Shown one piece after another: positions 1 to 64,000 of a DNA stretch of 64,000 bases. A model generated the notes under the pieces. The model saw only the letters and a program-made list of their open reading frames with translations, ran no database searches and was not told where the DNA came from. Origin of the DNA: Paenibacillus graminis (GTDB lineage: Bacteria; Bacillota; Bacilli; Paenibacillales; Paenibacillaceae); the NCBI RefSeq assembly GCF_000758705.1, contig NZ_CP009287.1, positions 2,666,001-2,730,000 on the forward strand, given 5' to 3'. The first letter of the stretch is position 1. Each line of letters begins with the position of its first letter. A program made the translations under genes and the position numbers.

Positions 1-1
1 G

Positions 2-2023
2 AAGGCAAGGCTGAACGGGACGGTGCGGGTGACCGCCAGCGCGGCGGACGGCAGCGGAATCAGCGCCAGCCTGGATATTGCCATCAGCGGCCAGCAGGAG
101 GCAGCGGCGGATATGCCTTCGGCAACCCTGACTGGACCTGAAACTGTAACAGCCGGTGAGGAATTCGTGTACCGCGCTGGGTTGGCTAATGTTACTGCTT
201 CTGTTTACAAGGACGTCTACGGAGTGGAGTTTGCCCTCGATTATGACCCAACGGGGATTGAATTTCTCTCGGCCCGGAAGCTGGTGGACGGATTTGAGCT
301 GAGCCATGTTTCCGAGGGCGATCCGGGCTATATTGTGATCCGTGCCGCCGCCACTGGGGCGGAACATGCCATTACTGCCGGTGCCGGCTTCATTGAACTT
401 CGCTTCCGCGCCCGGAAGACTGCAAAAGAAGTACTGGCGCCGCTTGGATTTGTTGCCTTCCGGGGATATGATGGAAGGCAGGATTATGATATTCCGTATG
501 CGGCAGGAATAATCGTCCGGGTGGTTCCTGTACCGGTGAAGCAGATCAGGGTAGCTTCCACGGGAGAGGTGAGCGAGTTGTTCACCGGTCAAACGCTGCA
601 AATGCTGGCAGAGGTTCAGCCGCCAGAGGCTGCCGGCCAGACGGTAGTCTGGTCCGTGCGGAATGGGGAGGGTTCATCCGGCGCAAGGGCATCCATCACC
701 GGCGGGGGGCTGCTGACCGCTCTTTCGGCGGGTGAGGTGATCGTAACAGCGGCAGCGGGCAGCGGCTCCGGTACCGCCGGAACCCTGAAGCTGACCATTA
801 AGAACCCGGATACGGCCTCGCCGCCGGGAACAAGCGCCCCGGCTGCTAGTCCTCAGGAGAAGAAACCGCCGGAAGCTACAGCGGGAGCGGCTGGCATTGC
901 CATTACGGTCACGGGGAATGCTGGCGGCAAAGCTGCCGTCGAGCTGTCTAGTGATGTTGTGCGGCAGGCGGTGGGCCTAATTCAGGAGGGGACGCTGCGG
1001 ATTAGCATGAAGCTGCCGGCAGACATTACGGCGGTTGAACTGGTGCTCCCCGCACAAGAATTGCTTAAGGCTGCCTCGCAGGGGGTCCGGACTGTAGAGG
1101 CCGATCTGGGCCTGACCAGCTTCGTGATTGATTCCGGCCTGATACTCAAGGCGGCCGGATCAGACGCAGCTTCCATCAAGCTTGCCGCCGCCCGGATGGA
1201 CAGCAGGCAGCTTGCAGTTCAGGCAGACAACATCGGTAGCGCATACGAGTTGGGTTTCACCGTGGACGGGAAACCTGTGGACAGCTTCGGCGGCGGCCTG
1301 AAGGTGAATCTGAACTATGAGCGTCCAGTCCATGCGGATGCGGATACCGTTGTCGCTTACTGCATTAATGAAGACGGCTTAGAGGTTGTCAGAAACTCCG
1401 CTTACCATCCGCAGAGCGGTAGAGTGGCCTTCAGGCCGGAACATTTCAGTATCTATGCTGCAGGTTATGCGGAGGTTGCCTTCACCGATCTATCCGGCTT
1501 GGCCTGGGCGCAGGACAGCATTGAAGCTTTGGCAGCGCGGGGAGTTGTGCAGGGCCCTGAACCACAAGCTTTCAGACCGGAACAGAATGTTACCCGGGCC
1601 GGTTTTCTGAAGATGCTGCTGCTGGCTCTGGATCTGCCGCTTAGCGGCGGGGACAGCAAGTTCCGTGATGTGGCTGCCGGTGACTGGTATTACAGCTATG
1701 CTGCCGCTGCCGGGCAGCTGGGCATTGTGCGGGGCAGAACGGATGGAACCTTCGATGCACATGAAAGCATAACCCGGGAAGAGATGGCACTGATGGCTTA
1801 CCGGGCGGCGGAGCAGGCAGGCTTGCAGCTTCAAGCTGCGGGTCCGGCACCGGACTATGCAGACAGCCCGCAGATTTCAGTGGATGCCCTTGCGGCCGTT
1901 CAGTCCATGAGCGGCGCAGGAATCATCCAAGGTGTCGGCAATGATCTCTACTCGCCCAAGGCTTATGCTTCACGGGCACAGGCTGCGGTCATTGTCCGAC
2001 GGTTGTTCCAGAAAAGACCCTGA
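2..2023 (+). CDS. S-layer homology surface protein with cohesin-type domain (5' end outside window)
   Basis: The frame is open from the first base of the window, so this is the C-terminal part of a longer exported protein. In order it shows a cohesin-like beta domain (about residues 35-175 of the visible part), a Big_2-like Ig domain (about 175-265), a Pro/Ala/Thr-rich linker, a beta-rich segment, and three SLH repeats (about 490-666), each with the usual F.D....W....I..L...G...G pattern. SLH repeats bind pyruvylated secondary cell-wall polymer, so the protein is probably displayed on the cell wall. Cohesin folds bind dockerins in cellulosomes, but here the domain may only be a structural module. 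No dockerin partner is visible. The upstream part and signal peptide cannot be judged. Confidence 0.9.
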   Translation, partial: KARLNGTVRVTASAADGSGISASLDIAISGQQEAAADMPSATLTGPETVTAGEEFVYRAGLANVTASVYKDVYGVEFALDYDPTGIEFLSARKLVDGFELSHVSEGDPGYIVIRAAATGAEHAITAGAGFIELRFRARKTAKEVLAPLGFVAFRGYDGRQDYDIPYAAGIIVRVVPVPVKQIRVASTGEVSELFTGQTLQMLAEVQPPEAAGQTVVWSVRNGEGSSGARASITGGGLLTALSAGEVIVTAAAGSGSGTAGTLKLTIKNPDTASPPGTSAPAASPQEKKPPEATAGAAGIAITVTGNAGGKAAVELSSDVVRQAVGLIQEGTLRISMKLPADITAVELVLPAQELLKAASQGVRTVEADLGLTSFVIDSGLILKAAGSDAASIKLAAARMDSRQLAVQADNIGSAYELGFTVDGKPVDSFGGGLKVNLNYERPVHADADTVVAYCINEDGLEVVRNSAYHPQSGRVAFRPEHFSIYAAGYAEVAFTDLSGLAWAQDSIEALAARGVVQGPEPQAFRPEQNVTRAGFLKMLLLALDLPLSGGDSKFRDVAAGDWYYSYAAAAGQLGIVRGRTDGTFDAHESITREEMALMAYRAAEQAGLQLQAAGPAPDYADSPQISVDALAAVQSMSGAGIIQGVGNDLYSPKAYASRAQAAVIVRRLFQKRP

Positions 2024-2402
2024 CTTCTAAAGCTACATTCAGGGGCTGTCCCCAAAGAGGAGTTTCCAACCCCTGAAATAGTCTTGTGAAAAAAAGTCCG
2101 TAAACACAACAGAGCAGCGATTCTCCACTTATTGGAGAGTCGCTGCTCTGTTGTGTTTGGTCATTGGCTGCTTGCTTGAGGAGATTATGTGTTCGCTGCA
2201 GGTCCAATGGAGTGGAGTCGGTGAACTCACGAGGTCTTGCGGCTCATGCTTCCTATCAATCATAGGCCCTTAGTTGCTTCCTTTATAAACAAAAGAAGGA
2301 AATTAAAGGGTTTGTATTGAATATATTAAACCTACATAAATTAACTGTAAAAGATTGTTGCGGGAATACACAAATTACTATGAGGAAGAGAGGAGAGATT
2401 TG
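2024..2402. other. Intergenic region with insertion-sequence-like remnant
   Basis: This stretch has no credible gene. At 2042-2057 there is a GGGGCTGTCCCCAAAG motif that resembles terminal repeats of Firmicutes IS elements, followed by a long hairpin (listed separately). From 2170 to 2390 I see nothing but AT-rich upstream DNA of the MFS gene. Calling it an IS remnant is inference from the end motif only; no transposase reading frame remains. Confidence 0.35.
2102..2158 (-). terminator. Long hairpin, minus-strand terminator-like
   Basis: Two 26-base arms pair almost perfectly (one G-T pair) around a 5-base loop. On the minus strand the stem is followed by a short spacer and a run of seven T (complement of the A run at 2089-2096). 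It could be a terminator or the folded end of a mobile-element relic; on the plus strand no T tract follows. Confidence 0.5.
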
Positions 2403-3692
2403 TTGATTAAGCGGTCTTTTTATTATCTTTGGGGCTCTCAGACGATCTCGAATATAGCAGATATTATCTATATTTTGAGTATAACGGTATTGGTGTTCAA
2501 CTCAAGCAATTCTCTAATGCAGACTACTTTAATTCCGTTGTTCCGTTTGTCTGCCCAAGTGGTTAGCGGGTTGGTTGCACCTATAATTCTCAGCCGGTTC
2601 AGGCTCACGCGGATTTTGCTGTTCTCCCAACTTGGGCAGTTTGTTATTTTTACACTGCTGCTGCTTTACTTGTGGACCGTGCCTGGGCAAAGTTCCTTTC
2701 TTTTCATTTTTGTGCTGGTGTTTGGCATGTCCTTTCTGGATGGCTGGACCAATCCGGCACGAAATGCGCTTGTGCCCCGCTTGGCCAGCGGTGAGGGACT
2801 CATGCGCGCGAATGGTTTGATGGCAGTCAGTGATCAAGTAGTTAGATGCGCAGGGTGGGCGCTCAGCGGGATTATTGTTGCCTGGCTCGGTACCTTGAGT
2901 ACACTTGTGATCGCATCCTGTTGCTATTTGGTGGCTGCAACTGTCACCTCAGTCATCCGTGATCCGCTGGAGCATCAGAAATCAGGCTCCGAAACCCCAA
3001 CATCCGCTGCCAGTCCGGCAGCAGCCGAACCCAAAGGAGGTTATTGGAAAGAACTTGGGGAAGGGTGGCAGATCATTTGGCATAACCGGCGTATTCGTTC
3101 TCTGATGATCGTGGACAGCATAGACACGATAGGGGGAACCTCCTGGCTCGGAGTATTTATTCTGGCCTATGTAACCCAGGTGCTGCACAAGGATGCAAGC
3201 TGGTGGGGATTCATGAATGCCTCCTTTTTTAGCGGAATGATTCTGGGCGGGGTGCTTGTTGTTGGCTTGGTCAAACGATTGCAAAAAAACGGTTATTTGT
3301 ACATGCTTGGAGCATTGTTTGTGTATGTGCTGATTACAGTAGTATTTGCTGTCAATACGATCCCGGCGGCTGCGCTTGTTCTTTTTGCCGTCTCAGGGTT
3401 ACCGGTGCAAATGGCTGGGATTATTCGCCGCACCTTGCTGCAAACAAGCGCTCCTGCTGCCCAGCTCCCCAAAGTAATGGCAGGAATTGATGTGCTTACT
3501 AACCTTACCTTTGGTTTATCCTTGTTGTTCCTGGGATGGTATGCAGACCGTTTTGGAATGGTGCAGGTGTATCTGCTGGCTGCGGCCATGACGACAATTG
3601 CTGTCCTGATCGGGTGGTTCTACCGGAGGGAGTTTCAGGATAGTGAGCAAGCGGACTATCCAACTGTCACGGACGAAAGGGTAAGCAGCTGA
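2403..3692 (+). CDS. Major facilitator superfamily transporter
   Basis: The protein (about 430 residues) is hydrophobic throughout, with roughly 12 membrane segments in two halves joined by a hydrophilic loop near residues 190-225, as in MFS drug or siderophore exporters. The frame opens further upstream, but the AGGAG at 2391-2395 points to the TTG at 2403 (or 2400), giving a normal short cytoplasmic N-terminus before the first membrane helix. The substrate cannot be told from sequence. It is followed after 150 bases by an aminotransferase gene with its own strong ribosome site, so co-transcription is possible but not shown. Confidence 0.8.
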   Translation: MIKRSFYYLWGSQTISNIADIIYILSITVLVFNSSNSLMQTTLIPLFRLSAQVVSGLVAPIILSRFRLTRILLFSQLGQFVIFTLLLLYLWTVPGQSSFLFIFVLVFGMSFLDGWTNPARNALVPRLASGEGLMRANGLMAVSDQVVRCAGWALSGIIVAWLGTLSTLVIASCCYLVAATVTSVIRDPLEHQKSGSETPTSAASPAAAEPKGGYWKELGEGWQIIWHNRRIRSLMIVDSIDTIGGTSWLGVFILAYVTQVLHKDASWWGFMNASFFSGMILGGVLVVGLVKRLQKNGYLYMLGALFVYVLITVVFAVNTIPAAALVLFAVSGLPVQMAGIIRRTLLQTSAPAAQLPKVMAGIDVLTNLTFGLSLLFLGWYADRFGMVQVYLLAAAMTTIAVLIGWFYRREFQDSEQADYPTVTDERVSS

Positions 3693-3841
3693 GACTTAGA
3701 GCGAATCCGTTTTGCGTGAAAATGAATCAATCAAGGATTTCTGTCCTCATTCCGGGGCTGAATCGACTTTCAGGTAGGATTGGTATGCCAAGTAAGTTAT
3801 ACTGATACCAAAAGTTCATTCAAGCTCCAGAGGAGGTACAT

Positions 3842-5014
3842 ATGAATTACTCTTTTTCCAACCGTATCGCGGCACTCCAGCCGTCTATCATCCGAGAAAT
3901 TCTAAAAGCCACATCGGGTCAGGATGTTATCCCTTTTTCTGCGGGCAATCCGGCCCCCGAGACCTTTCCCATTGAAGCTATCCGGTCGTTTACGAGAGAC
4001 ATTCTGGAACAAGACCCGATAACTGCGCTGCAGTACGGTATAACTGAGGGATATTTCCCCCTCCGTCAAGCGCTTACGGATCATTTAAGATCGGGATTTA
4101 ATACGGGAAAGGATTCAGACAGCCTGTTCATCGTATCCGGTGCCCAACAGGGGATAGAGCTGGCTTGCAAAGTATTCTGCAACGAAGGCGACACGATTAT
4201 TTGTGAGAGTCCGAGCTTTATTGGTTCGCTTAATTCCTTCCGGTCTTCCGGTGCAAGGCTTGTTGGCGTCCCAATGGAGCCGGATGGGATCAATCTTGAC
4301 AGGCTGGAACACGCCCTTAAGTCAGAGCCCAATGTAAAGCTGCTGTATTTGATTCCAAGCTTCCAGAACCCGACGGGAATTACAACAAGCCTGGAGAAAC
4401 GGAAAGCGATTTATTCGTTGGCTAAAAAGTATGGTGTTGTCATTCTTGAAGACAATCCTTACGGAGAGCTGCGCTTTGGCGGGGAAGATGTGCCGACGAT
4501 CAAATCTCTGGATGAGGAGGGCTTGGTTATCTATGTAGGTTCGTTCTCCAAAATTTTGTCCGCCGGCCTTCGTGTAGGTTTTGTTCTCGCCCCGGATGAC
4601 ATCATCCAGAAAATGGTAGTTGCCAAGCAAGGGGAAGATGTGCACACGGCAATGCTTCCGCAAATTCTGGCGTACAAGTTCATGAAGGAATACGACTACG
4701 CAGGCCACGTCCAGCTGATCCGGGAGGTTTACCTCAGAAAATGCACGCTGATGACGGACTGCATGGAGCAATATACGGATGGTTCAATGGCATTTACCCG
4801 GCCCGATGGGGGATTGTTTCTATGGTGCGAGCTTCCTTCGACGATAACCATGCTGGATTATTGTAAAATAGCGGCGGCAAAAGGGGTTGCTGTCGTTCCA
4901 GGAACAGCGTTTCTTGTTGATCCGGGTGAGCCCTGCAACGCAATAAGACTGAATTTCTCTACGCCTTCAGATGAACAAATCGTGAAGGGGATTCAAATTT
5001 TGGGACAGATCTAA
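3842..5014 (+). CDS. PLP-dependent aminotransferase (class I/II, 2-aminoadipate/MocR-type)
   Basis: A 390-residue fold-type I aminotransferase without a DNA-binding domain. The PLP lysine lies in the SFSKILSAGLR motif near residue 237; the NPTG-type motif (SFQNPTGIT) near residue 178 and the N-terminal SAGNPAPETFP segment match LysN/2-aminoadipate or branched-chain/aromatic aminotransferases related to the MocR C-terminal domain. AGAGGAGG a few bases before the ATG fixes the start. It is followed by a good terminator. The substrate is not identifiable from sequence. Confidence 0.85.
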   Translation: MNYSFSNRIAALQPSIIREILKATSGQDVIPFSAGNPAPETFPIEAIRSFTRDILEQDPITALQYGITEGYFPLRQALTDHLRSGFNTGKDSDSLFIVSGAQQGIELACKVFCNEGDTIICESPSFIGSLNSFRSSGARLVGVPMEPDGINLDRLEHALKSEPNVKLLYLIPSFQNPTGITTSLEKRKAIYSLAKKYGVVILEDNPYGELRFGGEDVPTIKSLDEEGLVIYVGSFSKILSAGLRVGFVLAPDDIIQKMVVAKQGEDVHTAMLPQILAYKFMKEYDYAGHVQLIREVYLRKCTLMTDCMEQYTDGSMAFTRPDGGLFLWCELPSTITMLDYCKIAAAKGVAVVPGTAFLVDPGEPCNAIRLNFSTPSDEQIVKGIQILGQI

Positions 5015-5052
5015 AATGGAATGAGCCGGCATCTGCGCTGGACATATTAAGC

Positions 5053-5084
5053 ACGCCGCTGATTTCGGTCAGCGGTGTTTTTTG
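5053..5084 (+). terminator. Rho-independent terminator
   Basis: A CCGCTGA / TCAGCGG stem with a six-base loop is followed by a run of T. It ends the aminotransferase transcript. Confidence 0.85.
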
Positions 5085-5203
5085 GATATGCTGCTGCACT
5101 GCGGCGGTTTCAATTTTCCGGTTCCAATTAGTTAGAATTTGTGATATTATTTATGCGAACTTACGTTCTTAAGATCAATCCCCGAAGAAGGGTGGACCTT
5201 ACA

Positions 5204-5989
5204 GTGACAGAACGGTTTGCAGAGATTGACGGCGTTATCGCCTATATTCACCAGCATATGTATGATCATCTTCCGCTGGAGCGCCTGGCCCGCTACGCCG
5301 GCTACAGTCCTTATCATTTTGCCCGCATGTTCAAAGAGCGGACCGGACTTTCCCCGCTGTACTATGTCTCCTCCCACCGCCTGCAGCGGGCAAAGGACAT
5401 GCTGCTGCGCACAGGTCTTACCGTCCGCGATATTTCGCTGGAGATCGGGCAGCAAAGCCTCGGGACCTTCACGTCCCGTTTTGCCGCCAGGGTCGGGATG
5501 TCACCGGCAGAGTTCCGCAATTCGGTCCAGTATGCCGGAGATCAGATGAGCTCGCTGAGGAAGCTGCAGGACTGGCGGTCTTCTTATCCCATCAGCAGGC
5601 TGCCTTCTTCCGTACACGGCACAATTTCCGCGGAGGTTCCTTTTAATGGGGTTATTCTTATTGGCCTCTTCGCCAAACCCATCCCCGAGGGACTGCCTTT
5701 GTATGGCACCCTGCTCTCCTCCCTGGGGCATTTTCACTTCGATCATGTTGCACCCGGGACTTATTACCTGCTTGCCACCTCGATTTCCTGGGAAACGCGG
5801 ACGCTGGATTTCCTGCTTCCACATGCCACATTGCGTACCCGGTCGAGGGCCCCGATCCATGTCGGGCCAGGTTCGCTGGTCCCGCATCAACAGGTAACTC
5901 TGCACCCCCCAAGACTGGACGACCCGCCGATACTTATTTCACTGCCGCTGCTCATGAACCGTTTCCTGAACCGGATTGCGGTTCGATAG
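5204..5989 (+). CDS. AraC-family transcriptional regulator
   Basis: The N-terminal 100 residues form the double helix-turn-helix of AraC/XylS proteins (first helix pair around LERLARYAGYSPYHFARMFKE, second around VRDISLEIGQQSLGTFTSRF). The remaining 150 residues are a C-terminal domain that I cannot assign to a family; its position suggests an effector-binding role. The frame is open from 5141, but the GTG at 5204 has an AAGGGTGG ribosome site at proper distance and begins directly at the start of homology-like sequence. It could control the neighbouring aminotransferase or chemoreceptor; the target is unknown. Confidence 0.8.
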   Translation: MTERFAEIDGVIAYIHQHMYDHLPLERLARYAGYSPYHFARMFKERTGLSPLYYVSSHRLQRAKDMLLRTGLTVRDISLEIGQQSLGTFTSRFAARVGMSPAEFRNSVQYAGDQMSSLRKLQDWRSSYPISRLPSSVHGTISAEVPFNGVILIGLFAKPIPEGLPLYGTLLSSLGHFHFDHVAPGTYYLLATSISWETRTLDFLLPHATLRTRSRAPIHVGPGSLVPHQQVTLHPPRLDDPPILISLPLLMNRFLNRIAVR

Positions 5990-6143
5990 CCGGGCGGCCT
6001 CCCCGTGTTAACATTTTCGCAACAGATTCTTTACGGTCCGCATACAAAAGTGAAGAGAGTATTTAATATCCAGCTTCTACAATGAGTGTGTTAGTAAAAT
6101 ATACCTATTGTATTTCGAAGCTTGATATGAAGGGATGATTCAC

Positions 6144-7958
6144 TTGAAGGGAAACCCGCTGCACTTTTCTATGAAATGGAAGCTGATTTTAAGTTTTTTG
6201 GTCATTGCGCTTATTTTTCTGGGCGTGGCTGTGTACCAAGGGAATAAGATCGGCCAAGTGGAGCTTTCTATGGAAAAGCAAAAAACGGAGATGGAAAAGA
6301 GGATCACCGTCTCAACGGTTACCCAGCTGCTGCAGGAGTTGAACCGTGCAGAGACGGCACTTGCCGAAGCCAATGATCCGGAACTGGCGGCCCCGCTTGA
6401 GGACAAGCAGCAGGAACTTGCCCGGGAAATGGGCAAAATACATTTTGAGGCCGAAACCCCCGCATTCACAATCCTTGAGCTGCTGCGGACCCAGACTGAT
6501 GAATATAGCGGGATCATTAATCAACTGGTTCAGACCCTGGGAGACGACAGCCTCGATCCATTGACGGTACTGGAACGGACAGATGAATTACATACGAAAG
6601 CATTGGCACTGAGCCAGTCCATGCTGGAGACGAACGGCAAGCTGTATGCGGCAGCGGCGGATAATGCCGAGCGGGCGCAGAATTATTCTTTTCTTTTGCT
6701 GGACCACACCGTTTCAGTTGTCATCTATGCGGCGGGGGGAGTAATCCTGTTCATGCTGCTGCTCGGCTGGCTGCTGATCCGTTCTTTTGTGTCACCCGTC
6801 GGTAAGCTGCAGGCAGCCTTGCGGGAGATTGCCGAAGGAGATCTGCGGCAGCAGATCAATTCCCCTTATAACGATGAGCTTGGCCGGTTGAGTCACCATT
6901 TCGACCATATGGTGCGCCGTGTGCGCGACATGCTGCGGCAGACCTTAAGCGCGGCCTCTTCGCTGGCGGATTATTCGCACTCATTTCAGCAATCCTCCAC
7001 TATTACCGCCTATACCAATCAGGATATTCTTCGCACGATCCAGGAAATTTCCGCGGGGGCAGAGCAGCAGGCAGAGCAGTCAGAACAGAGTACGGTGCTG
7101 CTGCAGGAACTGGAACGCGGGGTTCAGGAGATTACCGATTATACGGATATGATGCTCTCAACGAGTGAAACGGCCAATCGGAATACACGCAAAGGTGCAG
7201 ACACGGTTACCGCGCTCCGGGAGATTTCCCGGCATTCCCGTGATTCCATCACGAAGGTTTATGAGGCGCTGGAAACGCTCGTTCAGCAGTCCGGCGATAT
7301 TTCGCGCATCACTAATTCCATTACGGAAATTTCCAAGCAGACGAATATTCTATCCCTGAACGCCGCCATTGAAGCGGCGCGGGCAGGAGCTTCGGGCAAA
7401 GGTTTTGCCGTCATTGCGGACGAGGTCCGGCATTTGTCCGTGCAGACGAATGACTCCTCCAACCATATCAGCCGGATCATCAGTGAGCTGCAGGACAGTA
7501 TGACGGATTTTCAGAAGTATATGCTGGGGACTAAAAAAAGCCTGGAGGCGCAGGACCACCAGGTGGTAGAGACTCTTGCTTCCTTCGAAGCCATTGACGA
7601 ATCCATTACCGGGATCAGCCGCCAGATCGGGCAAATTCACCAGAAGGTGGAGCAGACCCGGAATATCAATACCCGGCTGGCTGAATCTGTGCATTCTGTA
7701 GCGGCTGTAGCCGGGCAGACGGCAGCGGGCGTGGAAGAGGTCAACGCTTCCAGCACCCAGCAGGATCAGGCGATCCGTAATATCGCCCGGCAGGCGGTGG
7801 AGATCCATGAAATTTCGCAGCAGCTGTTCCGGGAGATTAATGTGTTCCAAATCGCAGAAGAGACCGGAACGGATGCCCCGGCCGGTCAACTGCTTATTAT
7901 GGAAGAAACCAGAGCCGAGAATGAGGACAGAGGTCCGCTACTCGCGATCGCGGAGTGA
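6144..7958 (+). CDS. Methyl-accepting chemotaxis protein
   Basis: This chemoreceptor has a first membrane segment at about residues 10-30, an extracytoplasmic helical ligand domain of about 150 residues rich in Glu/Gln (four-helix-bundle type), a second membrane segment near 185-210, a HAMP linker, and a long cytoplasmic coiled coil. The signalling tip is seen as [20 protein letters not shown] followed by GFAVIADEVR. Start: the GAAGGGA at 6129-6135 suits TTG 6144 better than ATG 6135, which has no ribosome site at normal spacing. The last dozen residues lack an obvious CheB/CheR docking pentapeptide. The ligand is unknown. Confidence 0.9.
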   Translation: MKGNPLHFSMKWKLILSFLVIALIFLGVAVYQGNKIGQVELSMEKQKTEMEKRITVSTVTQLLQELNRAETALAEANDPELAAPLEDKQQELAREMGKIHFEAETPAFTILELLRTQTDEYSGIINQLVQTLGDDSLDPLTVLERTDELHTKALALSQSMLETNGKLYAAAADNAERAQNYSFLLLDHTVSVVIYAAGGVILFMLLLGWLLIRSFVSPVGKLQAALREIAEGDLRQQINSPYNDELGRLSHHFDHMVRRVRDMLRQTLSAASSLADYSHSFQQSSTITAYTNQDILRTIQEISAGAEQQAEQSEQSTVLLQELERGVQEITDYTDMMLSTSETANRNTRKGADTVTALREISRHSRDSITKVYEALETLVQQSGDISRITNSITEISKQTNILSLNAAIEAARAGASGKGFAVIADEVRHLSVQTNDSSNHISRIISELQDSMTDFQKYMLGTKKSLEAQDHQVVETLASFEAIDESITGISRQIGQIHQKVEQTRNINTRLAESVHSVAAVAGQTAAGVEEVNASSTQQDQAIRNIARQAVEIHEISQQLFREINVFQIAEETGTDAPAGQLLIMEETRAENEDRGPLLAIAE

Positions 7959-8120
7959 AGCATCCAGCTTCGTTACCAGTTCCCCGGCCAGCTCCGGGAA
8001 CCACTCCGCCAGCTTCAGAAGCTGGAAGCCCGCCCCGCGGGCTTTTGCTGTATCCATGTACCAGGATTCTTCGATTCCATACGGCGGCATATCTTGGTCA
8101 GCTGTTTCACTTAGAACCAC
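7938..8120 (-). CDS. Small hypothetical protein downstream of the ECF sigma gene
   Basis: A 60-residue frame with GTG start and a GGGAGG site correctly spaced, on the same strand as and 39 bases behind the sigma factor gene, and overlapping the chemoreceptor 3' end tail to tail. Its sequence (PYGIEESWYMDTAKARGAG, then LLKLAEWFPELAGEL) looks protein-like rather than a shadow, but I do not recognise the family. It may be a small partner of the sigma factor or the remnant of a longer gene. A plus-strand hairpin lies inside it, which weakens the call. Confidence 0.4.
   Translation of the reverse strand: MVLSETADQDMPPYGIEESWYMDTAKARGAGFQLLKLAEWFPELAGELVTKLDASLRDRE
8028..8045 (+). terminator. Possible terminator of the chemoreceptor transcript
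   Basis: A GCCCGC / GCGGGC stem with a two-base loop followed by TTTT lies 70 bases behind the chemoreceptor stop. The tight loop and short T run make it a weak candidate, and it lies inside a possible minus-strand small gene. Confidence 0.3.
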
Positions 8121-8159
8121 TGCCTCCCGGCCATCCGCAGCGCCGTCCTATTTCGCTTG

Positions 8160-8927
8160 TTAAGCAGCCATCCGCAGTGCCGTCATACCGCCAGCCGACA
8201 TGCTGGTACCGGAGCTTCCTCTGCCACAACCCAGCGCCTGCACATTGCTGCTGCTGAGCGCCATCGTCATCTCCGTAGCTGTCTCCTGCCGTAGCAGCTC
8301 CAGCATGACGGGTAGCTGGCCTTTTTCATAAGACTCCGCCAGCGCCTGGAGCAACATCCGGAAGTCCAGGTCCTGCGGCTGTGCAGGGCCTTCGTCCTCG
8401 GCAAGGTCTTTGCGGACCGCACCGAGCGCCTGACGCGCCCGGTGCAGCGCCGCCTTGACGGCCCCTTCGGTGGTCGCAAGAATTTCCGCCGTTTCACCTG
8501 CCGGGTAACCAAGTACATCGCGCAGCACGAACACCGTTCTTTGCAGCGGAGATAAATGCCGGATCAGCGCCTGGAAAGCCAGCTCAATCTCAGACCGTCC
8601 GCTCTCCGGTGCTTGACCGGGTATCTGCCCTTGAACGATCGCCGCCATAGCTTGCGTATGTTCCAGCACACGTCCAAGCGAGGCCTTGCGCCGCATGGCA
8701 TCAACCCAGGTATTTTTGGCAATCCGCAGCAGCAGGGCCTCTGGATTTGGGGTGTCTGCAAATTTTTTATAAGCCAGCGTTTTGGTCCAGGTATCCTGAG
8801 CCAAGTCCTCGGCTTCAACACGGGAGCGGGTCAAGGAAAGGCAATACCGGGATAGGGCTTCCCGGAGCGGAAGCAGGTTTTGGTCATCCGTGAATACTGC
8901 GGTGCTGTATGGTTCAAGGATCGACAC
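8160..8927 (-). CDS. ECF-type RNA polymerase sigma factor
   Basis: A 255-residue sigma-70 family protein of the extracytoplasmic-function type. Region 2 is about residues 20-95 (with [18 protein letters not shown] and [12 protein letters not shown]), and region 4 about residues 110-165 ([31 protein letters not shown]). A C-terminal extension of about 80 residues ends in a Gly/Ser-rich tail. The GTG start has an AAAGGAGATGAT ribosome site 8 bases away. No anti-sigma factor gene is adjacent; only a 60-residue frame follows. It is divergent from the clpP-like gene, with about 180 bases between the starts. Confidence 0.85.
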
Positions 8928-9106
8928 TTGCGATCATCTCCTTTTCGGTCATCCTGAGTTTTCTGTTGCCTCTATTATATAAACGATCTGCACAATGTAA
9001 AGGATACGCTGCTTTTCAGTTATTTTCCCGGGAGCTCTACCGTATCCTTTGCAGGGTTCCATCCGTTTACAGGGTATCAACCAAAGCTATTCAAGGAGGC
9101 ATGAAC

Positions 9107-9688
9107 ATGAGCGTAATTCCTTATGTCATTGAACAAACAAGCAGGGGTGAGCGTTCCTACGATATTTATTCCCGGCTGCTGAAGGACCGGATTGTGTTCG
9201 TAGGTGCGGCCATCGACGATCAACTCGCAAACAGCATCATTGCGCAGCTGCTCTTCCTGGCGGCAGACGAGCCGGATAAGGATATCCAGATGTATATCAA
9301 CAGCCCCGGAGGTTCAACTACCGCAGGCTTCGGCATTTATGATACGATGCAGGTAATCAAACCGCAGGTCAGTACAATTTGCACCGGCTTTGCGGCTTCC
9401 TTTGCTTCCCTTCTGCTGCTGGCCGGAGCGACCGGCAAACGGTATGCGCTGCCGAACAGCGAGATTATGATCCATCAGCCGCATGGGGGAGCACAGGGGC
9501 AGGCCAGCGACATTGCCATCAGCGCACGCCGTATCCTGCAGATTAGGGAAAAGGTTGTGCAGATCAGCGCGGAACGCACGGGACAGCCGGCGGAGAAGGT
9601 GGCGAAGGATATGGACCGGGATTATTTCATGTCGGCCCAGGAGGCGCTGGAATACGGCATTATCGACAAGGTCATTACCAAACTGTAA
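9107..9688 (+). CDS. clpP: ATP-dependent Clp protease proteolytic subunit paralogue
   Basis: A 193-residue ClpP-family serine peptidase. The catalytic triad is visible: Ser98 in [12 protein letters not shown], His123 in IMIHQPHGG, and an Asp near 170-172 in [13 protein letters not shown]. The nucleophile context (SFAS rather than SMGA or SMAA) marks it as a variant of the housekeeping enzyme. The AAGGAGG at 9093-9099 favours the ATG at 9107 over the ATG at 9101. It should form a 14-mer barrel and work with a Clp ATPase encoded elsewhere. An Sm-like small protein follows closely, suggesting an operon. Confidence 0.9.
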
Positions 9689-9708
9689 GCAGAGGAGCGG
9701 ATTCTACA

Positions 9709-9915
9709 ATGCTGGAAGCTTTGAAAGGCCAAGAGGTCAGTGTGAATTTTCTGGATGGTTCAAGTGTAAGAGGCGGCGTTCTGGAGGAAATCGACGAGCG
9801 ATTTGTGAAGTACCGTACGGAATATCAGGTGCTGTACATTCCCATTACCTCGATCCGCGCTGTGGCTGTGGAGACCAAAGAGCGCGAGCGTCCACGGGTC
9901 GGATTCGGGCAATAA
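9709..9915 (+). CDS. Small Sm-like beta-barrel protein
   Basis: A 68-residue protein 20 bases after the clpP-like gene, with an AGAGGAG ribosome site. The pattern of a short helix followed by beta strands (GQEVSVNFLDGSSVRGGVLEEIDERFVKYRT, then VLYIPITSIRAVAVE) resembles the Sm/LSm fold, in which position I..I before the last strand is typical. It is not a clear Hfq. The fold call is inference; the function is unknown. Confidence 0.6.
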   Translation: MLEALKGQEVSVNFLDGSSVRGGVLEEIDERFVKYRTEYQVLYIPITSIRAVAVETKERERPRVGFGQ

Positions 9916-9931
9916 CAAGGAGAGGAAAACC

Positions 9932-10444
9932 ATCCAGTATATAAAGTCAGTTATAGATGATGAAATCTGGTATTTTGAAATTGGTGAGGAGCAGACCGCT
10001 TACCGGCAGATTGTTGCCCGGCAAGAAGGCACCTACCGTGTGTCCGGCAGCCCCGATTTTTACTTAACGGACCAGTCCGTGGAGTGGATGGAGGGAGATA
10101 TCCCGATTCAATCTGCAGAATTTGAGGCGGTTTGGACCAAGGCAATGGCCCCCTACCAGGAGGAATGGAACCGGACCAGGCAGAGGTATCCTGAAGGGCG
10201 GCGTGTGGCTGGTGCTATTATGTTTTTTTCGATCCACGGCATTCATATTGCCTTATCTGACGGAGGTTATGCGGTGACAGCGTATGGACCAGTCCGTTCC
10301 CGGGTGGATCACAGCTATCTGTACCCGCATTATCTTATTGAAGGCACAGTTCAAGGAGGGGACAATGTTAACTGCTGGCTGGTTCTGGGCAATTGCACCA
10401 TGAGTGGCGGTACAGACGGCAAAGACTCCATTCTGCAAGGTTAA
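9932..10444 (+). CDS. Hypothetical protein, probable non-standard ATC start
   Basis: The only ATG/GTG/TTG-type start in this frame that leaves a long protein is the GTG at 10040, which has no ribosome site. The frame, however, is open and protein-like back to about 9930, and a perfect AAGGAGAGG ribosome site at 9917-9925 points to an ATC codon at 9932. The product would be about 170 residues (beginning QYIKSVIDDEIWYFEIGEEQ) with no membrane segment and no family that I recognise. It follows the Sm-like gene by 16 bases, so it is probably in the same operon. Confidence 0.6.
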   Translation: MQYIKSVIDDEIWYFEIGEEQTAYRQIVARQEGTYRVSGSPDFYLTDQSVEWMEGDIPIQSAEFEAVWTKAMAPYQEEWNRTRQRYPEGRRVAGAIMFFSIHGIHIALSDGGYAVTAYGPVRSRVDHSYLYPHYLIEGTVQGGDNVNCWLVLGNCTMSGGTDGKDSILQG

Positions 10445-10659
10445 CCTTTTATCCATTCATGTAGTTTTTCAAGGCTATTCCCCGTTGTCCAGGAACGGAA
10501 GGAATGGTCTTTTTTTGTTGTATAGGAAAATATGATCACTTCCGCTTGTGGATTTATAGCGAATAACGGCAGAAATACCGTTGTTGGAGCGGCACAGGCT
10601 GATTTGCCCTTATCTTTTAAACTATTAAGCTGAGGGATCAGCCGGTCTGGATCTTCTCA

Positions 10660-10979
10660 TTCCAACTAGCGCTTGCTCACCGGCTTCTTCGCAGGACGCT
10701 AGTTGGAAAAAGGGAGCTTATTATTCTGGAAATTCAAAAATTCTGAGACTTAAGTGGAAAAAGGAAACTTAATTGGGCCATATTCGCCCGGTAGGAGCGA
10801 AAGGAGCTGAATTAGTGTCCCTTTTTCCACTTCATCTGTCGAACACAGGATGCTCTAGCAAATTAGTTAACCTTTTTCCACTTGGAGTTGCCGTAGGAAT
10901 CACGGGGAGTCGTTCTCCGGGTTACGCTAGACTGAAATCCAAAAACGGCTGCACCCCGTGGGACGGCACAGCCGTTTTG
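10660..10979. repeat. Dispersed repeat element, copy A
   Basis: This non-coding stretch holds two direct copies of an arm of the type AGTTGGAAAAAGNGANCTTA (near 10700 and 10751), then two inverted arms of the type AATTAGTGTCCCTTTTTCCACTT (near 10812 and 10864), a conserved block around GGAGTCGTTCTCCGGG, and a terminator-like hairpin. The arms can pair with each other into a long imperfect stem. The same order of blocks recurs at 16751-17038, and parts at 54511-54625 and 62336-62520. The rest of the gap (10445-10659) shows no gene. Confidence 0.75.
10942..10978 (+). terminator. Hairpin at the end of repeat copy A
   Basis: An AAAACGGCTG / CAGCCGTTTT stem is closed by an internal CCCCGTGGG region, and the T run is part of the stem. 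It could terminate transcription in both directions. Confidence 0.65.
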
Positions 10980-11020
10980 TTCGCTGCCCCGGTAAAAATA
11001 CTTTTTCCCGGCATTGTTAT

Positions 11021-11035
11021 TGAGAATGGTTATCA
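11021..11035. promoter_or_regulatory. Fur box upstream of the siderophore regulator
   Basis: TGAGAAT-G-GTTATCA is a 7-1-7 inverted repeat differing from the consensus TGATAAT-N-ATTATCA at two positions. It lies about 45 bases upstream of the regulator start, which suggests iron repression by Fur. Confidence 0.75.
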
Positions 11036-11081
11036 ATATACTTGATATATTATACAAAGCTCAACACGGGGGATGTCAGTG

Positions 11082-12734
11082 ATGAAAAAAACGGCAGCAC
11101 AGGCCACAGGCCACAGGGATCTTCGGAGCTGGGACCGGCTCTCCTTCAGGCTATTGTCGGTTCAGGCGGTAAAAGACAACGGGGAAGTGCAGCTCCCGCA
11201 GCAATTGGTCTTCTCTTATGCGCTGATCGTGGTGGCTGGCGGTGCAGTAGAACTTATGGTCGATCAACAGCAGTTTGAAATGAAGGCTGCTTCAGCTGTG
11301 CTGTGCCTGCCTGAACAGACCTTTGGGACCGCCCGGCCGGCCTGGGGTGTGGAGATGTTTATTTTTTATTTCGATGTATTTGAACACGGCGGGGCTGAGG
11401 CTGAAGAGACCAGTATCTCACCCTTGAGAGACTTTCCGCTGTTTCCGGAGCAGGGAAATCTGGTGCTGAATGACATGAAGCATGTTCTTTCTATTGGGAG
11501 AGAGGTGTCCTGCAAGGATAAGACCTGTGGCCAAAATCTAAGCTTCCGCACGCAAATTGATTTTCAGGAACTGCTGTATCAGCTTCAAAATAACAGCCGC
11601 CAGCGATCCAGGGATGCCCATTCTGCGCTGGAGCAGGCCAAGCAGTACATAGAAGCGCATTACACCGAACCGCTGACTGTAGAGCAGCTTGCCCAGACAG
11701 CGGAATTCAGCCCTAAATATTTCATTGACCTGTACAAGAAGAAGTATGGCAAAAGCGCATTGGAATACGCCGCAGAGCTGCGGCTGCAGCAGGCCAAACG
11801 CCTGATGGCACATAGCGGTGTCCGGCTGCGTGACATCGCCCATCAGGTGGGCTATGCGGATGAATTCTATTTCAGCCGCAAGTTCAAAAAGATGATAGGC
11901 GTTCCTCCGGCAGTATATATGAAGAGCCGCCGCCGCAAGCTCGCAGCCTACACAACGGCGCTGCTTGGTCAGCTGCTGCCGCTGAATATTGTCCCTTATG
12001 CGGCGGCGCTGCACCCGAAGTGGACGGAGTATTATTACCGGAACTACCGTGCAGATATTCCGGTACATATCAGCGCGTACCGCAGCAACCGCGATTGGCA
12101 GGCCAATCTGGCGCTGCTGCGGCAAAGCTCTGCCGATCTGATCCTGGCAGCCGGTGAGCTGCACGCGGAGGAAAGGGTTGAACTGGAGCGCATGGCTCCA
12201 GTCTATTATCCGCCGGCAGAAATGGGGGATTGGCGCGAACAACTGCTGCATCTGGCCCAGTATCTGGGCGAGAGCTGGCAGGCGGAGCAGTGGCTCGCTG
12301 CATATGACCGGGAGGTGCGCACCGCCAAGGATCAGCTGCAGAGACTGCTGGGCGGTGAATCGGTTGTTGTGATCCGAATGCTGGGCAACAGGCTATCTCT
12401 GCATTGCAACCGCGGAATGGCGGGGATGCTCTACCGTGAGCTGGAGCTGCGCCCAGCTTATGAGAGTGGAACAGAGCTCTACGATGTGCCGGTAACACCG
12501 GCAGAACTTGCTTATGTGCCGGCAGATCATCTGCTGATGCTGATCCGCCGGGAGAGCGAGACCCTGGGCGAGTGGAGCAGGCTGCAGAATGATCCGCAGT
12601 GGATGAAGCTGCCCGCCGTGCAAAGGCATCGCGTGCATCTGCTGAATTCAGATCCCTGGCGTGAGAACTCTGCTTATGCCCAGCTGCGGATGCTGCGGCA
12701 GATGCTTCAGCTTTTCCCGGGTAATCGTCCATAG
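11082..12734 (+). CDS. AraC-type regulator with siderophore-binding-like C-terminal domain (Btr-like)
   Basis: About 550 residues in three parts: an N-terminal cupin-like sensor region (1-150), a central AraC double helix-turn-helix (about 185-285, ending PPAVYMKSRRRK), and a C-terminal half resembling periplasmic-binding proteins for iron siderophores (from about 310, with DLILAAGEL and HVNLLNSD-like segments at the end). This is the layout of Bacillus Btr/YbbB, in which the ferric or apo siderophore is sensed directly and transport genes are activated. The ATG at 11082 has better spacing to GGGGG than the ATG at 11073. A Fur box precedes it and the siderophore uptake genes follow. Confidence 0.85.
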   Translation: MKKTAAQATGHRDLRSWDRLSFRLLSVQAVKDNGEVQLPQQLVFSYALIVVAGGAVELMVDQQQFEMKAASAVLCLPEQTFGTARPAWGVEMFIFYFDVFEHGGAEAEETSISPLRDFPLFPEQGNLVLNDMKHVLSIGREVSCKDKTCGQNLSFRTQIDFQELLYQLQNNSRQRSRDAHSALEQAKQYIEAHYTEPLTVEQLAQTAEFSPKYFIDLYKKKYGKSALEYAAELRLQQAKRLMAHSGVRLRDIAHQVGYADEFYFSRKFKKMIGVPPAVYMKSRRRKLAAYTTALLGQLLPLNIVPYAAALHPKWTEYYYRNYRADIPVHISAYRSNRDWQANLALLRQSSADLILAAGELHAEERVELERMAPVYYPPAEMGDWREQLLHLAQYLGESWQAEQWLAAYDREVRTAKDQLQRLLGGESVVVIRMLGNRLSLHCNRGMAGMLYRELELRPAYESGTELYDVPVTPAELAYVPADHLLMLIRRESETLGEWSRLQNDPQWMKLPAVQRHRVHLLNSDPWRENSAYAQLRMLRQMLQLFPGNRP

Positions 12735-12788
12735 TTGTTCGGTATTTTGTCCATGGTGAAATGGCAAGCCCTTCGTTATACTCGAAAA

Positions 12789-12803
12789 TGATAATCATTA
12801 TCA
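12789..12803. promoter_or_regulatory. Perfect Fur box upstream of the siderophore-binding protein gene
   Basis: TGATAAT-C-ATTATCA is an exact 7-1-7 Fur operator, 22 bases before the start codon of the binding-protein gene. Repression by iron-loaded Fur of the operon 12826-16819 is the natural reading. Confidence 0.92.
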
Positions 12804-12825
12804 ATTAGATTAGCGGAAGGGGATC

Positions 12826-13869
12826 ATGAAAAAGATGAAAAGATCATTTTGGATAGCGGGGCTTGTAGTCTTGTTTGTATTGGCGTTAACGGCGTGTGGA
12901 GGAAATGGCAGCAATAATCAGACGGGGAACAGTGCGGCGGCAGGCGGGTCAGCGGCAAATGCGGCACCGTCGGCAACAGCCGAAGTAACGCTTGAGCCCT
13001 CATCATCTCCGGCGGCTGCGGAAAGCGCAACGCGTACGATTGAATACATGGGTGAACAGTATACGGTACCCGCAAATGCTGAACGGATTGTAATCACAGG
13101 GGCCATGGAAGCTATGGAAGACGCATTGGTGCTGGATGTGCATCCGGTGGGTGCCATTACATTCGGCGGAGCCTTCCCGGAGCGGTTCGCGGCGATTACG
13201 GACAAGGCCGAATCAATTGGGGAGAAAACCGAACCAAACTTCGAAACTATTCTCAAGCTGAAGCCGGATGTGATTCTCGGTACGACAAAATTCAAGCCTG
13301 AAGTGGTAGAGCAGCTGAAGAAAATCGCTCCGCTTATTCAAGTTTCGCATATCGCAAGTAATTGGGAAGCCAACCTGAATCTGCTCGCGGAACTCACAGG
13401 CAAACAGGATAAAGCCCAAGCAGCAATTGCCGAATACCAGGCCGATCTCGGCAAAGCCAAGGCGCTGCTGGGAGATAAGCTGAAGGATAAAAAGGTAGTG
13501 GCACTGCGCATTCGGGCAGGCCAAGTCTTTATTTTCCCGGCAGCAGTATTCGTTAATCCGATTCTGTATAACGATTTGGGACTGGCGGTCCCGGCAGAGG
13601 TTGAAGCGGCCAAAGCACAGGAAGCGATCTCGGTAGAGCAGCTGGCGGCAATGAATCCGGATATTCTGTTCCTGCAGTTCGCTGCGGACGAAAATGCTGA
13701 GGCCGCCACAGCGCTGGAGGATCTGCAGAATAACCCGATTATTCGAAAAATCAATGCGATGAAAAATGATAAAACCTTCGTGAATGTGATCGATCCATTG
13801 GCTGAAGGCGGACCCGCATGGAGCCGTGTGCAATTCCTGAAGGCTGCTGTAGAACAGCTTAACAAATAA
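12826..13869 (+). CDS. Iron-siderophore ABC transporter substrate-binding lipoprotein
   Basis: The signal peptide has a lipobox LALTAC with the lipidated Cys at position 24, followed by a Ser/Ala/Gly-rich tether to about residue 65. The rest is a class III helical-backbone binding fold, with VITGAMEAMEDALVLDVHPVGAIT at the start of the first lobe and ETILKLKPDVILGT as the usual family signature. It is anchored on the outer face of the membrane and hands ferric siderophore to the permeases encoded just downstream. AAGGGG precedes the ATG. Strong iron control is expected from the Fur box. Confidence 0.93.
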   Translation: MKKMKRSFWIAGLVVLFVLALTACGGNGSNNQTGNSAAAGGSAANAAPSATAEVTLEPSSSPAAAESATRTIEYMGEQYTVPANAERIVITGAMEAMEDALVLDVHPVGAITFGGAFPERFAAITDKAESIGEKTEPNFETILKLKPDVILGTTKFKPEVVEQLKKIAPLIQVSHIASNWEANLNLLAELTGKQDKAQAAIAEYQADLGKAKALLGDKLKDKKVVALRIRAGQVFIFPAAVFVNPILYNDLGLAVPAEVEAAKAQEAISVEQLAAMNPDILFLQFAADENAEAATALEDLQNNPIIRKINAMKNDKTFVNVIDPLAEGGPAWSRVQFLKAAVEQLNK

Positions 13870-13898
13870 TCCAAGCATGTATAGAAGAGTGAGATGAC

Positions 13899-14909
13899 AT
13901 GAAATGGACTGCCGGAGCCAAGACCTCCTCGCTGCTGATGGCGGGAGCTCTGCTCATCCTATTTATCAGCCTGTTGTCGCTGCTGTATGGCACCAAATCC
14001 ATCAGCTATGAGACGGTTTGGAATGCGCTGGTTCACCCGGACCCGGAGAATATCGATCATCTGATCGTACGCACCTCGCGGATTCCCCGGGCAGCGGGCG
14101 CGCTGCTGATCGGCGCTTTTCTGGCAGTGTCAGGGGCGCTTATGCAGGGTATGACGCGGAATTATCTGGCGTCTCCTTCGATTATGGGCATCAGCGACGG
14201 GTCGGTGTTTGCCGTTACGTTAGGCATGGTGTTTCTGCCCGGAGCATCTTCCCTGTCCCTGATCCTGTATTCGCTGGCCGGTTCGGCGCTGGGGGCGGCT
14301 CTCGTCTTCGGCACGGCCAAACTGCTGCCCGGAGGAGCTTCCCCTCTGACCCTGGCCGTACTGGGTACGATCATTGGCACCTTTCTCGGCGGGGTTTCCC
14401 AGGCACTTGCCACCTATTTTCAGGTGTCGCAGAATATCAGCTTCTGGTACAATGCCCGCCTGCATACGATGGACCCGGTTCTTATTAAGCTGGCACTTCC
14501 CTTTGCTGCTGTAGGGCTAACGCTCGCGCTGCTGATGGCCCGTCCAGTAACCATGCTCTCGCTTGGAGATGAAACGGCATCAGGCCTGGGACTGAAAGTG
14601 AATGCTATTAAAGGGCTGACCCTGCTCAGTGTGGTGATTTTAACAGGGATTTCGGTAGCAATAGCCGGTAAAATCGCTTTTATCGGCCTGATTATCCCGC
14701 ATATCACCCGCTACCTGGTAGGACAGGATTACCGCAGAATCATTCCTTTTTCCGCCTTGTTCGGTGCATTGTTCCTGTCTCTGTGCGATCTGATCAGCCG
14801 GTTCATGAACTTTCCGTTCGAGACGCCGATCGGGGTCGTAACCGCACTGTTTGGCGTGCCCTTCTTCCTCTATTTAATCAAGACAAGAGGGGGCGGGTCA
14901 CGTGAATAA
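13899..14909 (+). CDS. FecCD-family siderophore permease subunit
   Basis: 336 residues with about nine to ten membrane helices. It shows the family motifs GALMQGMTRNYLASPSIMG in the first half and GKIAFIGLIIPHITRYLVGQDYR near residue 255, which contacts the ATPase. It begins 30 bases after the binding-protein gene and overlaps the next permease gene by 8 bases, so the two are translated together and should form a heterodimeric pore. Confidence 0.93.
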   Translation: MKWTAGAKTSSLLMAGALLILFISLLSLLYGTKSISYETVWNALVHPDPENIDHLIVRTSRIPRAAGALLIGAFLAVSGALMQGMTRNYLASPSIMGISDGSVFAVTLGMVFLPGASSLSLILYSLAGSALGAALVFGTAKLLPGGASPLTLAVLGTIIGTFLGGVSQALATYFQVSQNISFWYNARLHTMDPVLIKLALPFAAVGLTLALLMARPVTMLSLGDETASGLGLKVNAIKGLTLLSVVILTGISVAIAGKIAFIGLIIPHITRYLVGQDYRRIIPFSALFGALFLSLCDLISRFMNFPFETPIGVVTALFGVPFFLYLIKTRGGGSRE

Positions 14910-15945
14910 GCGCAGGTTAATGCTGGCGTCGAAGAGAAGAACCTTCTGGATGTTGTTTTTGCTGATTGGTATGCTGACGCTGTGCGGCATGTATGTCAGT
15001 CTGACGAACGGCACATTTGATATTTCAGCCGCAGATGCCGTCCGCACACTGCTGCGCATTCATCCGAACGCGGATCACGATCTGGTGATCTTTGATTTCC
15101 GGCTGCCCCGCATTGTTCTGGGCGCACTGGTCGGATTCGGCCTGGGGATTGCGGGGGCGGTGCTGCAGGGCATCACCCGCAATTCTCTGGCTGATCCGGG
15201 AATTCTCGGCATTCACGCTGCTGCGGGCGCTTTTGTCGTAGTGTTCATGTTCTTCACCGCAGGCACGATGAAGGCTCCGGGCTGGCTGTCGGTGCTGACC
15301 ATGCCCGTGTTCGGATTCCTCGGCGGACTGGCCGCCATCGTTCTGCTCTTTATCTTTGCGAGGCGGGCTGGTGAATTTGATCCGCAGCAGCTGATTCTGG
15401 TGGGGATCGCTCTGGCCTCCGGCTTCGGCGCCATTACGCTGTACGTCTCGCTGAAGATGGACCCGCAGAATTTTGAGATGGCCGCCGTCTGGCTGGCCGG
15501 CAGTGTCTACAACGCGAATTGGAGACAAATCCTGTCGATTCTGCCATGGCTGGTGATTCTCATTCCGGTGATCTGGAGACGCGCAGCGGTTCTGGATCTG
15601 CTTCAGCTGCATGAAGTGAGTATCAAAGGAGTGGGCGTAGCATCAGGCAGAGAACGGCAGGTTCTGCTGTTATGCTGTGTCGGTCTGGTCAGCGCCTGCG
15701 TATCTGTATCGGGAAGCATCGGTTTTGTGGGCTTGATCGCCCCGCATATTGCCAGACGCCTGGTCGGCAACAGCTACCGGTATATCGCCCCGCTGTGCGG
15801 AATGATTGGAATGCTGATGGTTGTTCTATGTGATTTTATCGGTAAAACGGTATTTGCTCCCGCCCAGCTCCCGGTAGGGATTGTAGTTTCAATTATTGGC
15901 GTGCCGTATTTTCTGTTCCTGCTGTTCAAGACACGGAAACAATAG
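14902..15945 (+). CDS. FecCD-family siderophore permease subunit
   Basis: 347 residues, the partner of the preceding permease, with matching motifs (GAVLQGITRNSLADPGILGI and GSIGFVGLIAPHIARRLVGNSYR). The GTG start overlaps the end of the first permease gene. No ATP-binding subunit gene follows; in Bacillales such permeases often share a general FhuC/YusV-type ATPase encoded elsewhere, which I infer here. Confidence 0.93.
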   Translation: MNKRRLMLASKRRTFWMLFLLIGMLTLCGMYVSLTNGTFDISAADAVRTLLRIHPNADHDLVIFDFRLPRIVLGALVGFGLGIAGAVLQGITRNSLADPGILGIHAAAGAFVVVFMFFTAGTMKAPGWLSVLTMPVFGFLGGLAAIVLLFIFARRAGEFDPQQLILVGIALASGFGAITLYVSLKMDPQNFEMAAVWLAGSVYNANWRQILSILPWLVILIPVIWRRAAVLDLLQLHEVSIKGVGVASGRERQVLLLCCVGLVSACVSVSGSIGFVGLIAPHIARRLVGNSYRYIAPLCGMIGMLMVVLCDFIGKTVFAPAQLPVGIVVSIIGVPYFLFLLFKTRKQ

Positions 15946-16003
15946 GATGCGATGCGGTGGCAGCAACGTACGAAATACGCTTTTGGGAAAGGACACTCCA
16001 TGT

Positions 16004-16819
16004 ATGGAAGGAACATTTAGGCGGGAAGTGGTTCAGGGCCGCGGGCTGCTGATCTATTTGCCGCGCTCTTATGGGGAAGAAGGCCGGAGATATCCGGTTG
16101 TGTATCTGCAGGATGAAGGAAGCGTCATGAAACAAACAGCCAACTATCTGGAGCATCTGTTCATCGCCGGAGAGCTGCCGGAGCTGATTTTTGTCGGAAT
16201 TGTTTCCCCTGACCGCAATGATGAATATACCCCTTGGCCGTCTCCGGCGGTCGTGCCGGGTTCGCCTGATTTTGGCGGAGGCGGGAGGGGGTATCTGAAG
16301 GAACTGGTGGAGATCATCAAACCTTATGTCGACGGACAGTATGCCACCTTACCGGGAAGCAGGGATACCGGGCTGATAGGCTGCTCACTCGGAGGCTTAA
16401 TCTCTATGTTCGCTTATTATCTGTACCCGGATACGTTTGGCCGGATCGGGCTGCTCTCCGCTTCGTTCTGGTACGAAGGGCTGCTGGAGTTTATGCGGAC
16501 CTGTCCGGCACCCCCTTCAGGGCGGAAACTCTACATGTATGTCGGGGAGCTGGAGGGATGCTACAAAACCAATGTGCAGAAGCAAATGGTGCCCAAGACT
16601 CTGGAGGCGCACAGGCTGCTGCTGGAACAAGGGTTAGGTCCAGATGAGCTGCACTTCGATAGGGAACGGCAAGGAACTCATGACAGTGTGTTTTTCAGCC
16701 GTCAGCTGCCGGTGGCCTTGAAATGGCTGTTTGGAGCAGATGAGCAAGCTCTAGTTGGAAAAAGTGAACTTATTTCTCTCCCAAAGACAGCAATCGTGAG
16801 ATTTAAGTGGGAAAAGTGA
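16004..16819 (+). CDS. Esterase of the enterochelin-esterase (Fes/BesA) family
   Basis: An alpha/beta hydrolase of about 270 residues. The nucleophile elbow is GCSLGG near residue 126, an RDTGLIG strand precedes it, and the catalytic His is in GTHDSVFF near the C-terminus. In this family the ferric siderophore (for example a catecholate trilactone) is hydrolysed in the cytoplasm to free iron. Position at the end of the uptake operon supports that role. The start at 16004 is chosen from the AAAGGA about 10 bases upstream. Odd: the last 22 residues (from 16751) are translated from a dispersed repeat element and follow the end of the normal domain, so the native C-terminus has been replaced or extended. 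Confidence 0.85.
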   Translation: MEGTFRREVVQGRGLLIYLPRSYGEEGRRYPVVYLQDEGSVMKQTANYLEHLFIAGELPELIFVGIVSPDRNDEYTPWPSPAVVPGSPDFGGGGRGYLKELVEIIKPYVDGQYATLPGSRDTGLIGCSLGGLISMFAYYLYPDTFGRIGLLSASFWYEGLLEFMRTCPAPPSGRKLYMYVGELEGCYKTNVQKQMVPKTLEAHRLLLEQGLGPDELHFDRERQGTHDSVFFSRQLPVALKWLFGADEQALVGKSELISLPKTAIVRFKWEK

Positions 16820-17038
16820 ACTTAATTGGGTGATTTTACTGCCTCAGGAGCGAAACGAGCTGAATTAGTGATCCTTTTTCCAACTTAGGCTGAAGAGATC
16901 CGTGTGCTGGGGCAATTAGGGATCCTTTTCCACCTAGATTGCCGCAAGTCTGATGGTGAAGTCCTCCAGGCAATGCTAAACTGAAAGAAATCCAAAACGG
17001 CTGCGTTGTCCAGTGAAGGACGGCTTGGCCGTTTTGTT
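16751..17038. repeat. Dispersed repeat element, copy B
   Basis: Same block order as the copy at 10660-10979: arms at about 16751 (CTAGTTGGAAAAAGTGAACT) and 16804, inverted arms ending in CCTTTTTCCAACTT near 16887 and CCTTTTCCACC near 16935, then an ATTGCCGCAAG block, an ACTGAAA block and a closing hairpin AAAACGGC / GCCGTTTT at 16994-17036. Its first 69 bases are read as the C-terminus of the esterase. Confidence 0.75.
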
Positions 17039-17111
17039 CTGATCAGTCATGGGAAAATAATGCTGCAGCTGGCTTTGGTATTGTTGTTTCAGGCGGCCGC
17101 AGCCGCTCCTT

Positions 17112-17240
17112 ACCGTTTACGATGGCGGGTATTGGATTAACAGGACTACATATAATAACAACAATAACCGGGAGATTCTGGTGAAGCAGCGGCATGAGAG
17201 TTATTACATGAGGGTTATTATTAGGAAGGAAAGCGGGTAA
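17112..17240 (+). pseudogene. C-terminal gene fragment
   Basis: A frame without a start codon ends at a TAA at 17238-17240 and encodes a protein-like stretch (TVYDGGYWINRTTYNNNNRE, then ILVKQRHESYYMRVIIRKES). A stop lies upstream and no ribosome site is present, so this looks like the 3' remnant of a lost gene. I do not recognise the family. From 17241 to 17490 I see no gene. Confidence 0.4.
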
Positions 17241-17498
17241 AAAGAATATATTGCGCTATGCAACAGACCACTTTCCTTGCTTTTCAAAAAGTATTATGAA
17301 CTAGACAGCTGCTGTGATACAATAGTCTAGTTGTCCGGGACCGTGAAGTTTCTTTCTTATAGTGCTTTGACACACACTGGGTTTGAAGAATAATCCGCAG
17401 GAAAACGGAGCATTTCGGTGTATTTCCATGCGTTTCAGAGTATTAACGGGGAAAACAGAAGATTTTACAGTCTTGGTATCAATTTTTGTCGTTTTTTA

Positions 17499-17527
17499 TT
17501 GATTTATTGCTGCGCATTCTGTATAAT
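17499..17527 (+). promoter_or_regulatory. SigA-type promoter of the carboxynorspermidine operon
   Basis: TTGATT, a 17-base spacer and TATAAT lie 46 bases before the start of the first polyamine gene. Confidence 0.8.
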
Positions 17528-17572
17528 CAGCCTTGTTGATTTTTCAAATGTATTTTTAGGAGGTAATCAATT

Positions 17573-18772
17573 TTGGGAAAAGCGTTAATTATTGGCGCTG
17601 GCGGTGTAGCAAGCGTTGTTGTTCATAAATGCTGCCAGAACCCGGATGTATTTGAAGAGATCTGCATAGCGAGCAGAACCCTCGCGAAATGTGATGCTCT
17701 GAAAGATAAATTGGCCGGAGGCCAGACGAAGATTTCTACGGCGCAGCTTGATGCAGACAACACGGACGAGGTAATCGAACTGATCAAGAGCTTCCAGCCG
17801 GATGTCGTGATTAATGTCGCTCTCCCATATCAGGACCTGACCATTATGGATGCCTGCCTGGCAACGGGAGTGCACTATGTCGATACCGCCAACTACGAAC
17901 CGCAGGATACCGCGAAATTCGAATATTCCTGGCAGTGGGCGTATAAAGAAAGATTCGAAAAGGCCGGAATTACCGCGCTGCTCGGCAGCGGCTTTGACCC
18001 GGGCGTAACCGGCGTGTTCACAGCGTATGCGCAAAAGCACTATTTTGACGAAATCCACACCATTGATATTGTTGACGCCAATGCGGGCGACCATGGTTAT
18101 CCGTTTGCCACCAACTTCAATCCTGAGATTAATATTCGTGAAATCACCGCCAACGGACGTTATTTCGAGAACGGGGAATGGATTGAAACGCCGCCGCTGT
18201 CCGAAAAGAAAGTCTATGATCTCCCGGAGATCGGTCCGAAAGATATTTACCTGTTGTACCATGAAGAGCTGGAATCCCTGGCTGCCAACATCCCGGGCGT
18301 GAAGAAAATCCGCTTCTGGATGACCTTCTCGCAGAACTACCTGACTCACCTGAAGGTGCTGGAAAATGTGGGCATGACTTCCATTGAGCCGATTGTGTAT
18401 GAAGGCAAAGAGATTATTCCTTTGCAGTTCCTGAAGGCAATCCTGCCAGACCCGGCTTCTCTCGGACCAAGAACCAAAGGCAAAACCAACATTGGCTGCA
18501 TTATTCAAGGCACCAAAGACGGCCAGCCAAAAACCTATTACGTATACAATGTCTGCGATCATGAGGAATGCTACAGAGAGGTTGGCTCCCAGGCCATTTC
18601 CTACACCACCGGCGTACCTGCAATGATCGGAGCCATGCTCATTATAAAAGGCATCTGGAAGAAACCGGGCGTATATAACGTGGAGGAATTCGATCCGGAC
18701 CCATTCATGGATGCACTGAACAAACACGGGCTGCCTTGGCAAGAAGATTTCTCGCCAACGCTGCTGGATTAG
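17573..18772 (+). CDS. Carboxynorspermidine synthase (saccharopine dehydrogenase family)
   Basis: A 399-residue NAD(P)-dependent enzyme beginning with the Rossmann motif GAGGVAS and followed by the saccharopine-dehydrogenase-like catalytic fold (YVDTANYEP, GSGFDPGVTGVFTAYA). Pairing with an nspC gene 10 bases downstream identifies it as carboxynorspermidine/carboxyspermidine dehydrogenase, which condenses aspartate semialdehyde with a diamine (diaminopropane or putrescine). It starts with TTG at 17573, set by AGGAGGTAAT at 17558-17567. A consensus promoter precedes it. Confidence 0.9.
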   Translation: MGKALIIGAGGVASVVVHKCCQNPDVFEEICIASRTLAKCDALKDKLAGGQTKISTAQLDADNTDEVIELIKSFQPDVVINVALPYQDLTIMDACLATGVHYVDTANYEPQDTAKFEYSWQWAYKERFEKAGITALLGSGFDPGVTGVFTAYAQKHYFDEIHTIDIVDANAGDHGYPFATNFNPEINIREITANGRYFENGEWIETPPLSEKKVYDLPEIGPKDIYLLYHEELESLAANIPGVKKIRFWMTFSQNYLTHLKVLENVGMTSIEPIVYEGKEIIPLQFLKAILPDPASLGPRTKGKTNIGCIIQGTKDGQPKTYYVYNVCDHEECYREVGSQAISYTTGVPAMIGAMLIIKGIWKKPGVYNVEEFDPDPFMDALNKHGLPWQEDFSPTLLD

Positions 18773-18782
18773 GCGTAAGGCA

Positions 18783-19928
18783 ATGAAGGATATAGATATT
18801 GACATCAGCAAGCTCCCGTCACCTGCCTATCTGGTTGATGAACGGCTGCTGAAGAAGAACCTGGAAACCTTGAATTATGTGCAGGAGAAGACCGGAGCCA
18901 AGATTCTTCTGGCGCAAAAAGGGTTTTCGATGCACGCACTGTATCCGCTGGTCGGCAAATACCTGCACGGAGTGACCTCCAGCTCCCTGTTCGAAGCCAG
19001 ACTTGGGTATGAAGAAATGGGCAAAGAAGTGCATGTCTATGCACCAGCTTACATGGACCGCGAGTTCGACGAGCTGCTCGGCTATACGGACCATATAGTG
19101 TTCAATTCTTTTGACCAATGGGCCCGGTTCAAGGAACGGGTGCAGAGTGCACCCAAAGCGATCAGCTGCGGAATCCGCGTCAATCCGGAGTATTCCGAGA
19201 TTGAAGTGCCGCTGTACGATCCTTGCTACAACTACTCCCGTATGGGTGTAACCCTGCCGAATTTCCGGCCGGAAGAGCTGGACGGCATTGACGGCCTGCA
19301 TTTCCATACCATGTGCGAGCAGAACTCTGACACCCTGGAGCGTACGCTCAAGGTGGTTGAAGAGAAGTTCGGACAATATCTGCACGGCATGAAATGGCTT
19401 AACTTCGGCGGGGGACATCATATTACCCGTCCGGATTATGACCTGGAGACGCTGATCAGAAGCATTCTTCATATGAAAGAAACCTATGACGTGCAGATCT
19501 ACCTGGAGCCTGGTGAGGCGGTTGCACTGAACACCGGGTATCTGGTAGCAACTGTACTGGACACCATGCGCAATGGGATGGATATCGCCATTTTGGATAC
19601 TTCGGCAGAATGCCATATGCCGGATGTGCTGGCGATGCCGTACCGTCCGGGTATTATAGGCGCAGGCGAACCGGGGGAGTATCCTTACACATACAGACTC
19701 GGCGGCATGACCTGCCTGGCGGGCGATGTCATCGGGGACTATTCCTTCAAGGAGCCGCTCAAGTACGGCGACAAGCTGGTCTTCCTCGACATGGCGCACT
19801 ATTCCATGGTCAAGAACCATATGTTCAACGGCGTGAACCTGCCGGCCATCGCTTCGTATAACGATGAAGAGGGCCTTAAGGTGATCCGGGAGTTTGAATA
19901 CAGCGATTTCAGCGGCCGGTTGTCTTAA
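18783..19928 (+). CDS. nspC: Carboxynorspermidine/carboxyspermidine decarboxylase
   Basis: A 381-residue fold-type III (alanine-racemase-like) PLP decarboxylase. The PLP lysine is in ILLAQKGFSMHALYPL near residue 43; HFHTMCEQN, NFGGGHH and the GEAVALN segment match NspC. It removes the carboxyl from carboxy(nor)spermidine to give norspermidine or spermidine, used for growth and biofilm control. The gene directly follows the dehydrogenase gene and ends at a terminator. Confidence 0.93.
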   Translation: MKDIDIDISKLPSPAYLVDERLLKKNLETLNYVQEKTGAKILLAQKGFSMHALYPLVGKYLHGVTSSSLFEARLGYEEMGKEVHVYAPAYMDREFDELLGYTDHIVFNSFDQWARFKERVQSAPKAISCGIRVNPEYSEIEVPLYDPCYNYSRMGVTLPNFRPEELDGIDGLHFHTMCEQNSDTLERTLKVVEEKFGQYLHGMKWLNFGGGHHITRPDYDLETLIRSILHMKETYDVQIYLEPGEAVALNTGYLVATVLDTMRNGMDIAILDTSAECHMPDVLAMPYRPGIIGAGEPGEYPYTYRLGGMTCLAGDVIGDYSFKEPLKYGDKLVFLDMAHYSMVKNHMFNGVNLPAIASYNDEEGLKVIREFEYSDFSGRLS

Positions 19929-19952
19929 ACGATTATAACGATTATTCAAACA

Positions 19953-19999
19953 GGACATTCTGATGTACCATGTCAAGTGGTTATCGGAATGTCTTTTTG
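19953..19999 (+). terminator. Rho-independent terminator after nspC
   Basis: GGACATTC...GAATGTC arms with further pairing inside (GAT/ATC, ACCA/TGGT) are followed by TTTTT. It separates the polyamine operon from the AT-rich cluster that follows. Confidence 0.85.
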
Positions 20000-20153
20000 T
20001 GCTTCAAAAAGAAATGGATGTTTCCGGTTATTGTCCGCATCCATCTTGTGCTGTTTCGCTGAATAAATTACCTAGGCTTAATACGATAAAGCTGCCTTAA
20101 TTATCTATATAAAATATTAATGAATTGAATTGAATTTATACAAAAATATGTAA

Positions 20154-20182
20154 TTGACACTATATTTGTTGTGTACTAGAAT
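20154..20182 (+). promoter_or_regulatory. Promoter of the biosynthetic cluster
   Basis: A consensus TTGACA, a 17-base spacer and TAGAAT, in DNA that is much richer in A and T than the flanks. No other convincing promoter or terminator is seen in the following 24 kb, so it probably drives all 18 cluster genes. The untranslated leader would be about 135 bases. Confidence 0.8.
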
Positions 20183-20191
20183 GGTCTATAT

Positions 20192-20240
20192 TATCGAATA
20201 AAGTATAAATTTAGCAAATATATAATAAATTTATTTGATA
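20192..20240 (+). repeat. Inverted repeat at the transcription start of the cluster
   Basis: TATCGAATAAA and TTTATTTGATA pair with one mismatch around a 27-base loop, immediately behind the promoter. It could be a repressor operator or an RNA leader stem. The rest of 20000-20330 shows no gene except a weak short frame. Confidence 0.5.
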
Positions 20241-20262
20241 ACAAAAATTTAAAAGAGATGTA

Positions 20263-20367
20263 ATGCTCAATGAAGTATTCTTGAAAAAGGCTTTAGAACG
20301 TTTACTTAATTACAAGGAGGGCGTTTATGAGCAAGTACATATTAGGCTTATGTTTATCAGATCATGA
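20263..20367 (+). CDS. Possible short leader ORF overlapping the carbamoyltransferase start
   Basis: A 34-codon frame (MLNEVFLKKALERLLNYKEG...) begins 64 bases before the carbamoyltransferase gene and ends 40 bases inside it, in another frame. Only a weak AAAAGAGATG ribosome site precedes it. It might couple translation or be chance. Confidence 0.2.
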   Translation: MLNEVFLKKALERLLNYKEGVYEQVHIRLMFIRS

Positions 20368-22027
20368 TTCTTCCGCATGCTTAATCAAGGATAACCGAAT
20401 TTTGGTTGCGATCAGCAAAGAAAGACTAACCCGCATAAAACGGCATGGATGCTCTAAAGGTGACTTTGATAATGAAAGCGTTCAATATTGTCTTGACTAT
20501 GCAGGAATTTCCATTGACGATGTCGATTTAATTGTCCAGAACAGCATTTTTACATACCTCAGCGATCCTGCCTACTATGAAACTCTTCGACACTACAAAG
20601 GCAGTCATGATTACAGCGAGCGAATCATTAATATGACACAGCATCCTGTCCTTCCTATTTCGCATCATTTAGCACATGCCTACTCTTCCTACTATTTATC
20701 TCCTTTCGATGAAGCAGCGATATTGGTTATTGATTCTATGGGCAATGAAGATCACTCTGTGATGAATTTTTTTCAGGGAGAAGATCGGGAATTTCTGTTA
20801 TCTTCCGGGTACCGTGCCACCGGAGGGTGGGAGAGGGAATCCGTATACACAGCCAAGGGCGGAATAATTACGCCAATAAGCAAACGTTTCGCACGGGACA
20901 CACAACCGTATGACAGCTTAATAAAAGGGTTCGGCATCATGTATCATGAGGTCTCGGAATACATATTCGGAGATGGTCACAAAGCGGGGGAGACCATGGG
21001 ACTTGCTCCTTTCGGCAAAGCCGATTATCCGTTGGGCGCTGTTTCATTTACGGAAGAAGGGTACGCGTTCAATGATCAGTGGCTGAAGCAACTGGATAAG
21101 CCGCATCTATCCATGGATCAGTGGAATGACAGATTTGAGGAATTTGCCGGTTTGGCATATCAGGTGCAAACAGAACTTGAAGATTCGCTTATTCACTTGT
21201 GCAATCGTATCCACAAAGAGACGGGACTTGATCACCTGTGCTTGGCTGGAGGCATTGCATTGAATAGCGTAACCAACAAGAAAATTCTTGACCGTACGCC
21301 GTTCAAATCCGTTTTTATCCCACCGGCTGCCGGCGACAGCGGAATCAGCATCGGCTGCGCGCTTAAAGGGTACCGGGAACTGGGCGGTTCGCCCAAGGAA
21401 TTTGTTTTTCTCAATGATTATCTGGGGAAGACATATTCCAATGAGGAGATTGTGCAGGCCATAGAGAACTCCGGGCTGCAATTCCGCAAATCCGAGGATA
21501 TTTGCAAAGAGGTCGCAGGGTACTTGAGCGAAGATCAGATTATCGCCTGGTTTCAGGAAGGAAGCGAATTCGGGCCGAGGGCGCTGGGACACCGCAGTAT
21601 TCTATGTCAGGCTACAAGTATTGAAATGCGGGATTCCCTGAACGCGAGGGTGAAATTCAGGCAGAGCTTCCGGCCATTCGCCCCGAGTGTCATGGAAGAA
21701 TATGCTCCTGATTTTTTTGAAATGGATTTCAAAAGTCCATTTATGCTCATGGTCACTGATGTCAAGAAGGATAAAGCTGATGTTGTGCCCGGAATAGTGC
21801 ATGTAGATGGTACCGCCCGGGTCCAGACTGTGACGGAAGAAGAAAACGGCATTTACTACAGATTGATTAAAGAATATGCCCAGTTAACCGGAATCCCATT
21901 GATTCTCAATACTTCGTTCAACGTAAACGGCGAACCGATTGTTGAAACCCCTGCCGATGCTCTGAACTGTTATAAATCTACTAACATAGATATTCTTGTG
22001 ATTGGTGATTATATCATCAGCAAATAG
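20327..22027 (+). CDS. Carbamoyltransferase (NodU/CmcH/TobZ family)
   Basis: A 566-residue enzyme with the two-domain layout of O-carbamoyltransferases. The N-terminal YrdC/Kae1-like part shows LCLSDHDSSACLI, the metal-binding HHLAHAYSSYY and the VIDSMG and GLAPFGK motifs. The C-terminal part shows EGSEFGPRALGHRSIL and RQSFRPFAPSVM. The family transfers a carbamoyl group from carbamoyl phosphate, via carbamoyl-AMP, to a hydroxyl of a sugar or other natural product. AAGGAGG precedes the ATG. It is the first gene of the cluster. The acceptor is unknown. Confidence 0.9.
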   Translation: MSKYILGLCLSDHDSSACLIKDNRILVAISKERLTRIKRHGCSKGDFDNESVQYCLDYAGISIDDVDLIVQNSIFTYLSDPAYYETLRHYKGSHDYSERIINMTQHPVLPISHHLAHAYSSYYLSPFDEAAILVIDSMGNEDHSVMNFFQGEDREFLLSSGYRATGGWERESVYTAKGGIITPISKRFARDTQPYDSLIKGFGIMYHEVSEYIFGDGHKAGETMGLAPFGKADYPLGAVSFTEEGYAFNDQWLKQLDKPHLSMDQWNDRFEEFAGLAYQVQTELEDSLIHLCNRIHKETGLDHLCLAGGIALNSVTNKKILDRTPFKSVFIPPAAGDSGISIGCALKGYRELGGSPKEFVFLNDYLGKTYSNEEIVQAIENSGLQFRKSEDICKEVAGYLSEDQIIAWFQEGSEFGPRALGHRSILCQATSIEMRDSLNARVKFRQSFRPFAPSVMEEYAPDFFEMDFKSPFMLMVTDVKKDKADVVPGIVHVDGTARVQTVTEEENGIYYRLIKEYAQLTGIPLILNTSFNVNGEPIVETPADALNCYKSTNIDILVIGDYIISK

Positions 22028-22074
22028 GTGAAAAATATCACAATTCACCTAATGCCTGCTTGGGAGGAATGGGT

Positions 22075-22644
22075 TTGGGAGACAAACTGATTTGGGAACC
22101 GCATGCCGTATTATTTCCGATGCCTACTGTAATTATCTCTACCGCATACGAGGGGAAAGAAACCGTTGACGCTTGTGCCTGGCTGATGCCGGTAAACCTG
22201 GATCCGCCTATGATAGCGCTTGCGCTAAGGCCGAAATATTTATCTTGGGAATATATTAAACAAAGCGGAGAATTTGCAATTAATATCCCTTATGAGAATC
22301 AAACGGAATTTACAGATTATTGTGTCAGGACAAGCGGTTACTCCGAGGACAAGCTGCGCGAGACCGGATGCAAAGTGTTTTACGGTAAACACATCAAGGC
22401 TCCTCTGTTAAGTGACAGTATAATCAACATGGAATGCGCTATGAAAGAGACTTATGAGATCGGCGGAACACACAGCATTTTTGTCGCCGAGGTTCTGCAA
22501 ACTTATTTTGATGAGAAGATCGTTGTTGACAGGGACTGCGATAATTTGAACGATGCCGTATCGCTTCAGAATGCCAAAGGCATTGCATATGTAATGGGTG
22601 AGTATTGGAATCTAGGACATTGTATAGGTTTAAGGAGTGAGTAG
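22075..22644 (+). CDS. Flavin reductase-like (FMN-binding split-barrel) protein
   Basis: About 190 residues of the flavin reductase/flavoredoxin type: PTVIISTAYEGKETVDACAW near the N-terminus (FMN-binding loop) and SGEFAINIPYENQTEFTDYC in the middle. It could supply reduced flavin or carry out a flavin-dependent step in the cluster. GGGAGGA suits the TTG at 22075; the ATG at 22069 is too close. Its stop overlaps the ribosome site of the next gene. Confidence 0.85.
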   Translation: MGDKLIWEPHAVLFPMPTVIISTAYEGKETVDACAWLMPVNLDPPMIALALRPKYLSWEYIKQSGEFAINIPYENQTEFTDYCVRTSGYSEDKLRETGCKVFYGKHIKAPLLSDSIINMECAMKETYEIGGTHSIFVAEVLQTYFDEKIVVDRDCDNLNDAVSLQNAKGIAYVMGEYWNLGHCIGLRSE

Positions 22645-22645
22645 G

Positions 22646-24232
22646 ATGGCAGTAAGCAGCGGATTTCGGCCAACAACCGATGATCTGGTTCTTAGCTCAG
22701 GCAATAAAGAGATTTTCATGAACATGTTCATGCAGTTGATGAAAAAAGGGGTGGAATTCAAGCTGAGAGAACCCGTAATCAACTTTGTTGAGCCGGGTGA
22801 ACTGAACGGTATTCTTGATCGTTTTACAGTCAAGCAAGAAGGCATTGAGCTTGTAGAGCTTCTGAATGACTTTGAGACGCTTGGTAAGTATTCGCTTAAT
22901 TTCAGTTCCGCGAATTTCCTCGCCCAGCCTGATAGCGGCAATTCAATAGCCGGATTACTGGGGGAAATCGGCAAGGTTTTTTTACAGCAGAATACCGTCA
23001 ATTATGAATATTCACCTGCAGCGACATTGTTGGAGATTAAACTTCTTACTTTGCTGCGGGGAATTATTGGTTACCAAGTGCTGCCCAATCCGGAACTGCT
23101 TGCCGTCAATAGCGGCGGTGCCTTTACTTTTGGAGGTTATGGTTCCAACATGTCCTGCTTGCTGGCTGCAAGAGAGAAACTTAAGGAGAAGTTGAGAGCA
23201 CAAGGAAAGATATTTAATCCCAGAAGAACAAAGGTAATAGCGGCGGTGCCTTTTGCCCATTATTCGCTGCGCAGAAGCCTGGACATTCTCGGACTGGGCA
23301 ATAAGGATCTGTCCGATATCCAACTGGCGGAAAATGGGCTTGACCGGGAAGCGACCATTCATGTGGAAACGGAGCATTTCCGCATGAATATCTCTGATTT
23401 GGAACGCAAGATTGTGGAAGCGGAGGCGGACGGAACAGATATCATGGCCATCTATGCCATCGCCGGTGAAAGCCGGGCCATGGGATTTGACCAATTAGCG
23501 GAGATTGCTGAACTTGCCCGTAAGCATGACATATGGCTGCATGTGGATGCTTGCCAGGGCGGGCAATGTTTGTTTAGTCCTAAACTGAGGAGAACGTTAT
23601 TGAACGGAATTGAGCAATGCGACAGCATAGCGCTTGATCCGCATAAAGTGTTTTTGTTGCCTTATAATTTAAGTGCTTTCTTTTTAAAAAATCCAAAGGA
23701 TTTATATTTATTGCCGAAGGGGTCCTCAATTATCAGCAATGAAGATGATTCTTTGGGGAAATTTACTCCCGGGATCGGAAGCAAGGGATTTATATCCCTA
23801 AAACTGTATTTCATGCTGAGGCATTGGGGACTGGAGAATGTTGGGCTGGAGATTGACCGGAGGCATGCGCTTGCAATAAGAACCGTTGACATGACCGGAC
23901 AATTCGAACAGTTGGTAGTACTTAATCCTGAACCACAGCATAACTCCGTCATGCTTATGTATAAAACCCCGGGATACAGGCATGATCATTTGCTTTTTAA
24001 CCAGGTTAACCAAAAGATTCATAAACGCATGACTGAACAAGGAACGTATATGGTTCACACTTTTCCCAGTATTGATGATGAGTCCGTAATCAGTAGCGAC
24101 AAGAGCGTGCAATTCTATCCGCTTCGCTTGATGTTTGGAAATCCAAACTCTACGGAAGAGAATATCCTGGGCTGCTTAAAAACCATTATTGATCTTGGAG
24201 ATGAAATCTTGCGTGAACATAATGTGGAATAA
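22646..24232 (+). CDS. PLP-dependent amino acid decarboxylase (group II)
   Basis: A 528-residue fold-type I enzyme of the glutamate/aromatic amino acid/diaminobutyrate decarboxylase group. The cofactor motifs are HVDACQGG (Asp to the pyridine nitrogen) and ALDPHKVFLLPY (Schiff-base Lys). The usual HVDAAWGG is altered to HVDACQGG, and an N-terminal extension of about 100 residues is present as in group II enzymes. AAGGAG sets the ATG at 22646. It probably makes an amine building block; the substrate is not deducible. Some relatives do oxidative deamination or aldehyde chemistry instead. Confidence 0.85.
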   Translation: MAVSSGFRPTTDDLVLSSGNKEIFMNMFMQLMKKGVEFKLREPVINFVEPGELNGILDRFTVKQEGIELVELLNDFETLGKYSLNFSSANFLAQPDSGNSIAGLLGEIGKVFLQQNTVNYEYSPAATLLEIKLLTLLRGIIGYQVLPNPELLAVNSGGAFTFGGYGSNMSCLLAAREKLKEKLRAQGKIFNPRRTKVIAAVPFAHYSLRRSLDILGLGNKDLSDIQLAENGLDREATIHVETEHFRMNISDLERKIVEAEADGTDIMAIYAIAGESRAMGFDQLAEIAELARKHDIWLHVDACQGGQCLFSPKLRRTLLNGIEQCDSIALDPHKVFLLPYNLSAFFLKNPKDLYLLPKGSSIISNEDDSLGKFTPGIGSKGFISLKLYFMLRHWGLENVGLEIDRRHALAIRTVDMTGQFEQLVVLNPEPQHNSVMLMYKTPGYRHDHLLFNQVNQKIHKRMTEQGTYMVHTFPSIDDESVISSDKSVQFYPLRLMFGNPNSTEENILGCLKTIIDLGDEILREHNVE

Positions 24233-25004
24233 GCCAAAAGTTAGCGTGATTATGCCCGTCTATAACCGTGAGGAAGTTCTCAGCTGCGCCATTGAAAGTG
24301 TACTGAACCAAGACTATGCAAAATTTGAACTGATCATTGTCGATGATTGCTCGACTGACGGCACGCCTGAATTAATCAGCAAATATGAAAAGATGGATAA
24401 ACGTATACGCAGTGTGCGGAATGAAATGAACAGCAGGCTTGCCCCGCAGGAATGGGAGCCGCGTAACGATGGTCTGAGACTGGCCCAAGGTGAATATGTT
24501 GCCTATCTGGATTCGGATAATGAATGGTGGCCGTCGTTTATCGGGGATATGTCGAAGGTGCTGGAGATGAACCCGGAGATGCAGCTTGTCCATTGCAACA
24601 GTCTTAATTTCTATCCGCCTCAAGTACTCCAGCGTGTTATGGCATCGGATCAGCGAAAACTAGTCTATAGCGGGAATGATTGTGCATGCTTCAGCTGTGA
24701 GGAGCTGACCGAAAGCGAATTCGGTGCTGCCGTATATATCGATACCAATGAAATGATGCATAGGGCTTCTGTATTCAGGGAGATCGGCGGCTACTGGAAT
24801 ACTTTCCACCCGAGGCGTAAGGAGATTCAAGCCTACCAAGGCAACCGCTATTTGTATCGAAGACATAATGATCAGGATTTGTTCGAACGCATCTATTACC
24901 GTTATTCACGCCAAAGCATATATCATTTAAACAAAATGCTTGTCAATTATTATTATCCCGGTTCCAACCGCACACGTCAGCCGCAATGGTTCGAGCATAT
25001 TTAG
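24222..25004 (+). CDS. Family 2 glycosyltransferase
   Basis: A GT-A fold: PKVSVIMPVYNREEVLSCAI at the N-terminus, FELIIVDDCSTDGT, and the DxD-type YLDSDNEW near residue 100. The C-terminal part (about 150-261) is Tyr/Arg/His-rich and unlike common polysaccharide GT2 enzymes. It would transfer a sugar from a nucleotide donor to the product or a precursor. The start is uncertain: ATG 24222 overlaps the decarboxylase stop, while GTG 24213 and ATG 24201 are alternatives. No nucleotide-sugar pathway gene is in the cluster, so a host sugar nucleotide is likely used. Confidence 0.85.
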   Translation: MWNKPKVSVIMPVYNREEVLSCAIESVLNQDYAKFELIIVDDCSTDGTPELISKYEKMDKRIRSVRNEMNSRLAPQEWEPRNDGLRLAQGEYVAYLDSDNEWWPSFIGDMSKVLEMNPEMQLVHCNSLNFYPPQVLQRVMASDQRKLVYSGNDCACFSCEELTESEFGAAVYIDTNEMMHRASVFREIGGYWNTFHPRRKEIQAYQGNRYLYRRHNDQDLFERIYYRYSRQSIYHLNKMLVNYYYPGSNRTRQPQWFEHI

Positions 25005-25025
25005 GCATAGGGAAGGAGACACGCC

Positions 25026-26294
25026 TTGTCAATTCTTGACACTGTAATCGAGAACAGTCTTGAGTCGTTGAACATCGAGCATTTTTATAACGATTACCTG
25101 GTTGCGGACAAGCGTACGCCTGTCCATGATATGAGCTTGGGTGAAATTGCAAATGTCCATTATTCCGAAAATCAATATGGTCTGTATAAGCGGTTTCTTA
25201 CAGAGCATGATTTGCAGAACAAACTGACCAGATATGGGGGGGCTGAAGGAACTCTTGAAACGGTATTAATAACCGCCAAGCATGCAGGAGCGTTAACCGG
25301 TTTGTCTGAACTTGACGAAAGGCATATCACATTTTTTGACGGTGCGCAGGATGCCATATCCAATGTCATCTCTTGCACAGTATCGCCGCTTGGCTCCGGC
25401 TACCGCAATAAGCAATTTGTTCTTGCAGCCATTCCCTCGTATCCTTATGCTGCATCTATCCTTAATCAGAAGTGCGGCGTGAAACTGTTCCAGGCTTTTT
25501 CAGGGGATGAGTTTACCCAAGGGGTCGTAGATTGCATTGATGAAACGGTAGGGGCCATTCTGGTCAATATTCCGCAAAATCCGCTTGGCTACATCCTTAC
25601 CGCTGATCATGCGGAAAGAATCAACCATGCGGCGCGGTTGCACGATTGCGCAATTATTGTGGATATGGTCTACGCGGGATTTACGGACAAAGGCGATATT
25701 CAACAGGCATTAAGCCAATTTGATCCTGAACGGACCATTTATTGCGACAGTTTTTCCAAAATTTTTGGTCTGCCGGGTCTCAGGTTAGGGATGGCCTTCA
25801 GTAGAAATCAACAAATTTGCAGTGCGCTGAGAGCCGTTAAGAGCGCCCATTCGCTGCTGCCCAGTGCACTGAAGTATTTGTTTATCGGTTATTTGCTGAA
25901 GAATCATCAAGGACTGATCGAAGCGATTCAATCCTCTTTAAGGATGCGGCATCATCTCTTTGCGAGCAGCTTTGAAGCCTTGAACAGCTCAGCCGCCAGG
26001 CTGCTTCCTTCTGATAATCATTTGTACCGGTGCATCGATCTGGGGGGGATGTCCATCACTTCGGATAAAGCGTTAAATGAATGGACGTATTCGTTAGAGA
26101 AGATGACCGGGGTGAGAGTTACCTCCGGAAGCAAATTTTTTCCAAAAATTAATTTCGTGCAAAATAATAGTTCCAAATATATGTATTGCAGCAGCGGGCT
26201 GACCCATAAGCCGTTCTGGCGGATTTCATTAGGGAAAGAACCCGAAATTGAAGCAGTCTCGCAAAAAATATGCAATTTTCTCAGAAACCACTAG
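25026..26294 (+). CDS. PLP-dependent aminotransferase (class I/II)
   Basis: A 422-residue fold-type I aminotransferase: NIPQNPLGYILT (substrate loop), VDMVYAGF, and CDSFSKIFGLPGLRLGMAFS with the PLP lysine. It resembles aspartate/aromatic aminotransferases and threonine-phosphate-decarboxylase-like proteins in domain order. The N-terminus (1-60) is longer than usual. The TTG start at 25026 is fixed by GGAAGGAG at 25011-25018. It is expected to install or remove an amino group in the cluster pathway. Confidence 0.87.
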   Translation: MSILDTVIENSLESLNIEHFYNDYLVADKRTPVHDMSLGEIANVHYSENQYGLYKRFLTEHDLQNKLTRYGGAEGTLETVLITAKHAGALTGLSELDERHITFFDGAQDAISNVISCTVSPLGSGYRNKQFVLAAIPSYPYAASILNQKCGVKLFQAFSGDEFTQGVVDCIDETVGAILVNIPQNPLGYILTADHAERINHAARLHDCAIIVDMVYAGFTDKGDIQQALSQFDPERTIYCDSFSKIFGLPGLRLGMAFSRNQQICSALRAVKSAHSLLPSALKYLFIGYLLKNHQGLIEAIQSSLRMRHHLFASSFEALNSSAARLLPSDNHLYRCIDLGGMSITSDKALNEWTYSLEKMTGVRVTSGSKFFPKINFVQNNSSKYMYCSSGLTHKPFWRISLGKEPEIEAVSQKICNFLRNH

Positions 26295-26307
26295 AAAGGA
26301 TCAACAG

Positions 26308-27372
26308 ATGATGGCTGTATATACACATGAGCTTTACAACAGAATTAGCCTGGGTTGGAATCAGGATGAGAAGTTTATTCCGGAAATAGCAGCTAAGTAC
26401 CAAGAGTATATCACCGAAATATTCTTCTCACCCCCGCTTGCTTTGAAGCTAGGCAACGGTAAGGAGCATTACAAGGAACTGGAACTGGAAGCTTACAGAG
26501 AACAATTGACCGAGATTAAAGCTGCGTATCCCCACATTGGCTTAAACATGCTGTACAACTTCTTCTGTATGGGAGATCATTTAAAGCCGGATAAAATCAA
26601 GAAATTGCTAGATATTCCGCAAAAATTGGACGTAGGAATTGAGATGCTTTCCGTCTCAAACTTGCTGCTGGCCGAAATTATTATGAAAGAACTTCCCCAT
26701 ATCAAGCTCCATTTATCTGTCAGATTGAACATTGACACGTTCGAAAAAGTCGCATTTCTGGTAGATAAATACGGAGAAGATTCGATTTATTGCATCAATC
26801 TGGGCAGAAATTCGGTTTACCAGCTGCCGCTGTTTCAAAAATTAAAGAGGGAATTCCCCGGTATCAAATATAAGATAATCCTCAATGAGTTCTGCACCAG
26901 GGATTGTCTGGATTCGGATCTGCACAGCCAAATGAAGGCCCACAACTCATATTTGCACGTCGAACGGTTTCTGTGCGCTTCTTATCAAAAGCATAACTGG
27001 TGGCGCTATTTTACAGGCCAAGGTATTCTGCCGAGCGATATCCATCATTGGTTTGGCCAGATGGATATCTTCAAAATATCTTCCAGATGGCTTCCCACAG
27101 ATCAAATCGCAAAAATTATGGAGTTCTACTTGAATGGCGAGGAAGTCAGCCTGGGAGATATTATCTATACCATTGGTCAAGGCGGCACACGCTTCAGGTA
27201 TAATCCGGAGTTCATGGCCGAGATTGATGTGGACAGGAAATATCCCCAAGATTATTGGAACCGCCGCTCCAAGTGCAAGTTCAACTGTACTGAGTGCGGC
27301 TATTGCAAACAAGTAGCCGACAGCTTTCTTAAAGGGGGGAGCAACAATGGAACGGCTGTTGTCTCATCTTAA
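26308..27372 (+). CDS. U32-peptidase-like TIM-barrel protein with Cys cluster
   Basis: About 354 residues, resembling the U32 family (YhbU/UbiU-type) more than a true protease. It has repeating beta-alpha units (LNMLYNFFCMG, LHLSVRLNIDTFEKV, YKIILNEFCTRDC) and Cys196, Cys200, Cys323, Cys327, Cys330 and Cys333, the last four in CKFNCTECGYC. Known members hold a [4Fe-4S] cluster and some perform oxygen-independent hydroxylation (UbiU/V, RlhA, TrhP). Such a protein could hydroxylate a cluster intermediate; this role is inference. The start is at ATG 26308 after AGAAAGGA. Its end overlaps the next gene. Confidence 0.6.
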   Translation: MMAVYTHELYNRISLGWNQDEKFIPEIAAKYQEYITEIFFSPPLALKLGNGKEHYKELELEAYREQLTEIKAAYPHIGLNMLYNFFCMGDHLKPDKIKKLLDIPQKLDVGIEMLSVSNLLLAEIIMKELPHIKLHLSVRLNIDTFEKVAFLVDKYGEDSIYCINLGRNSVYQLPLFQKLKREFPGIKYKIILNEFCTRDCLDSDLHSQMKAHNSYLHVERFLCASYQKHNWWRYFTGQGILPSDIHHWFGQMDIFKISSRWLPTDQIAKIMEFYLNGEEVSLGDIIYTIGQGGTRFRYNPEFMAEIDVDRKYPQDYWNRRSKCKFNCTECGYCKQVADSFLKGGSNNGTAVVSS

Positions 27373-28582
27373 CTATTTAAAATTGCATGTGCCCTTTTAT
27401 ATGGAGAGAAACCACCGAGCTACTTCCATTGCGGAACTTCCAATAATGACAAAGGACATGATCCGCAAACAATACGGCGAATTCTTCAGTAATGAATTTG
27501 CCGAAGTAAAAGATCGCCTGGTTGAGTTTGTGCAGAATCCCGCAATACAAAAAGACCGTACAGACAATGAGCTGTACTTTTCCGAAGATATTATCGTTGA
27601 AGAAACTACAGGAACCAGCGGTGTTCCGTTTCGGTGTGCTAAGACCAAGCCGGAACGGGCAGTACTCTCCTTGGGGATCTGGAAGCAGAGACGGCAGGTG
27701 GACCGGGAGGTTAGCCCCGGCAATCTTTTTCAATTCAATCATATCGGCAAAGATGCTGATAAATTGGATATTTACAATTATGATCCTGAGAATTTATTGA
27801 AAATTTACGGCAAAGTCAAGGATGCAAACGCCCGCTGGCTGCATACTCCACCCAGTACCATTCAGCATCACGTTGTTTCCTTACAAAAAAATAATATTCA
27901 GCTTGATCTCCCCAAATTAAAAGTGATCGAGTGCAACGGAGAGTATCTTCGACCGGAGACGAAAAAGATACTTGAGGAATACTTCAATGTTCAGGTCGTC
28001 AATCAGTATGGAACAATTGAAACATGGACAATCGGATTAAGCTGTGCCTGCGGCAATTTACATATTAATGAGAATGTATATGTTGAACTGGTTGATGATG
28101 ACAACAATCCTATCACAAAGCCCCTTGTAACGGGACGGCTACTGTTGACTGCGCTTTCGAATCGGTTGCTACCCTTTACACGCTATCTGTCGGGCGATTA
28201 CGGATACTTTAATGAAGATACTTGCGGTTGCGGCAATCCTGGCCCAACATTTACAATCCTTGAAGGCCGGGAGATCAATCTGATCAAAGGCTGCAAAGAA
28301 AAATTGTACGGAAATGTGTTTTTTCATCAGATGGTTAGAAGAGTGCTTAGAGAGCGGCAGATTCCCGGGCTGGAATATATACAAGTCATTCAATCCAATT
28401 TGGACCATTTCAATGTCTATACGAATTATTTTGATGAGGTAGAAGTGTTCATGGAATTATTCGCTTCCGCAGCCTGTCTGTGTATGGAGCGAGACGTTGC
28501 CTTTCAGCACAATATTTTAAGCGAGAGTGAAATTGTACGGAAGCAGCGAGAGAAGCCGAATGTATTCATTTGCAGATGTTAG
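27347..28582 (+). CDS. PaaK-like adenylate-forming enzyme
   Basis: A 411-residue member of the phenylacetate-CoA ligase/coenzyme F390 synthetase group. The ATP loop is EETTGTSGVPF, the central motif is NQYGTIETW, and a Cys-rich metal site (CACGNLH, and CGCGNPGP) is seen. The final small domain is short. Such enzymes activate a carboxylate as AMP ester and pass it to CoA, to a carrier protein or to an amine. It overlaps the U32-like gene by 26 bases. With a second adenylate-forming enzyme next to it, two different acids appear to be activated. Confidence 0.82.
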   Translation: MERLLSHLNYLKLHVPFYMERNHRATSIAELPIMTKDMIRKQYGEFFSNEFAEVKDRLVEFVQNPAIQKDRTDNELYFSEDIIVEETTGTSGVPFRCAKTKPERAVLSLGIWKQRRQVDREVSPGNLFQFNHIGKDADKLDIYNYDPENLLKIYGKVKDANARWLHTPPSTIQHHVVSLQKNNIQLDLPKLKVIECNGEYLRPETKKILEEYFNVQVVNQYGTIETWTIGLSCACGNLHINENVYVELVDDDNNPITKPLVTGRLLLTALSNRLLPFTRYLSGDYGYFNEDTCGCGNPGPTFTILEGREINLIKGCKEKLYGNVFFHQMVRRVLRERQIPGLEYIQVIQSNLDHFNVYTNYFDEVEVFMELFASAACLCMERDVAFQHNILSESEIVRKQREKPNVFICRC

Positions 28583-28597
28583 AGATGGGGAATGCCG

Positions 28598-30142
28598 ATG
28601 AGTAGAATGAACAGGCTGTTTCCGGACCTGAATTCGTTCAAAGACAGCTTGCTCCAGTGGGGCAGCTGGACGGGCGATTATACTTGGCTCTGCGACAATT
28701 CAACACGGGTGTCACAACGACTGCATGAGCTGGGAATTACCCGGTATATGAATGTAGTTATGATGATGCGGAACTCCCCGGCAATGCTTAGTGCAATTCT
28801 TGGAGCACTTGCTTGCGATGGAGTTGTTGTTCCCCTCTATCACAACACGCCGGCGCGTTCATTCGAGTTCATCATTCACGAAACGCAGCCCTTTGCTGTT
28901 ATATTTGACCGGAGTTGCATCGATAAAGAAGTGCTTACGCTTCTCAGAAACAAAGTGCATGCGGTACTTTGTATCGACTTCTGCGAAGGAAGCGGGCAAC
29001 TGGCCATTGAGGAGATAGCTTCTCCGGCCGGCAGCTTGGCGCCAAGATTGATGGATGAGGATGTATGTGAAATATTGTTCACCTCAGGCTCAACAGGCAC
29101 TCCCAAGGGTGTGCTGCTCACAGAGGACAATGTTAAGCATTGCGCCACCAGTGTACACACTTATCTGGAATTACAGTCAGCCGACAAAGTTCTCTTGACC
29201 AAACCTTTAGCTCACTCATCCGGTATGAATTCCGAATTGTTTGCCGCGTTATCGGTTGGAGCTTCTATTGTAATTGAACCTGAAGTGCTGGTTCTTTCCC
29301 GGCTGATCAGAGTAATCAGGAATTATGGAGTCACTGTTTTTTTTACGGTTCCTACATTGCTTGAACTGATAAGGAAAGCGGGGCTATTGCCCCGGTTCAG
29401 GGAGACGAAATTGCGGATTATTCACTTTTACGGCGCTCCGGCCGGTCAATCTCTTATCCAGGCTTTGATATCTGAAGTTCCCCAGGCAGAGATTATTTAT
29501 GGTTATGGAATATCGGAAGCGGCCTCGCGGGTCACATATATCAAGACAAGAGAGCTGGGTCTTCTCACTGGCTCTTCTGGCAAGCCTATCGCAGGAGTGC
29601 AAGTGGATATTCAGAGGCCGGATGGAACATCCGCCGAAGCCGGCGAAATCGGTGAGGTTGCTATAGCGGGTCCAACATTGATGAAAGGTTACTTGTCCGA
29701 AACAACCGCAGCGCCATTCCGCGCAGGCTGGCTGCTCACCGGGGATATTGGCTGGCTGGACAACGACGGTTATTTGTTTCTTTGCGGGCGTAAAGATGAC
29801 ATGATTATCAAGGCCGGGCTTAATATATATCCAACCGAGATCGAAGAGGTCTTATTGGAGCACGATGATGTTCATCTGGCTTTGGTTAAGGAAGAAAGCG
29901 ATCACTTGGGAGGCAGCAGAATAGCCGCCTATATAGAAGCTTGCTCTGGACAAATATTGTCCACTGCAGATTTAGTCCGTCATTGCCGGCTAAGACTGGA
30001 TCATCGCAAAGTGCCGGCGGCCTTTTATTTTGTGGACAAGCTGGAGCGGGGGTTAACCGGTAAAATCAACCGAAAGGGAAGTGGGGGCAATGGCGATGAG
30101 ATCCGTCCAGCAAGAAGTTTGGAAGTTAATCAAGGAGATTAA
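28598..30142 (+). CDS. Class I adenylate-forming enzyme (acyl-CoA synthetase/A-domain type)
   Basis: About 514 residues with the full set of core motifs: LFTSGSTGTPKGVLLT (A3), YGYGISEAA (A5), TGDIGWLDNDGYLFLCGRKDD (A7-A8), IKAGLNIYPTEIEEVL, and a C-terminal GLTGKINRKG (A10 lysine). An acyl carrier protein gene overlaps its 3' end, so the probable job is to load that carrier with an amino or carboxylic acid. ATG 28598 is better spaced from ATGGGGA than ATG 28592. The substrate cannot be predicted by eye. Confidence 0.88.
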   Translation: MSRMNRLFPDLNSFKDSLLQWGSWTGDYTWLCDNSTRVSQRLHELGITRYMNVVMMMRNSPAMLSAILGALACDGVVVPLYHNTPARSFEFIIHETQPFAVIFDRSCIDKEVLTLLRNKVHAVLCIDFCEGSGQLAIEEIASPAGSLAPRLMDEDVCEILFTSGSTGTPKGVLLTEDNVKHCATSVHTYLELQSADKVLLTKPLAHSSGMNSELFAALSVGASIVIEPEVLVLSRLIRVIRNYGVTVFFTVPTLLELIRKAGLLPRFRETKLRIIHFYGAPAGQSLIQALISEVPQAEIIYGYGISEAASRVTYIKTRELGLLTGSSGKPIAGVQVDIQRPDGTSAEAGEIGEVAIAGPTLMKGYLSETTAAPFRAGWLLTGDIGWLDNDGYLFLCGRKDDMIIKAGLNIYPTEIEEVLLEHDDVHLALVKEESDHLGGSRIAAYIEACSGQILSTADLVRHCRLRLDHRKVPAAFYFVDKLERGLTGKINRKGSGGNGDEIRPARSLEVNQGD

Positions 30143-30359
30143 ACCCGAAATGGATTTACCCGATTCAGCGGCTCCTGATACGGATCTGATGAACAGTCTA
30201 GGATTCGATTCCATTCAGTTAATCCAGCTGATAGTGAACTTAGAGACAGCGCTGGATTTTGAATTTGAAGACCAGGATATGTCGATGGAACACTTTTTGA
30301 AATTGGAAGATTTAGTTCATTTGGTAGAGCAACGGATCACAGAACAAACCACATTATAA
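30096..30359 (+). CDS. Acyl/peptidyl carrier protein
   Basis: An 87-residue stand-alone carrier with the phosphopantetheine site Ser39 in LMNSLGFDSIQLIQL and an acidic four-helix pattern. AAGTGGGGG lies at proper distance from ATG 30096. The gene overlaps the adenylate-forming enzyme gene, the classic arrangement of a discrete loading pair. The presence of a carrier without condensation or ketosynthase domains is like butirosin-type pathways, where an amino acid is built up on a carrier and then transferred. Confidence 0.9.
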   Translation: MRSVQQEVWKLIKEIKPEMDLPDSAAPDTDLMNSLGFDSIQLIQLIVNLETALDFEFEDQDMSMEHFLKLEDLVHLVEQRITEQTTL

Positions 30360-30379
30360 AAACCCCGGAGGTAATAGAC

Positions 30380-31381
30380 ATGATTTCGTACATTTTAGAA
30401 GGACCCAAAAATATGATACCGGTGGATGCTGAAATTCCGGAGCCGTCCCCGTATGAAGTCCGCATCAAAATAGCTTATACCGGTGTATGCGCCTCGGATA
30501 TTTCCATCTATCTCGGTAAACGATCGCCGGAAATGTATACGGAAGGCCCAGTATTGCTTGGTCATGAACCATCGGGAGTTATAGACAAGGTAGGGAGCAT
30601 GGTCACCGGTTTAAGGGTTGGTGACCGTGTTACCTGTATAGGTGTCTGGGGCTGTTTCTCCGAATATGTAGTCACCGAGCCGATGAATGTGTTAAAGCTG
30701 CACCCTGATCTTTCTTTAGTTGACAGCAGTATAGTTGAAGTTTTGCCGAGTATAGCGATGACAGCCATGAAAACGGGAATCACGGAATCGAGCGATGTTC
30801 TGATCTATGGTCAAGGTTTGACCGGACTGATCATGACCCGACTGGTCCGGTTCTTCGGTTGTAAAAAACTGATCGTTGCCGATTTATATGAAGAAAAGCT
30901 GCGGATTGCCAAAGAATTCGGTGCAACTTACTTCATTAATGCTTCTACCGAAAATGTGACAGAGCGAATCAAAGAAATTGTTCCTGAAGGCGTTGATATT
31001 GCCATTATTGCCACGCGGGACGGCAATGATGTGGAGAAAGCTATCGACTGGACCAGAATAAGAGGGAAGATCGTTAACTTTGGCGGAATTGGCCCCTGTG
31101 ACGGATTTGACTACTTTAAACTGCACAGAAAGGGACTTTCTGTGGTTAAAGAAAGTATGAATATTTCAGGTGTATTCGAGCACCGCAAACTATGGCGTGA
31201 TGCGATGGAGTTGGTCGCCGACGGGATTCTGCCGACACCGCGCCTTCGGACGCATATTTTTCCTATGGATCAATTACAACAAGCTCTCGATTTACGTGCA
31301 GAATGCAGTGCCGATGCGATTCATGTGTTGATGGAGAATGAGTGGGCGCGCGAAAAAAGGCTCAACGGAGAATTCTTCTAA
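30380..31381 (+). CDS. Zinc-type medium-chain dehydrogenase
   Basis: A 333-residue MDR-family protein similar to alcohol/sorbitol/threonine dehydrogenases. Catalytic zinc ligands are seen at GVCASD (Cys) and GHEPSG (His-Glu), and a glycine-rich nucleotide-binding segment around LIYGQGLTGLIM. The four-cysteine structural-zinc lobe of classical members is absent. It should oxidise or reduce an alcohol/carbonyl of a pathway intermediate with NAD(P). A CCGGAGG ribosome site precedes it. Confidence 0.85.
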   Translation: MISYILEGPKNMIPVDAEIPEPSPYEVRIKIAYTGVCASDISIYLGKRSPEMYTEGPVLLGHEPSGVIDKVGSMVTGLRVGDRVTCIGVWGCFSEYVVTEPMNVLKLHPDLSLVDSSIVEVLPSIAMTAMKTGITESSDVLIYGQGLTGLIMTRLVRFFGCKKLIVADLYEEKLRIAKEFGATYFINASTENVTERIKEIVPEGVDIAIIATRDGNDVEKAIDWTRIRGKIVNFGGIGPCDGFDYFKLHRKGLSVVKESMNISGVFEHRKLWRDAMELVADGILPTPRLRTHIFPMDQLQQALDLRAECSADAIHVLMENEWAREKRLNGEFF

Positions 31382-31404
31382 GCCTTAATGACAGGGGGAT
31401 CGGA

Positions 31405-32289
31405 ATGGATCAGCATAAAGGCAATATGATTGCAACTTATAGTGAAAGCCGTCAAGGCAACATTGTTAAAGCCGGGAGCACCAAAGGATTTATGAATCTT
31501 GGATATGAACGGTACTCTCTTGAAAAGACAAGCTCCAGACAGAAGCAAATCCAGATGGTTGACCATATTTTCGAATTGCTCAAACCGGAAGTGAATGAAG
31601 ATATAGCAGATGTGGGCTGTGGTATTGGCGGAGCTATGACGAGGCTTTTAAGTACATTTTCAGTCAAGTCTGTGACCGGTTTCAATATTGATCCGCTGCA
31701 GCTTGAAGCGTGCCGAAGCCTGCTGGAAGAATATCGTGTAGTGCAGCGAGCCCATTTGAACGAAGTCAACCTGGAAGAGGAAGGCCTCAGAGGACAACTC
31801 TTTGATAAGATATACGGCATTGAAATCTTGACCCATATCCGTAATAAAGAGAAATTTCTACAGCATTTATACAATGGAATCAAACCTGGCGGCAGACTGG
31901 TTTTGGCTTACACCACGTTGGCAAGGCCGTTTCATGAATTCCGGGGTGAAGATCAGGAGTTTATGCTGAAGATCGGAGAGTACTTCAAAGAGACACCGGA
32001 GGACTTTCTGACGGAACGGGATTATAAAGAATTGCTAAATGACGTAGGCTTTCGCGAAGAAAAGACAGTCAATGTTTCGGATCATGTCTTCCCACACCGG
32101 CACGCCCATATGGCTAAAACTTATGCACAGCTGAATTCCAAGAACCTGATTGTCAAAACAGTGAGTTCGTATTATTGGAAGAACAAAGAACGGTGCGATA
32201 TCGATTATCTGAATACGTTCCTTAAAGATCAAATAGCGAAGCATCAATGCAGGATGTACGAGTATTATTTGACCGCTTGGAGGAAATAA
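31405..32289 (+). CDS. SAM-dependent class I methyltransferase
   Basis: About 294 residues with motif I IADVGCGIGGAMTRL near residue 70, a FDKIYGIEILTHI acidic strand and the Erg6/tocopherol-methyltransferase-like layout of small-molecule methyltransferases. The AGGGGG at 31393-31399 sets the ATG at 31405; upstream codons belong to the overlap with the dehydrogenase 3' end. The substrate (O, N or C position of the product) is unknown. Confidence 0.85.
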   Translation: MDQHKGNMIATYSESRQGNIVKAGSTKGFMNLGYERYSLEKTSSRQKQIQMVDHIFELLKPEVNEDIADVGCGIGGAMTRLLSTFSVKSVTGFNIDPLQLEACRSLLEEYRVVQRAHLNEVNLEEEGLRGQLFDKIYGIEILTHIRNKEKFLQHLYNGIKPGGRLVLAYTTLARPFHEFRGEDQEFMLKIGEYFKETPEDFLTERDYKELLNDVGFREEKTVNVSDHVFPHRHAHMAKTYAQLNSKNLIVKTVSSYYWKNKERCDIDYLNTFLKDQIAKHQCRMYEYYLTAWRK

Positions 32290-32343
32290 ACGACGAATAT
32301 CGCCGGGATAACCGCATAAGTCGAAAAATAAGGGGGTTTCGTA

Positions 32344-34053
32344 ATGGACTTGGATTTACTCTTAATCTCTCCTCCGTATTGGGATTTTTACTCTCCCTTT
32401 CTGGCTTTGCCGAGTTTGAGCGGATTTCTGCGTTCCAAAGGATTCGCTGTACGGCAGCTTGATTTGAATATTGTTCATTTCAACCGGATGATCGATAAGC
32501 AGGGGTACGCCATTCTTAAAGAACTGCAAAATAATGATGTTTATGACGGTCTGGACACTGCATATAAAAATGTGTTCAAAGCAAACGATGCAAAAGAGTT
32601 TACCAGAAAGAGTGCCTTTATACAGCCGGGACAATTAAGCGGACAATTTCTCAAGAAAAATTTCTATCAATTTACATTGGATGAAATTAATTTTTTGGAT
32701 GGCATTTTTCATTATATTTATTTTAATCAGCTGTATAAAAAGAACTATTGGAATAAATTAATGGAGTTTGAACTGGACAGTATTATGGAGGAGGTTAGCA
32801 GCGAGCTGTTAACGGACACCTTGCTTGGCAACGGATGCATGACGTTGATTCAGCAAGGGCTTCGGCTGATCGGATTTTCCAGTACCAGCTTCGATCAATT
32901 CATTGTTTCCTGCATTTACGCCAGGATGATTAAAAGGATACACCCTGAGGTAAAAATTGTATTTGGCGGCAGCTACATCCCTGTGCTTATGAAGACGGTG
33001 CGCCCTGACAAACAGAGAAAGATCTTCGATTTATGTGATTATATAGTAAACGGAGAAGGAGAAACCGCCCTGGAGTTAATTATTCAGCACACCTCCAATG
33101 GACAAGGCGAATTAGCGGATATTCCTAATCTTTGCTTTATGGACTCTTCGGGACAGGTTGTTCATAATGCGGCTAAATTTGAAAATTTTCAACAGCTGCC
33201 GGAACCTGACTTCAACGATTTGGATTTTGAATTATACTTGATGCCTGAAATTATGCTTCCCTATCAGAGCTCACGCGGTTGTTTTTGGGGCCACTGTACA
33301 TTTTGCGACCATGATGCCAATTACCGGTATAATTTTAGAAGCAAAACTGCTGAGACGGTTGTAGAAAATTTAGCTGCTTTGAAAAAAAAATATAACAACC
33401 AACATATACAATTTGTCGATGAAGCAATTAAACCGGAGAAACTGAAGGAAATTGTAGCGGAGATGGAAGAACGTGAATTGAACTCGTTGGATTGGATGTA
33501 TTACTCCCGGATCAGCGGGGAATATACGGATGATCTTGTACAGAGAGCCAAAGCTTTAGGTTGCCGGCTGGTTTTGTTTGGCGTAGAAACGTTTAATTTG
33601 CGGCTTATAAAAATGATTCGTAAAGGCATTTCCGAGAAAAACATATCCAAAAATTTAAGTATGTTTAGTAAATTTGGAATTAAGAATATAATATGGATGA
33701 TTTGTGGGTTTCCTTCACAAAGGGAAGAAGAGATATGGTATGATATTGATAAACTTAAGGAAAATTCACCCAATTTAAAGGGGGTTTTCGCCGGTTTGTA
33801 CCGCTTGGAACGCAACTGCGATATGTACAGTGCACCGGAAAAATTCAATATCATTGATTCTGACCCGGATAATCCGTACATCTTCAAATCGCATTACAAC
33901 GGTGAACTGATCGATCAAAACCAAATCTTCTCTCTTTACAAACAGGAATATGCTCCGCTTGTGAGTGAGCTTTCCCGCTCTCACAACAGATATATTATCT
34001 ATTTTCGCCAGGAGGAACAGGATAAGTCAATGGAAAGGGGCTTGTCCAAATGA
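32344..34053 (+). CDS. B12-binding-domain radical SAM protein, CX4CX2C type
   Basis: 569 residues. The N-terminal 150-250 residues contain a cobalamin-binding-like Rossmann region (LLLISPPYWDF, then KIVFGGSYIPVL, YIVNGEGETALELI). The radical SAM core has SSRGCFWGHCTFCDHD, so the cluster cysteines are Cys313, Cys318 and Cys321: CX4CX2C instead of the usual CX3CX2C. The family makes C-methylations or other radical rearrangements at unactivated carbons. It overlaps the second radical SAM gene by 4 bases. Confidence 0.85.
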   Translation: MDLDLLLISPPYWDFYSPFLALPSLSGFLRSKGFAVRQLDLNIVHFNRMIDKQGYAILKELQNNDVYDGLDTAYKNVFKANDAKEFTRKSAFIQPGQLSGQFLKKNFYQFTLDEINFLDGIFHYIYFNQLYKKNYWNKLMEFELDSIMEEVSSELLTDTLLGNGCMTLIQQGLRLIGFSSTSFDQFIVSCIYARMIKRIHPEVKIVFGGSYIPVLMKTVRPDKQRKIFDLCDYIVNGEGETALELIIQHTSNGQGELADIPNLCFMDSSGQVVHNAAKFENFQQLPEPDFNDLDFELYLMPEIMLPYQSSRGCFWGHCTFCDHDANYRYNFRSKTAETVVENLAALKKKYNNQHIQFVDEAIKPEKLKEIVAEMEERELNSLDWMYYSRISGEYTDDLVQRAKALGCRLVLFGVETFNLRLIKMIRKGISEKNISKNLSMFSKFGIKNIIWMICGFPSQREEEIWYDIDKLKENSPNLKGVFAGLYRLERNCDMYSAPEKFNIIDSDPDNPYIFKSHYNGELIDQNQIFSLYKQEYAPLVSELSRSHNRYIIYFRQEEQDKSMERGLSK

Positions 34054-35753
34054 ATGTAGCGCTCTGGCATTATACCAATGAGAATGACAAGTCTACGTAT
34101 ATGCCTCTTGGAATTCGTTATCTTAAATCTTATGCCGAACAATATTGTGAACAATATCACAATGTTACGATAATCGAACGGCTTCACGAGTTGACGGATG
34201 ATGTGGATGTTGTGGCTATATCCTGCATGTCGCAAGATTTTGAACTTTTAAAGGAGCAGTTACAGGAGATTCGGAAACGGGTGCGGGACATTGTTCTGGG
34301 GGGATATCATATTTCCTTAATGCCGGAAACGCTTCCGGAGGAAATTGCTGTTGGCGTAAGATTTGAAGGAGAAGAAACCTTCAGAGAGATTCTGGATATT
34401 AGAGCCAGGAACGGTTCCTTGTTGCCTGAGTACTTAAGTGATGTCAAGGGAATTGTATACCGCAATAAAGGAAACGTGCAGATCAATCCCTTGCGTGAGC
34501 CGATCAAGAAAATGGAAACGGTCCCTTTTCCCGACAGAACCTCTTTAATGAAACCGTGGTGGCAAAAGAAACAAAACCTGTTTTCCTCACGGGGTTGCCC
34601 TTTTAAATGTGTATTCTGCTCTTCCACCAATTTCTGGAGCCGGTTTAGAAGATTCAGCGCAGAGTATGTGGTTGACGAGATTTCTGCCATCCTAAGAGAC
34701 TTCCCAGACACTCAGGAAATCACTTTCGTGGATGATTTGTTTACCGCTGACCGAAAACGACTGCGTAACATTATCAGTCTTATGGAAGAACGCAATATTC
34801 TGGGAAAATTGCTTATCAACATCTCTATCCGTGCAGATCAGGTAGATGATGAAATGTGCCAGCTGCTTAAGGTGTTGAATGCCAATTTCATTTATTTCGG
34901 TATGGAGTCTGCGAGCCCCCGTATTCTGAATTACCTCAAGAAAGGCACTTTAACCGTGCCTCAGATACAGAATGCACTTGATTTACTTTACCGGAACGGC
35001 ATTCCCATCAGTGCCTCAATCATTGTCGGTTCTCCTGGAGAGACTGAAGAAGATCTGCGGATGACCTATGATTTTGTTGTCAGGAATATGCGTGAAGGAA
35101 AGCTGAATGAAGTGGCTGCGAACATTTTGTCTCCGATGCCTGGTACGGAGCTCTGGGAGGAGGGCAAGACAAGGGGGATCATACAGGAGCCTGTAGAGTG
35201 GAACCGTATGCTTTATTATGGATATACGCATACTGAGAAGTTCTATAATAGGCCCTTTCAGGAATGGGTCAAACTAAGAAGCCAGAACGACAGCTTTTAT
35301 TTGAATGATGAGATGATGTCTCAGCACCGGCTCTATGAAATTATGCTGGAATACGATGTGCAGATCAAAAAGATATTTGTTGAACGGATCTACCGAAAAT
35401 ATCGGGTTCTTATCGAAAATACTCTTGCGCAGCTCCAGCCGGGCCGGAAATTGATTGTGTATCACGTGAATGAAATTTCATATGCACTGGTCCATCTTCT
35501 AAGAGAACAGAACTTTGAGGTCTCCTATGTAATAACGGATGATGATGAGATGAACTATACATACCTGTCTGATGTACCGGTGCTTCAATCCGGACAATGG
35601 TCCCGAATTAAGGATGACCACATTGTAATCAGCTGCAGCGAAAAAGACTCCGTTGAAGTAGAACACTTTACAGAGAAAAAAAAGCTGGACCTGATCAATT
35701 TAATGGCAGTAACACTCCGGGTAGGAGGGGAAAAGGTTGTTGAAGCAGAGTGA
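34050..35753 (+). CDS. B12-binding-domain radical SAM protein
   Basis: 567 residues. The N-terminal cobalamin-binding region shows DVVAISCMSQDFELLKEQL, IVLGGYHISLMPE and GVRFEGEETF. The radical SAM core has the canonical SSRGCPFKCVFCSS with Cys183, Cys187 and Cys190, followed by FVDDLF, FGMESASPRILNYLKKG and SIIVGSPGETEEDL. A C-terminal domain of about 150 residues ends in a Rossmann-like strand (KLIVYHVNEISYALVHLLRE) that I cannot assign. It works beside the first radical SAM protein; whether both bind B12 needs structure or chemistry. Confidence 0.87.
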   Translation: MNVALWHYTNENDKSTYMPLGIRYLKSYAEQYCEQYHNVTIIERLHELTDDVDVVAISCMSQDFELLKEQLQEIRKRVRDIVLGGYHISLMPETLPEEIAVGVRFEGEETFREILDIRARNGSLLPEYLSDVKGIVYRNKGNVQINPLREPIKKMETVPFPDRTSLMKPWWQKKQNLFSSRGCPFKCVFCSSTNFWSRFRRFSAEYVVDEISAILRDFPDTQEITFVDDLFTADRKRLRNIISLMEERNILGKLLINISIRADQVDDEMCQLLKVLNANFIYFGMESASPRILNYLKKGTLTVPQIQNALDLLYRNGIPISASIIVGSPGETEEDLRMTYDFVVRNMREGKLNEVAANILSPMPGTELWEEGKTRGIIQEPVEWNRMLYYGYTHTEKFYNRPFQEWVKLRSQNDSFYLNDEMMSQHRLYEIMLEYDVQIKKIFVERIYRKYRVLIENTLAQLQPGRKLIVYHVNEISYALVHLLREQNFEVSYVITDDDEMNYTYLSDVPVLQSGQWSRIKDDHIVISCSEKDSVEVEHFTEKKKLDLINLMAVTLRVGGEKVVEAE

Positions 35754-37512
35754 AAATAAGGCGGGGTCTTCCTGGAAAGTGCTCATCTCCCTGTTGCAAA
35801 TCAACAGAAAATTATGGCCACAGTATGTATTTTTAATCATTTGTATTATTTTGGCCGCTGGAATTGATGTGGCGGGAACGGAAGTGTTCAGACGCATGAT
35901 TTCGGCCGCTACCGCCAGAAATATGGAGGCTCTGCGGGAGTCCTTATTGCTAGCCGGAGGAATTATAGCGGGAACTGTAATTCTAGGGTCCTGTGCTTCC
36001 CTGCTCACGGAATTTGTAAATTACAAATCTTCGGTTCATCTGGAATCTTTAATGGTTCAAAAATTACTTCATATCAATATTGCCTACCATAAAAATTACC
36101 ACTCCGGAGACCTGGTGAAGAGGGTAAGCGACAATGCACGCAACGGCCAAATCGCACTGAACAATAATCTGATGGATGGTTTTCGGGTATTTGCAGTTAT
36201 CGTTCTAAATCTGGTGTATTTGAGCGCTATTAATAGCCTGTTTACCGTTAGCTGCCTTGTTGTCGCGCTGCTTCTTCCCTTCGCTCTAAAATACTTGTCC
36301 CGAAAATTAAATGTCATTTATGGGCGTAAGCTCAATGCCGAATCGGCGCTGAATGCATTCACGCAGGAGTGTATTGACGGCGCCGAGGTGGTCCGTACCA
36401 CCTCGCTGGGGGAACGGACGGATTCAATCTTCCACAGCAAATATGCGGAATTCATGAAATGGGCCAAAAAAGGGATCTGGTTTGAGTCGCTAACGAATCA
36501 GGTGAACTTTTTTATCCGTATCGGCGGCATGATCTTCATCATTGGCTACGGCGGTGTTCTCGTCAAGCAGGAGATCATTGGTGTCAGCAGCGTTGTGGCC
36601 TTTATTCTCGTATTCTGGAGAATGCTTAATCCGATATCCAATGCTATGGTGATGTGGCCCAAATTTCAAAATTCGTTAAGTCAATTGTCCCGTGCTTTGG
36701 AGATTTTTGAAATAGAGGAAGAACGCGGCATACCTAATGGCAATGAAATACTGTCCCGAAACAATAGTGAGCCGGAGATGGTACAATTCTCCAATGTAAG
36801 CTTTGCTTATTCTCCAGGTAGAGTTGTGCTCGACACCATTTCTTTTACGGTGAAAGCAGGCACTGTTACCGCAATCGTTGGCCCGAGCGGAAGCGGAAAA
36901 AGTACAATACTTCAGTTACTCCTCGGGTTTCTGCAACCGGTGTCAGGAGAGATCAGGATTGGTTCCGCATTGCAGGCGGAGCATGATATCTTGCAATGGC
37001 GAAGCGATATTGCTTATATCAGCCAGGAAATGTATGTATTCTCCGGGACTTTCTTTGAGAACATTGCTTTGGGTAAGCTTGATGCTACCTTGGGAGAGGT
37101 TATGGATGCAGCCCAAAAAGTAAATATGCACGATATGATCATGAGTACGCCTGAAGGCTATGGTACCTTGATCGGTGAAGGCGGGCTGACACTTTCCGGG
37201 GGAGAGTGTCAGCGAATCTCCATTGCCCGGGCTCTGATGAAGCAGGCCTCCATCTTTGTAATGGATGAACCTACCTCTGCGCTGGATGGAGAGAATGAGG
37301 CGGCTATCTTCCGGGAATTTAAGAACATGATTAAGAGTAAGACGCTAATTATTGTCAGCCATAAGCCGTTGCGGTTGGAGCAGGTGGACCAATACTTGTA
37401 TCTGGACCATGGACAGATTGTAGAACAGGGAACTTATGAGCAGTTGATTGCCCGGAAGGGCAAATACTATAACCTGCTAAACGGATATGCAGAGGAGCAT
37501 GATATCGCATGA
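35737..37512 (+). CDS. ABC exporter, half-transporter 1
   Basis: 591 residues: six membrane segments (about 25-320) fused to an ATPase domain with Walker A VGPSGSGKST, signature LSGGECQR and Walker B ASIFVMDEPTSALD. The TTG start at 35737 is set by AGGAGGGG and overlaps the radical SAM gene. The 4-base overlap with the next half-transporter gene suggests a heterodimer. Export of the cluster product, giving self-protection, is the likely role. Confidence 0.92.
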   Translation: MLKQSENKAGSSWKVLISLLQINRKLWPQYVFLIICIILAAGIDVAGTEVFRRMISAATARNMEALRESLLLAGGIIAGTVILGSCASLLTEFVNYKSSVHLESLMVQKLLHINIAYHKNYHSGDLVKRVSDNARNGQIALNNNLMDGFRVFAVIVLNLVYLSAINSLFTVSCLVVALLLPFALKYLSRKLNVIYGRKLNAESALNAFTQECIDGAEVVRTTSLGERTDSIFHSKYAEFMKWAKKGIWFESLTNQVNFFIRIGGMIFIIGYGGVLVKQEIIGVSSVVAFILVFWRMLNPISNAMVMWPKFQNSLSQLSRALEIFEIEEERGIPNGNEILSRNNSEPEMVQFSNVSFAYSPGRVVLDTISFTVKAGTVTAIVGPSGSGKSTILQLLLGFLQPVSGEIRIGSALQAEHDILQWRSDIAYISQEMYVFSGTFFENIALGKLDATLGEVMDAAQKVNMHDMIMSTPEGYGTLIGEGGLTLSGGECQRISIARALMKQASIFVMDEPTSALDGENEAAIFREFKNMIKSKTLIIVSHKPLRLEQVDQYLYLDHGQIVEQGTYEQLIARKGKYYNLLNGYAEEHDIA

Positions 37513-39251
37513 AGCATATAGGAGCCTCCATTTTCTTGAGAGTATTCACTTATGTGAAGAACGGCAAAAACCTGCTGCTGTTTGGCCTGGTTTTATTGAT
37601 GGTTGATGTCGCATTTAATATCGGTATAGCCAAGGTTCAGCAGTCCTTTTTGGATGTTCTGAATCAAGGCGATTTCAAGCGATTATCCTTCTATCTGATT
37701 GCGTTTTCCATCTGCTTCTTGCTTGCGATGATTCTTACCTTTGTGGGCTATTTCTTCAGAGAATATTCTTTTTCTTTGATGACAAGAAATTTCCAGTTTG
37801 ACACCTTCTCGATGGTAAACAAGTTGCCTTATGAAGAGCTCAAGGGACGGCACTCCGGGGATTTGATATCCCGCGCCTCCTATGATGTCCAAGACTGCTG
37901 CAGACATTTAAAAGACGGGCTCTTCGGGATTTTTGAGAACGCACTGCAGTTTGCTGTTGCTTTGACCTATTTGTGCTTTATCAATTTTCCGCTGGCCGTT
38001 GCTGTGGCTATTACGGGCGTCCTTATCTTTTTTATCAGCAATATATTTAATCCCAAGCTCCGGAAAATGTCTTCGGAAATATATAACAAGGAGTCTGATA
38101 TCAAGAATTTAATTAAAGAAATGGCGCAAGGAATTTCCGTAGTGAAAGCTTACGGGCTGCAAAGCTATTTCGAAGAGAAGTACGCAAAGTTTAGAAGGGA
38201 TACTTATCTGTTATACAGGAAAAGCATACTCACCAATGTGTTTATGCAGCAACTCCTGAATATTATGAGGGAATCGGTCTGGATCATAGGTGTATTTCTG
38301 ATCTGTTTTTCCGCAATAAACGGAGAAATGACGGTTGGCCTTGTGCTTACCTTTACGTTGCTGATGAGTCAGGTTTTGTGGCCGTTTGTAATTATCGCAG
38401 ATCGCTGGAGAACACTGAATAACAGCTACGGATCTGCATATCGGGCACTGGATCTTGCTTCCTCTGGACCATATTCGCATTCGGAGAAGATAGAAGACAC
38501 AATTCGATTATTACCTGCAGAGGAAGACATTGCCGTCTTATTGCGCAATGTATCGTTTAAGCCGGACAAAAGCGTCGAAGAGCCGCTGTTTGAATCTTTT
38601 GATCTTGAAATCCGCCGAGGCGAAAAGGTTGCCATCGTTGGAGCAAGCGGTTCAGGGAAGAGCTCCCTGCTGAAATTGATAACCGGTCTGTACCGGCATG
38701 ACAGCGGAATAATAAAGATCTTTGATAAGCAGGTTGACGGAACTTCTGAAGTAAAGGATTTTTATTCTTATGTTCCACAGCATAATTACTTGTTTACAGG
38801 AACAATCAGCGAGAATATATCCTTCGGAGCGAATTCCTTTGATGATGACCATATCAAACGCGCTGCTGAAGCAGCCAATGCGGATGAGTTTATTTCCCGG
38901 CTTGAGCAGGGGTACAGCACTCCCGTCAAAGAGGGGGGAGCTACACTATCCGGCGGACAAAAACAGCGGATTGCCATTGCAAGGGCAATGTTAAAGAATG
39001 CCCCGTTGCTTATTTTAGATGAAGCTACATCTTCTTTGGATCGCAGGAATGTGATGAAAATTCAACGCTTACTGGAAAACTTGCCAACAGAAACAACGTG
39101 TATCTTTGTGACGCATTCCCCTGCTTCCCTGTCCTTTGTGGATCGGATTGTCATACTGGAGAAAGGAAGGATAGCAGCCTCCGGAAATGTTGAAGAATTA
39201 ACACAGCGAAATCTTCTGTATCAGGAGTTATTTAACTCCGCCGAAGTATGA
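37509..39251 (+). CDS. ABC exporter, half-transporter 2
   Basis: 580 residues with the same layout: membrane domain to about residue 310, Walker A VGASGSGKSS, signature LSGGQKQR and Walker B LLILDEATSSLD with a following catalytic-type context. The ATG overlaps the stop of the first half-transporter. Together they form a BmrCD-like heterodimeric exporter by inference. Confidence 0.92.
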   Translation: MKHIGASIFLRVFTYVKNGKNLLLFGLVLLMVDVAFNIGIAKVQQSFLDVLNQGDFKRLSFYLIAFSICFLLAMILTFVGYFFREYSFSLMTRNFQFDTFSMVNKLPYEELKGRHSGDLISRASYDVQDCCRHLKDGLFGIFENALQFAVALTYLCFINFPLAVAVAITGVLIFFISNIFNPKLRKMSSEIYNKESDIKNLIKEMAQGISVVKAYGLQSYFEEKYAKFRRDTYLLYRKSILTNVFMQQLLNIMRESVWIIGVFLICFSAINGEMTVGLVLTFTLLMSQVLWPFVIIADRWRTLNNSYGSAYRALDLASSGPYSHSEKIEDTIRLLPAEEDIAVLLRNVSFKPDKSVEEPLFESFDLEIRRGEKVAIVGASGSGKSSLLKLITGLYRHDSGIIKIFDKQVDGTSEVKDFYSYVPQHNYLFTGTISENISFGANSFDDDHIKRAAEAANADEFISRLEQGYSTPVKEGGATLSGGQKQRIAIARAMLKNAPLLILDEATSSLDRRNVMKIQRLLENLPTETTCIFVTHSPASLSFVDRIVILEKGRIAASGNVEELTQRNLLYQELFNSAEV

Positions 39252-39292
39252 ATGGAATCTAATTATTTGCGCTATTATGGAGGGGAATATAA

Positions 39293-40324
39293 ATGAAAAC
39301 CAAGCTAGACGAGCTGTCTCTTGAGGCAAAGAAAGCTATACTACAGGCGGAGAGTCTTGCCGAACTGAATGAGTTGCGGGTGAAATATTTCGGAAAGAAA
39401 GGACTCATTACCGAGATTTCCAAAAAAATGAACACCCTCAGCCCGGTAGACAGACCCATAATCGGCATGATGGTTAATTCGGTCAGAGAATCTATAAAAG
39501 ATCAGCTGAACGAGAAATCCAAAGAAATTGAGCAGGGAATACTAAAAGAACAATTGGCTAAGGAAACCATTGATGTTACACTGCCGGGAAATCCGGCTCC
39601 TATAGGCTCGGTTCATCCGCTCAGCAAGGTTACGCAGGAGCTAGAGGATATCTTTATTGGCATGGGATATTCCGTCGAGGAAGGCCCCGAAATAGAGAGG
39701 GATTACTATAACTTTGAAGCACTGAATCTTCCCAAGGATCATCCGGCTCGGGATATGCAGGATACATTCTATATTACGGAAGAGATTTTGCTGCGATCCC
39801 ATACTTCCCCGGTGCAGATAAGAACTATGGAGCGAATGAAAGGTCAGGTTCCGGTTAAAATTATTTGCCCGGGGAAAGTATACCGCCGCGACGATGATGT
39901 CACCCATTCCCATCTGTTCACACAGATTGAGGGGTTGGTGATTGACCGCCATATCAGAATGAGCGACCTGAAGGGAACCCTGCTTCAATTTGTGCAGAAG
40001 ATGTTTGGGACTCAAACGCAAATCCGGTTGCGGCCCAGTTATTTTCCGTTCACGGAGCCCAGTGCGGAAGTGGATATATCCTGTATGTTCTGCGGTCAGG
40101 CAGGGTGCAGAATTTGCAAAAACAGCGGGTGGATCGAAGTGCTTGGCTCAGGAATGGTACATCCGAATGTATTGGAAATGTCAGGATACGATTCAACCCA
40201 ATACAGCGGGTTTGCATTTGGGATCGGTGTAGAGCGGATAGCGATGCTTAAATATGGTGTGAACGATATCCGCAACTTCTACACCAATGATTTACGGTTA
40301 TTGACACAATTTAATCATATATAA
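39293..40324 (+). CDS. pheS: Second phenylalanyl-tRNA synthetase alpha subunit
   Basis: A full-length 343-residue PheS. It has the N-terminal coiled coil (1-90), class II motif 2 ([20 protein letters not shown]), the Cys-rich segment ([19 protein letters not shown]) and motif 3 ([14 protein letters not shown]). The Ala in GFAFG, whose change to Gly relaxes substrate choice in E. coli PheS, is kept. The catalytic subunit therefore looks intact and able to use phenylalanine. A GGAGGGG site precedes it, and no T-box or other tRNA-responsive leader is present, unlike many housekeeping pheST operons. It lies inside the biosynthetic cluster behind the exporter genes. Confidence 0.9.
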
Positions 40325-40371
40325 CCCGTCGTTTATTTCCGGCATATCATCATAGTTAAAGGGGAATAAAG

Positions 40372-42498
40372 ATGAAAGTATCTACTACTTGGTTATCCGA
40401 ATATATAGATTTGAGAGGATATACAGGCGAAGAACTGGCAGAACAATTAACTGCCCATGGAATTGAAGTAGACAGTGTGCTGTCAGCTGCTGAACTTTAC
40501 GGACAGGAGTCTTCGCTTCAAGAGACGGAGGATAACATTCTCGACCTGGACCTTACACCCAACCGTTCAGATTGCCTCAGTATCATCGGCACGGCATATG
40601 AAATGGGGGCAGTGCTGGGAAGATATATGGATAGCAACAGTCTGAACCGTTACAACGTGTCCTCCTATAATTATTCACCTCTGAATTCATTCTCGGTTAA
40701 TAACGAGGCGGAGCAGGAATGTAAGTGTTATGCACTCGCATTAATAGAGAATGTTCAGATAGGGCCTTCTCCGCTATGGATTCAGCAGCGCTTGTCCTCT
40801 TTGGGAGTTGCACCGGTCAATAATGTGGTTGATTATGCCAACTATATTATGCTTGAATGCGGTCAACCTATTAATATATATGATGCGGATCAATTTTCCG
40901 GCGCCCAGATACAGATCCGGTTTGCCGATGAAGAAAACATCATGACTGCAGATGGTCTGGAAAGGACAGTCGATTCCACGGCCCTGCTTATTTCAGACGG
41001 ACAGAAGCCTGCTTCCATTGCCGGTATTGCCAATGCTGCCGACTATGAAATCTCACCGGGTACCCATAGAATATTGATAGAATCCGCCCACTTCTCAGGA
41101 AGTGTCACTCGTAAGACCTCCAGGAAGCTTGGGTTGCGCAATGAAAAGACTGTCCGCTTTGAAAAAGAAATTAATTTGGAGATGATTCTCCCTGCCCTGT
41201 TGCGGATCTCGGAGCTGATCGTCGCTGCTTCACCTGGGGCTAAACTGTCCGGTGTCTCACATTGGCAGTATGCACCTATTGAACACAAGACTATCAAAGT
41301 GAGCCAAGAAAAGATCAATCGCTATCTGGGTACTGAAATATCCGGAGAACAAATTGAAGCAATTCTGGAATATCTCCATTTTCCATTTGAGATTCCGGAG
41401 AATTCTGTTTATATCATCTCCGTTCCTAAGCGACGGGGGGATATTACCCAGGAGGTCGATATCATCGAGGAAATCGCCAGATTGTACGGCTATGAGCATA
41501 TTCCTGTGTCTCTGGTACAGGGCGTTACAACACCAGGAAGATTAACGAATGAACAGCGGATCCGGCGCAGCATCAGACATATTCTAATTCAAAGCGGGTT
41601 TAATGAGACGATCACATATTCTTTGACTCACCCTAAGCATTTCAATATGATCCCTGTAAACCCGCTGTATCCACAAGCCGTCTTTTTGAACAATCCCATG
41701 ACAGAAGACCGCTCCATGCTGCGGATGAGTCTATTGCCTCACCTTCTGGAGACAGCGTCCTTCAACTTGAAATATGGTACAGAGAACATTGCTATATTCG
41801 AAATTGGTAATATCTATTGCAGTAATGAGCCCGTTTTAACGCAGCTGCCGCAGGAGTTCCCCTGCCTGGGGATGTTGCTCACGGGGAAACGGAACCACCC
41901 CCACTGGAATTGCCCAGCCCAACCAGTATCTTACTATGACATAAAGGGAACTGTCGAGAAGATGCTGAACTATCTGGGGATTGAAAGCTATTCCTTTGAA
42001 GGGGCCCAAATTCAAGGTCTTCATCCAGGGCGAACAGCAAACATTTACTTAAAGGATAACGACGGTAATCCAATTTACGCTGGTTATGCGGCGCAGCTGC
42101 ATCCGGATGTCCAGAAACAATATGACCTTAAGGAAACCTTTGTGCTGGAGCTTTCTCTCGAGCCTATCTATCGGCTAACCGATTTTGGAATATCCGCTCA
42201 ATCGGCACCGAAGTATCCTTCGGTCCAAAGGGATATCGCGGTAGTGGTGCATGCCCATGTTTTCGCCGCTGCAATGATTGCCGGCATCAAATCATCCGCA
42301 GGAGAATGGTTGGAAGATGTGTCTATTTTTGATGTCTATTCCAGCGGCAGTCTGGCCCAGACAGGCCAGAAAAGCATTGCCTTCTCACTTGTGTTCCGTC
42401 ATCCGGACCGGACGCTTACGGATGATGATATCTATCCGGTATATGAACGAGTGGTTAATACATTAAAAGAACAATTCGCTGGCGAATTAAGACAATAA
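40372..42498 (+). CDS. pheT: Phenylalanyl-tRNA synthetase beta subunit lacking the N-terminal tRNA-binding OB domain
   Basis: 708 residues against about 800-810 usual. The start (MKVSTTWLSEYIDL...GIEVDSV) and the B3/B4 editing region (VVDYANYIMLECGQPINIYD, RKTSRKLGLRNEKTVRFEKE), B5 region, class II-like core and C-terminal anticodon-binding fold (APKYPSVQRDIAVVV to the end) are present. The stretch that normally follows residue 40 (EMAP-II-like OB fold, roughly 100 residues) is missing: the protein passes from VDSVLSAAELYGQESS straight to DLDLTPNRSD. This is a clean internal domain loss, not a frameshift. Possible roles are a resistant substitute enzyme or a synthetase re-used for biosynthesis. 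Confidence 0.9.
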   Translation: MKVSTTWLSEYIDLRGYTGEELAEQLTAHGIEVDSVLSAAELYGQESSLQETEDNILDLDLTPNRSDCLSIIGTAYEMGAVLGRYMDSNSLNRYNVSSYNYSPLNSFSVNNEAEQECKCYALALIENVQIGPSPLWIQQRLSSLGVAPVNNVVDYANYIMLECGQPINIYDADQFSGAQIQIRFADEENIMTADGLERTVDSTALLISDGQKPASIAGIANAADYEISPGTHRILIESAHFSGSVTRKTSRKLGLRNEKTVRFEKEINLEMILPALLRISELIVAASPGAKLSGVSHWQYAPIEHKTIKVSQEKINRYLGTEISGEQIEAILEYLHFPFEIPENSVYIISVPKRRGDITQEVDIIEEIARLYGYEHIPVSLVQGVTTPGRLTNEQRIRRSIRHILIQSGFNETITYSLTHPKHFNMIPVNPLYPQAVFLNNPMTEDRSMLRMSLLPHLLETASFNLKYGTENIAIFEIGNIYCSNEPVLTQLPQEFPCLGMLLTGKRNHPHWNCPAQPVSYYDIKGTVEKMLNYLGIESYSFEGAQIQGLHPGRTANIYLKDNDGNPIYAGYAAQLHPDVQKQYDLKETFVLELSLEPIYRLTDFGISAQSAPKYPSVQRDIAVVVHAHVFAAAMIAGIKSSAGEWLEDVSIFDVYSSGSLAQTGQKSIAFSLVFRHPDRTLTDDDIYPVYERVVNTLKEQFAGELRQ

Positions 42499-42511
42499 AG
42501 GGTGGAATGCG

Positions 42512-44086
42512 ATGTTAACAAGAAATGGTGCCGATAAGCAGGAAAGAAATGTTCTCGGTCATATTCGTCCCCTATATAGCTCCTATACACTGGATTATGT
42601 CAATTGTCTGGAGAATCCCATAGGTCTCGCAGTTGAAGGAATCCGGCCGCAGTACGGAGCTCTGTTCTATATCGGCCTGAAGCTCTTTAGAGCCTACAAC
42701 CATCATCTAAAGGCCGAAGAAGGGGAGCCACTTCAATTTTACATGGGGCAGGCGCTGGCAGCCTGCGGGTTACAGTTGAATTTTTTAAACGGGGTAGAGG
42801 ATTTGATTTCTGTGGTGAAAGCGGAAATCGACCGGAGAAATCCTGTTTTTGTTTTTGGGAATTTAAAGGAATTATATTATTCCAATCATTATAAAACCTC
42901 GGATTGGATGCATAATTTTCTTATTAAAGGATACGACGTTCATAAGAAGTTGTTCATGGTGATTGACGGATGTCAGAAGAAAAACGAGGAACATAACTAC
43001 GAGGAGTTTGTAATTCCCTTTGAAATTATGGACCAGCTGAATTCTTCTTTCATCGAAACATACGGTTATCCTTGTGTCTTCTCTATCATCAAATCAGATA
43101 ATCCGCCGCCGGGGCGAATTGGAATTTTATTGGACTATATTGATTTTATATCTACGCAGCTGGCAACGCAGCCATACAAAGAGCTTGAAATGATGAAGAA
43201 CGGTATTTGTGGGGAGGTCCCCTCGATCAATTCGCTCAGTTTGCCGTTATTCGAAATTATTAAGAACAAGGATGTACTATACTCGGAAATTATACGAGTT
43301 ATGCTCGAAAGCAGCGTTGCTGAAGCAACCGTTAAAGAGCTCAATGAACACAAAGCTGCAATGTTAGCCCAGGGATATTTACTCATCAATAATTATGTCG
43401 TCAGTCAAACGAGGGGAAAACATTTTGACATTGAGGACAAAGCCGAATCATTTATCCAAGCGGACGGTGCACTGAGAGAATCGCTGATGCGGATCATTTC
43501 AGATTTGCGAGAGGAATTGCAAAGGTATGATGAGCAAAAGGAGACGCTGATGGCGTTCGAAAACAATGCTGATCAGATTATTTCGCTAGCCAACGAAAAG
43601 GTAATCTTTAATTTTACAGGAGATAAGCTGTATAACTGCTGGATCACAGATGAATCTCCAAAGGCAGTGCATCAGCAAACAGAGAAGCTGGCTAAAGATT
43701 TTTGTTTCTCAGCGGATATCGAATGTTCCTCTTTGAGCAGCGAGGTTTTTTTTCACGCAGGACTAATTTTCAGAACAGCCCCCGGGGATTTATACTTTTG
43801 GGGAATCATGAACAATAAGTCGGTAGTCCTTGGGAAAACAGGTGAATTTCAGGAGTTGTTTATTTCTGAGCTCTATGCCCAGCCTCTTACATTAAGCATT
43901 AGAACGGAGAAGAATGGTTACCTATTCGAACTGCATTCCGCCCAGTCGCGTAAAAGTGTGGAATTCAAGGCTTCTGAAATTGGACAAATTGTCCAAATTG
44001 GACTAGGGTGCAAAACGTGGAATCGGCCTGAGCCATTGACCATCGAATTTAATCATTGCGGATTTGTTACGCATTCAAGCATTTGA
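42512..44086 (+). CDS. BtrH-like (cysteine-peptidase-like) protein with C-terminal beta-sandwich
   Basis: 524 residues and the last gene of the cluster. The N-terminal half (about 15-190) resembles the butirosin BtrH N-terminal domain: a Cys in YVNCLENPIGLA, then RRNPVFVFGNLKELYYSN and a KGYDVHKKLFMVIDGC strand. BtrH moves an acyl group from a carrier protein to an amine, so this protein may release the carrier-bound intermediate here. The C-terminal 120-130 residues look like a concanavalin-type beta-sandwich (CFSADIE, FFHAGLIFRTAPGDLYFWGI). Family assignment by eye is moderate. Confidence 0.55.
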   Translation: MLTRNGADKQERNVLGHIRPLYSSYTLDYVNCLENPIGLAVEGIRPQYGALFYIGLKLFRAYNHHLKAEEGEPLQFYMGQALAACGLQLNFLNGVEDLISVVKAEIDRRNPVFVFGNLKELYYSNHYKTSDWMHNFLIKGYDVHKKLFMVIDGCQKKNEEHNYEEFVIPFEIMDQLNSSFIETYGYPCVFSIIKSDNPPPGRIGILLDYIDFISTQLATQPYKELEMMKNGICGEVPSINSLSLPLFEIIKNKDVLYSEIIRVMLESSVAEATVKELNEHKAAMLAQGYLLINNYVVSQTRGKHFDIEDKAESFIQADGALRESLMRIISDLREELQRYDEQKETLMAFENNADQIISLANEKVIFNFTGDKLYNCWITDESPKAVHQQTEKLAKDFCFSADIECSSLSSEVFFHAGLIFRTAPGDLYFWGIMNNKSVVLGKTGEFQELFISELYAQPLTLSIRTEKNGYLFELHSAQSRKSVEFKASEIGQIVQIGLGCKTWNRPEPLTIEFNHCGFVTHSSI

Positions 44087-44108
44087 ACAGGTGTCTGCAA
44101 AAGATGTT

Positions 44109-44147
44109 CCCCTTATAAAGCGGAATTATATACCGCTACATAAGGGG
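44109..44147. terminator. Hairpin at the end of the cluster
   Basis: CCCCTTAT plus AGCGG pair with CCGCT plus ATAAGGGG across a short loop. No strong T run follows, so it may be a bidirectional end structure between the cluster and the convergent surface-protein gene. Confidence 0.6.
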
Positions 44148-44178
44148 AGCATGTTAATTTGTGGATCTTTTAGTGCCG

Positions 44179-45684
44179 CTATTTCAGCATAATTGTAATC
44201 CGCTCTTCCTTCGGCAGCCATTCAACCTTTGCTCCCAGCTTCTCGCTGATGAAGCGCAGCGGCAGGTACAGGGTTCCATTTACGGTAAACGGCTTGTTCG
44301 CGAGCGTCACGGCCTGACCATTTAATGTGGTTTGGCCATTCTTGGCGCTGACACTGATTTTAAGTGCCGGAAGGCTGGGATCGGTGCGCGTGACGGCCGC
44401 CAGCTTGCTCGTTCCATCGAAGCCGATTTCGGCCCCAAGCTTGTCGAACAGAGAGCGGAGCGGGACGAAATTTTGGCCGTTCCGGGTAATTACTCCGGCG
44501 GTAAGGGGCACATTCTCCCCATTCAGGGAAACGGCGATCGGTTTCTGCACAGGGACAGGGGTATCATGCATGAATTCATAATCCCCATATCCAAGCTCCG
44601 AATTTTTGTTCACACCCCAGCCCCACAAGCTGCCATCCTTCTTCTGCATAATCATATGCCTTCCGCCGTTCTTAATCGTACTAATATCCGAGGCGAGCAG
44701 CACAAAGTTTGGATTTGCCGGCATGGCATCCCGGGCAACGGATGTTGAATAGACCTTATTGTCAAGCGTCTGGACGATCAGAGAATGCTCGACAACAAAA
44801 GCATCCTTGACGTTCTGGATGCTGGTTATAAGAACAGGATCGGGATGATCCGCATACGTCCAGCCGTCTGCATAACCGGTTACCGTACCGCCCCAGAACC
44901 ACAGGCGGGACTGCTTGTCGATGGCGAGCGTGGACTTCTGCTCGTGTTTAAGGGTTTGGATACTGGTTAATGCGGTGAATTTGGAGGCAGCCAAAGCGCT
45001 TGCCGGAGGATTCTTTTCTGCGAAGGTGGCAGGCCAAGTCCAGACTGTCCCGTTTTTTTGCAAGGCATAGTTCTCCGCAATTTGCACAATATCATGCAGG
45101 TTCTGAATAGGCTCGAACTCCTGCAGCTCCCCGTTGTCTCTCCAGACTGTTCCGTCTTTTTTCAGAAACAAATGCCGGTATCTCATTGAATCCGAATATT
45201 CCTCCGCATATATTTCAATGTCCGCTACATTGTCTATGCCTGTCACCGGGGTGTAGGTTACTTCATTCTGAGGCTGGGAATCGTCTGCTCTGACTTTCGT
45301 ATACACCGCCCCGGCAGCATCCGCGATAAGGGTGCCGTTCCAATCGAGCACATCCTGGATGGAGCTTAATCCGCTGACCGGCTTGACCGTTATCGCCGGA
45401 GTATAATAATCGTTACTCCATTGCTTAATCGTCTGATCCCCCATTACCACCAGTCCTCCCGGATAGGAACCGGTGGTACCGGTCAGCTCCGGAATTTGTG
45501 TAGGAACGGATTGGTTGTAATCCCAGATCCAGAAGCTTCCGTCTGTTTTGGTCAGCCAATCTGTTCCGAAGGACTGAATGCTGGAGGCGGGGGTTGTGTC
45601 CGCACCAGCAGCGGCAGAAGCACTGGCACTGGTAACGAGGCTGATTCCCAGAAGAGTACTGCAGAAGAGTGTCCATTTTTTCAT
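44179..45684 (-). CDS. Exported RCC1-like repeat protein with copper amine oxidase N-terminal-type domain
   Basis: A secreted or wall-associated protein of about 500 residues. The signal peptide starts at ATG 45684 (MKKWTLFCSTLLGISLVTSA) after GAGAGGGA; the longer frame upstream is not needed. The middle contains repeating beta-propeller-like units with WxWG/WSN-type motifs (GSLWGWGVNKNSELGYGDYE), as in RCC1 repeats. The last about 120 residues carry a copper amine oxidase N-terminal-type stalk domain (FVPLRSLFDKLGAEI, LYLPLRFISEKLGAKVEW). Such proteins are common and often unassigned in Paenibacillus. It is convergent with the cluster end. Confidence 0.82.
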   Translation of the reverse strand: MKKWTLFCSTLLGISLVTSASASAAAGADTTPASSIQSFGTDWLTKTDGSFWIWDYNQSVPTQIPELTGTTGSYPGGLVVMGDQTIKQWSNDYYTPAITVKPVSGLSSIQDVLDWNGTLIADAAGAVYTKVRADDSQPQNEVTYTPVTGIDNVADIEIYAEEYSDSMRYRHLFLKKDGTVWRDNGELQEFEPIQNLHDIVQIAENYALQKNGTVWTWPATFAEKNPPASALAASKFTALTSIQTLKHEQKSTLAIDKQSRLWFWGGTVTGYADGWTYADHPDPVLITSIQNVKDAFVVEHSLIVQTLDNKVYSTSVARDAMPANPNFVLLASDISTIKNGGRHMIMQKKDGSLWGWGVNKNSELGYGDYEFMHDTPVPVQKPIAVSLNGENVPLTAGVITRNGQNFVPLRSLFDKLGAEIGFDGTSKLAAVTRTDPSLPALKISVSAKNGQTTLNGQAVTLANKPFTVNGTLYLPLRFISEKLGAKVEWLPKEERITIMLK

Positions 45685-45914
45685 AAGCGTCCCTCTCTTT
45701 TCGATAATTATTGTAGTCTGCAACAACGAATAACCCATTATATTACATTACATTTAGACGCCTTGAACCCCCGAAAGGTTTCTCCAAAATAAAAACACTC
45801 ATAGGCAACACTCCTGTGATACAATAATTTAGTCTGTTTTTTGGGGAAGATGTGCAGACTTCGGAGTTAAGCAAGCTTCGGATTTGACCGTATTTGAGGA
45901 GGACATCAGCGTTA

Positions 45915-46538
45915 ATGAAACATGCACCTTTTATCGCCGTGGAAGGCCCGATCGGGGCCGGCAAAACCACACTGGCAACCATGCTGGCCGGAGAATTGCA
46001 GCTCCCGGTTATTAAAGAAATTGTTGAGGAAAATCCGTTCCTGGACAAGTTCTATCAGAATATGGACGACTGGAGTTTTCAGCTTGAGATGTTTTTTCTG
46101 TGCAACCGCTACAAGCAGCTTGAAGATACCGTGTACCAGTATATAGATAAAGGTAAACCGGTGATATCGGATTATCATATTTATAAGAATCTGATCTTTG
46201 GCGAGCGTACTCTGAAGGGAACGAAACGGGAAAAATACCGGCAGATCTATCACGTGCTGACCGACGATCTGCCGAAGCCGGATATTATTCTCTACATCCG
46301 CGCGGATTTGGACACTCTGCTGGAACGCATTGCGAAGCGTGGACGTCCGTTCGAGGAGGAAATCGCCCCCGCCTATTTGCAGCAGTTAATTGAGGATTAT
46401 GATGCTGCCATGGCCTCACTTGCTCTTACCGGGCCTTCCACGGTCATAGTTACCATCGATGGGAAACAGGTTGATTTTGTGGAAAACCAAGAAGACTTCA
46501 CCGCTATCGCCTCACAGCTAAAGGAGCTAATGAAATGA
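45915..46538 (+). CDS. dgk: Deoxyguanosine kinase
   Basis: A 207-residue deoxynucleoside kinase: P-loop VEGPIGAGKTTL, the EIVEENPFLDKFY and WSFQLEMFFL segments and the DYHIYKNLIF motif match Bacillus Dgk closely. It phosphorylates deoxyguanosine (and analogues) in salvage. A GAGGAGG site lies about 11 bases before ATG 45915. The stop overlaps the dck start (ATGA), as in the yaaG-yaaF pair of Bacillus. Confidence 0.93.
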   Translation: MKHAPFIAVEGPIGAGKTTLATMLAGELQLPVIKEIVEENPFLDKFYQNMDDWSFQLEMFFLCNRYKQLEDTVYQYIDKGKPVISDYHIYKNLIFGERTLKGTKREKYRQIYHVLTDDLPKPDIILYIRADLDTLLERIAKRGRPFEEEIAPAYLQQLIEDYDAAMASLALTGPSTVIVTIDGKQVDFVENQEDFTAIASQLKELMK

Positions 46539-47197
46539 ACGCATACAATATCCCGGATAATGCCGTTATCACAGTAGCCGGCACAGTAGGTGTGGGTAAA
46601 TCGACGCTGACTGCGGCCCTGGCGGAGCGCCTGAACTTCCGGACATCGCTCGAGCAGGTGGATCATAATCCGTACCTGGAGAAGTTTTATCATGATTTTG
46701 AGCGCTGGAGTTTCCATCTGCAGATTTATTTCCTGGCCGAACGCTTCAAGGAGCAGAAAAAAATGTTCGAGCTGGGCGGCGGCTTTGTGCAGGACCGTTC
46801 GATCTATGAGGATACCGGTATTTTTGCCAAAATGCATGCGGACCAGGGCACCATGTCGAAAACCGACTATGACACCTACACCAGCCTGTATGAGGCCATG
46901 GTCATGACGCCGTATTTCCCGCATCCCGATGTACTCCTCTACATTGAAGGCAGCCTGCCCTCAATCCTGACCCGCATTAATGAACGCGGACGCGAGATGG
47001 AAATCCAGACCGATGTCTCCTACTGGGAGCACATGCACGGCCGCTATTCGCAGTGGATTGCCGGGTTCAACGCCTGCCCGGTGCTGCGCCTGAACATTGA
47101 CGATTATGATGTGAACGATCCGGCTTCCATGTCGGAGATTCTCAAGCAGGTAGGCGCGGCCATTGGGCGGGCACCGGTGGAAAACAGGGGAAGCTAA
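46535..47197 (+). CDS. dck: Deoxyadenosine/deoxycytidine kinase
   Basis: 220 residues: P-loop VAGTVGVGKSTL, EQVDHNPYLEKFYHDFERWSF, the FVQDRSIYEDTGIFAKMHAD motif and the RGREMEIQT lid region match Bacillus Dck. It phosphorylates deoxyadenosine and deoxycytidine. Translation is coupled to dgk through a 4-base overlap. Confidence 0.93.
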   Translation: MNAYNIPDNAVITVAGTVGVGKSTLTAALAERLNFRTSLEQVDHNPYLEKFYHDFERWSFHLQIYFLAERFKEQKKMFELGGGFVQDRSIYEDTGIFAKMHADQGTMSKTDYDTYTSLYEAMVMTPYFPHPDVLLYIEGSLPSILTRINERGREMEIQTDVSYWEHMHGRYSQWIAGFNACPVLRLNIDDYDVNDPASMSEILKQVGAAIGRAPVENRGS

Positions 47198-47295
47198 GGT
47201 TATAGCAATCTGAAACTCCACGAGTCTGAAGCAGGTGCCGGAAGTGTCTCCCCATGTTACAATAAGTGAACAAGCAGAAAGGATGGGGATTCTAG

Positions 47296-48474
47296 TTGAA
47301 GTATGATTTTAACCGTATCATTGACCGCCGCAATACCCGCTCATACAAATGGGACCAGTCCGAGAAGCTGTTCGGAGACAAAGACATTCTTCCGCTATGG
47401 GTAGCCGATATGGACTTTGAGAGCCCGCCTGCCGTGAAGGAAGCAATTCTGCGCCGCGTGCAGGAGGGGATATACGGCTATAGCGTGACAAGTGACTCCT
47501 ACAAATCAGCGATTGCCGGCTGGTACCGCAGACGCCATGACTGGGAGATTCAAAAGGAATGGATCACGGATTCCCCCGGCATCGTTACCTCGCTGAGCCT
47601 TTCGGTAGAGCTGTTCAGCAACCCGGGCGATCAGGTGATTCTGCAGTCGCCGGTGTATTATCCTTTTTATGATGTGATCCGGATGAATGACCGCAAGGTG
47701 GCTAGCAATCCGCTGAAACTCGAAGACGGCCATTATGTCATGGATTATGACCAGCTCGAAGAGCTGATGAGCGGCGGCGCCAAGCTGATGCTGCTGTGTA
47801 ATCCGCATAATCCGGGCGGCAGAGTGTGGGGACGCGAGGAGCTGCTGCGCCTTGGAGAACTGTGCCTGCGCTACGGCGTGACGGTTATTTCGGACGAAAT
47901 TCATTGCGATTTGGCGATGCCGGGCCATAAGCATATTCCCTTCGCATCCTTGTCGGAAGAGCTGTCGGATATTACGCTGACCACACTGGCGGCAACCAAG
48001 ACCTTTAATCTGCCGGGCCTGCAGACCTCATATATCGTAGCCTCCAATCCTGAATTGAGACGGAAATTTGAATATAAGCTGAAGACGCTCAGCCTGCATA
48101 TGTCTGCTTTCTTTGCGCCGGAAGCGGTGGAAGCGGCATATAACGAAGGCGGGGAATGGCTGGACCAGCTTATCCAGCATATCAGCAGCAATGCGGAGTA
48201 TGCCATAGGCTACCTTGCAGAGCATCTGCCGCAAGTGAAGCCCATGAAGCCGGAGGCTACTTATCTGCTGTGGATGGATTGCCGTGAACTCGGACTCGAT
48301 CCCGAGGGTCTCAAAAAGCTGATGTACCGCGAGGCCAAAGTGGCGTTTAACGAAGGTTCCGTTTTTGGTACGGAAGGCCAAGGTCATCTGCGGATTAATC
48401 TCGCTTGTCCGCGTTCTATTCTGGCCGAAGCGCTGGAGCGTTTCGCCCAGGCTGCTGCACCTTATGTAAATTAA
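47296..48474 (+). CDS. MalY/PatB-type C-S lyase (PLP aminotransferase fold)
   Basis: 392 residues: LPLWVADMDFESPPAV near the N-terminus, NPHNPGGRVW, SDEIHCDL, and the PLP lysine in TTLAATKTFNLPGLQTS. This is the cystathionine beta-lyase/PatB signature. It cleaves C-S bonds of cystathionine or cysteine conjugates. TTG start at 47296 after AAAGGATGGGG. It is followed by a strong terminator. Confidence 0.9.
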   Translation: MKYDFNRIIDRRNTRSYKWDQSEKLFGDKDILPLWVADMDFESPPAVKEAILRRVQEGIYGYSVTSDSYKSAIAGWYRRRHDWEIQKEWITDSPGIVTSLSLSVELFSNPGDQVILQSPVYYPFYDVIRMNDRKVASNPLKLEDGHYVMDYDQLEELMSGGAKLMLLCNPHNPGGRVWGREELLRLGELCLRYGVTVISDEIHCDLAMPGHKHIPFASLSEELSDITLTTLAATKTFNLPGLQTSYIVASNPELRRKFEYKLKTLSLHMSAFFAPEAVEAAYNEGGEWLDQLIQHISSNAEYAIGYLAEHLPQVKPMKPEATYLLWMDCRELGLDPEGLKKLMYREAKVAFNEGSVFGTEGQGHLRINLACPRSILAEALERFAQAAAPYVN

Positions 48475-48495
48475 GAAGATTGCGCCTATTCATAG

Positions 48496-48547
48496 GCCGC
48501 CGTTTCTCCATTGAACTGAATAGGTTCACGGAAGCGGCGGCTTTTTT
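48496..48547 (+). terminator. Rho-independent terminator
   Basis: GCCGCCGTTTC and GGAAGCGGCGGC form the stem and a run of six T follows. It ends the MalY/PatB-type gene. Confidence 0.85.
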
Positions 48548-48745
48548 GGACTGGGATTGCCGTTTAGATTTTACCGGGAAGCCAACTATCTGATGAACAG
48601 TGGACGCCGAACGGGCGGTCGGGATCTTTTTGAGCGCGTTCATGTAAAGGTAAGGGATTTGCTAATAATACCCGATTTGGTAAAATGGTAGAAATAAGTG
48701 GTTGAGAGATTTGTGAATCTATCTATCAGAATGGGGAATTGAGAA

Positions 48746-49990
48746 ATGAAATGTTTTGCTAAAATACTATTGTGCGCAGCGATTACCGCAGCAAGTTTTA
48801 CTTCACTTCCAGCCAAAGGGGCCCAGGCCGCCGCGGGAGGTGTCCGTATCGTTCTCGATGGATACCCGCTTCCTTTTCCGGTAGAACCGGCGGTGATGAG
48901 CGGGACTACGATGGTGCCTTTCCGGGCGATATCCGAAGCTCTGGGTGTCAAGGTGGAATGGAATCAGGCCGCCAGGCAAATCACTGCAACGAATAAAGAG
49001 GCTTCAGGTACCAAGAAAGTTATACTTACCTTAGGCAGCACAAGTGCATCGGTGAACGGCGCAGCCGTGAAGCTGGCCGTCGCTCCGCAGAATGTCCGCG
49101 GTACCACGATGATTCCGCTCAGCTTTTTTGGCCAGCAGTTCGGTGCAGGCGTATCCTGGAATCAGGCAACCAAGACGGTGTCAATCACCTCCCCGAAGAA
49201 AGATTTATATACCCTTGGGTTCTACGCGCAGGGAGCGTACAGTGAGGTTTCGCTGATCCCGGATTTTGATGCCGTTGCCTTTGGCTGGAGCCGGATTGAC
49301 CGCAGCGGCCAATATACGACCTCGGGGCCAGAGTTCAGATGGCCGCAGGCAGCCGGTGATGTCACACCGGAATCCATCGTCCGGAATGCCGCATCCGGGG
49401 GAACAGCACCTTATCTGATGGTATACTCAGGGGATAAGGAATTGGAGCTGACGAAGAATGTGGAAGATTTGCAGCTTCAGCAGCAGACAATTGCCGGTAT
49501 CGTAGATACTGCAGCGCAGAAAGGATTCCAGGGGATTGCCCTTGACCTGGAGGGACTTGGCATGACCGGGGACAAGACGGTTGTGCAGAGCCAGTACAAC
49601 ACTTTTGTCAAGAATCTGTCCGCCAAAGCCAAGGCCGCGAGCCTTAAGCTTACGGTCATTCTGCATCCGCTCAACAGCTCCTATAAAGGTTATGATTATA
49701 AGACGCTGGCCTCGATTGCCGACGACCTGGTGATTATGGCTTACGCATATGAAGGTGAAACCGGGCCGGAGCCGATGAACAAGGTGGATGAAGCCATCCG
49801 TCTGGCCCTCCAGCAGGTTAGCAAGGACAAGCTGATTCTGGGTATTTCGGTATACAGTGAGAATAAAACCTCGGTCAATGCCAAGATCGGCCTGGCCAAA
49901 CGTTATGGCCTAAAGGGGATCGCCATCTGGCGCCTCGGTCTGATCGGGCAGCCGGTGTGGAGCGAAATGGGGCAATCGGTAGAATTGTAG
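48746..49990 (+). CDS. Exported glycoside hydrolase family 18 protein with copper amine oxidase N-terminal-type domain
   Basis: A signal peptide (MKCFAKILLCAAITAASFTS, cleavage near AQA) is followed by a copper-amine-oxidase-type stalk module (about 45-155, with TTMVPFRAISEALGVKVEWN and TTMIPLSFFGQQFGAGVSWN) and a GH18 barrel (about 160-414). The catalytic strand is GFQGIALDLEGLG, with the Asp-x-Glu acid. GH18 domains with such stalks cleave peptidoglycan or chitin-like glycans, for example spore-cortex lytic YaaH-type enzymes. It may act in the cell wall; the exact substrate is not known. Confidence 0.87.
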   Translation: MKCFAKILLCAAITAASFTSLPAKGAQAAAGGVRIVLDGYPLPFPVEPAVMSGTTMVPFRAISEALGVKVEWNQAARQITATNKEASGTKKVILTLGSTSASVNGAAVKLAVAPQNVRGTTMIPLSFFGQQFGAGVSWNQATKTVSITSPKKDLYTLGFYAQGAYSEVSLIPDFDAVAFGWSRIDRSGQYTTSGPEFRWPQAAGDVTPESIVRNAASGGTAPYLMVYSGDKELELTKNVEDLQLQQQTIAGIVDTAAQKGFQGIALDLEGLGMTGDKTVVQSQYNTFVKNLSAKAKAASLKLTVILHPLNSSYKGYDYKTLASIADDLVIMAYAYEGETGPEPMNKVDEAIRLALQQVSKDKLILGISVYSENKTSVNAKIGLAKRYGLKGIAIWRLGLIGQPVWSEMGQSVEL

Positions 49991-50039
49991 CATTCCGGGA
50001 TTTGAAAAAATACAAATTGAATATTTTACAGCCATCTTA

Positions 50040-50064
50040 GCCACCTTCGGGTGGCTTTTTTTTT
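50040..50064 (+). terminator. Rho-independent terminator
   Basis: GCCACC-TTCG-GGTGGC with a UUCG-type tetraloop is followed by nine T. Confidence 0.95.
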
Positions 50065-50175
50065 GAAATATGAGCTATATCAAAATAGTTTTTTTATTTG
50101 TTAGCGTAATAACTAATAAATTAGCTAATTTTGACGATAAGAAATGATGTGGAAAATCATCCCGGAGGTGCGAAA

Positions 50176-50628
50176 ATGGTCAATCAGCAAGAGCAGTCAG
50201 ATTTACGGTGGAGAAAAAAAGAGTGGAAATTAATATGCACCCTAGAAAAAGTATGGGTGTGAAGTTATTTCTGTAGCCAAGGATTCCATTCTGGATGAAG
50301 TTTCGAATTCATCTGAGCAGACTATAATTCATTATTGTGAAAATATGGATTTTGTTTTTAATAAATACAAGGACTACTCCTTAGAGTATATTGCAGATCG
50401 ATTCCACAGATTATGGAATTCCAGGCGTATAATCCTCATATGCTGGAATCGGTTAAGCTTGATGATCTTCATAAGAAGATTTCATCATTGTCAGGTGTTA
50501 ATATTGATGATGCCAGTTTGATTCAAACCTTGGCATTAGCCAAAGAAATTGACGCTGAGTACGCCAAGTTGAATGAGAAATGGAAACAGGCGAGACAAGA
50601 GATTCTGGCACAACAAATGTCACATTAA
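50176..50628 (+). pseudogene. Broken AT-rich gene (frameshifted remnant)
   Basis: This AT-rich patch holds three adjoining pieces in different frames: MVNQQEQSDLRWRKKEWKLI (50176-50262, with a perfect GGAGGTG site), then KKYGCEVISVAKDSILDE and onward to ...YIADRFHRL without a start, then MEFQAYNPHMLESVKLDD (50413-50628), which runs to a stop with a helical, Lys/Glu-rich tail. Together they look like one gene broken by frameshifts, or neighbouring relics. I do not recognise the family. Base composition differs from the flanks, which suggests foreign DNA. Confidence 0.5.
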
Positions 50629-50704
50629 CTTAAGCGGCGAGCCTGTATAATTTGTAAGGTTAACCTTAGCGGGAGAATTCTTACTTTCAGGAGGAATACA
50701 GAGC

Positions 50705-51658
50705 ATGAGCATGAAATATAAATCACTGGAGCTGGACAAACCGCTGACCTATGAGCTGGAGGGACTGGAGGTCGGGGTAACCTCGAACTGCAATTTCCGC
50801 TGCGATTACTGCTGCGCGTATAACAGAAATGACGGACAGAGCATCAAAGGCAAAGAAGTGATCCGCATCCTGGAGGAGCTGCCGAATCTTAAGCGGGTCC
50901 GTCTCTCCGGCGGCGAAGTCACTCTCAAATTCGAAGATTGTGTGGAGATTGTCAGCTACTGCGCTTCCCGGGGCATTCAGACCCAGCTGAATTCCAACGG
51001 CAGCCTGCTGAACCCGGAGCGGATTGAGCAGCTGGAGAAGGCCGGACTGACCACGATCCATATTTCCTTTAACTTTACGACAGCCGGGGCATTCTCGCGC
51101 TATTATAATATTCACACAAGCATTTATGACAAAATCAGAGAGAACATCACGATGTTCGCCAAAACCAGTGTGGACGTAGTGCTGGAAACGCTGCTGTTCA
51201 ACGAGACACAGGACAACATGCAGGAGATCAGCGATCATGTCTATGCGATGGGAGTTAGGACCCACGAAATCCAGAACAGCATTATTATGGGCCATACCGG
51301 CTGGAAGGCGATCGCGGCCCGCGAACAATTGAAGAACGCCGTGAACGGGCTGATTGCCCGCAAAAAAGAGGATACGACCCTCTATTTCACCTGTATGGAC
51401 CGTTTTATGGAGCAACTGGGCTTTCAGGAGCAGCCTGGTGTATATTTCCCGCACTGCATTGAAGGCAAGAAGCAGCTTCACCTGCACGGCAACGGGGATA
51501 TTCTGATCTCCGAGCTGTGCCACCCGGTCATTATCGGCAATATTTATAAAGGCACCTCGTTAAAAGATCTATACAGCGATATGCCTGCACCGCTTTCCGA
51601 TTTCCTTGACAAGCTTCCTTGCCCGGCACTGGATGCTCTCTTCCCGCAGGAAGTATAA
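50705..51658 (+). CDS. MoaA/NirJ-like radical SAM protein
   Basis: A 317-residue radical SAM enzyme with Cys29, Cys33 and Cys36 (CNFRCDYC), the SGGEVTL motif and a MoaA-type core. Cysteines after residue 230 (FTCMDRF, PHCIEGK, ELCHP, LPCPALDAL) could bind a second Fe-S cluster. It is shorter and less similar in its tail than true GTP 3',8-cyclase, so a different substrate (for example a peptide or cofactor) is possible. A strong AGGAGGAAT lies before the ATG, and a TATAAT lies at 50646-50651. It is followed by a terminator and stands alone. Confidence 0.82.
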   Translation: MSMKYKSLELDKPLTYELEGLEVGVTSNCNFRCDYCCAYNRNDGQSIKGKEVIRILEELPNLKRVRLSGGEVTLKFEDCVEIVSYCASRGIQTQLNSNGSLLNPERIEQLEKAGLTTIHISFNFTTAGAFSRYYNIHTSIYDKIRENITMFAKTSVDVVLETLLFNETQDNMQEISDHVYAMGVRTHEIQNSIIMGHTGWKAIAAREQLKNAVNGLIARKKEDTTLYFTCMDRFMEQLGFQEQPGVYFPHCIEGKKQLHLHGNGDILISELCHPVIIGNIYKGTSLKDLYSDMPAPLSDFLDKLPCPALDALFPQEV

Positions 51659-51724
51659 GTCCTCTGCAACGGATATTCGCTTAATGTCCGGGCGGAATCG
51701 CGCCGGAGGATGGATGATAAACAA

Positions 51725-51756
51725 GACCGCAGCCTGGTGCTGCGGTCTATTTTTTC
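51725..51756 (+). terminator. Rho-independent terminator
   Basis: GACCGCAGC-CTGGT-GCTGCGGTC and a following T run end the radical SAM transcript. Confidence 0.93.
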
Positions 51757-51940
51757 AGGTTTTTGTAGCGGATGTTACTTTGGACCTAGATTTCGACAAA
51801 ATGCGATAATATAACCTAATTTTCTCTATGTAATATTCACTATCCCAGGCTTAAATCCGATAATTATTGTAATAAATGTTACTGCTTAAAGATGGGGACA
51901 GAACTACCGAGGAAATCAGGACGGAAGGATGTAGAAGAAA

Positions 51941-53974
51941 ATGAAGATTCGGATGAAGCTTTCAGTATTAATGATCGTCGTCACACTGATTTCTACGGTA
52001 TTAATGGGGGTTTTTACGTACAGTAAATCCACACGGACCATTCTTGATCTGACTGAAACCGCCATGGCACAGGTCAATACAAACAAAGCGCAGACCATTG
52101 AAGCGATGATAGACAAAGAAAAGCGCAGCATGGAGCTTGTTGCGGGTGAATCGGAAATTGCCGAGCTGCTGCTGAAGTCTGCAAGCGGAAGTCTTACCAG
52201 CGGGGACCCGCTTCGGGCCGAGGTGAATGCCAAGTTTCAGCAAATGGTGAAGGACGCGGGCAATCTGGAGCATATGTTTGTGGCTGATATGAAAGGAATA
52301 GGGATTGCGGACAGCGATACCAAGCTCATAGGAGCGGATTTCAGCGAAAGAAATTATACGAAAAATGTGCTCAAAACCGCCGGACCGGTCATCAGTGAAA
52401 CGCTGAAGTCCAAATCTACAGGCGCGTATGTCCTCGCTTTTATACATCCGGTGATGAGCGGCGGCAAAATGATCGGTTTCGTGGGTTCCGCCGTCAACGC
52501 GAACAGCATTATCAAATATTTGGCCGATGCTAAGGTGGCGAATGCGCCTTCTTCCTATGCCTATCTTGTGGATGAGACGGGAAATATTCTGTATCATCCT
52601 GATGAGGCCAAGATCGGATCACCGGTGGAGAATGCACAGATCAAAGCAGTTGTGGAAGAGGTGAAGGCCGGTGGGACGGTAGCTGACGGCAATGTCGAAT
52701 ATACCTTCGAAGGTACGGAGAAAAAAGCAGCATTTACGGTTTTGCCGCAAACGAAATGGACACTGGTGCTGACCGGCGATGTCGATGAAGTGATGAAGCC
52801 GGTCACCAATATGACGAAATTTATTGTTCTGCTGGGACTAGGGAGCCTGCTGCTGACCTTACTGGTAGGCGTCTCTGTGGCCACACGGATTTCTTCGCCG
52901 ATCATTAAGCTGACAGAGCTGATTAACCGTACTGCAGAGCTGGATCTCAAATATGATACACAATATGAGTACCTGACTAAAAATAAAGACGAGACCGGCA
53001 CGATCGCCAAAGCGATGTTCCATACGCGGGCTGTGCTGCGGGAAATGGCCGGCAGTCTGGTTACGATCTCCACCAAGGTGCTGGACAATGCGGAGACGCT
53101 GGAGAAGCTGTCCATTGATGTACGGGAGAACGCCCATGATAATTCGGCGACTACAGAGCAGCTGTCGGCAGGCATGGAGGAGACGGCAGCCTCTACCCAG
53201 GAGATGACAGCGGCGATTCATGAGGTGGAGAACAATGTCCGGGTGATCTCCGGACGTGTCAAGGAAGGTGCAGGTGTATCTGTACAGATCACCGAACGGG
53301 CTCTGGCGCTGCAGCATGATGCCACCGAGTCCATCGGCAATACCCGCGAAATCTATGATTCGGTAAAAGTGGAAATGCAAAAAGCGATTGAGCAGTCAGA
53401 CTCCATTCATGAAATCAACGTCCTCGCCGATACGATTCTTTCTATCACCAGCCAGACCAATCTGCTGGCGCTGAATGCGGCGATTGAGGCGGCGCGGGCC
53501 GGAGAAGCGGGCCGGGGATTTGCCGTGGTGGCGGGGGAAATCCGCAAGCTGGCTGAGAAATCCTCCGAAACAGCAGCAGGCATTCAGGACGTTGTCAAAA
53601 ATGTCTACTCTTCCGTAGAACAGATGAAGGGGAATTCCGAGGCGATCCTGCACTTTATTGATCAGAATGTGCTGGGAGATTATGAGCGGCTTGCGGAGGT
53701 CAGCGAGCAGTACAACAGTGACGCCACAGCGATAAACGGGCTGATGAGCCAGTTTGAGGAAGCCGCCGACCATCTGAGCGAAACAGTGTCCAGCATAGCC
53801 ATTGCCGTCAACGAGGTAGCAGCTACCGTTAATGAAGGTGCAATTGGGGTGCAGGATATTGCTGTGAAAACTGCGGATATCGTAGAAAAAACCTTCCATG
53901 AGGCAAAAATGGCTGATGAGAATACACAAAGCGCCAAAGAAATGCAGCGACTGGTGGAACAATTTAAAATATAA
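51941..53974 (+). CDS. Methyl-accepting chemotaxis protein with dCache sensor
   Basis: 677 residues: membrane segment at 8-28, an extracytoplasmic dCache-type domain (about 35-275, containing [16 protein letters not shown] and the [12 protein letters not shown] end motif), a second membrane segment near 285-305, HAMP, and a signalling domain with [20 protein letters not shown]. dCache receptors bind amino acids and related small ligands outside the cell. A GGAAGGATG-type site precedes ATG 51941. A good terminator follows. No chemotaxis partner genes are near. Confidence 0.93.
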
Positions 53975-54064
53975 ATTAGTTAATGTAATCTTTAACCTGT
54001 CTTCATCTGAATTTAAGCTTGCGGGGGTATATTAAATCCATAACCCCCCTTTAATTATAGCTTT

Positions 54065-54096
54065 GGCCCCGCCGGTTGCCGGCGGGGCCCTTTTTT
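54065..54096 (+). terminator. Rho-independent terminator
   Basis: An 11-bp GGCCCCGCCGG / CCGGCGGGGCC stem with a three-base loop is followed by a run of T. It ends the dCache chemoreceptor gene. Confidence 0.95.
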
Positions 54097-54288
54097 ACAT
54101 ATCCAGAGGCCATTCAGGTACATTTAGGGGTAAAGTCAGCATATTTCCGGGTACGAAAGTCATCAAGCAGGGTTCCTTTCTTGATGGTTTCGCGATCCCG
54201 GGTATCCCCTGCTTTTTTGTGCCTGCCAGGCTCCAAATCTTGGTCCATAACTTACTTTACGCCATCCAGAGTGGCGGCTGAGTGACAT

Positions 54289-54494
54289 GAGAGGTATAAA
54301 TACCCTAGATTTGACCAGAAGTGAGCGGCTGAGGAGAAGGAGAGGTATAAATACCCTAGATTGGGTCAGAAGTAAGCAGCTGAGTGACATGAGAGGTATA
54401 AATACCCTAGATCAGGTCAGAAGTGAGCGGCCGAGGGCAAATGAGAGGTATAAATACCCTGGATTTGACCAGAAGTAGGCGGCTGAGGGGAAAT
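54289..54494 (+). repeat. Four tandem copies of a 51-52 bp repeat
   Basis: Units start at 54289, 54340, 54391 and 54443, each beginning GAGAGGTATAAATACCCT and continuing through a variable GACCAGAAGTGAGCGGCTGA-type tail. Each unit contains the inverted GGTAT-AA-ATACC. The period of 51 is a multiple of 3, so an ATG-started frame from 54287 gives a peptide with a 17-residue repeat (RGINTLD..RSE.LR) for three units; whether it is translated is doubtful. The upstream part of this gap, 54100-54288, shows no gene. Confidence 0.85.
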
Positions 54495-54510
54495 GATGAG
54501 TTCCCCCTTC

Positions 54511-54625
54511 TTGCACTTGGGATTGCCATAGGGTTCAAGGGAGTCGTTCTCCAGGTAACGCTGGACTGAAATCAAAGACTGCTGCGCGGTCCCGTGAAGC
54601 TGAAGGATCGCAGCTGTTTTGTTCT
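54511..54625. repeat. Dispersed repeat element, partial copy C
   Basis: CACTTGGGATTGCCATAGGG, GGGAGTCGTTCTCCAGG, ACGCTGGACTGAAATC and a closing hairpin ending in GCAGCTGTTTTGTT match the second half of the repeat at 10660-10979. The first half (the GGAAAAAG arms) is absent and is replaced by the 51-bp tandem repeat. From 54626 to 54680 no gene is seen. Confidence 0.65.
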
Positions 54626-54699
54626 CCTTTGGGCACAATGGCAACGGCATTATAAACCGTATTTTTGGTCCATAATGTTTACCAAGAGGTGAGGGCAAA

Positions 54700-56034
54700 A
54701 TGAGAGATTATTTGCTGAAGCCGGGGGCACGTGAAGACCTGAATGAGCTGCTTAGCAATCTGGGCCAGGAATTCGAACAGAAGGCGAAGGCGCAGAGTCA
54801 ACGTGCTCCGGATCACGGAAATATGGGTAAGAGTAACCAAATACAGTTGCTGCAGGAGAGCTTTCTACTGCAAATGGTTAGGGATGAGGGGCCTAGTCTC
54901 CCGGTGGTTAGGGAACGTCTGCAGCAGCTAGGGTTAGCCCCGCTGGCGGCGGGGGATTTGAGGCTGCAGTTTGCGGCGGTGGAAGTAAGAATGCCATCAG
55001 AGATAATGGCAGGCCGCCAGGAACGCCGGAACCTGATAAAGCAGGCTTTTCAAGAGCACTGCCAAGTAACGTCCTCTCATTGGAAAGGGATTTATCCGTT
55101 TGGCAACGATGCGGACGTGGCAGTGATGTATTTTCTTGTGATCCTGAAACCAGGAGTGGATCATGCCCGGAAGACCCAGAGGTTCATAGAGCAGCTGAAT
55201 CACAGCGTAACCAGTGAACTGAAGCTGGAATGTGTGAGCGGGATTGGCGGGGAAGTGAAGGGACTGAAACGGCTGAAGCACGGCTATGCCTCCTGCATGT
55301 TGTCCTGGAGCCGGAGCAGCAGCGGCGGGAAAGCGGATGGGCATTGCCGTGACCAGGAGCTGTCCCAGGCCTTCACCCCTGAGGTTGAACAAAAGCTGAA
55401 GCGGGCGGTTGAGAATCTGGACACGCACGGCTTCCGCCGGGAACTGGACAACATGCTTAGCAGTGAAAGAGATACACCTGAGTTAACTTTTTTGGCCCTC
55501 AGGCTGATCCTGCTGCTTGCCTCCACTGCCAAAAAGTTCGAGCTGGGCAGTTCCTCCTTGCAGAGGTATGTATGGAACTCCCGGATGGCCATTATCCAAA
55601 CTCCCTCGCACGAAGGGGTGCGGAGTTTATTGGATGAGCTGGCGCAGCTCGTAATGGAAGAAGTGAAGAAGGTCCGCTTCTCAGACGGCTGGCATCTCAT
55701 TGAGGCAGTCCGGAAATTTGCCGGGGAGAATTTCTGCTGCAGGCTGGAGCTATCCTTCCTGGCAGAAATGTTTTACTTGAATGAGGCCGATTTGCCAAGA
55801 CAATTCAAGCAGCATGTCGGCATAACCTTCAGCGACTATATTACCAAGCTGCGGATGGCAAAAGCCGAGGAGCTGCTGCAGGACAACGAACTCAAGGTGG
55901 GCGACATCGCCGGGCTTGCCGGTTATTCCGGCTTCGGTGATTTCAGCGCCTCCTTCAAAAAATACAGCGGTAAAAGCCCCAAAGAATACCGGGAACGGTT
56001 GTTGCAGAGGCGTGCGGCTAGAGGCTGTCCATGA
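54700..56034 (+). CDS. YesN-type AraC regulator lacking its receiver domain
   Basis: 444 residues. The first codons read MRDYLLKPGAREDLNELL, which is the last strand and helix of a two-component receiver domain (the Y-LLKP segment), with nothing of the phosphorylation site before it. A long middle region (about 50-330) like that of YesN regulators follows, then a C-terminal AraC helix-turn-helix pair (about 340-440, LELSFLAEMFYLNEADLPRQF and VGDIAGLAGYSGFGDFSASF). The AGAGGTGAGG ribosome site before the ATG suggests that this shortened form is still translated. It may be a decayed or constitutively shaped regulator. Confidence 0.8.
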   Translation: MRDYLLKPGAREDLNELLSNLGQEFEQKAKAQSQRAPDHGNMGKSNQIQLLQESFLLQMVRDEGPSLPVVRERLQQLGLAPLAAGDLRLQFAAVEVRMPSEIMAGRQERRNLIKQAFQEHCQVTSSHWKGIYPFGNDADVAVMYFLVILKPGVDHARKTQRFIEQLNHSVTSELKLECVSGIGGEVKGLKRLKHGYASCMLSWSRSSSGGKADGHCRDQELSQAFTPEVEQKLKRAVENLDTHGFRRELDNMLSSERDTPELTFLALRLILLLASTAKKFELGSSSLQRYVWNSRMAIIQTPSHEGVRSLLDELAQLVMEEVKKVRFSDGWHLIEAVRKFAGENFCCRLELSFLAEMFYLNEADLPRQFKQHVGITFSDYITKLRMAKAEELLQDNELKVGDIAGLAGYSGFGDFSASFKKYSGKSPKEYRERLLQRRAARGCP

Positions 56035-56115
56035 GGAGTTTCTGCATTTTCCGATCAATGGTACAATAAGGAAAAGGGATATGAATACCCGCTTGATACT
56101 GAAGGGAGGATTAAA

Positions 56116-56208
56116 ATGAGAAGATTAGGGTTCCGCTCTATGCAGAGTCTATGGTTGAACAACAATTGCGGTTGTTTGCATAGGGCGGGAAGCACAACAC
56201 CGCTATAA
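56116..56208 (+). CDS. Possible 30-residue peptide gene with internal hairpin
   Basis: A short frame (MRRLGFRSMQSLWLNNNCGC...) has an AAGGGAGG site before its ATG. It contains a hairpin at 56138-56183 (CTATGCA / TGCATAG with an inner ACAAC / GTTGT pair). It could be a leader peptide or a structured untranslated RNA for the gene at 56290. No family is recognised. Confidence 0.3.
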   Translation: MRRLGFRSMQSLWLNNNCGCLHRAGSTTPL

Positions 56209-56289
56209 TTGCCTGCAAGAATATCGTTGATCATCCTGTAGACTTTGCCACCTTAAAAAGTTCAATAAATTTAAGGGAGCGAAACTACG

Positions 56290-56556
56290 ATGAAATACAT
56301 TAACGCAGATATAGTATTGCCGGAAGATTTGCTGAAGGAAGTCCAGAAATATATACACGGCGGGATGCTCTACGTGCCAAAGCCGGAAGGGCTCCGGGCC
56401 CGGTGGGGCGAGAACTCCGGCGGCAGAGCATATCTGAACCAGAGGAATAATGAAATCCGCAAGCAGTATAGGGCAGGACTCGCTATTGAGCATCTGGCAG
56501 ACCAATTCTGCCTCTCCTGCGACAGCATCAAAAAAATCGCCTATGGAAAAAAATAA
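56290..56556 (+). CDS. CD3324-family small helix-turn-helix protein
   Basis: An 88-residue protein. The N-terminal part (MKYINADIVLPEDLLKEVQK) and the C-terminal helix-turn-helix (EIRKQYRAGLAIEHLADQFC, then LSCDSIKKIAYGKK) match small proteins of the CD3324 group, which resemble the C-terminal DNA-binding part of Mor-type activators. The function is not established. AAGGGAGCG precedes the ATG; a terminator follows. Confidence 0.8.
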   Translation: MKYINADIVLPEDLLKEVQKYIHGGMLYVPKPEGLRARWGENSGGRAYLNQRNNEIRKQYRAGLAIEHLADQFCLSCDSIKKIAYGKK

Positions 56557-56568
56557 AAAGCGACAAAG

Positions 56569-56602
56569 GCCGCATCGGGTTATTCTCCGGTGCGGCTTGT
56601 TT
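56569..56602 (+). terminator. Terminator after the CD3324-family gene
   Basis: GCCGCATCGG and CCGGTGCGGC pair, then CTTGTTT. The T run is weak, so efficiency is uncertain. Confidence 0.65.
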
Positions 56603-56716
56603 ATGAATGAATGCTTGTTTGAATTAAGGAATATTTGGTTTAGAACAGTTCATTCCGTATCTCCTGATTAAGGCTTGCGGCTATAATGGTTGGATAATGC
56701 TGTAAGGGGGAGAACC

Positions 56717-57730
56717 ATGGACGAATCATGTTGCAGAGATCATTGTCATGACAGGCGGCATCTGTTAAATCGGGCAAGACGGATTGTGCTGTGGGCATTA
56801 CCGCAGTATGATCTCGAATGGGAGTGGATTAGGTATATTGGGATGTCTGATAGTGTTACCTATCAAATACAGACCCGTAATGCAGGGCGCTTTTTGCTGC
56901 GTATTCACCGGGCACAGGTCAGTGAATCGGAAATCAGGTCAGAGCTGATGCTGCTTCGTATGTTGAACGGAGTACTGCATTTCCCTGTCCCTGAAGGGAT
57001 TCCAGGCATCGGTGGGGATGATCTGCTCGCTGTAGCCGGAGAGGAGCCGGAGTTCTCCTGGGTTACCCTGATGCGATGGGTGGAGGGGGAGGAGGCGGCA
57101 AAAGATTTGACGGAACCCGCTCTGCTAAAAATGGGTAAAATGATGGGGCGGCTGCATCAGGCGGCAGCGCAATTCAACCCGCCAGCAGGGTTTACCCGGC
57201 CGGTATGGGGAGCTGAGAGCTTTAGAGGGGAAATGATTAAGTTGGAACATCATTATCCCGGTTTCCTCTCAAAGAAGGCCTGGAAGTCCTATCAGGCGGC
57301 TGCCGCAAAAATAATCGCCGAGCTGGAGAAGATGGATGTCAGCAATGATACTTATGGACTGATTCACGCAGATTTACACAGCGGCAACGTCGTCTTTCAT
57401 GGAGATGAGCCGCATCCGATTGATTTTGGAAGATGCGGCTACGGGTACTACCTCTATGATATGGCCGGTTCGCTGCTTGAATTGTATCCCGACCAGCGGA
57501 AGGTTTTTATCGAAGGCTACGAAAGTGTAATGAAGCTGGAAGCGGATTACGCCCGGAAGCTGGAAAGCTTCTTCATTATGGTGATGATCGGAAATTACTG
57601 TCACTATGCTCCGATCCCGGAGGAAGCCGCCCGCTTGCGGGAGGAGCAGCCCTACGCCCAGGCCTATATAAGAGAATATTTGCAGGGCACCCCGTTTGTG
57701 TTCAAGCGGATTGAACCGGCGGAAGCGTAA
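56717..57730 (+). CDS. Aminoglycoside phosphotransferase-family kinase
   Basis: 337 residues of the APH/choline-kinase type: an N-terminal lobe with MSDSVTYQIQTR, catalytic loop GLIHADLHSGNVVFHG (HxDxxxxN) and the DFG-like PIDFGRCGYGYYLYDMA. The family phosphorylates hydroxyls of aminoglycosides, choline, homoserine and other small molecules; most chromosomal members such as this are not resistance genes. AAGGGGGAG sets ATG 56717. Confidence 0.87.
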   Translation: MDESCCRDHCHDRRHLLNRARRIVLWALPQYDLEWEWIRYIGMSDSVTYQIQTRNAGRFLLRIHRAQVSESEIRSELMLLRMLNGVLHFPVPEGIPGIGGDDLLAVAGEEPEFSWVTLMRWVEGEEAAKDLTEPALLKMGKMMGRLHQAAAQFNPPAGFTRPVWGAESFRGEMIKLEHHYPGFLSKKAWKSYQAAAAKIIAELEKMDVSNDTYGLIHADLHSGNVVFHGDEPHPIDFGRCGYGYYLYDMAGSLLELYPDQRKVFIEGYESVMKLEADYARKLESFFIMVMIGNYCHYAPIPEEAARLREEQPYAQAYIREYLQGTPFVFKRIEPAEA

Positions 57731-57865
57731 GGAGCCGATTTGCAAATATGCTGCCGGTTAGGGTATGTCAGAGGCAGCCGAATTGGAGAGGCAGAGAGGT
57801 TTACATTTAGGATCTGAACCGGGAGAACTGCTCTGCCATAGTAAACGGGCCCGGGATTAGAAGAC

Positions 57866-58135
57866 TTAACGGGAATCATCGGGCAGTGTCATAAAAATGG
57901 GCTGAGGATCGGCGAGAATCCATTGCACCGCCAGCTCGCTTAATCTGGCAGGTTGCTCATAGCCAGTGATGTTACGGAAACGGTTGGCGAGTGCGGCTGC
58001 CGTTGCCTTGATCGAAGAGATTCCGTCATGTCTCTCGAGCTCCGCTACAGGCTCGACATCAAATTGCCGGTACAGCTCCAGGTGAGCATTTGCAGTTTCA
58101 TCCAGCTTTACCGTTATTGATTGGTTCTGTTGAAT
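57866..58135 (-). pseudogene. 3' remnant of a gene downstream of hisS
   Basis: On the minus strand a protein-like stretch (ITVKLDETANAHLELYRQFD to IFMTLPDDSR) ends at a TAA at 57866-57868 but has no start; another in-frame protein-like piece (SSRPDILIPRRIGKDFEFNR) lies just upstream in a different frame. This reads as a frameshifted or 5'-truncated gene that was once co-oriented with hisS. No family recognised. Confidence 0.45.
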
Positions 58136-58185
58136 TCAAAATCCTTGCCAATTCGACGTGGAATTAAGATATCCGGTCTACTGCT

Positions 58186-59460
58186 TTATTTGCTGATGAC
58201 AGCAATGGCTGCCTCCACCGTAAGCAGTTCTTCGCTTTGCTGCAACATATCCTTGAGCCGGATCTTGCCTTCGGCCGCTTCACTCTCCCCGATTAGAATG
58301 ATGTAGCGGATACCCTTTGTATTCGCTGCGGCCAGCGTTTTCTTCAGCTTGCGTTTACCGGTATCCACGGCAGTGCGGATGCCGGCAGCGCGAAATGCGG
58401 CGGCTGTTGTCAAGGCCTGCGGCAAGCACTCTCCAACGGGTATGACCAGCACCCTTGAAGCCTCTTCACGGACAGGCCGTTCGCCAAGCAGAGCCATAAT
58501 CGACTCCATACCGAAGGATATGCCCACCGTAGGGTATTCGATATCTTCGCGCCCCACCAGCTTTCCGATGATCGAGTCATATCTGCCTCCGCCGCCCAGG
58601 CTGGAAGTGTAAGCACCGGAAGCATCGAAGATCTCATATACCGTCCCCGTGTAGAATGACAGGCCCCGTGACAGAAAAGGATCGAATACACAGGTCTCCG
58701 CGAGTCCAACCGCCGCGATCAGCCGCTGCAGAGCCAGCACCTCCAGAGCACCCGGTTGCCCGCTTAATTCATATTTCTCCACCAGCCCTTCAAAAGATGG
58801 AGCATCCATGTTCAGCAGCTCCGCGAGCGCACTTACAGCAGCCGGAGCTATTCCTTTCCCTTCAAGCTCCGCGAGCACACCGCGGCTGCCGATTTTGGCC
58901 AGCTTATCGAGCGACAGCATCACTGAGAGATGCTCCTCCACAGGCATGCCGGCCGCCGTCAGAATTTCCCCGAGAAACCGCCGGTTGTTCCATTTCACGA
59001 TGACGGGAATCTCCAGTCTGCGGAAGGCTTCCGCCGCAAGCTGCATCAGCTCGGCTTCTCCCTGCGGGCCGGCAATGCCCACCACATCGGCGTCGCATTG
59101 CAGGAATTCGCGCAGGCGGCCTTTTTTGACCGGACCATCACGGAATACCTTGCCGATCTCATAGCGCTTGTAAGGAAATTCAATGCCCGGATTCAGGGCG
59201 ATCACTTTGGCAAAAGGAATCGTCAGGTCGTAGCGCAGTCCCAACTGGCGGCCGCCTTGATCGGTGAGCTGATACATTTCCCGGAGAATCTCATCGCCTC
59301 CTGCATATTTGGAGGTTAGCAGCTCCAGCTCATTCAGCAGGGTGGTCTCCATGGATTCAAAATCATAGAGTTCAAACAGTTCGCTCAGCGTAGAGCGGAC
59401 CTTCTGGCGGATGGCCTGCTCCCGGCCGAAATAATCATAGGTTCCTTTAACGTTTTGCAT
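58186..59460 (-). CDS. hisS: Histidyl-tRNA synthetase
   Basis: 424 residues, class II synthetase. It shows LRYDLTIPFAKVIALNPG (the histidine-binding and motif 2 region), the arginine-containing RYEIGKVFRDGPVKKGRLREF, LGGGGRYDSIIGKLVG, and GISFGMESIMALL (motif 3), then a C-terminal anticodon-binding domain (VLVIPVGECLPQAL to the end). ATG at 59460 with the start MQNVKGTYDYFG is typical of HisS; AAAAGGGG lies about 9 bases upstream. It is preceded by a terminator-containing leader with a His-rich peptide. Confidence 0.93.
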   Translation of the reverse strand: MQNVKGTYDYFGREQAIRQKVRSTLSELFELYDFESMETTLLNELELLTSKYAGGDEILREMYQLTDQGGRQLGLRYDLTIPFAKVIALNPGIEFPYKRYEIGKVFRDGPVKKGRLREFLQCDADVVGIAGPQGEAELMQLAAEAFRRLEIPVIVKWNNRRFLGEILTAAGMPVEEHLSVMLSLDKLAKIGSRGVLAELEGKGIAPAAVSALAELLNMDAPSFEGLVEKYELSGQPGALEVLALQRLIAAVGLAETCVFDPFLSRGLSFYTGTVYEIFDASGAYTSSLGGGGRYDSIIGKLVGREDIEYPTVGISFGMESIMALLGERPVREEASRVLVIPVGECLPQALTTAAAFRAAGIRTAVDTGKRKLKKTLAAANTKGIRYIILIGESEAAEGKIRLKDMLQQSEELLTVEAAIAVISK

Positions 59461-59498
59461 AATGATTAACCCCTTTTCATGTTCAGCTCTGTGCAAAC

Positions 59499-59577
59499 AA
59501 AAAACGCGCCGGACCTCCTGGTCCTGCGCGCCAATATGCGGCAGGGAGGCCAAACGCAAAATGCGTCAGCCCTCCCT
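59499..59577 (-). promoter_or_regulatory. Attenuator structures in the hisS leader
   Basis: Two stems lie between the leader peptide and hisS on the minus strand. The first, 59543-59577, is AGGGAGG ... CCTCCCT with an inner ACGCA / TGCGT pairing. The second, 59505-59531, is a GC-rich stem with GGACC-AGGA-GGTCC at its top, and is followed by six T (59499-59504): a rho-independent terminator inside the leader. The 3' arm of the first (GGCCTCC) can instead pair with GGAGGTCC of the second, so an antiterminator is possible. The folding is by eye. Confidence 0.75.
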
Positions 59578-59595
59578 GGAAAATGTTCAGGAGTG

Positions 59596-59655
59596 CTAAC
59601 GCTGCTTGTGGTGATGATGCCGATTCAGTATGATAGTTATGCTGTTCATGAGCAT
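59596..59655 (-). CDS. Histidine-rich leader peptide of hisS
   Basis: A 19-codon minus-strand frame, MLMNSITIILNRHHHHKQR then TAG, with four consecutive His codons (CAT CAT CAC CAC). The upstream GAGAGG is 5 bases from the ATG. It lies 30 bases behind a consensus promoter and 19 bases before the first leader hairpin. This is the form of his-operon attenuation peptides: stalling at the His codons when charged tRNA-His is scarce would alter hairpin choice. I see no T-box features here. Confidence 0.8.
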   Translation of the reverse strand: MLMNSITIILNRHHHHKQR

Positions 59656-59684
59656 CAGATCCTCTCAAGGCTGGATTACAGCAC

Positions 59685-59713
59685 ATTATAGCGGATCGGG
59701 AGAAGTCGTGCAA
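59685..59713 (-). promoter_or_regulatory. Promoter of the hisS leader
   Basis: On the minus strand: TTGCAC (59708-59713), a 17-base spacer, TATAAT (59685-59690). It is divergent from the HD hydrolase gene. Confidence 0.87.
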
Positions 59714-59763
59714 GGCCCGGCCCGCTGATTCTATCATTTGCAAAGTAAAGGGAGGATTTTACT

Positions 59764-60426
59764 ATGAACTATACACAGATCATTACCGCAGCCGAAAATT
59801 TCGCCAAAGAGCAATTGGGCCAGGACACCACCGGCCATGACTGGTTCCATACGGACCGTGTGCGCAATACGGCTGGGCTGATCGCAGAGATGGAACAGGC
59901 GGATGTGTTTATCTGCACCTTAGCGGCGCTGCTGCATGATGTGGCCGATGAGAAGCTGAACCCGTCCAAAGAAGCTGGACTGCGAAAAGTACATAACTGG
60001 TTGGCGGAGCATCTCAGTGATGAGGGGCAGATCAGGCACATCATGCTGATTATTGAAACGATGTCCTTCAGCGGCGGCGGGGGCGAGCCCATGTCCACAC
60101 TTGAAGGGCAGGTTGTGCAGGATGCTGACCGGCTGGACGCGCTGGGGGCGATCGGGATTACGCGTGTGATGGTTTTTTCGGGGGCCAAGGGACGTCCGGT
60201 CTATGATCCCGAAATTGCGCCGCGTGACGAATCCCTCCAGAAGGAGTACCGCGACTATTCCAAGGGAACGGCGGTCAACCATTTTTACGAGAAGCTCCTG
60301 AAGTTAAGGGACTTGATGAATACACCCTACGGGCGCAAGCTGGCGGAGGAGCGGCACGCGTTTATGGAGAGCTTTTTGGAGCAATTTTATAAGGAATGGA
60401 ATCAAGGGAGCCGGAAGCTGTTATAA
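59764..60426 (+). CDS. HD-domain phosphohydrolase
   Basis: 220 residues with the metal-binding pattern HDWFH...LLHDVADEK...QDADRLDALGAIG (HD superfamily, similar to E. coli YedJ). Such enzymes hydrolyse nucleotides or other phosphates; the substrate is not known. AAGGGAGG precedes the ATG. It is divergent from hisS and 81 bases before the helicase gene. Confidence 0.87.
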   Translation: MNYTQIITAAENFAKEQLGQDTTGHDWFHTDRVRNTAGLIAEMEQADVFICTLAALLHDVADEKLNPSKEAGLRKVHNWLAEHLSDEGQIRHIMLIIETMSFSGGGGEPMSTLEGQVVQDADRLDALGAIGITRVMVFSGAKGRPVYDPEIAPRDESLQKEYRDYSKGTAVNHFYEKLLKLRDLMNTPYGRKLAEERHAFMESFLEQFYKEWNQGSRKLL

Positions 60427-60507
60427 TATTAGAATGCACAAGATGGAAGGAACGCGGGAAATCCCGCTTGAACCGGAACAATCGGCATAGAAGAGGTAGA
60501 CAACTAC

Positions 60508-61947
60508 ATGAGTGTATTTAGAGATTACAGCTTAAATGTAGAGATTATCCGCGCGCTGGATGTGCTGAATTATCTTGAGCCTACAGAGGTGCAGAGCAAG
60601 GTCATTCCAGCGGCCCTGAAGGGCCAGGATCTGATCGTCAAGTCACAGACCGGCAGCGGCAAAACCGCATCGTTCGGCATCCCCCTCTGTGAACTGGTAG
60701 ACTGGGCGGAGAACAAGCCGCAGGCTTTGGTACTGACACCGACCCGGGAGCTGGCTGCACAGGTTAAGGAGGACATCACGAACATCGGGCGCTTCAAGCG
60801 GATTAAGGCGGTCGCTTTGTTCGGCAAGCAGCCGTTTGCCCCGCAAAAACAAGAGCTTACACAAAAAACGCATGTCGTCGTAGGTACACCGGGACGTGTG
60901 TTCGACCATATCGAGCGCGGCACGCTGACGCTGAACCGGATCAAATATCTGGTGATCGATGAAGCGGATGAGATGCTGAGCATGGGATTTATCGAGCAGA
61001 TTGAACAGATTATCCAGAAGCTTCCCCGGGAGCGCGTGACGATGCTGTTCTCCGCGACGCTGCCGGATGCCGTGAAGAATCTGTGCCTGAAGTATATGAA
61101 CGGGCCGGCGGATATTGAGATCGAAGCCAGCGGCATTACGACAGCGGCGATTGAGCATGCCCTGATTGAAGTCAGACAAGCTGCGAAGTTTGGGGTGCTG
61201 CTTGACCTGCTGACGGTGGAGAATCCGGACAGCTGCATTATTTTTTGCCGGACGCAGGAGCAGGTGAACGAGCTGTTCCGTGGTATGGCGGATCTGGAGT
61301 ATCCGGTGGACAAGATTCATGGCGGGATGATGCAGGACGAGCGCTTTGAGGTCATGAACGCATTCAAGAGAGGCCAGTTCCGCTATCTAATCGCCACCGA
61401 CGTTGCTGCGCGCGGGATTGACATTGAGAACATCACCCATGTGATCAACTACGATACTCCGATGGAAAAAGAGAGCTACGTGCACCGTACCGGACGCACC
61501 GCACGCGCCGGCAAAAGCGGTAAAGCGATCACCCTCGCCACGCCGAATGAACACAAGTGGGTACAGGAGATTGAGAGCTATATCGGATTCAGCCTCCCGG
61601 TGATGAAAGCTCCTTCGGAGGCTGCCGTGGCCTACGCCAAGCCTGCTTTTGAAGCGAAGCTGGGCAAGCAGCAGGTCCGCAAGAAGGGCAAGACTGAGGT
61701 CATGAACGAGGACATCATGAAGCTCTATTTCAACGGGGGCAAGAAAAAGAAGCTGAGAGCCGTCGATTTCGTCGGCACCATTGCGAAGCTGGAAGGAATC
61801 ACCGCTGACGACATCGGGATCATCACGATCCAGGACAATGTTACTTATGTAGATATCCTGAACGGCAAAGGGGCGCAGGTGCTGCAGGCGATGAAGGACA
61901 CCACCGTGAAGGGCAAGCTGCTTAAGGTGCATGTCGCGAAGAAGTAG
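60508..61947 (+). CDS. dbpA: DEAD-box RNA helicase, DbpA/YxiN type
   Basis: 479 residues: motifs Q ([15 protein letters not shown]), [12 protein letters not shown], Ia PTRELA, Ib [56 protein letters not shown] and [12 protein letters not shown]. The C-terminal 75 residues ([37 protein letters not shown]) are the RNA-binding domain of DbpA/YxiN, which targets 23S rRNA helix 92 in 50S assembly. The 3' end is tandemly duplicated just downstream. Confidence 0.93.
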
Positions 61948-62120
61948 GGTGGCGTAGTGGCAGGGATGAAGCAGAAGTGGGCAAGGAGATAGAGCAATAT
62001 TTGGCAAGTGAAACCACCGTGAAGGGCAAGCTGCTTAAGGTGCATGTCGCGAAGAAGTAGGTGCGTAGCGGCAGGGATGAAGCAAAGTGGGCAAGGAGAT
62101 AAACATATTTGGCAAGTGGA
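61900..62120 (+). repeat. Tandem duplication of the dbpA 3' end
   Basis: A segment of about 110 bases starting at ACCACCGTGAAGGGC (61900) and running past the stop is repeated from 62013, so the last 15 codons and the stop of the helicase gene exist twice. The second copy has small indels (for example GGGTGGCGTAG against GTGCGTAG) and cannot be read as part of the protein because the first stop remains. Confidence 0.93.
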
Positions 62121-62168
62121 AACAAAGCCGCTGCATCGCCTTTTGGGCCCTGCAGCGGCTTTGTTTCC
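62118..62168 (+). terminator. Long-stem terminator after dbpA
   Basis: A perfect 18-bp stem (GGAAACAAAGCCGCTGCA and its complement) with a 15-base loop. The T-rich 3' arm GGCTTTGTTTCC would work in both directions. Confidence 0.85.
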
Positions 62169-62335
62169 AATGTATAAGTTTCCAACTATAAATTATCCTG
62201 CTCTTTCTTGCTGAAATGGTCCTGAAAGCGACACTCTGTATCGCTGCCTCGGAGCGTAGGTTGCTTTAAAAAAGATGGCAAAGCCGGTTCTGCTTATTCT
62301 ACAGCATCCTATTACGTCTCCACCCGCAAGGAGCT

Positions 62336-62520
62336 AAGTGGAAAAAGTAAACTTAATCCCACCTCAATAAGCAATCGTGGAGATTTAGGTGGAAAAAGTA
62401 AACTTAATTTGGCTAAATTACCCTGTTGAAGGGAAAATGAGCCGAATTAGTGATACTTATTCCACTTAAGCTGCCTAATAACAGGGGGATGAGCAAATTA
62501 GTGGTAATTTTTCCACTTCG
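62336..62520. repeat. Dispersed repeat element, copy D
   Basis: Arms TAAGTGGAAAAAGTAAACTT (62336) and TAGGTGGAAAAAGTAAACTT (62386) are followed by inverted arms ATTAGTGATACTTATTCCAC (62446) and ATTAGTGGTAATTTTTCCAC (62497). Same order as in the copies near 10.7 and 16.8 kb; the second half (GGAGTCGTTCTCC block and hairpin) is absent. 62169-62335 shows no gene. Confidence 0.75.
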
Positions 62521-62546
62521 GGCGAGCGGGCAGATTAACGGTGCTG

Positions 62547-64000
62547 CTATTGAGCGCTCCCATAGGCCCTAATCTCGATCAGCTCCGCATGGCGGCTTCC
62601 GTTCGTGGATTCAATTATAACCCGAAGGCTCCGCGCCTGCACAGGCTCCGGCAGCAGGTGAACGGCCTTCCGCTTGCGGTTGCCGGTTCCGGCTGCAATT
62701 TCTGTCCACACTCCGCCGGCGCCGAGGGCTTCCACCCGGTAATTGCGGACCAGTTCGGGAATGATGGCAAAAGCTGTGCGGTGATGGTGCAGATTCACCA
62801 GGTCCTCATTGACATCATCGTTGAAGGTTAGATGAATCTCACCAAACGTCTGCTCAGAATCCCAATCCAGCTGCAGCCACTCCGCCCTGCCGTCCTTCAT
62901 CGGCTCCGACATCCACTGCTGCGGTCCGCCGTACGGGCGGTGATAGCCGTTCACCGCTTTGTCCGCCGCGAACGCCGCCGTTGGCGAACCCAGCCGGAAG
63001 CAGAAAGGCCGCCGCGCCTGGCCCTTCATCTTCCAGAGGACGACAAGCTGATCCGTGGAGTGGTCCTCCAGATCCTTGGAGACCTGCGGCTGCTCATCTT
63101 TGAAGAAGGCCAGCACGCCGCTATGCGGCTCCAGCGAATGATAAAGGCTGACCGCAGGGTTCGCCTTGATGATCACAAAAGCGTTCTGCGGGTTCTCCGG
63201 CTGCCACTGCAGATCAAAGGCCACCCACTGCCGCTGCCCCGCTTCGGCAGGTGCGGCTGCCCGTGCCTGCAAAGTATGCGGCACGTAATTCTCCCCGCGG
63301 CCGGTGTCCCACAGCTCCACCGTCACTTCCGCTGCCTGCTCCGCATCCAGCAGCAGGTCAAAGCCGCTGATTCCCGGATCCGCCGGGAACAGCACGGCCA
63401 CATCATGCAGCAGCCTGCAGGCTTCGCCCGGCTGCGCCAGCTCAAGTGCGGTCTGCACGCTGGAGGCGCTGACCCGCGCCCGTCGCGCAAGATCCGCTTC
63501 ATCGCTGCTGCGCAGGCCGATGACCGAGGCATCCTGCCGCAGCAGCGTCTGCCGCAGCTCTGCAAGGTGCCGCTCGTGCAGCTCGCGCGGCGTGATGCCC
63601 AGGCGGCTGCTCAGCGCCGCCCCGGTGCCGGCGGCTTCGCCGATGACGGCGCAGGTCGCCATTACGCGCGTCGTGCCGAAGGCGACGTGGGAGGCGCTGA
63701 TATCGCGCCCGGCCATCAGCATATTCCGCACATTCGCGGAATACAGGGAGCGGAAGGGGATGTGATACACCCCGTCTGCATGCATATGCTTCGAGCCGCT
63801 GGCTTCGGCGTACATCCCCTGCGGGGGATGGAGATCGATCGACCAGCCGCCAAAAGCCACGGCGTCCGTGAACTCGCGCTGGGCAATAATATCATTCTGG
63901 TTCAGCACGTAGTCGCCGATGAACCGCCGGTATTCGCGCTTGCCGGGCAGCGAGCCGACCCATTCCAGCGTCATGTTTTCGGCGCCGAATTTGCCGGAGT
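62547..64000 (-). CDS. FAD-dependent oxidoreductase with C-terminal carbohydrate-binding-like domain (5' end outside window)
   Basis: The frame continues through the right edge, so the N-terminal FAD-binding part is missing. The visible part shows an FAD-domain end (PFRSLYSANVRNMLMAGRDI, then ATCAVIGEAAGTGAAL) typical of the FAD-dependent oxidoreductase family found with sugar catabolism genes. A middle beta-rich region follows, then a final domain resembling discoidin/F5-8-type modules (WMSEPMKDGRAEWLQLDWDS, SLRVIIESTNGSRHAEL). No signal peptide can be judged. The substrate is unknown. Confidence 0.85.
   Translation of the reverse strand, partial: SGKFGAENMTLEWVGSLPGKREYRRFIGDYVLNQNDIIAQREFTDAVAFGGWSIDLHPPQGMYAEASGSKHMHADGVYHIPFRSLYSANVRNMLMAGRDISASHVAFGTTRVMATCAVIGEAAGTGAALSSRLGITPRELHERHLAELRQTLLRQDASVIGLRSSDEADLARRARVSASSVQTALELAQPGEACRLLHDVAVLFPADPGISGFDLLLDAEQAAEVTVELWDTGRGENYVPHTLQARAAAPAEAGQRQWVAFDLQWQPENPQNAFVIIKANPAVSLYHSLEPHSGVLAFFKDEQPQVSKDLEDHSTDQLVVLWKMKGQARRPFCFRLGSPTAAFAADKAVNGYHRPYGGPQQWMSEPMKDGRAEWLQLDWDSEQTFGEIHLTFNDDVNEDLVNLHHHRTAFAIIPELVRNYRVEALGAGGVWTEIAAGTGNRKRKAVHLLPEPVQARSLRVIIESTNGSRHAELIEIRAYGSAQ

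Follow-up and report, generated by a model that had tools for sequence, protein, structure and literature searches.

A second phenylalanyl-tRNA synthetase without the B2/OB domain in a biosynthetic island of Paenibacillus graminis: a possible self-protecting back-up enzyme

Results

A biosynthetic island with its own PheRS

A second complete phenylalanyl-tRNA synthetase (PheRS2, encoded by pheS2 and pheT2) of Paenibacillus graminis lies in an accessory island of 24.2 kb, at about positions 19930..44172 of the window, that is, of the whole 64-kb stretch of DNA analysed here. The island is delimited by an empty site, by GC content, and by gene order. In the close relative G047, which lacks the cluster, the sequences matching positions up to 19929 and from 44173 onward are joined, being only 125 bp apart. 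The GC content of the island is 0.442, compared with 0.521 in the left flank (10001-19929) and 0.500 in the right one (44173-54000). From 20327 to 44086, gene order is the same in the genomes G029 and G052 for every gene queried, a set that leaves aside the carrier protein gene. The polyamine genes at 17573-19928 were considered as cluster members and rejected: the decarboxylase among them was matched in 83 of the 100 genomes of the genus, and both genes border the empty site on its left.

All island genes named here are on the forward strand. The first part of the island encodes a carbamoyltransferase (20327..22027; PF16861, PF02543), a flavin reductase-like protein (22060..22644; PF01613, E 2e-27), a group II PLP-dependent amino-acid decarboxylase (22637..24232; PF00282, E 2e-46), a family 2 glycosyltransferase (24189..25004; PF00535, E 6e-30), a PLP enzyme of the class I/II aminotransferase fold (25026..26294; PF00155, E 7e-24), and a protein with a faint, below-cut-off similarity to peptidase U32 (26248..27372; PF01136, E 8e-4). 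These are followed by a PaaK/F390-type AMP ligase (27347..28582; PF00501, E 2e-4, and NF045666, E 2e-20, both below cut-off), an AMP-dependent acyl ligase (28592..30142; PF00501, E 5e-63), and a discrete carrier protein of at most 92 aa, its start being uncertain, with a GFDSIQ motif (30081..30359; PF00550, E 1e-8, 35.8 bits against a cut-off of 20.8). Next come a zinc-type alcohol dehydrogenase (30380..31381; PF00107, PF08240), a SAM methyltransferase (31342..32289; PF08242, E 3e-12), and two radical SAM enzymes. The first of these (32344..34053) probably binds B12, with PF04055 above and PF02310 below cut-off, and matches C- and P-methyltransferase-type NCBIfam models below cut-off; the second (34050..35753) is B12-binding, with both domains above cut-off. 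The two halves of an ABC exporter (35737..37512 and 37509..39251; PF00664 and PF00005 in each) precede pheS2 (39293..40324) and pheT2 (40372..42498), and a papain/C39-like protein (42512..44086), recognised by its catalytic triad and predicted fold, follows them.

The pheST2 pair lies between an exporter and an assembly gene, with gaps of 41, 47, and 13 nt, near the end of the island and of its gene run. G-rich stretches resembling ribosome-binding sites precede the starts of both pheS2 and pheT2. No known RNA family was detected at the gathering threshold upstream of pheST2 or of the housekeeping pheST; predicted promoters and terminators within 37400-44400 are not in excess of those in shuffled sequences, and no tRNA gene was found in the 64-kb window.

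The initial annotation described the synthetase as cluster-encoded, and the distribution of the island agrees with this. PheS2 is present at 98% identity or more in three of the 100 genomes of the genus, and the same three carry the carbamoyltransferase (at least 99%) and the 42512 protein (at least 94%), so that pheST2 travels with the island. Among the matches listed for the decarboxylase at 22637 in 295 genomes of the family (E 1e-30), two more (33-34% identity) were found beyond G000 and G029, with G052 absent from these listed matches. Distant homologs of the carbamoyltransferase, both AMP ligases, and the ABC genes occur in G051, where the stretch fetched contains no match to pheST2 or to the 42512 protein.

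Conserved synthetic core and missing OB domain

PheS2 (343 aa) is complete, as was initially proposed: both the class II core (PF01409, E 3e-105) and the coiled-coil N-terminus (PF02912, E 1e-20) are present, and the protein scores 363.6 bits with TIGR00468, exceeding the cut-off of 237.45. In the catalytic module, 6 of the 132 columns conserved at the level of at least 98% are changed, as is one of the 87 strictly invariant columns; in the coiled coil the corresponding counts are 5 of 24 and 0 of 10. The residues of the Phe pocket are ordinary at all tabulated positions, and the nearest changes are T168S and a motif 2 loop that is one residue shorter, with the length found in E. coli.

PheT2 has 708 aa and scores 598.5 bits with TIGR00472 (cut-off 402.65). 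The B3/4, B5, CLM, and FDX-ACB domains were found above the Pfam cut-offs (PF03483, PF03484, PF17759, and PF03147 among them), and B1 (PF18262) just below, with 25.0 bits against 26.8. The earlier estimate of a deficit of about 100 residues is close to the 106 aa that separate PheT2 from the housekeeping PheT (814 aa), and the suggested absence of the N-terminal tRNA-binding OB domain is borne out. The tRNA_bind profile PF01588 (B2, EMAP II-like/OB) does not detect it in PheT2; in the same genome this profile matches at two places, the housekeeping pheT and another open frame at 4.85 Mb. Positions 39-150 of E. coli PheT align to 15 residues of PheT2, whereas in each of the 121 comparison PheTs (the housekeeping protein, that of E. 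coli, and 119 of the 120 listed matches, the near-identical P0001 being left out) they align to more than 90. The domain is replaced by a short linker (40480..40530), and the structural model of PheT2 has low pLDDT at its residues 45-52. Truncation by a frameshift or assembly error was rejected, given the open frame, the stretch resembling a ribosome-binding site, and the fact that P. jilunlii (98% protein identity) and P0001 (99%) share this architecture. The remaining parts are well conserved, with none of the 12 invariant columns changed in B5, and none of 12 in B8.

Degraded editing site

The editing part of the enzyme, initially read as kept together with B5, the core, and the anticodon-binding part, is retained as a domain, but its site is degraded. 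The B3/B4 domain (PheT2 residues 117-284, 40720..41223, PF03483) carries the changes R244A, T253A, H265N, A266I, G318N, G319A, S/T354N, and A356K, while N254, G315, and E334 are retained (E. coli numbering). R244, T253, H265, and G318, all four changed in PheT2, are identical in 121 of the 121 comparison PheTs, and position 356, lysine in PheT2, is alanine or serine in every one of them. Among the columns invariant in the 121 proteins, 10 of 37 are changed in B3/B4 and 4 of 57 elsewhere in PheT (one-sided Fisher p = 0.0095). Judging by these residues, PheRS2 has apparently lost post-transfer proofreading. Retention of B3/B4 with a degraded site, next to a conserved core, B5, and anticodon-binding domain, is what the present comparison adds to the earlier reading.

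An inhibitor of the synthetic site would not predict changes concentrated in the editing module and, when the columns conserved at 98% or more are counted, in the coiled coil of PheS. They would fit a product that hits the PheRS editing module or B2, for example one that locks tRNA-Phe into the editing pocket, with PheRS2 resisting because it lacks these parts: what PheRS2 has lost is the editing pocket and B2, and its synthetic site is ordinary. There is also a precedent in LeuRS, which is inhibited by benzoxaboroles via its editing site. Nevertheless, no PheRS inhibitor of this kind was found in the literature consulted, and relaxed constraint would give the same pattern and could account for the losses without any inhibitor. 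We regard such a target as very unlikely.

Housekeeping copy, origin, and selection

The initial annotation took the enzyme for an additional PheRS, noting that it would be the housekeeping one if the genome had no other pheST. A separate housekeeping pheST was located in the same genome, 434 kb from pheST2, which removes that possibility. The two copies share 64% identity in PheS and 43% in PheT. Beyond the near-identical first ones, the listed matches to PheRS2 have 66-72% (PheS) and 42-47% (PheT) identity and belong mostly to Paenibacillus and its relatives where named. P0001 comes from a compost metagenome and stands for a cluster of 11 sequences.

PheRS2 forms a long branch in trees. The PheS tree was built from 27 genus loci in frame and 40 of the 119 listed matches (60 of 119 in another tree); in it the 27 genus sequences and the housekeeping PheS form a clade that excludes PheS2, with support 100. 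This topology and the 64% identity disfavour a recent duplication of the resident pheST, though a tree grouping PheS2 with the PheS of the genus was not rejected and had an even higher likelihood (AU p = 0.785).

The long branch, the domain loss, and the degraded editing site could also suggest a horizontally acquired spare PheRS, unrelated to the product, retained in the island by chance and slowly decaying, and in G052, one of the three carriers, the frame of pheT2 is indeed changed, with no read-through. Selection speaks against this: relative to P. jilunlii, dN/dS is 0.10 for pheS2 and 0.19 for pheT2, estimated from few differences (7 and 13 residues), and pheST2 is under purifying selection. 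Moreover, the PheRS2 proteins of the window and G029 are 98% identical, the 99% identical P0001 shares every residue tabulated in the PheRS comparison with the window, and the genes are placed between those for export and assembly. Chance retention seems unlikely to us.

The neighboring putative assembly gene

Cys32, His134, and Asp152 of the 42512 protein, encoded immediately downstream of pheT2, do not vary within either of two overlapping 10-sequence sets. The match of this protein to BtrH_N (E 0.0023) is below cut-off, and its structural model matches the AziU2-U3 entry chains (E 5e-7) and CtaG (E 1e-5); the modeled fold makes it likely that this is an amide-forming transferase of the CtaG/BtrH type. 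The C-terminal part of the protein is lectin-like in appearance.

Adjacency to a protein predicted by its fold to be a papain-like transferase would suit a PheRS2 that, in line with the second option of the initial annotation, supplies a building block of the product: Phe-tRNA, Phe-AMP, or a mischarged Phe-analogue-tRNA of a kind which an editing enzyme would hydrolyse. The loss of editing would then be adaptive. Such a loss widens the tRNA cargo, E. coli PheRS G318W charging m- and p-Tyr (PMC4066437, in part). Carrier proteins and papain-fold proteins of the BtrH family are likewise found in predicted clusters whose class I synthetases are paralogs (PMC2922099, in part), and the AlaRS of the ascamycin cluster provides Ala-tRNA for AcmF (PMC12945691, in part). 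However, scans of 18 proteins of the island with Pfam and of 15 with NCBIfam revealed no recognisable transferase that depends on aminoacyl-tRNA, whether Fem/GNAT, CDPS, PEARL, or synthetase-like, and activation is already covered by the carrier protein and two AMP ligases. In addition, homologs of the 42512 protein are present in four genomes (G028, G089, G090, and G092) in which the stretches fetched contain no pheST2 match. A supply function is, in our view, rather unlikely.

Discussion

On balance, we lean toward a protective role for pheST2, as a back-up PheRS that shields the producer from a PheRS-directed product of the island, and hold this to be somewhat better than an even proposition. 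The product would be a small amide-type compound, assembled on the discrete carrier protein and then exported. It would block the housekeeping PheRS, while PheRS2 would continue to charge tRNA-Phe with Phe, with which the conserved core and B8 are consistent. PheRS2 would do so with its synthetic site and anticodon-binding domain, without B2/OB and very probably without post-transfer editing. Perhaps these losses are tolerated because the editing site of the housekeeping enzyme, about 30 Å from its synthetic site, could still hydrolyse mischarged tRNA-Phe in trans. Because the Phe pocket shows no classical resistance change, we only infer the target of the product and the role of PheRS2. Of the initial interpretation, the separate housekeeping pheST, the absent OB domain, and the setting in a biosynthetic island stand, and the intact editing part does not; its suggestion of a resistant target stays a hypothesis, the PheS catalytic module looking ordinary.

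Several described systems share parts of this arrangement. Compared with the bacterial (alpha-beta)2 PheRS of Paenibacillaceae, as captured by TIGR00468 and TIGR00472, PheRS2 has all catalytic and anticodon-binding parts and exceeds the equivalog cut-offs, but it lacks B2/OB, has a degraded editing site, and is additional to a normal copy. Cluster synthetases are known from the ascamycin (AcmD, an AlaRS) and SB-203208 (SbzA, an IleRS) pathways; like pheST2, AcmD is a second synthetase in a biosynthetic cluster with the canonical copy elsewhere, and its resistance exceeds that of the canonical AlaRS (PMC12945691, in part). In contrast to PheRS2, which is read from sequence and for which no partner was recognised, AcmD has been tested functionally and its partner AcmF is known (same source, in part). 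The mupirocin-resistant IleRS of S. griseus, of the eukaryote-like IleRS2 type, resembles PheRS2 as a resistance-type synthetase with one proofreading step missing; it belongs, however, to class I, and the step it lacks is tRNA-dependent pre-transfer editing, the post-transfer editing domain being retained (PMC4861432, in part).

By its gene content, the island is as for a non-canonical thiotemplated pathway yielding an amide-type small molecule, with a discrete carrier, AMP ligases, and a CtaG-like transferase, the latter recognised by fold and triad with its BtrH_N match below cut-off. The cluster of one such compound, closthioamide, is not known to hold a PheRS. The closthioamide pathway has a discrete carrier, an AMP ligase, a decarboxylase, an aminotransferase, and a CtaG-like transferase in common with the island, which differs from it by one recognised carrier instead of two, by the lack of ATP-grasp among the island proteins scanned, and by an added carbamoyltransferase, glycosyltransferase, and radical SAM enzymes (PMC6772006, in part).

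If PheRS2 does serve self-protection, the island is a lead to a bacterial natural PheRS inhibitor. In the literature consulted, we found no report that connects an extra PheRS with a biosynthetic cluster; natural agents known to affect PheRS include ochratoxin A and, via binding to tRNA-Phe, neomycin B (PMC7916415, in part). Should the target be the editing module or B2 after all, the product would be a PheRS inhibitor of a new kind, and resistance to it would likewise follow a new route, in which the proofreading target is deleted while the sensitive enzyme keeps proofreading.

With one PheRS of the proofreading type and another that seemingly does not proofread, this genome also offers a natural test of the roles of the B2 and editing domains in bacterial PheRS. 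The enzymes of Mycoplasma mobile and of yeast mitochondria are not known to share their compartment with another PheRS. Both have no editing function, as proposed here for PheRS2; the yeast mitochondrial enzyme lacks any editing domain (PMC4066437, in part), whereas PheT2 still has the domain, in altered form, and the genome encodes a proofreading-type copy as well. E. coli can grow without PheRS editing unless m-Tyr is present or the cells are oxidatively stressed (same source, in part).

A second PheRS without the OB domain

In the genome, assembled as one contig of 7.17 Mb, pheST occurs once more, at 2.27 Mb, with products of 352 and 814 aa; pheST2 is thus an additional copy, as proposed in the initial annotation. 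PheS2 (39293-40324) is full length, and PheT2 (40372-42498) has 708 residues; they are 64% and 43% identical to the housekeeping subunits, and the GC content is 0.460 in pheST2 versus 0.565 in housekeeping pheST. The missing tRNA-binding domain of PheT2 was verified in two ways. In the alignment, the protein is normal to about residue 36, then has some 15 residues replacing E. coli positions 39-150, and resumes near DLDLTPNRSD. Pfam finds the B3/4, B5, catalytic-like and anticodon-binding domains, with B1 slightly under the cut-off, and gives no match to tRNA_bind. A protein search with PheT2 (5.8 billion proteins) yielded 2523 matches; among the best 120 of these, the compost metagenome protein P0001, 99% identical to PheT2, likewise lacks PF01588 (tRNA_bind), and all 119 others have more than 90 residues in the OB stretch. 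The structures closest to the AlphaFold model (mean pLDDT 82.9, pTM 0.53, 32 sequences) are bacterial PheRS beta chains, the integrative model 9a5b_B first and then the solved 2rhq_B (E 4e-66), with TM scores of about 0.5 and uncertain domain packing in the model.

Both subunits lie on long branches in the trees, with unsure placement. Comparison with the P. jilunlii (G029) genes gave no stops and dN/dS of 0.097 for PheS and 0.189 for PheT, based on just 7 and 13 residue differences, respectively. Long branches could be expected if PheRS2 were a spare in decay, unlinked to the island product; set against the low ratios, this seems improbable.

Distribution of changes and the editing site

PheT2 was compared with 121 PheTs (own housekeeping, E. 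coli and 119 relatives). It alters 10 of the 37 invariant columns in B3/B4 versus 4 of 57 elsewhere (one-sided Fisher p 0.0095), although some of the ten changes are conservative (I246V, V324I, S357T). Outside B3/B4 the counts are 0/5 in B1a, 1/9 in B1b plus linker, 0/12 in B5, 3/19 in CLM and 0/12 in B8; for columns conserved at 98% or more, they are 22/68 in B3/B4 versus 11/96 elsewhere (p 0.001). In a leave-one-out control on B3/B4 columns invariant in the rest, 113 of the 121 comparison PheTs show no change and seven show one, while the distant E. coli PheT alters 15 of 52. At the 98% level, PheS2 departs from 5/24 columns in the coiled coil and 6/132 in the catalytic module (11/156 in total versus 3/156 for the own housekeeping PheS), and at strictly invariant columns from 0/10 and 1/87. 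The phenylalanine pocket of PheS2 is ordinary at A294, F248, F250 and most other positions tabulated, which argues against simple synthetic-site resistance. Thus the parts handling the 3' end of mischarged tRNA are altered, and the synthetic and anticodon-reading parts are far less affected, so that PheRS2 would be expected to be an active, non-proofreading enzyme.

The editing part had been described as kept; this holds for the B3/4 domain itself, recognized by Pfam, but not for its editing-site residues, where PheT2 carries R244A, T253A, H265N, A266I, G318N, G319A, S/T354N and A356K (E. coli numbering) and retains N254, G315 and E334. R244, T253, H265, A266 and G318 are constant in 121/121 comparison PheTs and G319 in 120; position 356 is Ala in 85 and Ser in 36. 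In T. thermophilus, anchoring and hydrolysis of Tyr-tRNA-Phe are thought to depend critically on Glu334 and His261, with Thr249, Asn250 and Gly315 close by (PMC3275996); in our alignment, His261 corresponds to E. coli H265. By itself H265N proves nothing, because archaeal and eukaryotic PheRS have Asn instead of the editing-site His (PMC3275996). G318 changes in E. coli lowered editing more than 70-fold (PMC4066437). The predicted loss of editing rests on the combined changes, G318N and A356K above all, and retention of Glu334 suggests caution against over-reading it. An island product that inhibits the editing site would suit the position of these changes, but we consider it very unlikely.

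Proposed role

We somewhat favor the reading of PheRS2 as a self-protecting back-up: the island product would block PheRS, and PheRS2, in one gene run with an exporter, would go on charging tRNA-Phe and dispense with editing. The cell could tolerate this both because E. coli can dispense with editing for growth, save in the presence of m-Tyr or under oxidative stress (PMC4066437), and because the blocked housekeeping enzyme would retain an editing site that lies some 30 A away from where synthesis takes place (PMC4066437); we infer that it edits in trans here. Cluster-borne synthetases have precedents in AcmD and SbzA (PMC12945691), and S. griseus IleRS sets one for a resistance-type enzyme in which one of the proofreading steps is missing (PMC4861432). 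No report of a cluster-encoded PheRS was found in the literature searched, where subscription journals are poorly covered.

Distribution and probable transfer of the island

PheS2, the carbamoyltransferase (at least 99%) and the 42512 protein (at least 94%) occur in the same three of 100 genomes of the genus Paenibacillus, the count of pheST2 carriers resting on PheS. In the other two carriers, every gene queried between 20327 and 44086 is present in the same order. G061, a genome with 10% contamination, has two PheS matches of housekeeping type (65%). The left flank was inspected in four island-free genomes: the flanks (to 19929 and from 44173) are 125 bp apart in G047 and adjoin in G059, where the matches are separated by about 600 bp; G039 has a protein 43% identical to the right-hand neighbor about 1.3 kb on, and in G028 the left flank alone was found within 15 kb. 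The polyamine genes (17573-19928) were ruled out as an island part by the genus distribution and the empty-site comparison.

GC content is 0.442 in the island versus 0.521 and 0.500 outside. Against P. jilunlii, dS is below 0.1 in 10 of 13 island genes compared (0.118, 0.118 and 0.187 in the others), and the two flanking genes compared, at 0.19 and 0.23, are well above most of them; over the comparisons with G029 and G052, the flanking genes span 0.19-0.24. This pattern points to transfer of much of the island between these species since they diverged. In the third carrier (G052:C1, ~4776600-4796460), the decarboxylase, aminotransferase, U32-like gene and pheT2 are split in tblastn, each with a one-base spacing difference, whereas PheS2 and the other queried genes are unsplit. 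These are either sequencing or assembly errors or decay; in the latter case, the joint loss of biosynthetic genes and pheT2 would be notable.

Chemistry of the island

Besides a carrier protein (30081-30359), the island encodes two AMP ligases, a group II PLP decarboxylase, an aminotransferase-fold enzyme, a carbamoyltransferase, a glycosyltransferase, two radical SAM enzymes with B12-type domains, a flavin reductase, a U32-like protein, a zinc dehydrogenase, a methyltransferase and an ABC exporter pair. The U32-like protein (26248-27372) has a Cys-rich C-terminus and no family match above the cut-off.

The last gene (42512-44086) encodes a protein with two relatives in the protein search; Cys32, His134 and Asp152 are invariant across two overlapping 10-sequence sets. 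Its model (mean pLDDT 79.5, 10 sequences) matches AziU2-U3 entry chains (E 5e-7) and CtaG (E 1e-5; C11A, H128A and D144N variant entries), as well as lectin-like and GH43 proteins, matches that we assign to the modeled strand-rich C-terminal part. CtaG is described as the peptidyl transferase of closthioamide assembly (PMC6772006), and we infer that the island product is an amide assembled on a discrete carrier. PheRS2 might alternatively be a supply enzyme for this assembly, an unlikely role where a carrier protein and two AMP ligases can already serve activation.

Relatives of the 42512 protein (26-42%) occur at L031, L032, L033-L036 and L025/L026, in other Paenibacillus and an Alkaliphilus MAG, several close to ABC genes and two close to an AMP ligase; pheST2 was not matched in the stretches compared. 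Together they constitute a small CtaG/BtrH-like family, as yet unnamed. A distant cousin cluster (G051:C6 306001-338000; L094/L095) combines ABC genes with a carbamoyltransferase and with homologs of the two AMP ligases; pheST2 was not matched there, and this cluster could reveal the core chemistry without PheRS.

Other synthetase genes

On the minus strand at 58186-59559, 14 kb outside the island, lies a gene for a 457-aa HisRS-like protein, named by reading its sequence, with two own-genome relatives (31% over part, at 5.598 Mb, and 27%, at 0.153 Mb); it may be a second, divergent HisRS or a HisZ-like protein. Plasmid pDSM15939_1 of Anoxybacillus amylolyticus (L074) carries an annotated pheST that is complete and of normal length.
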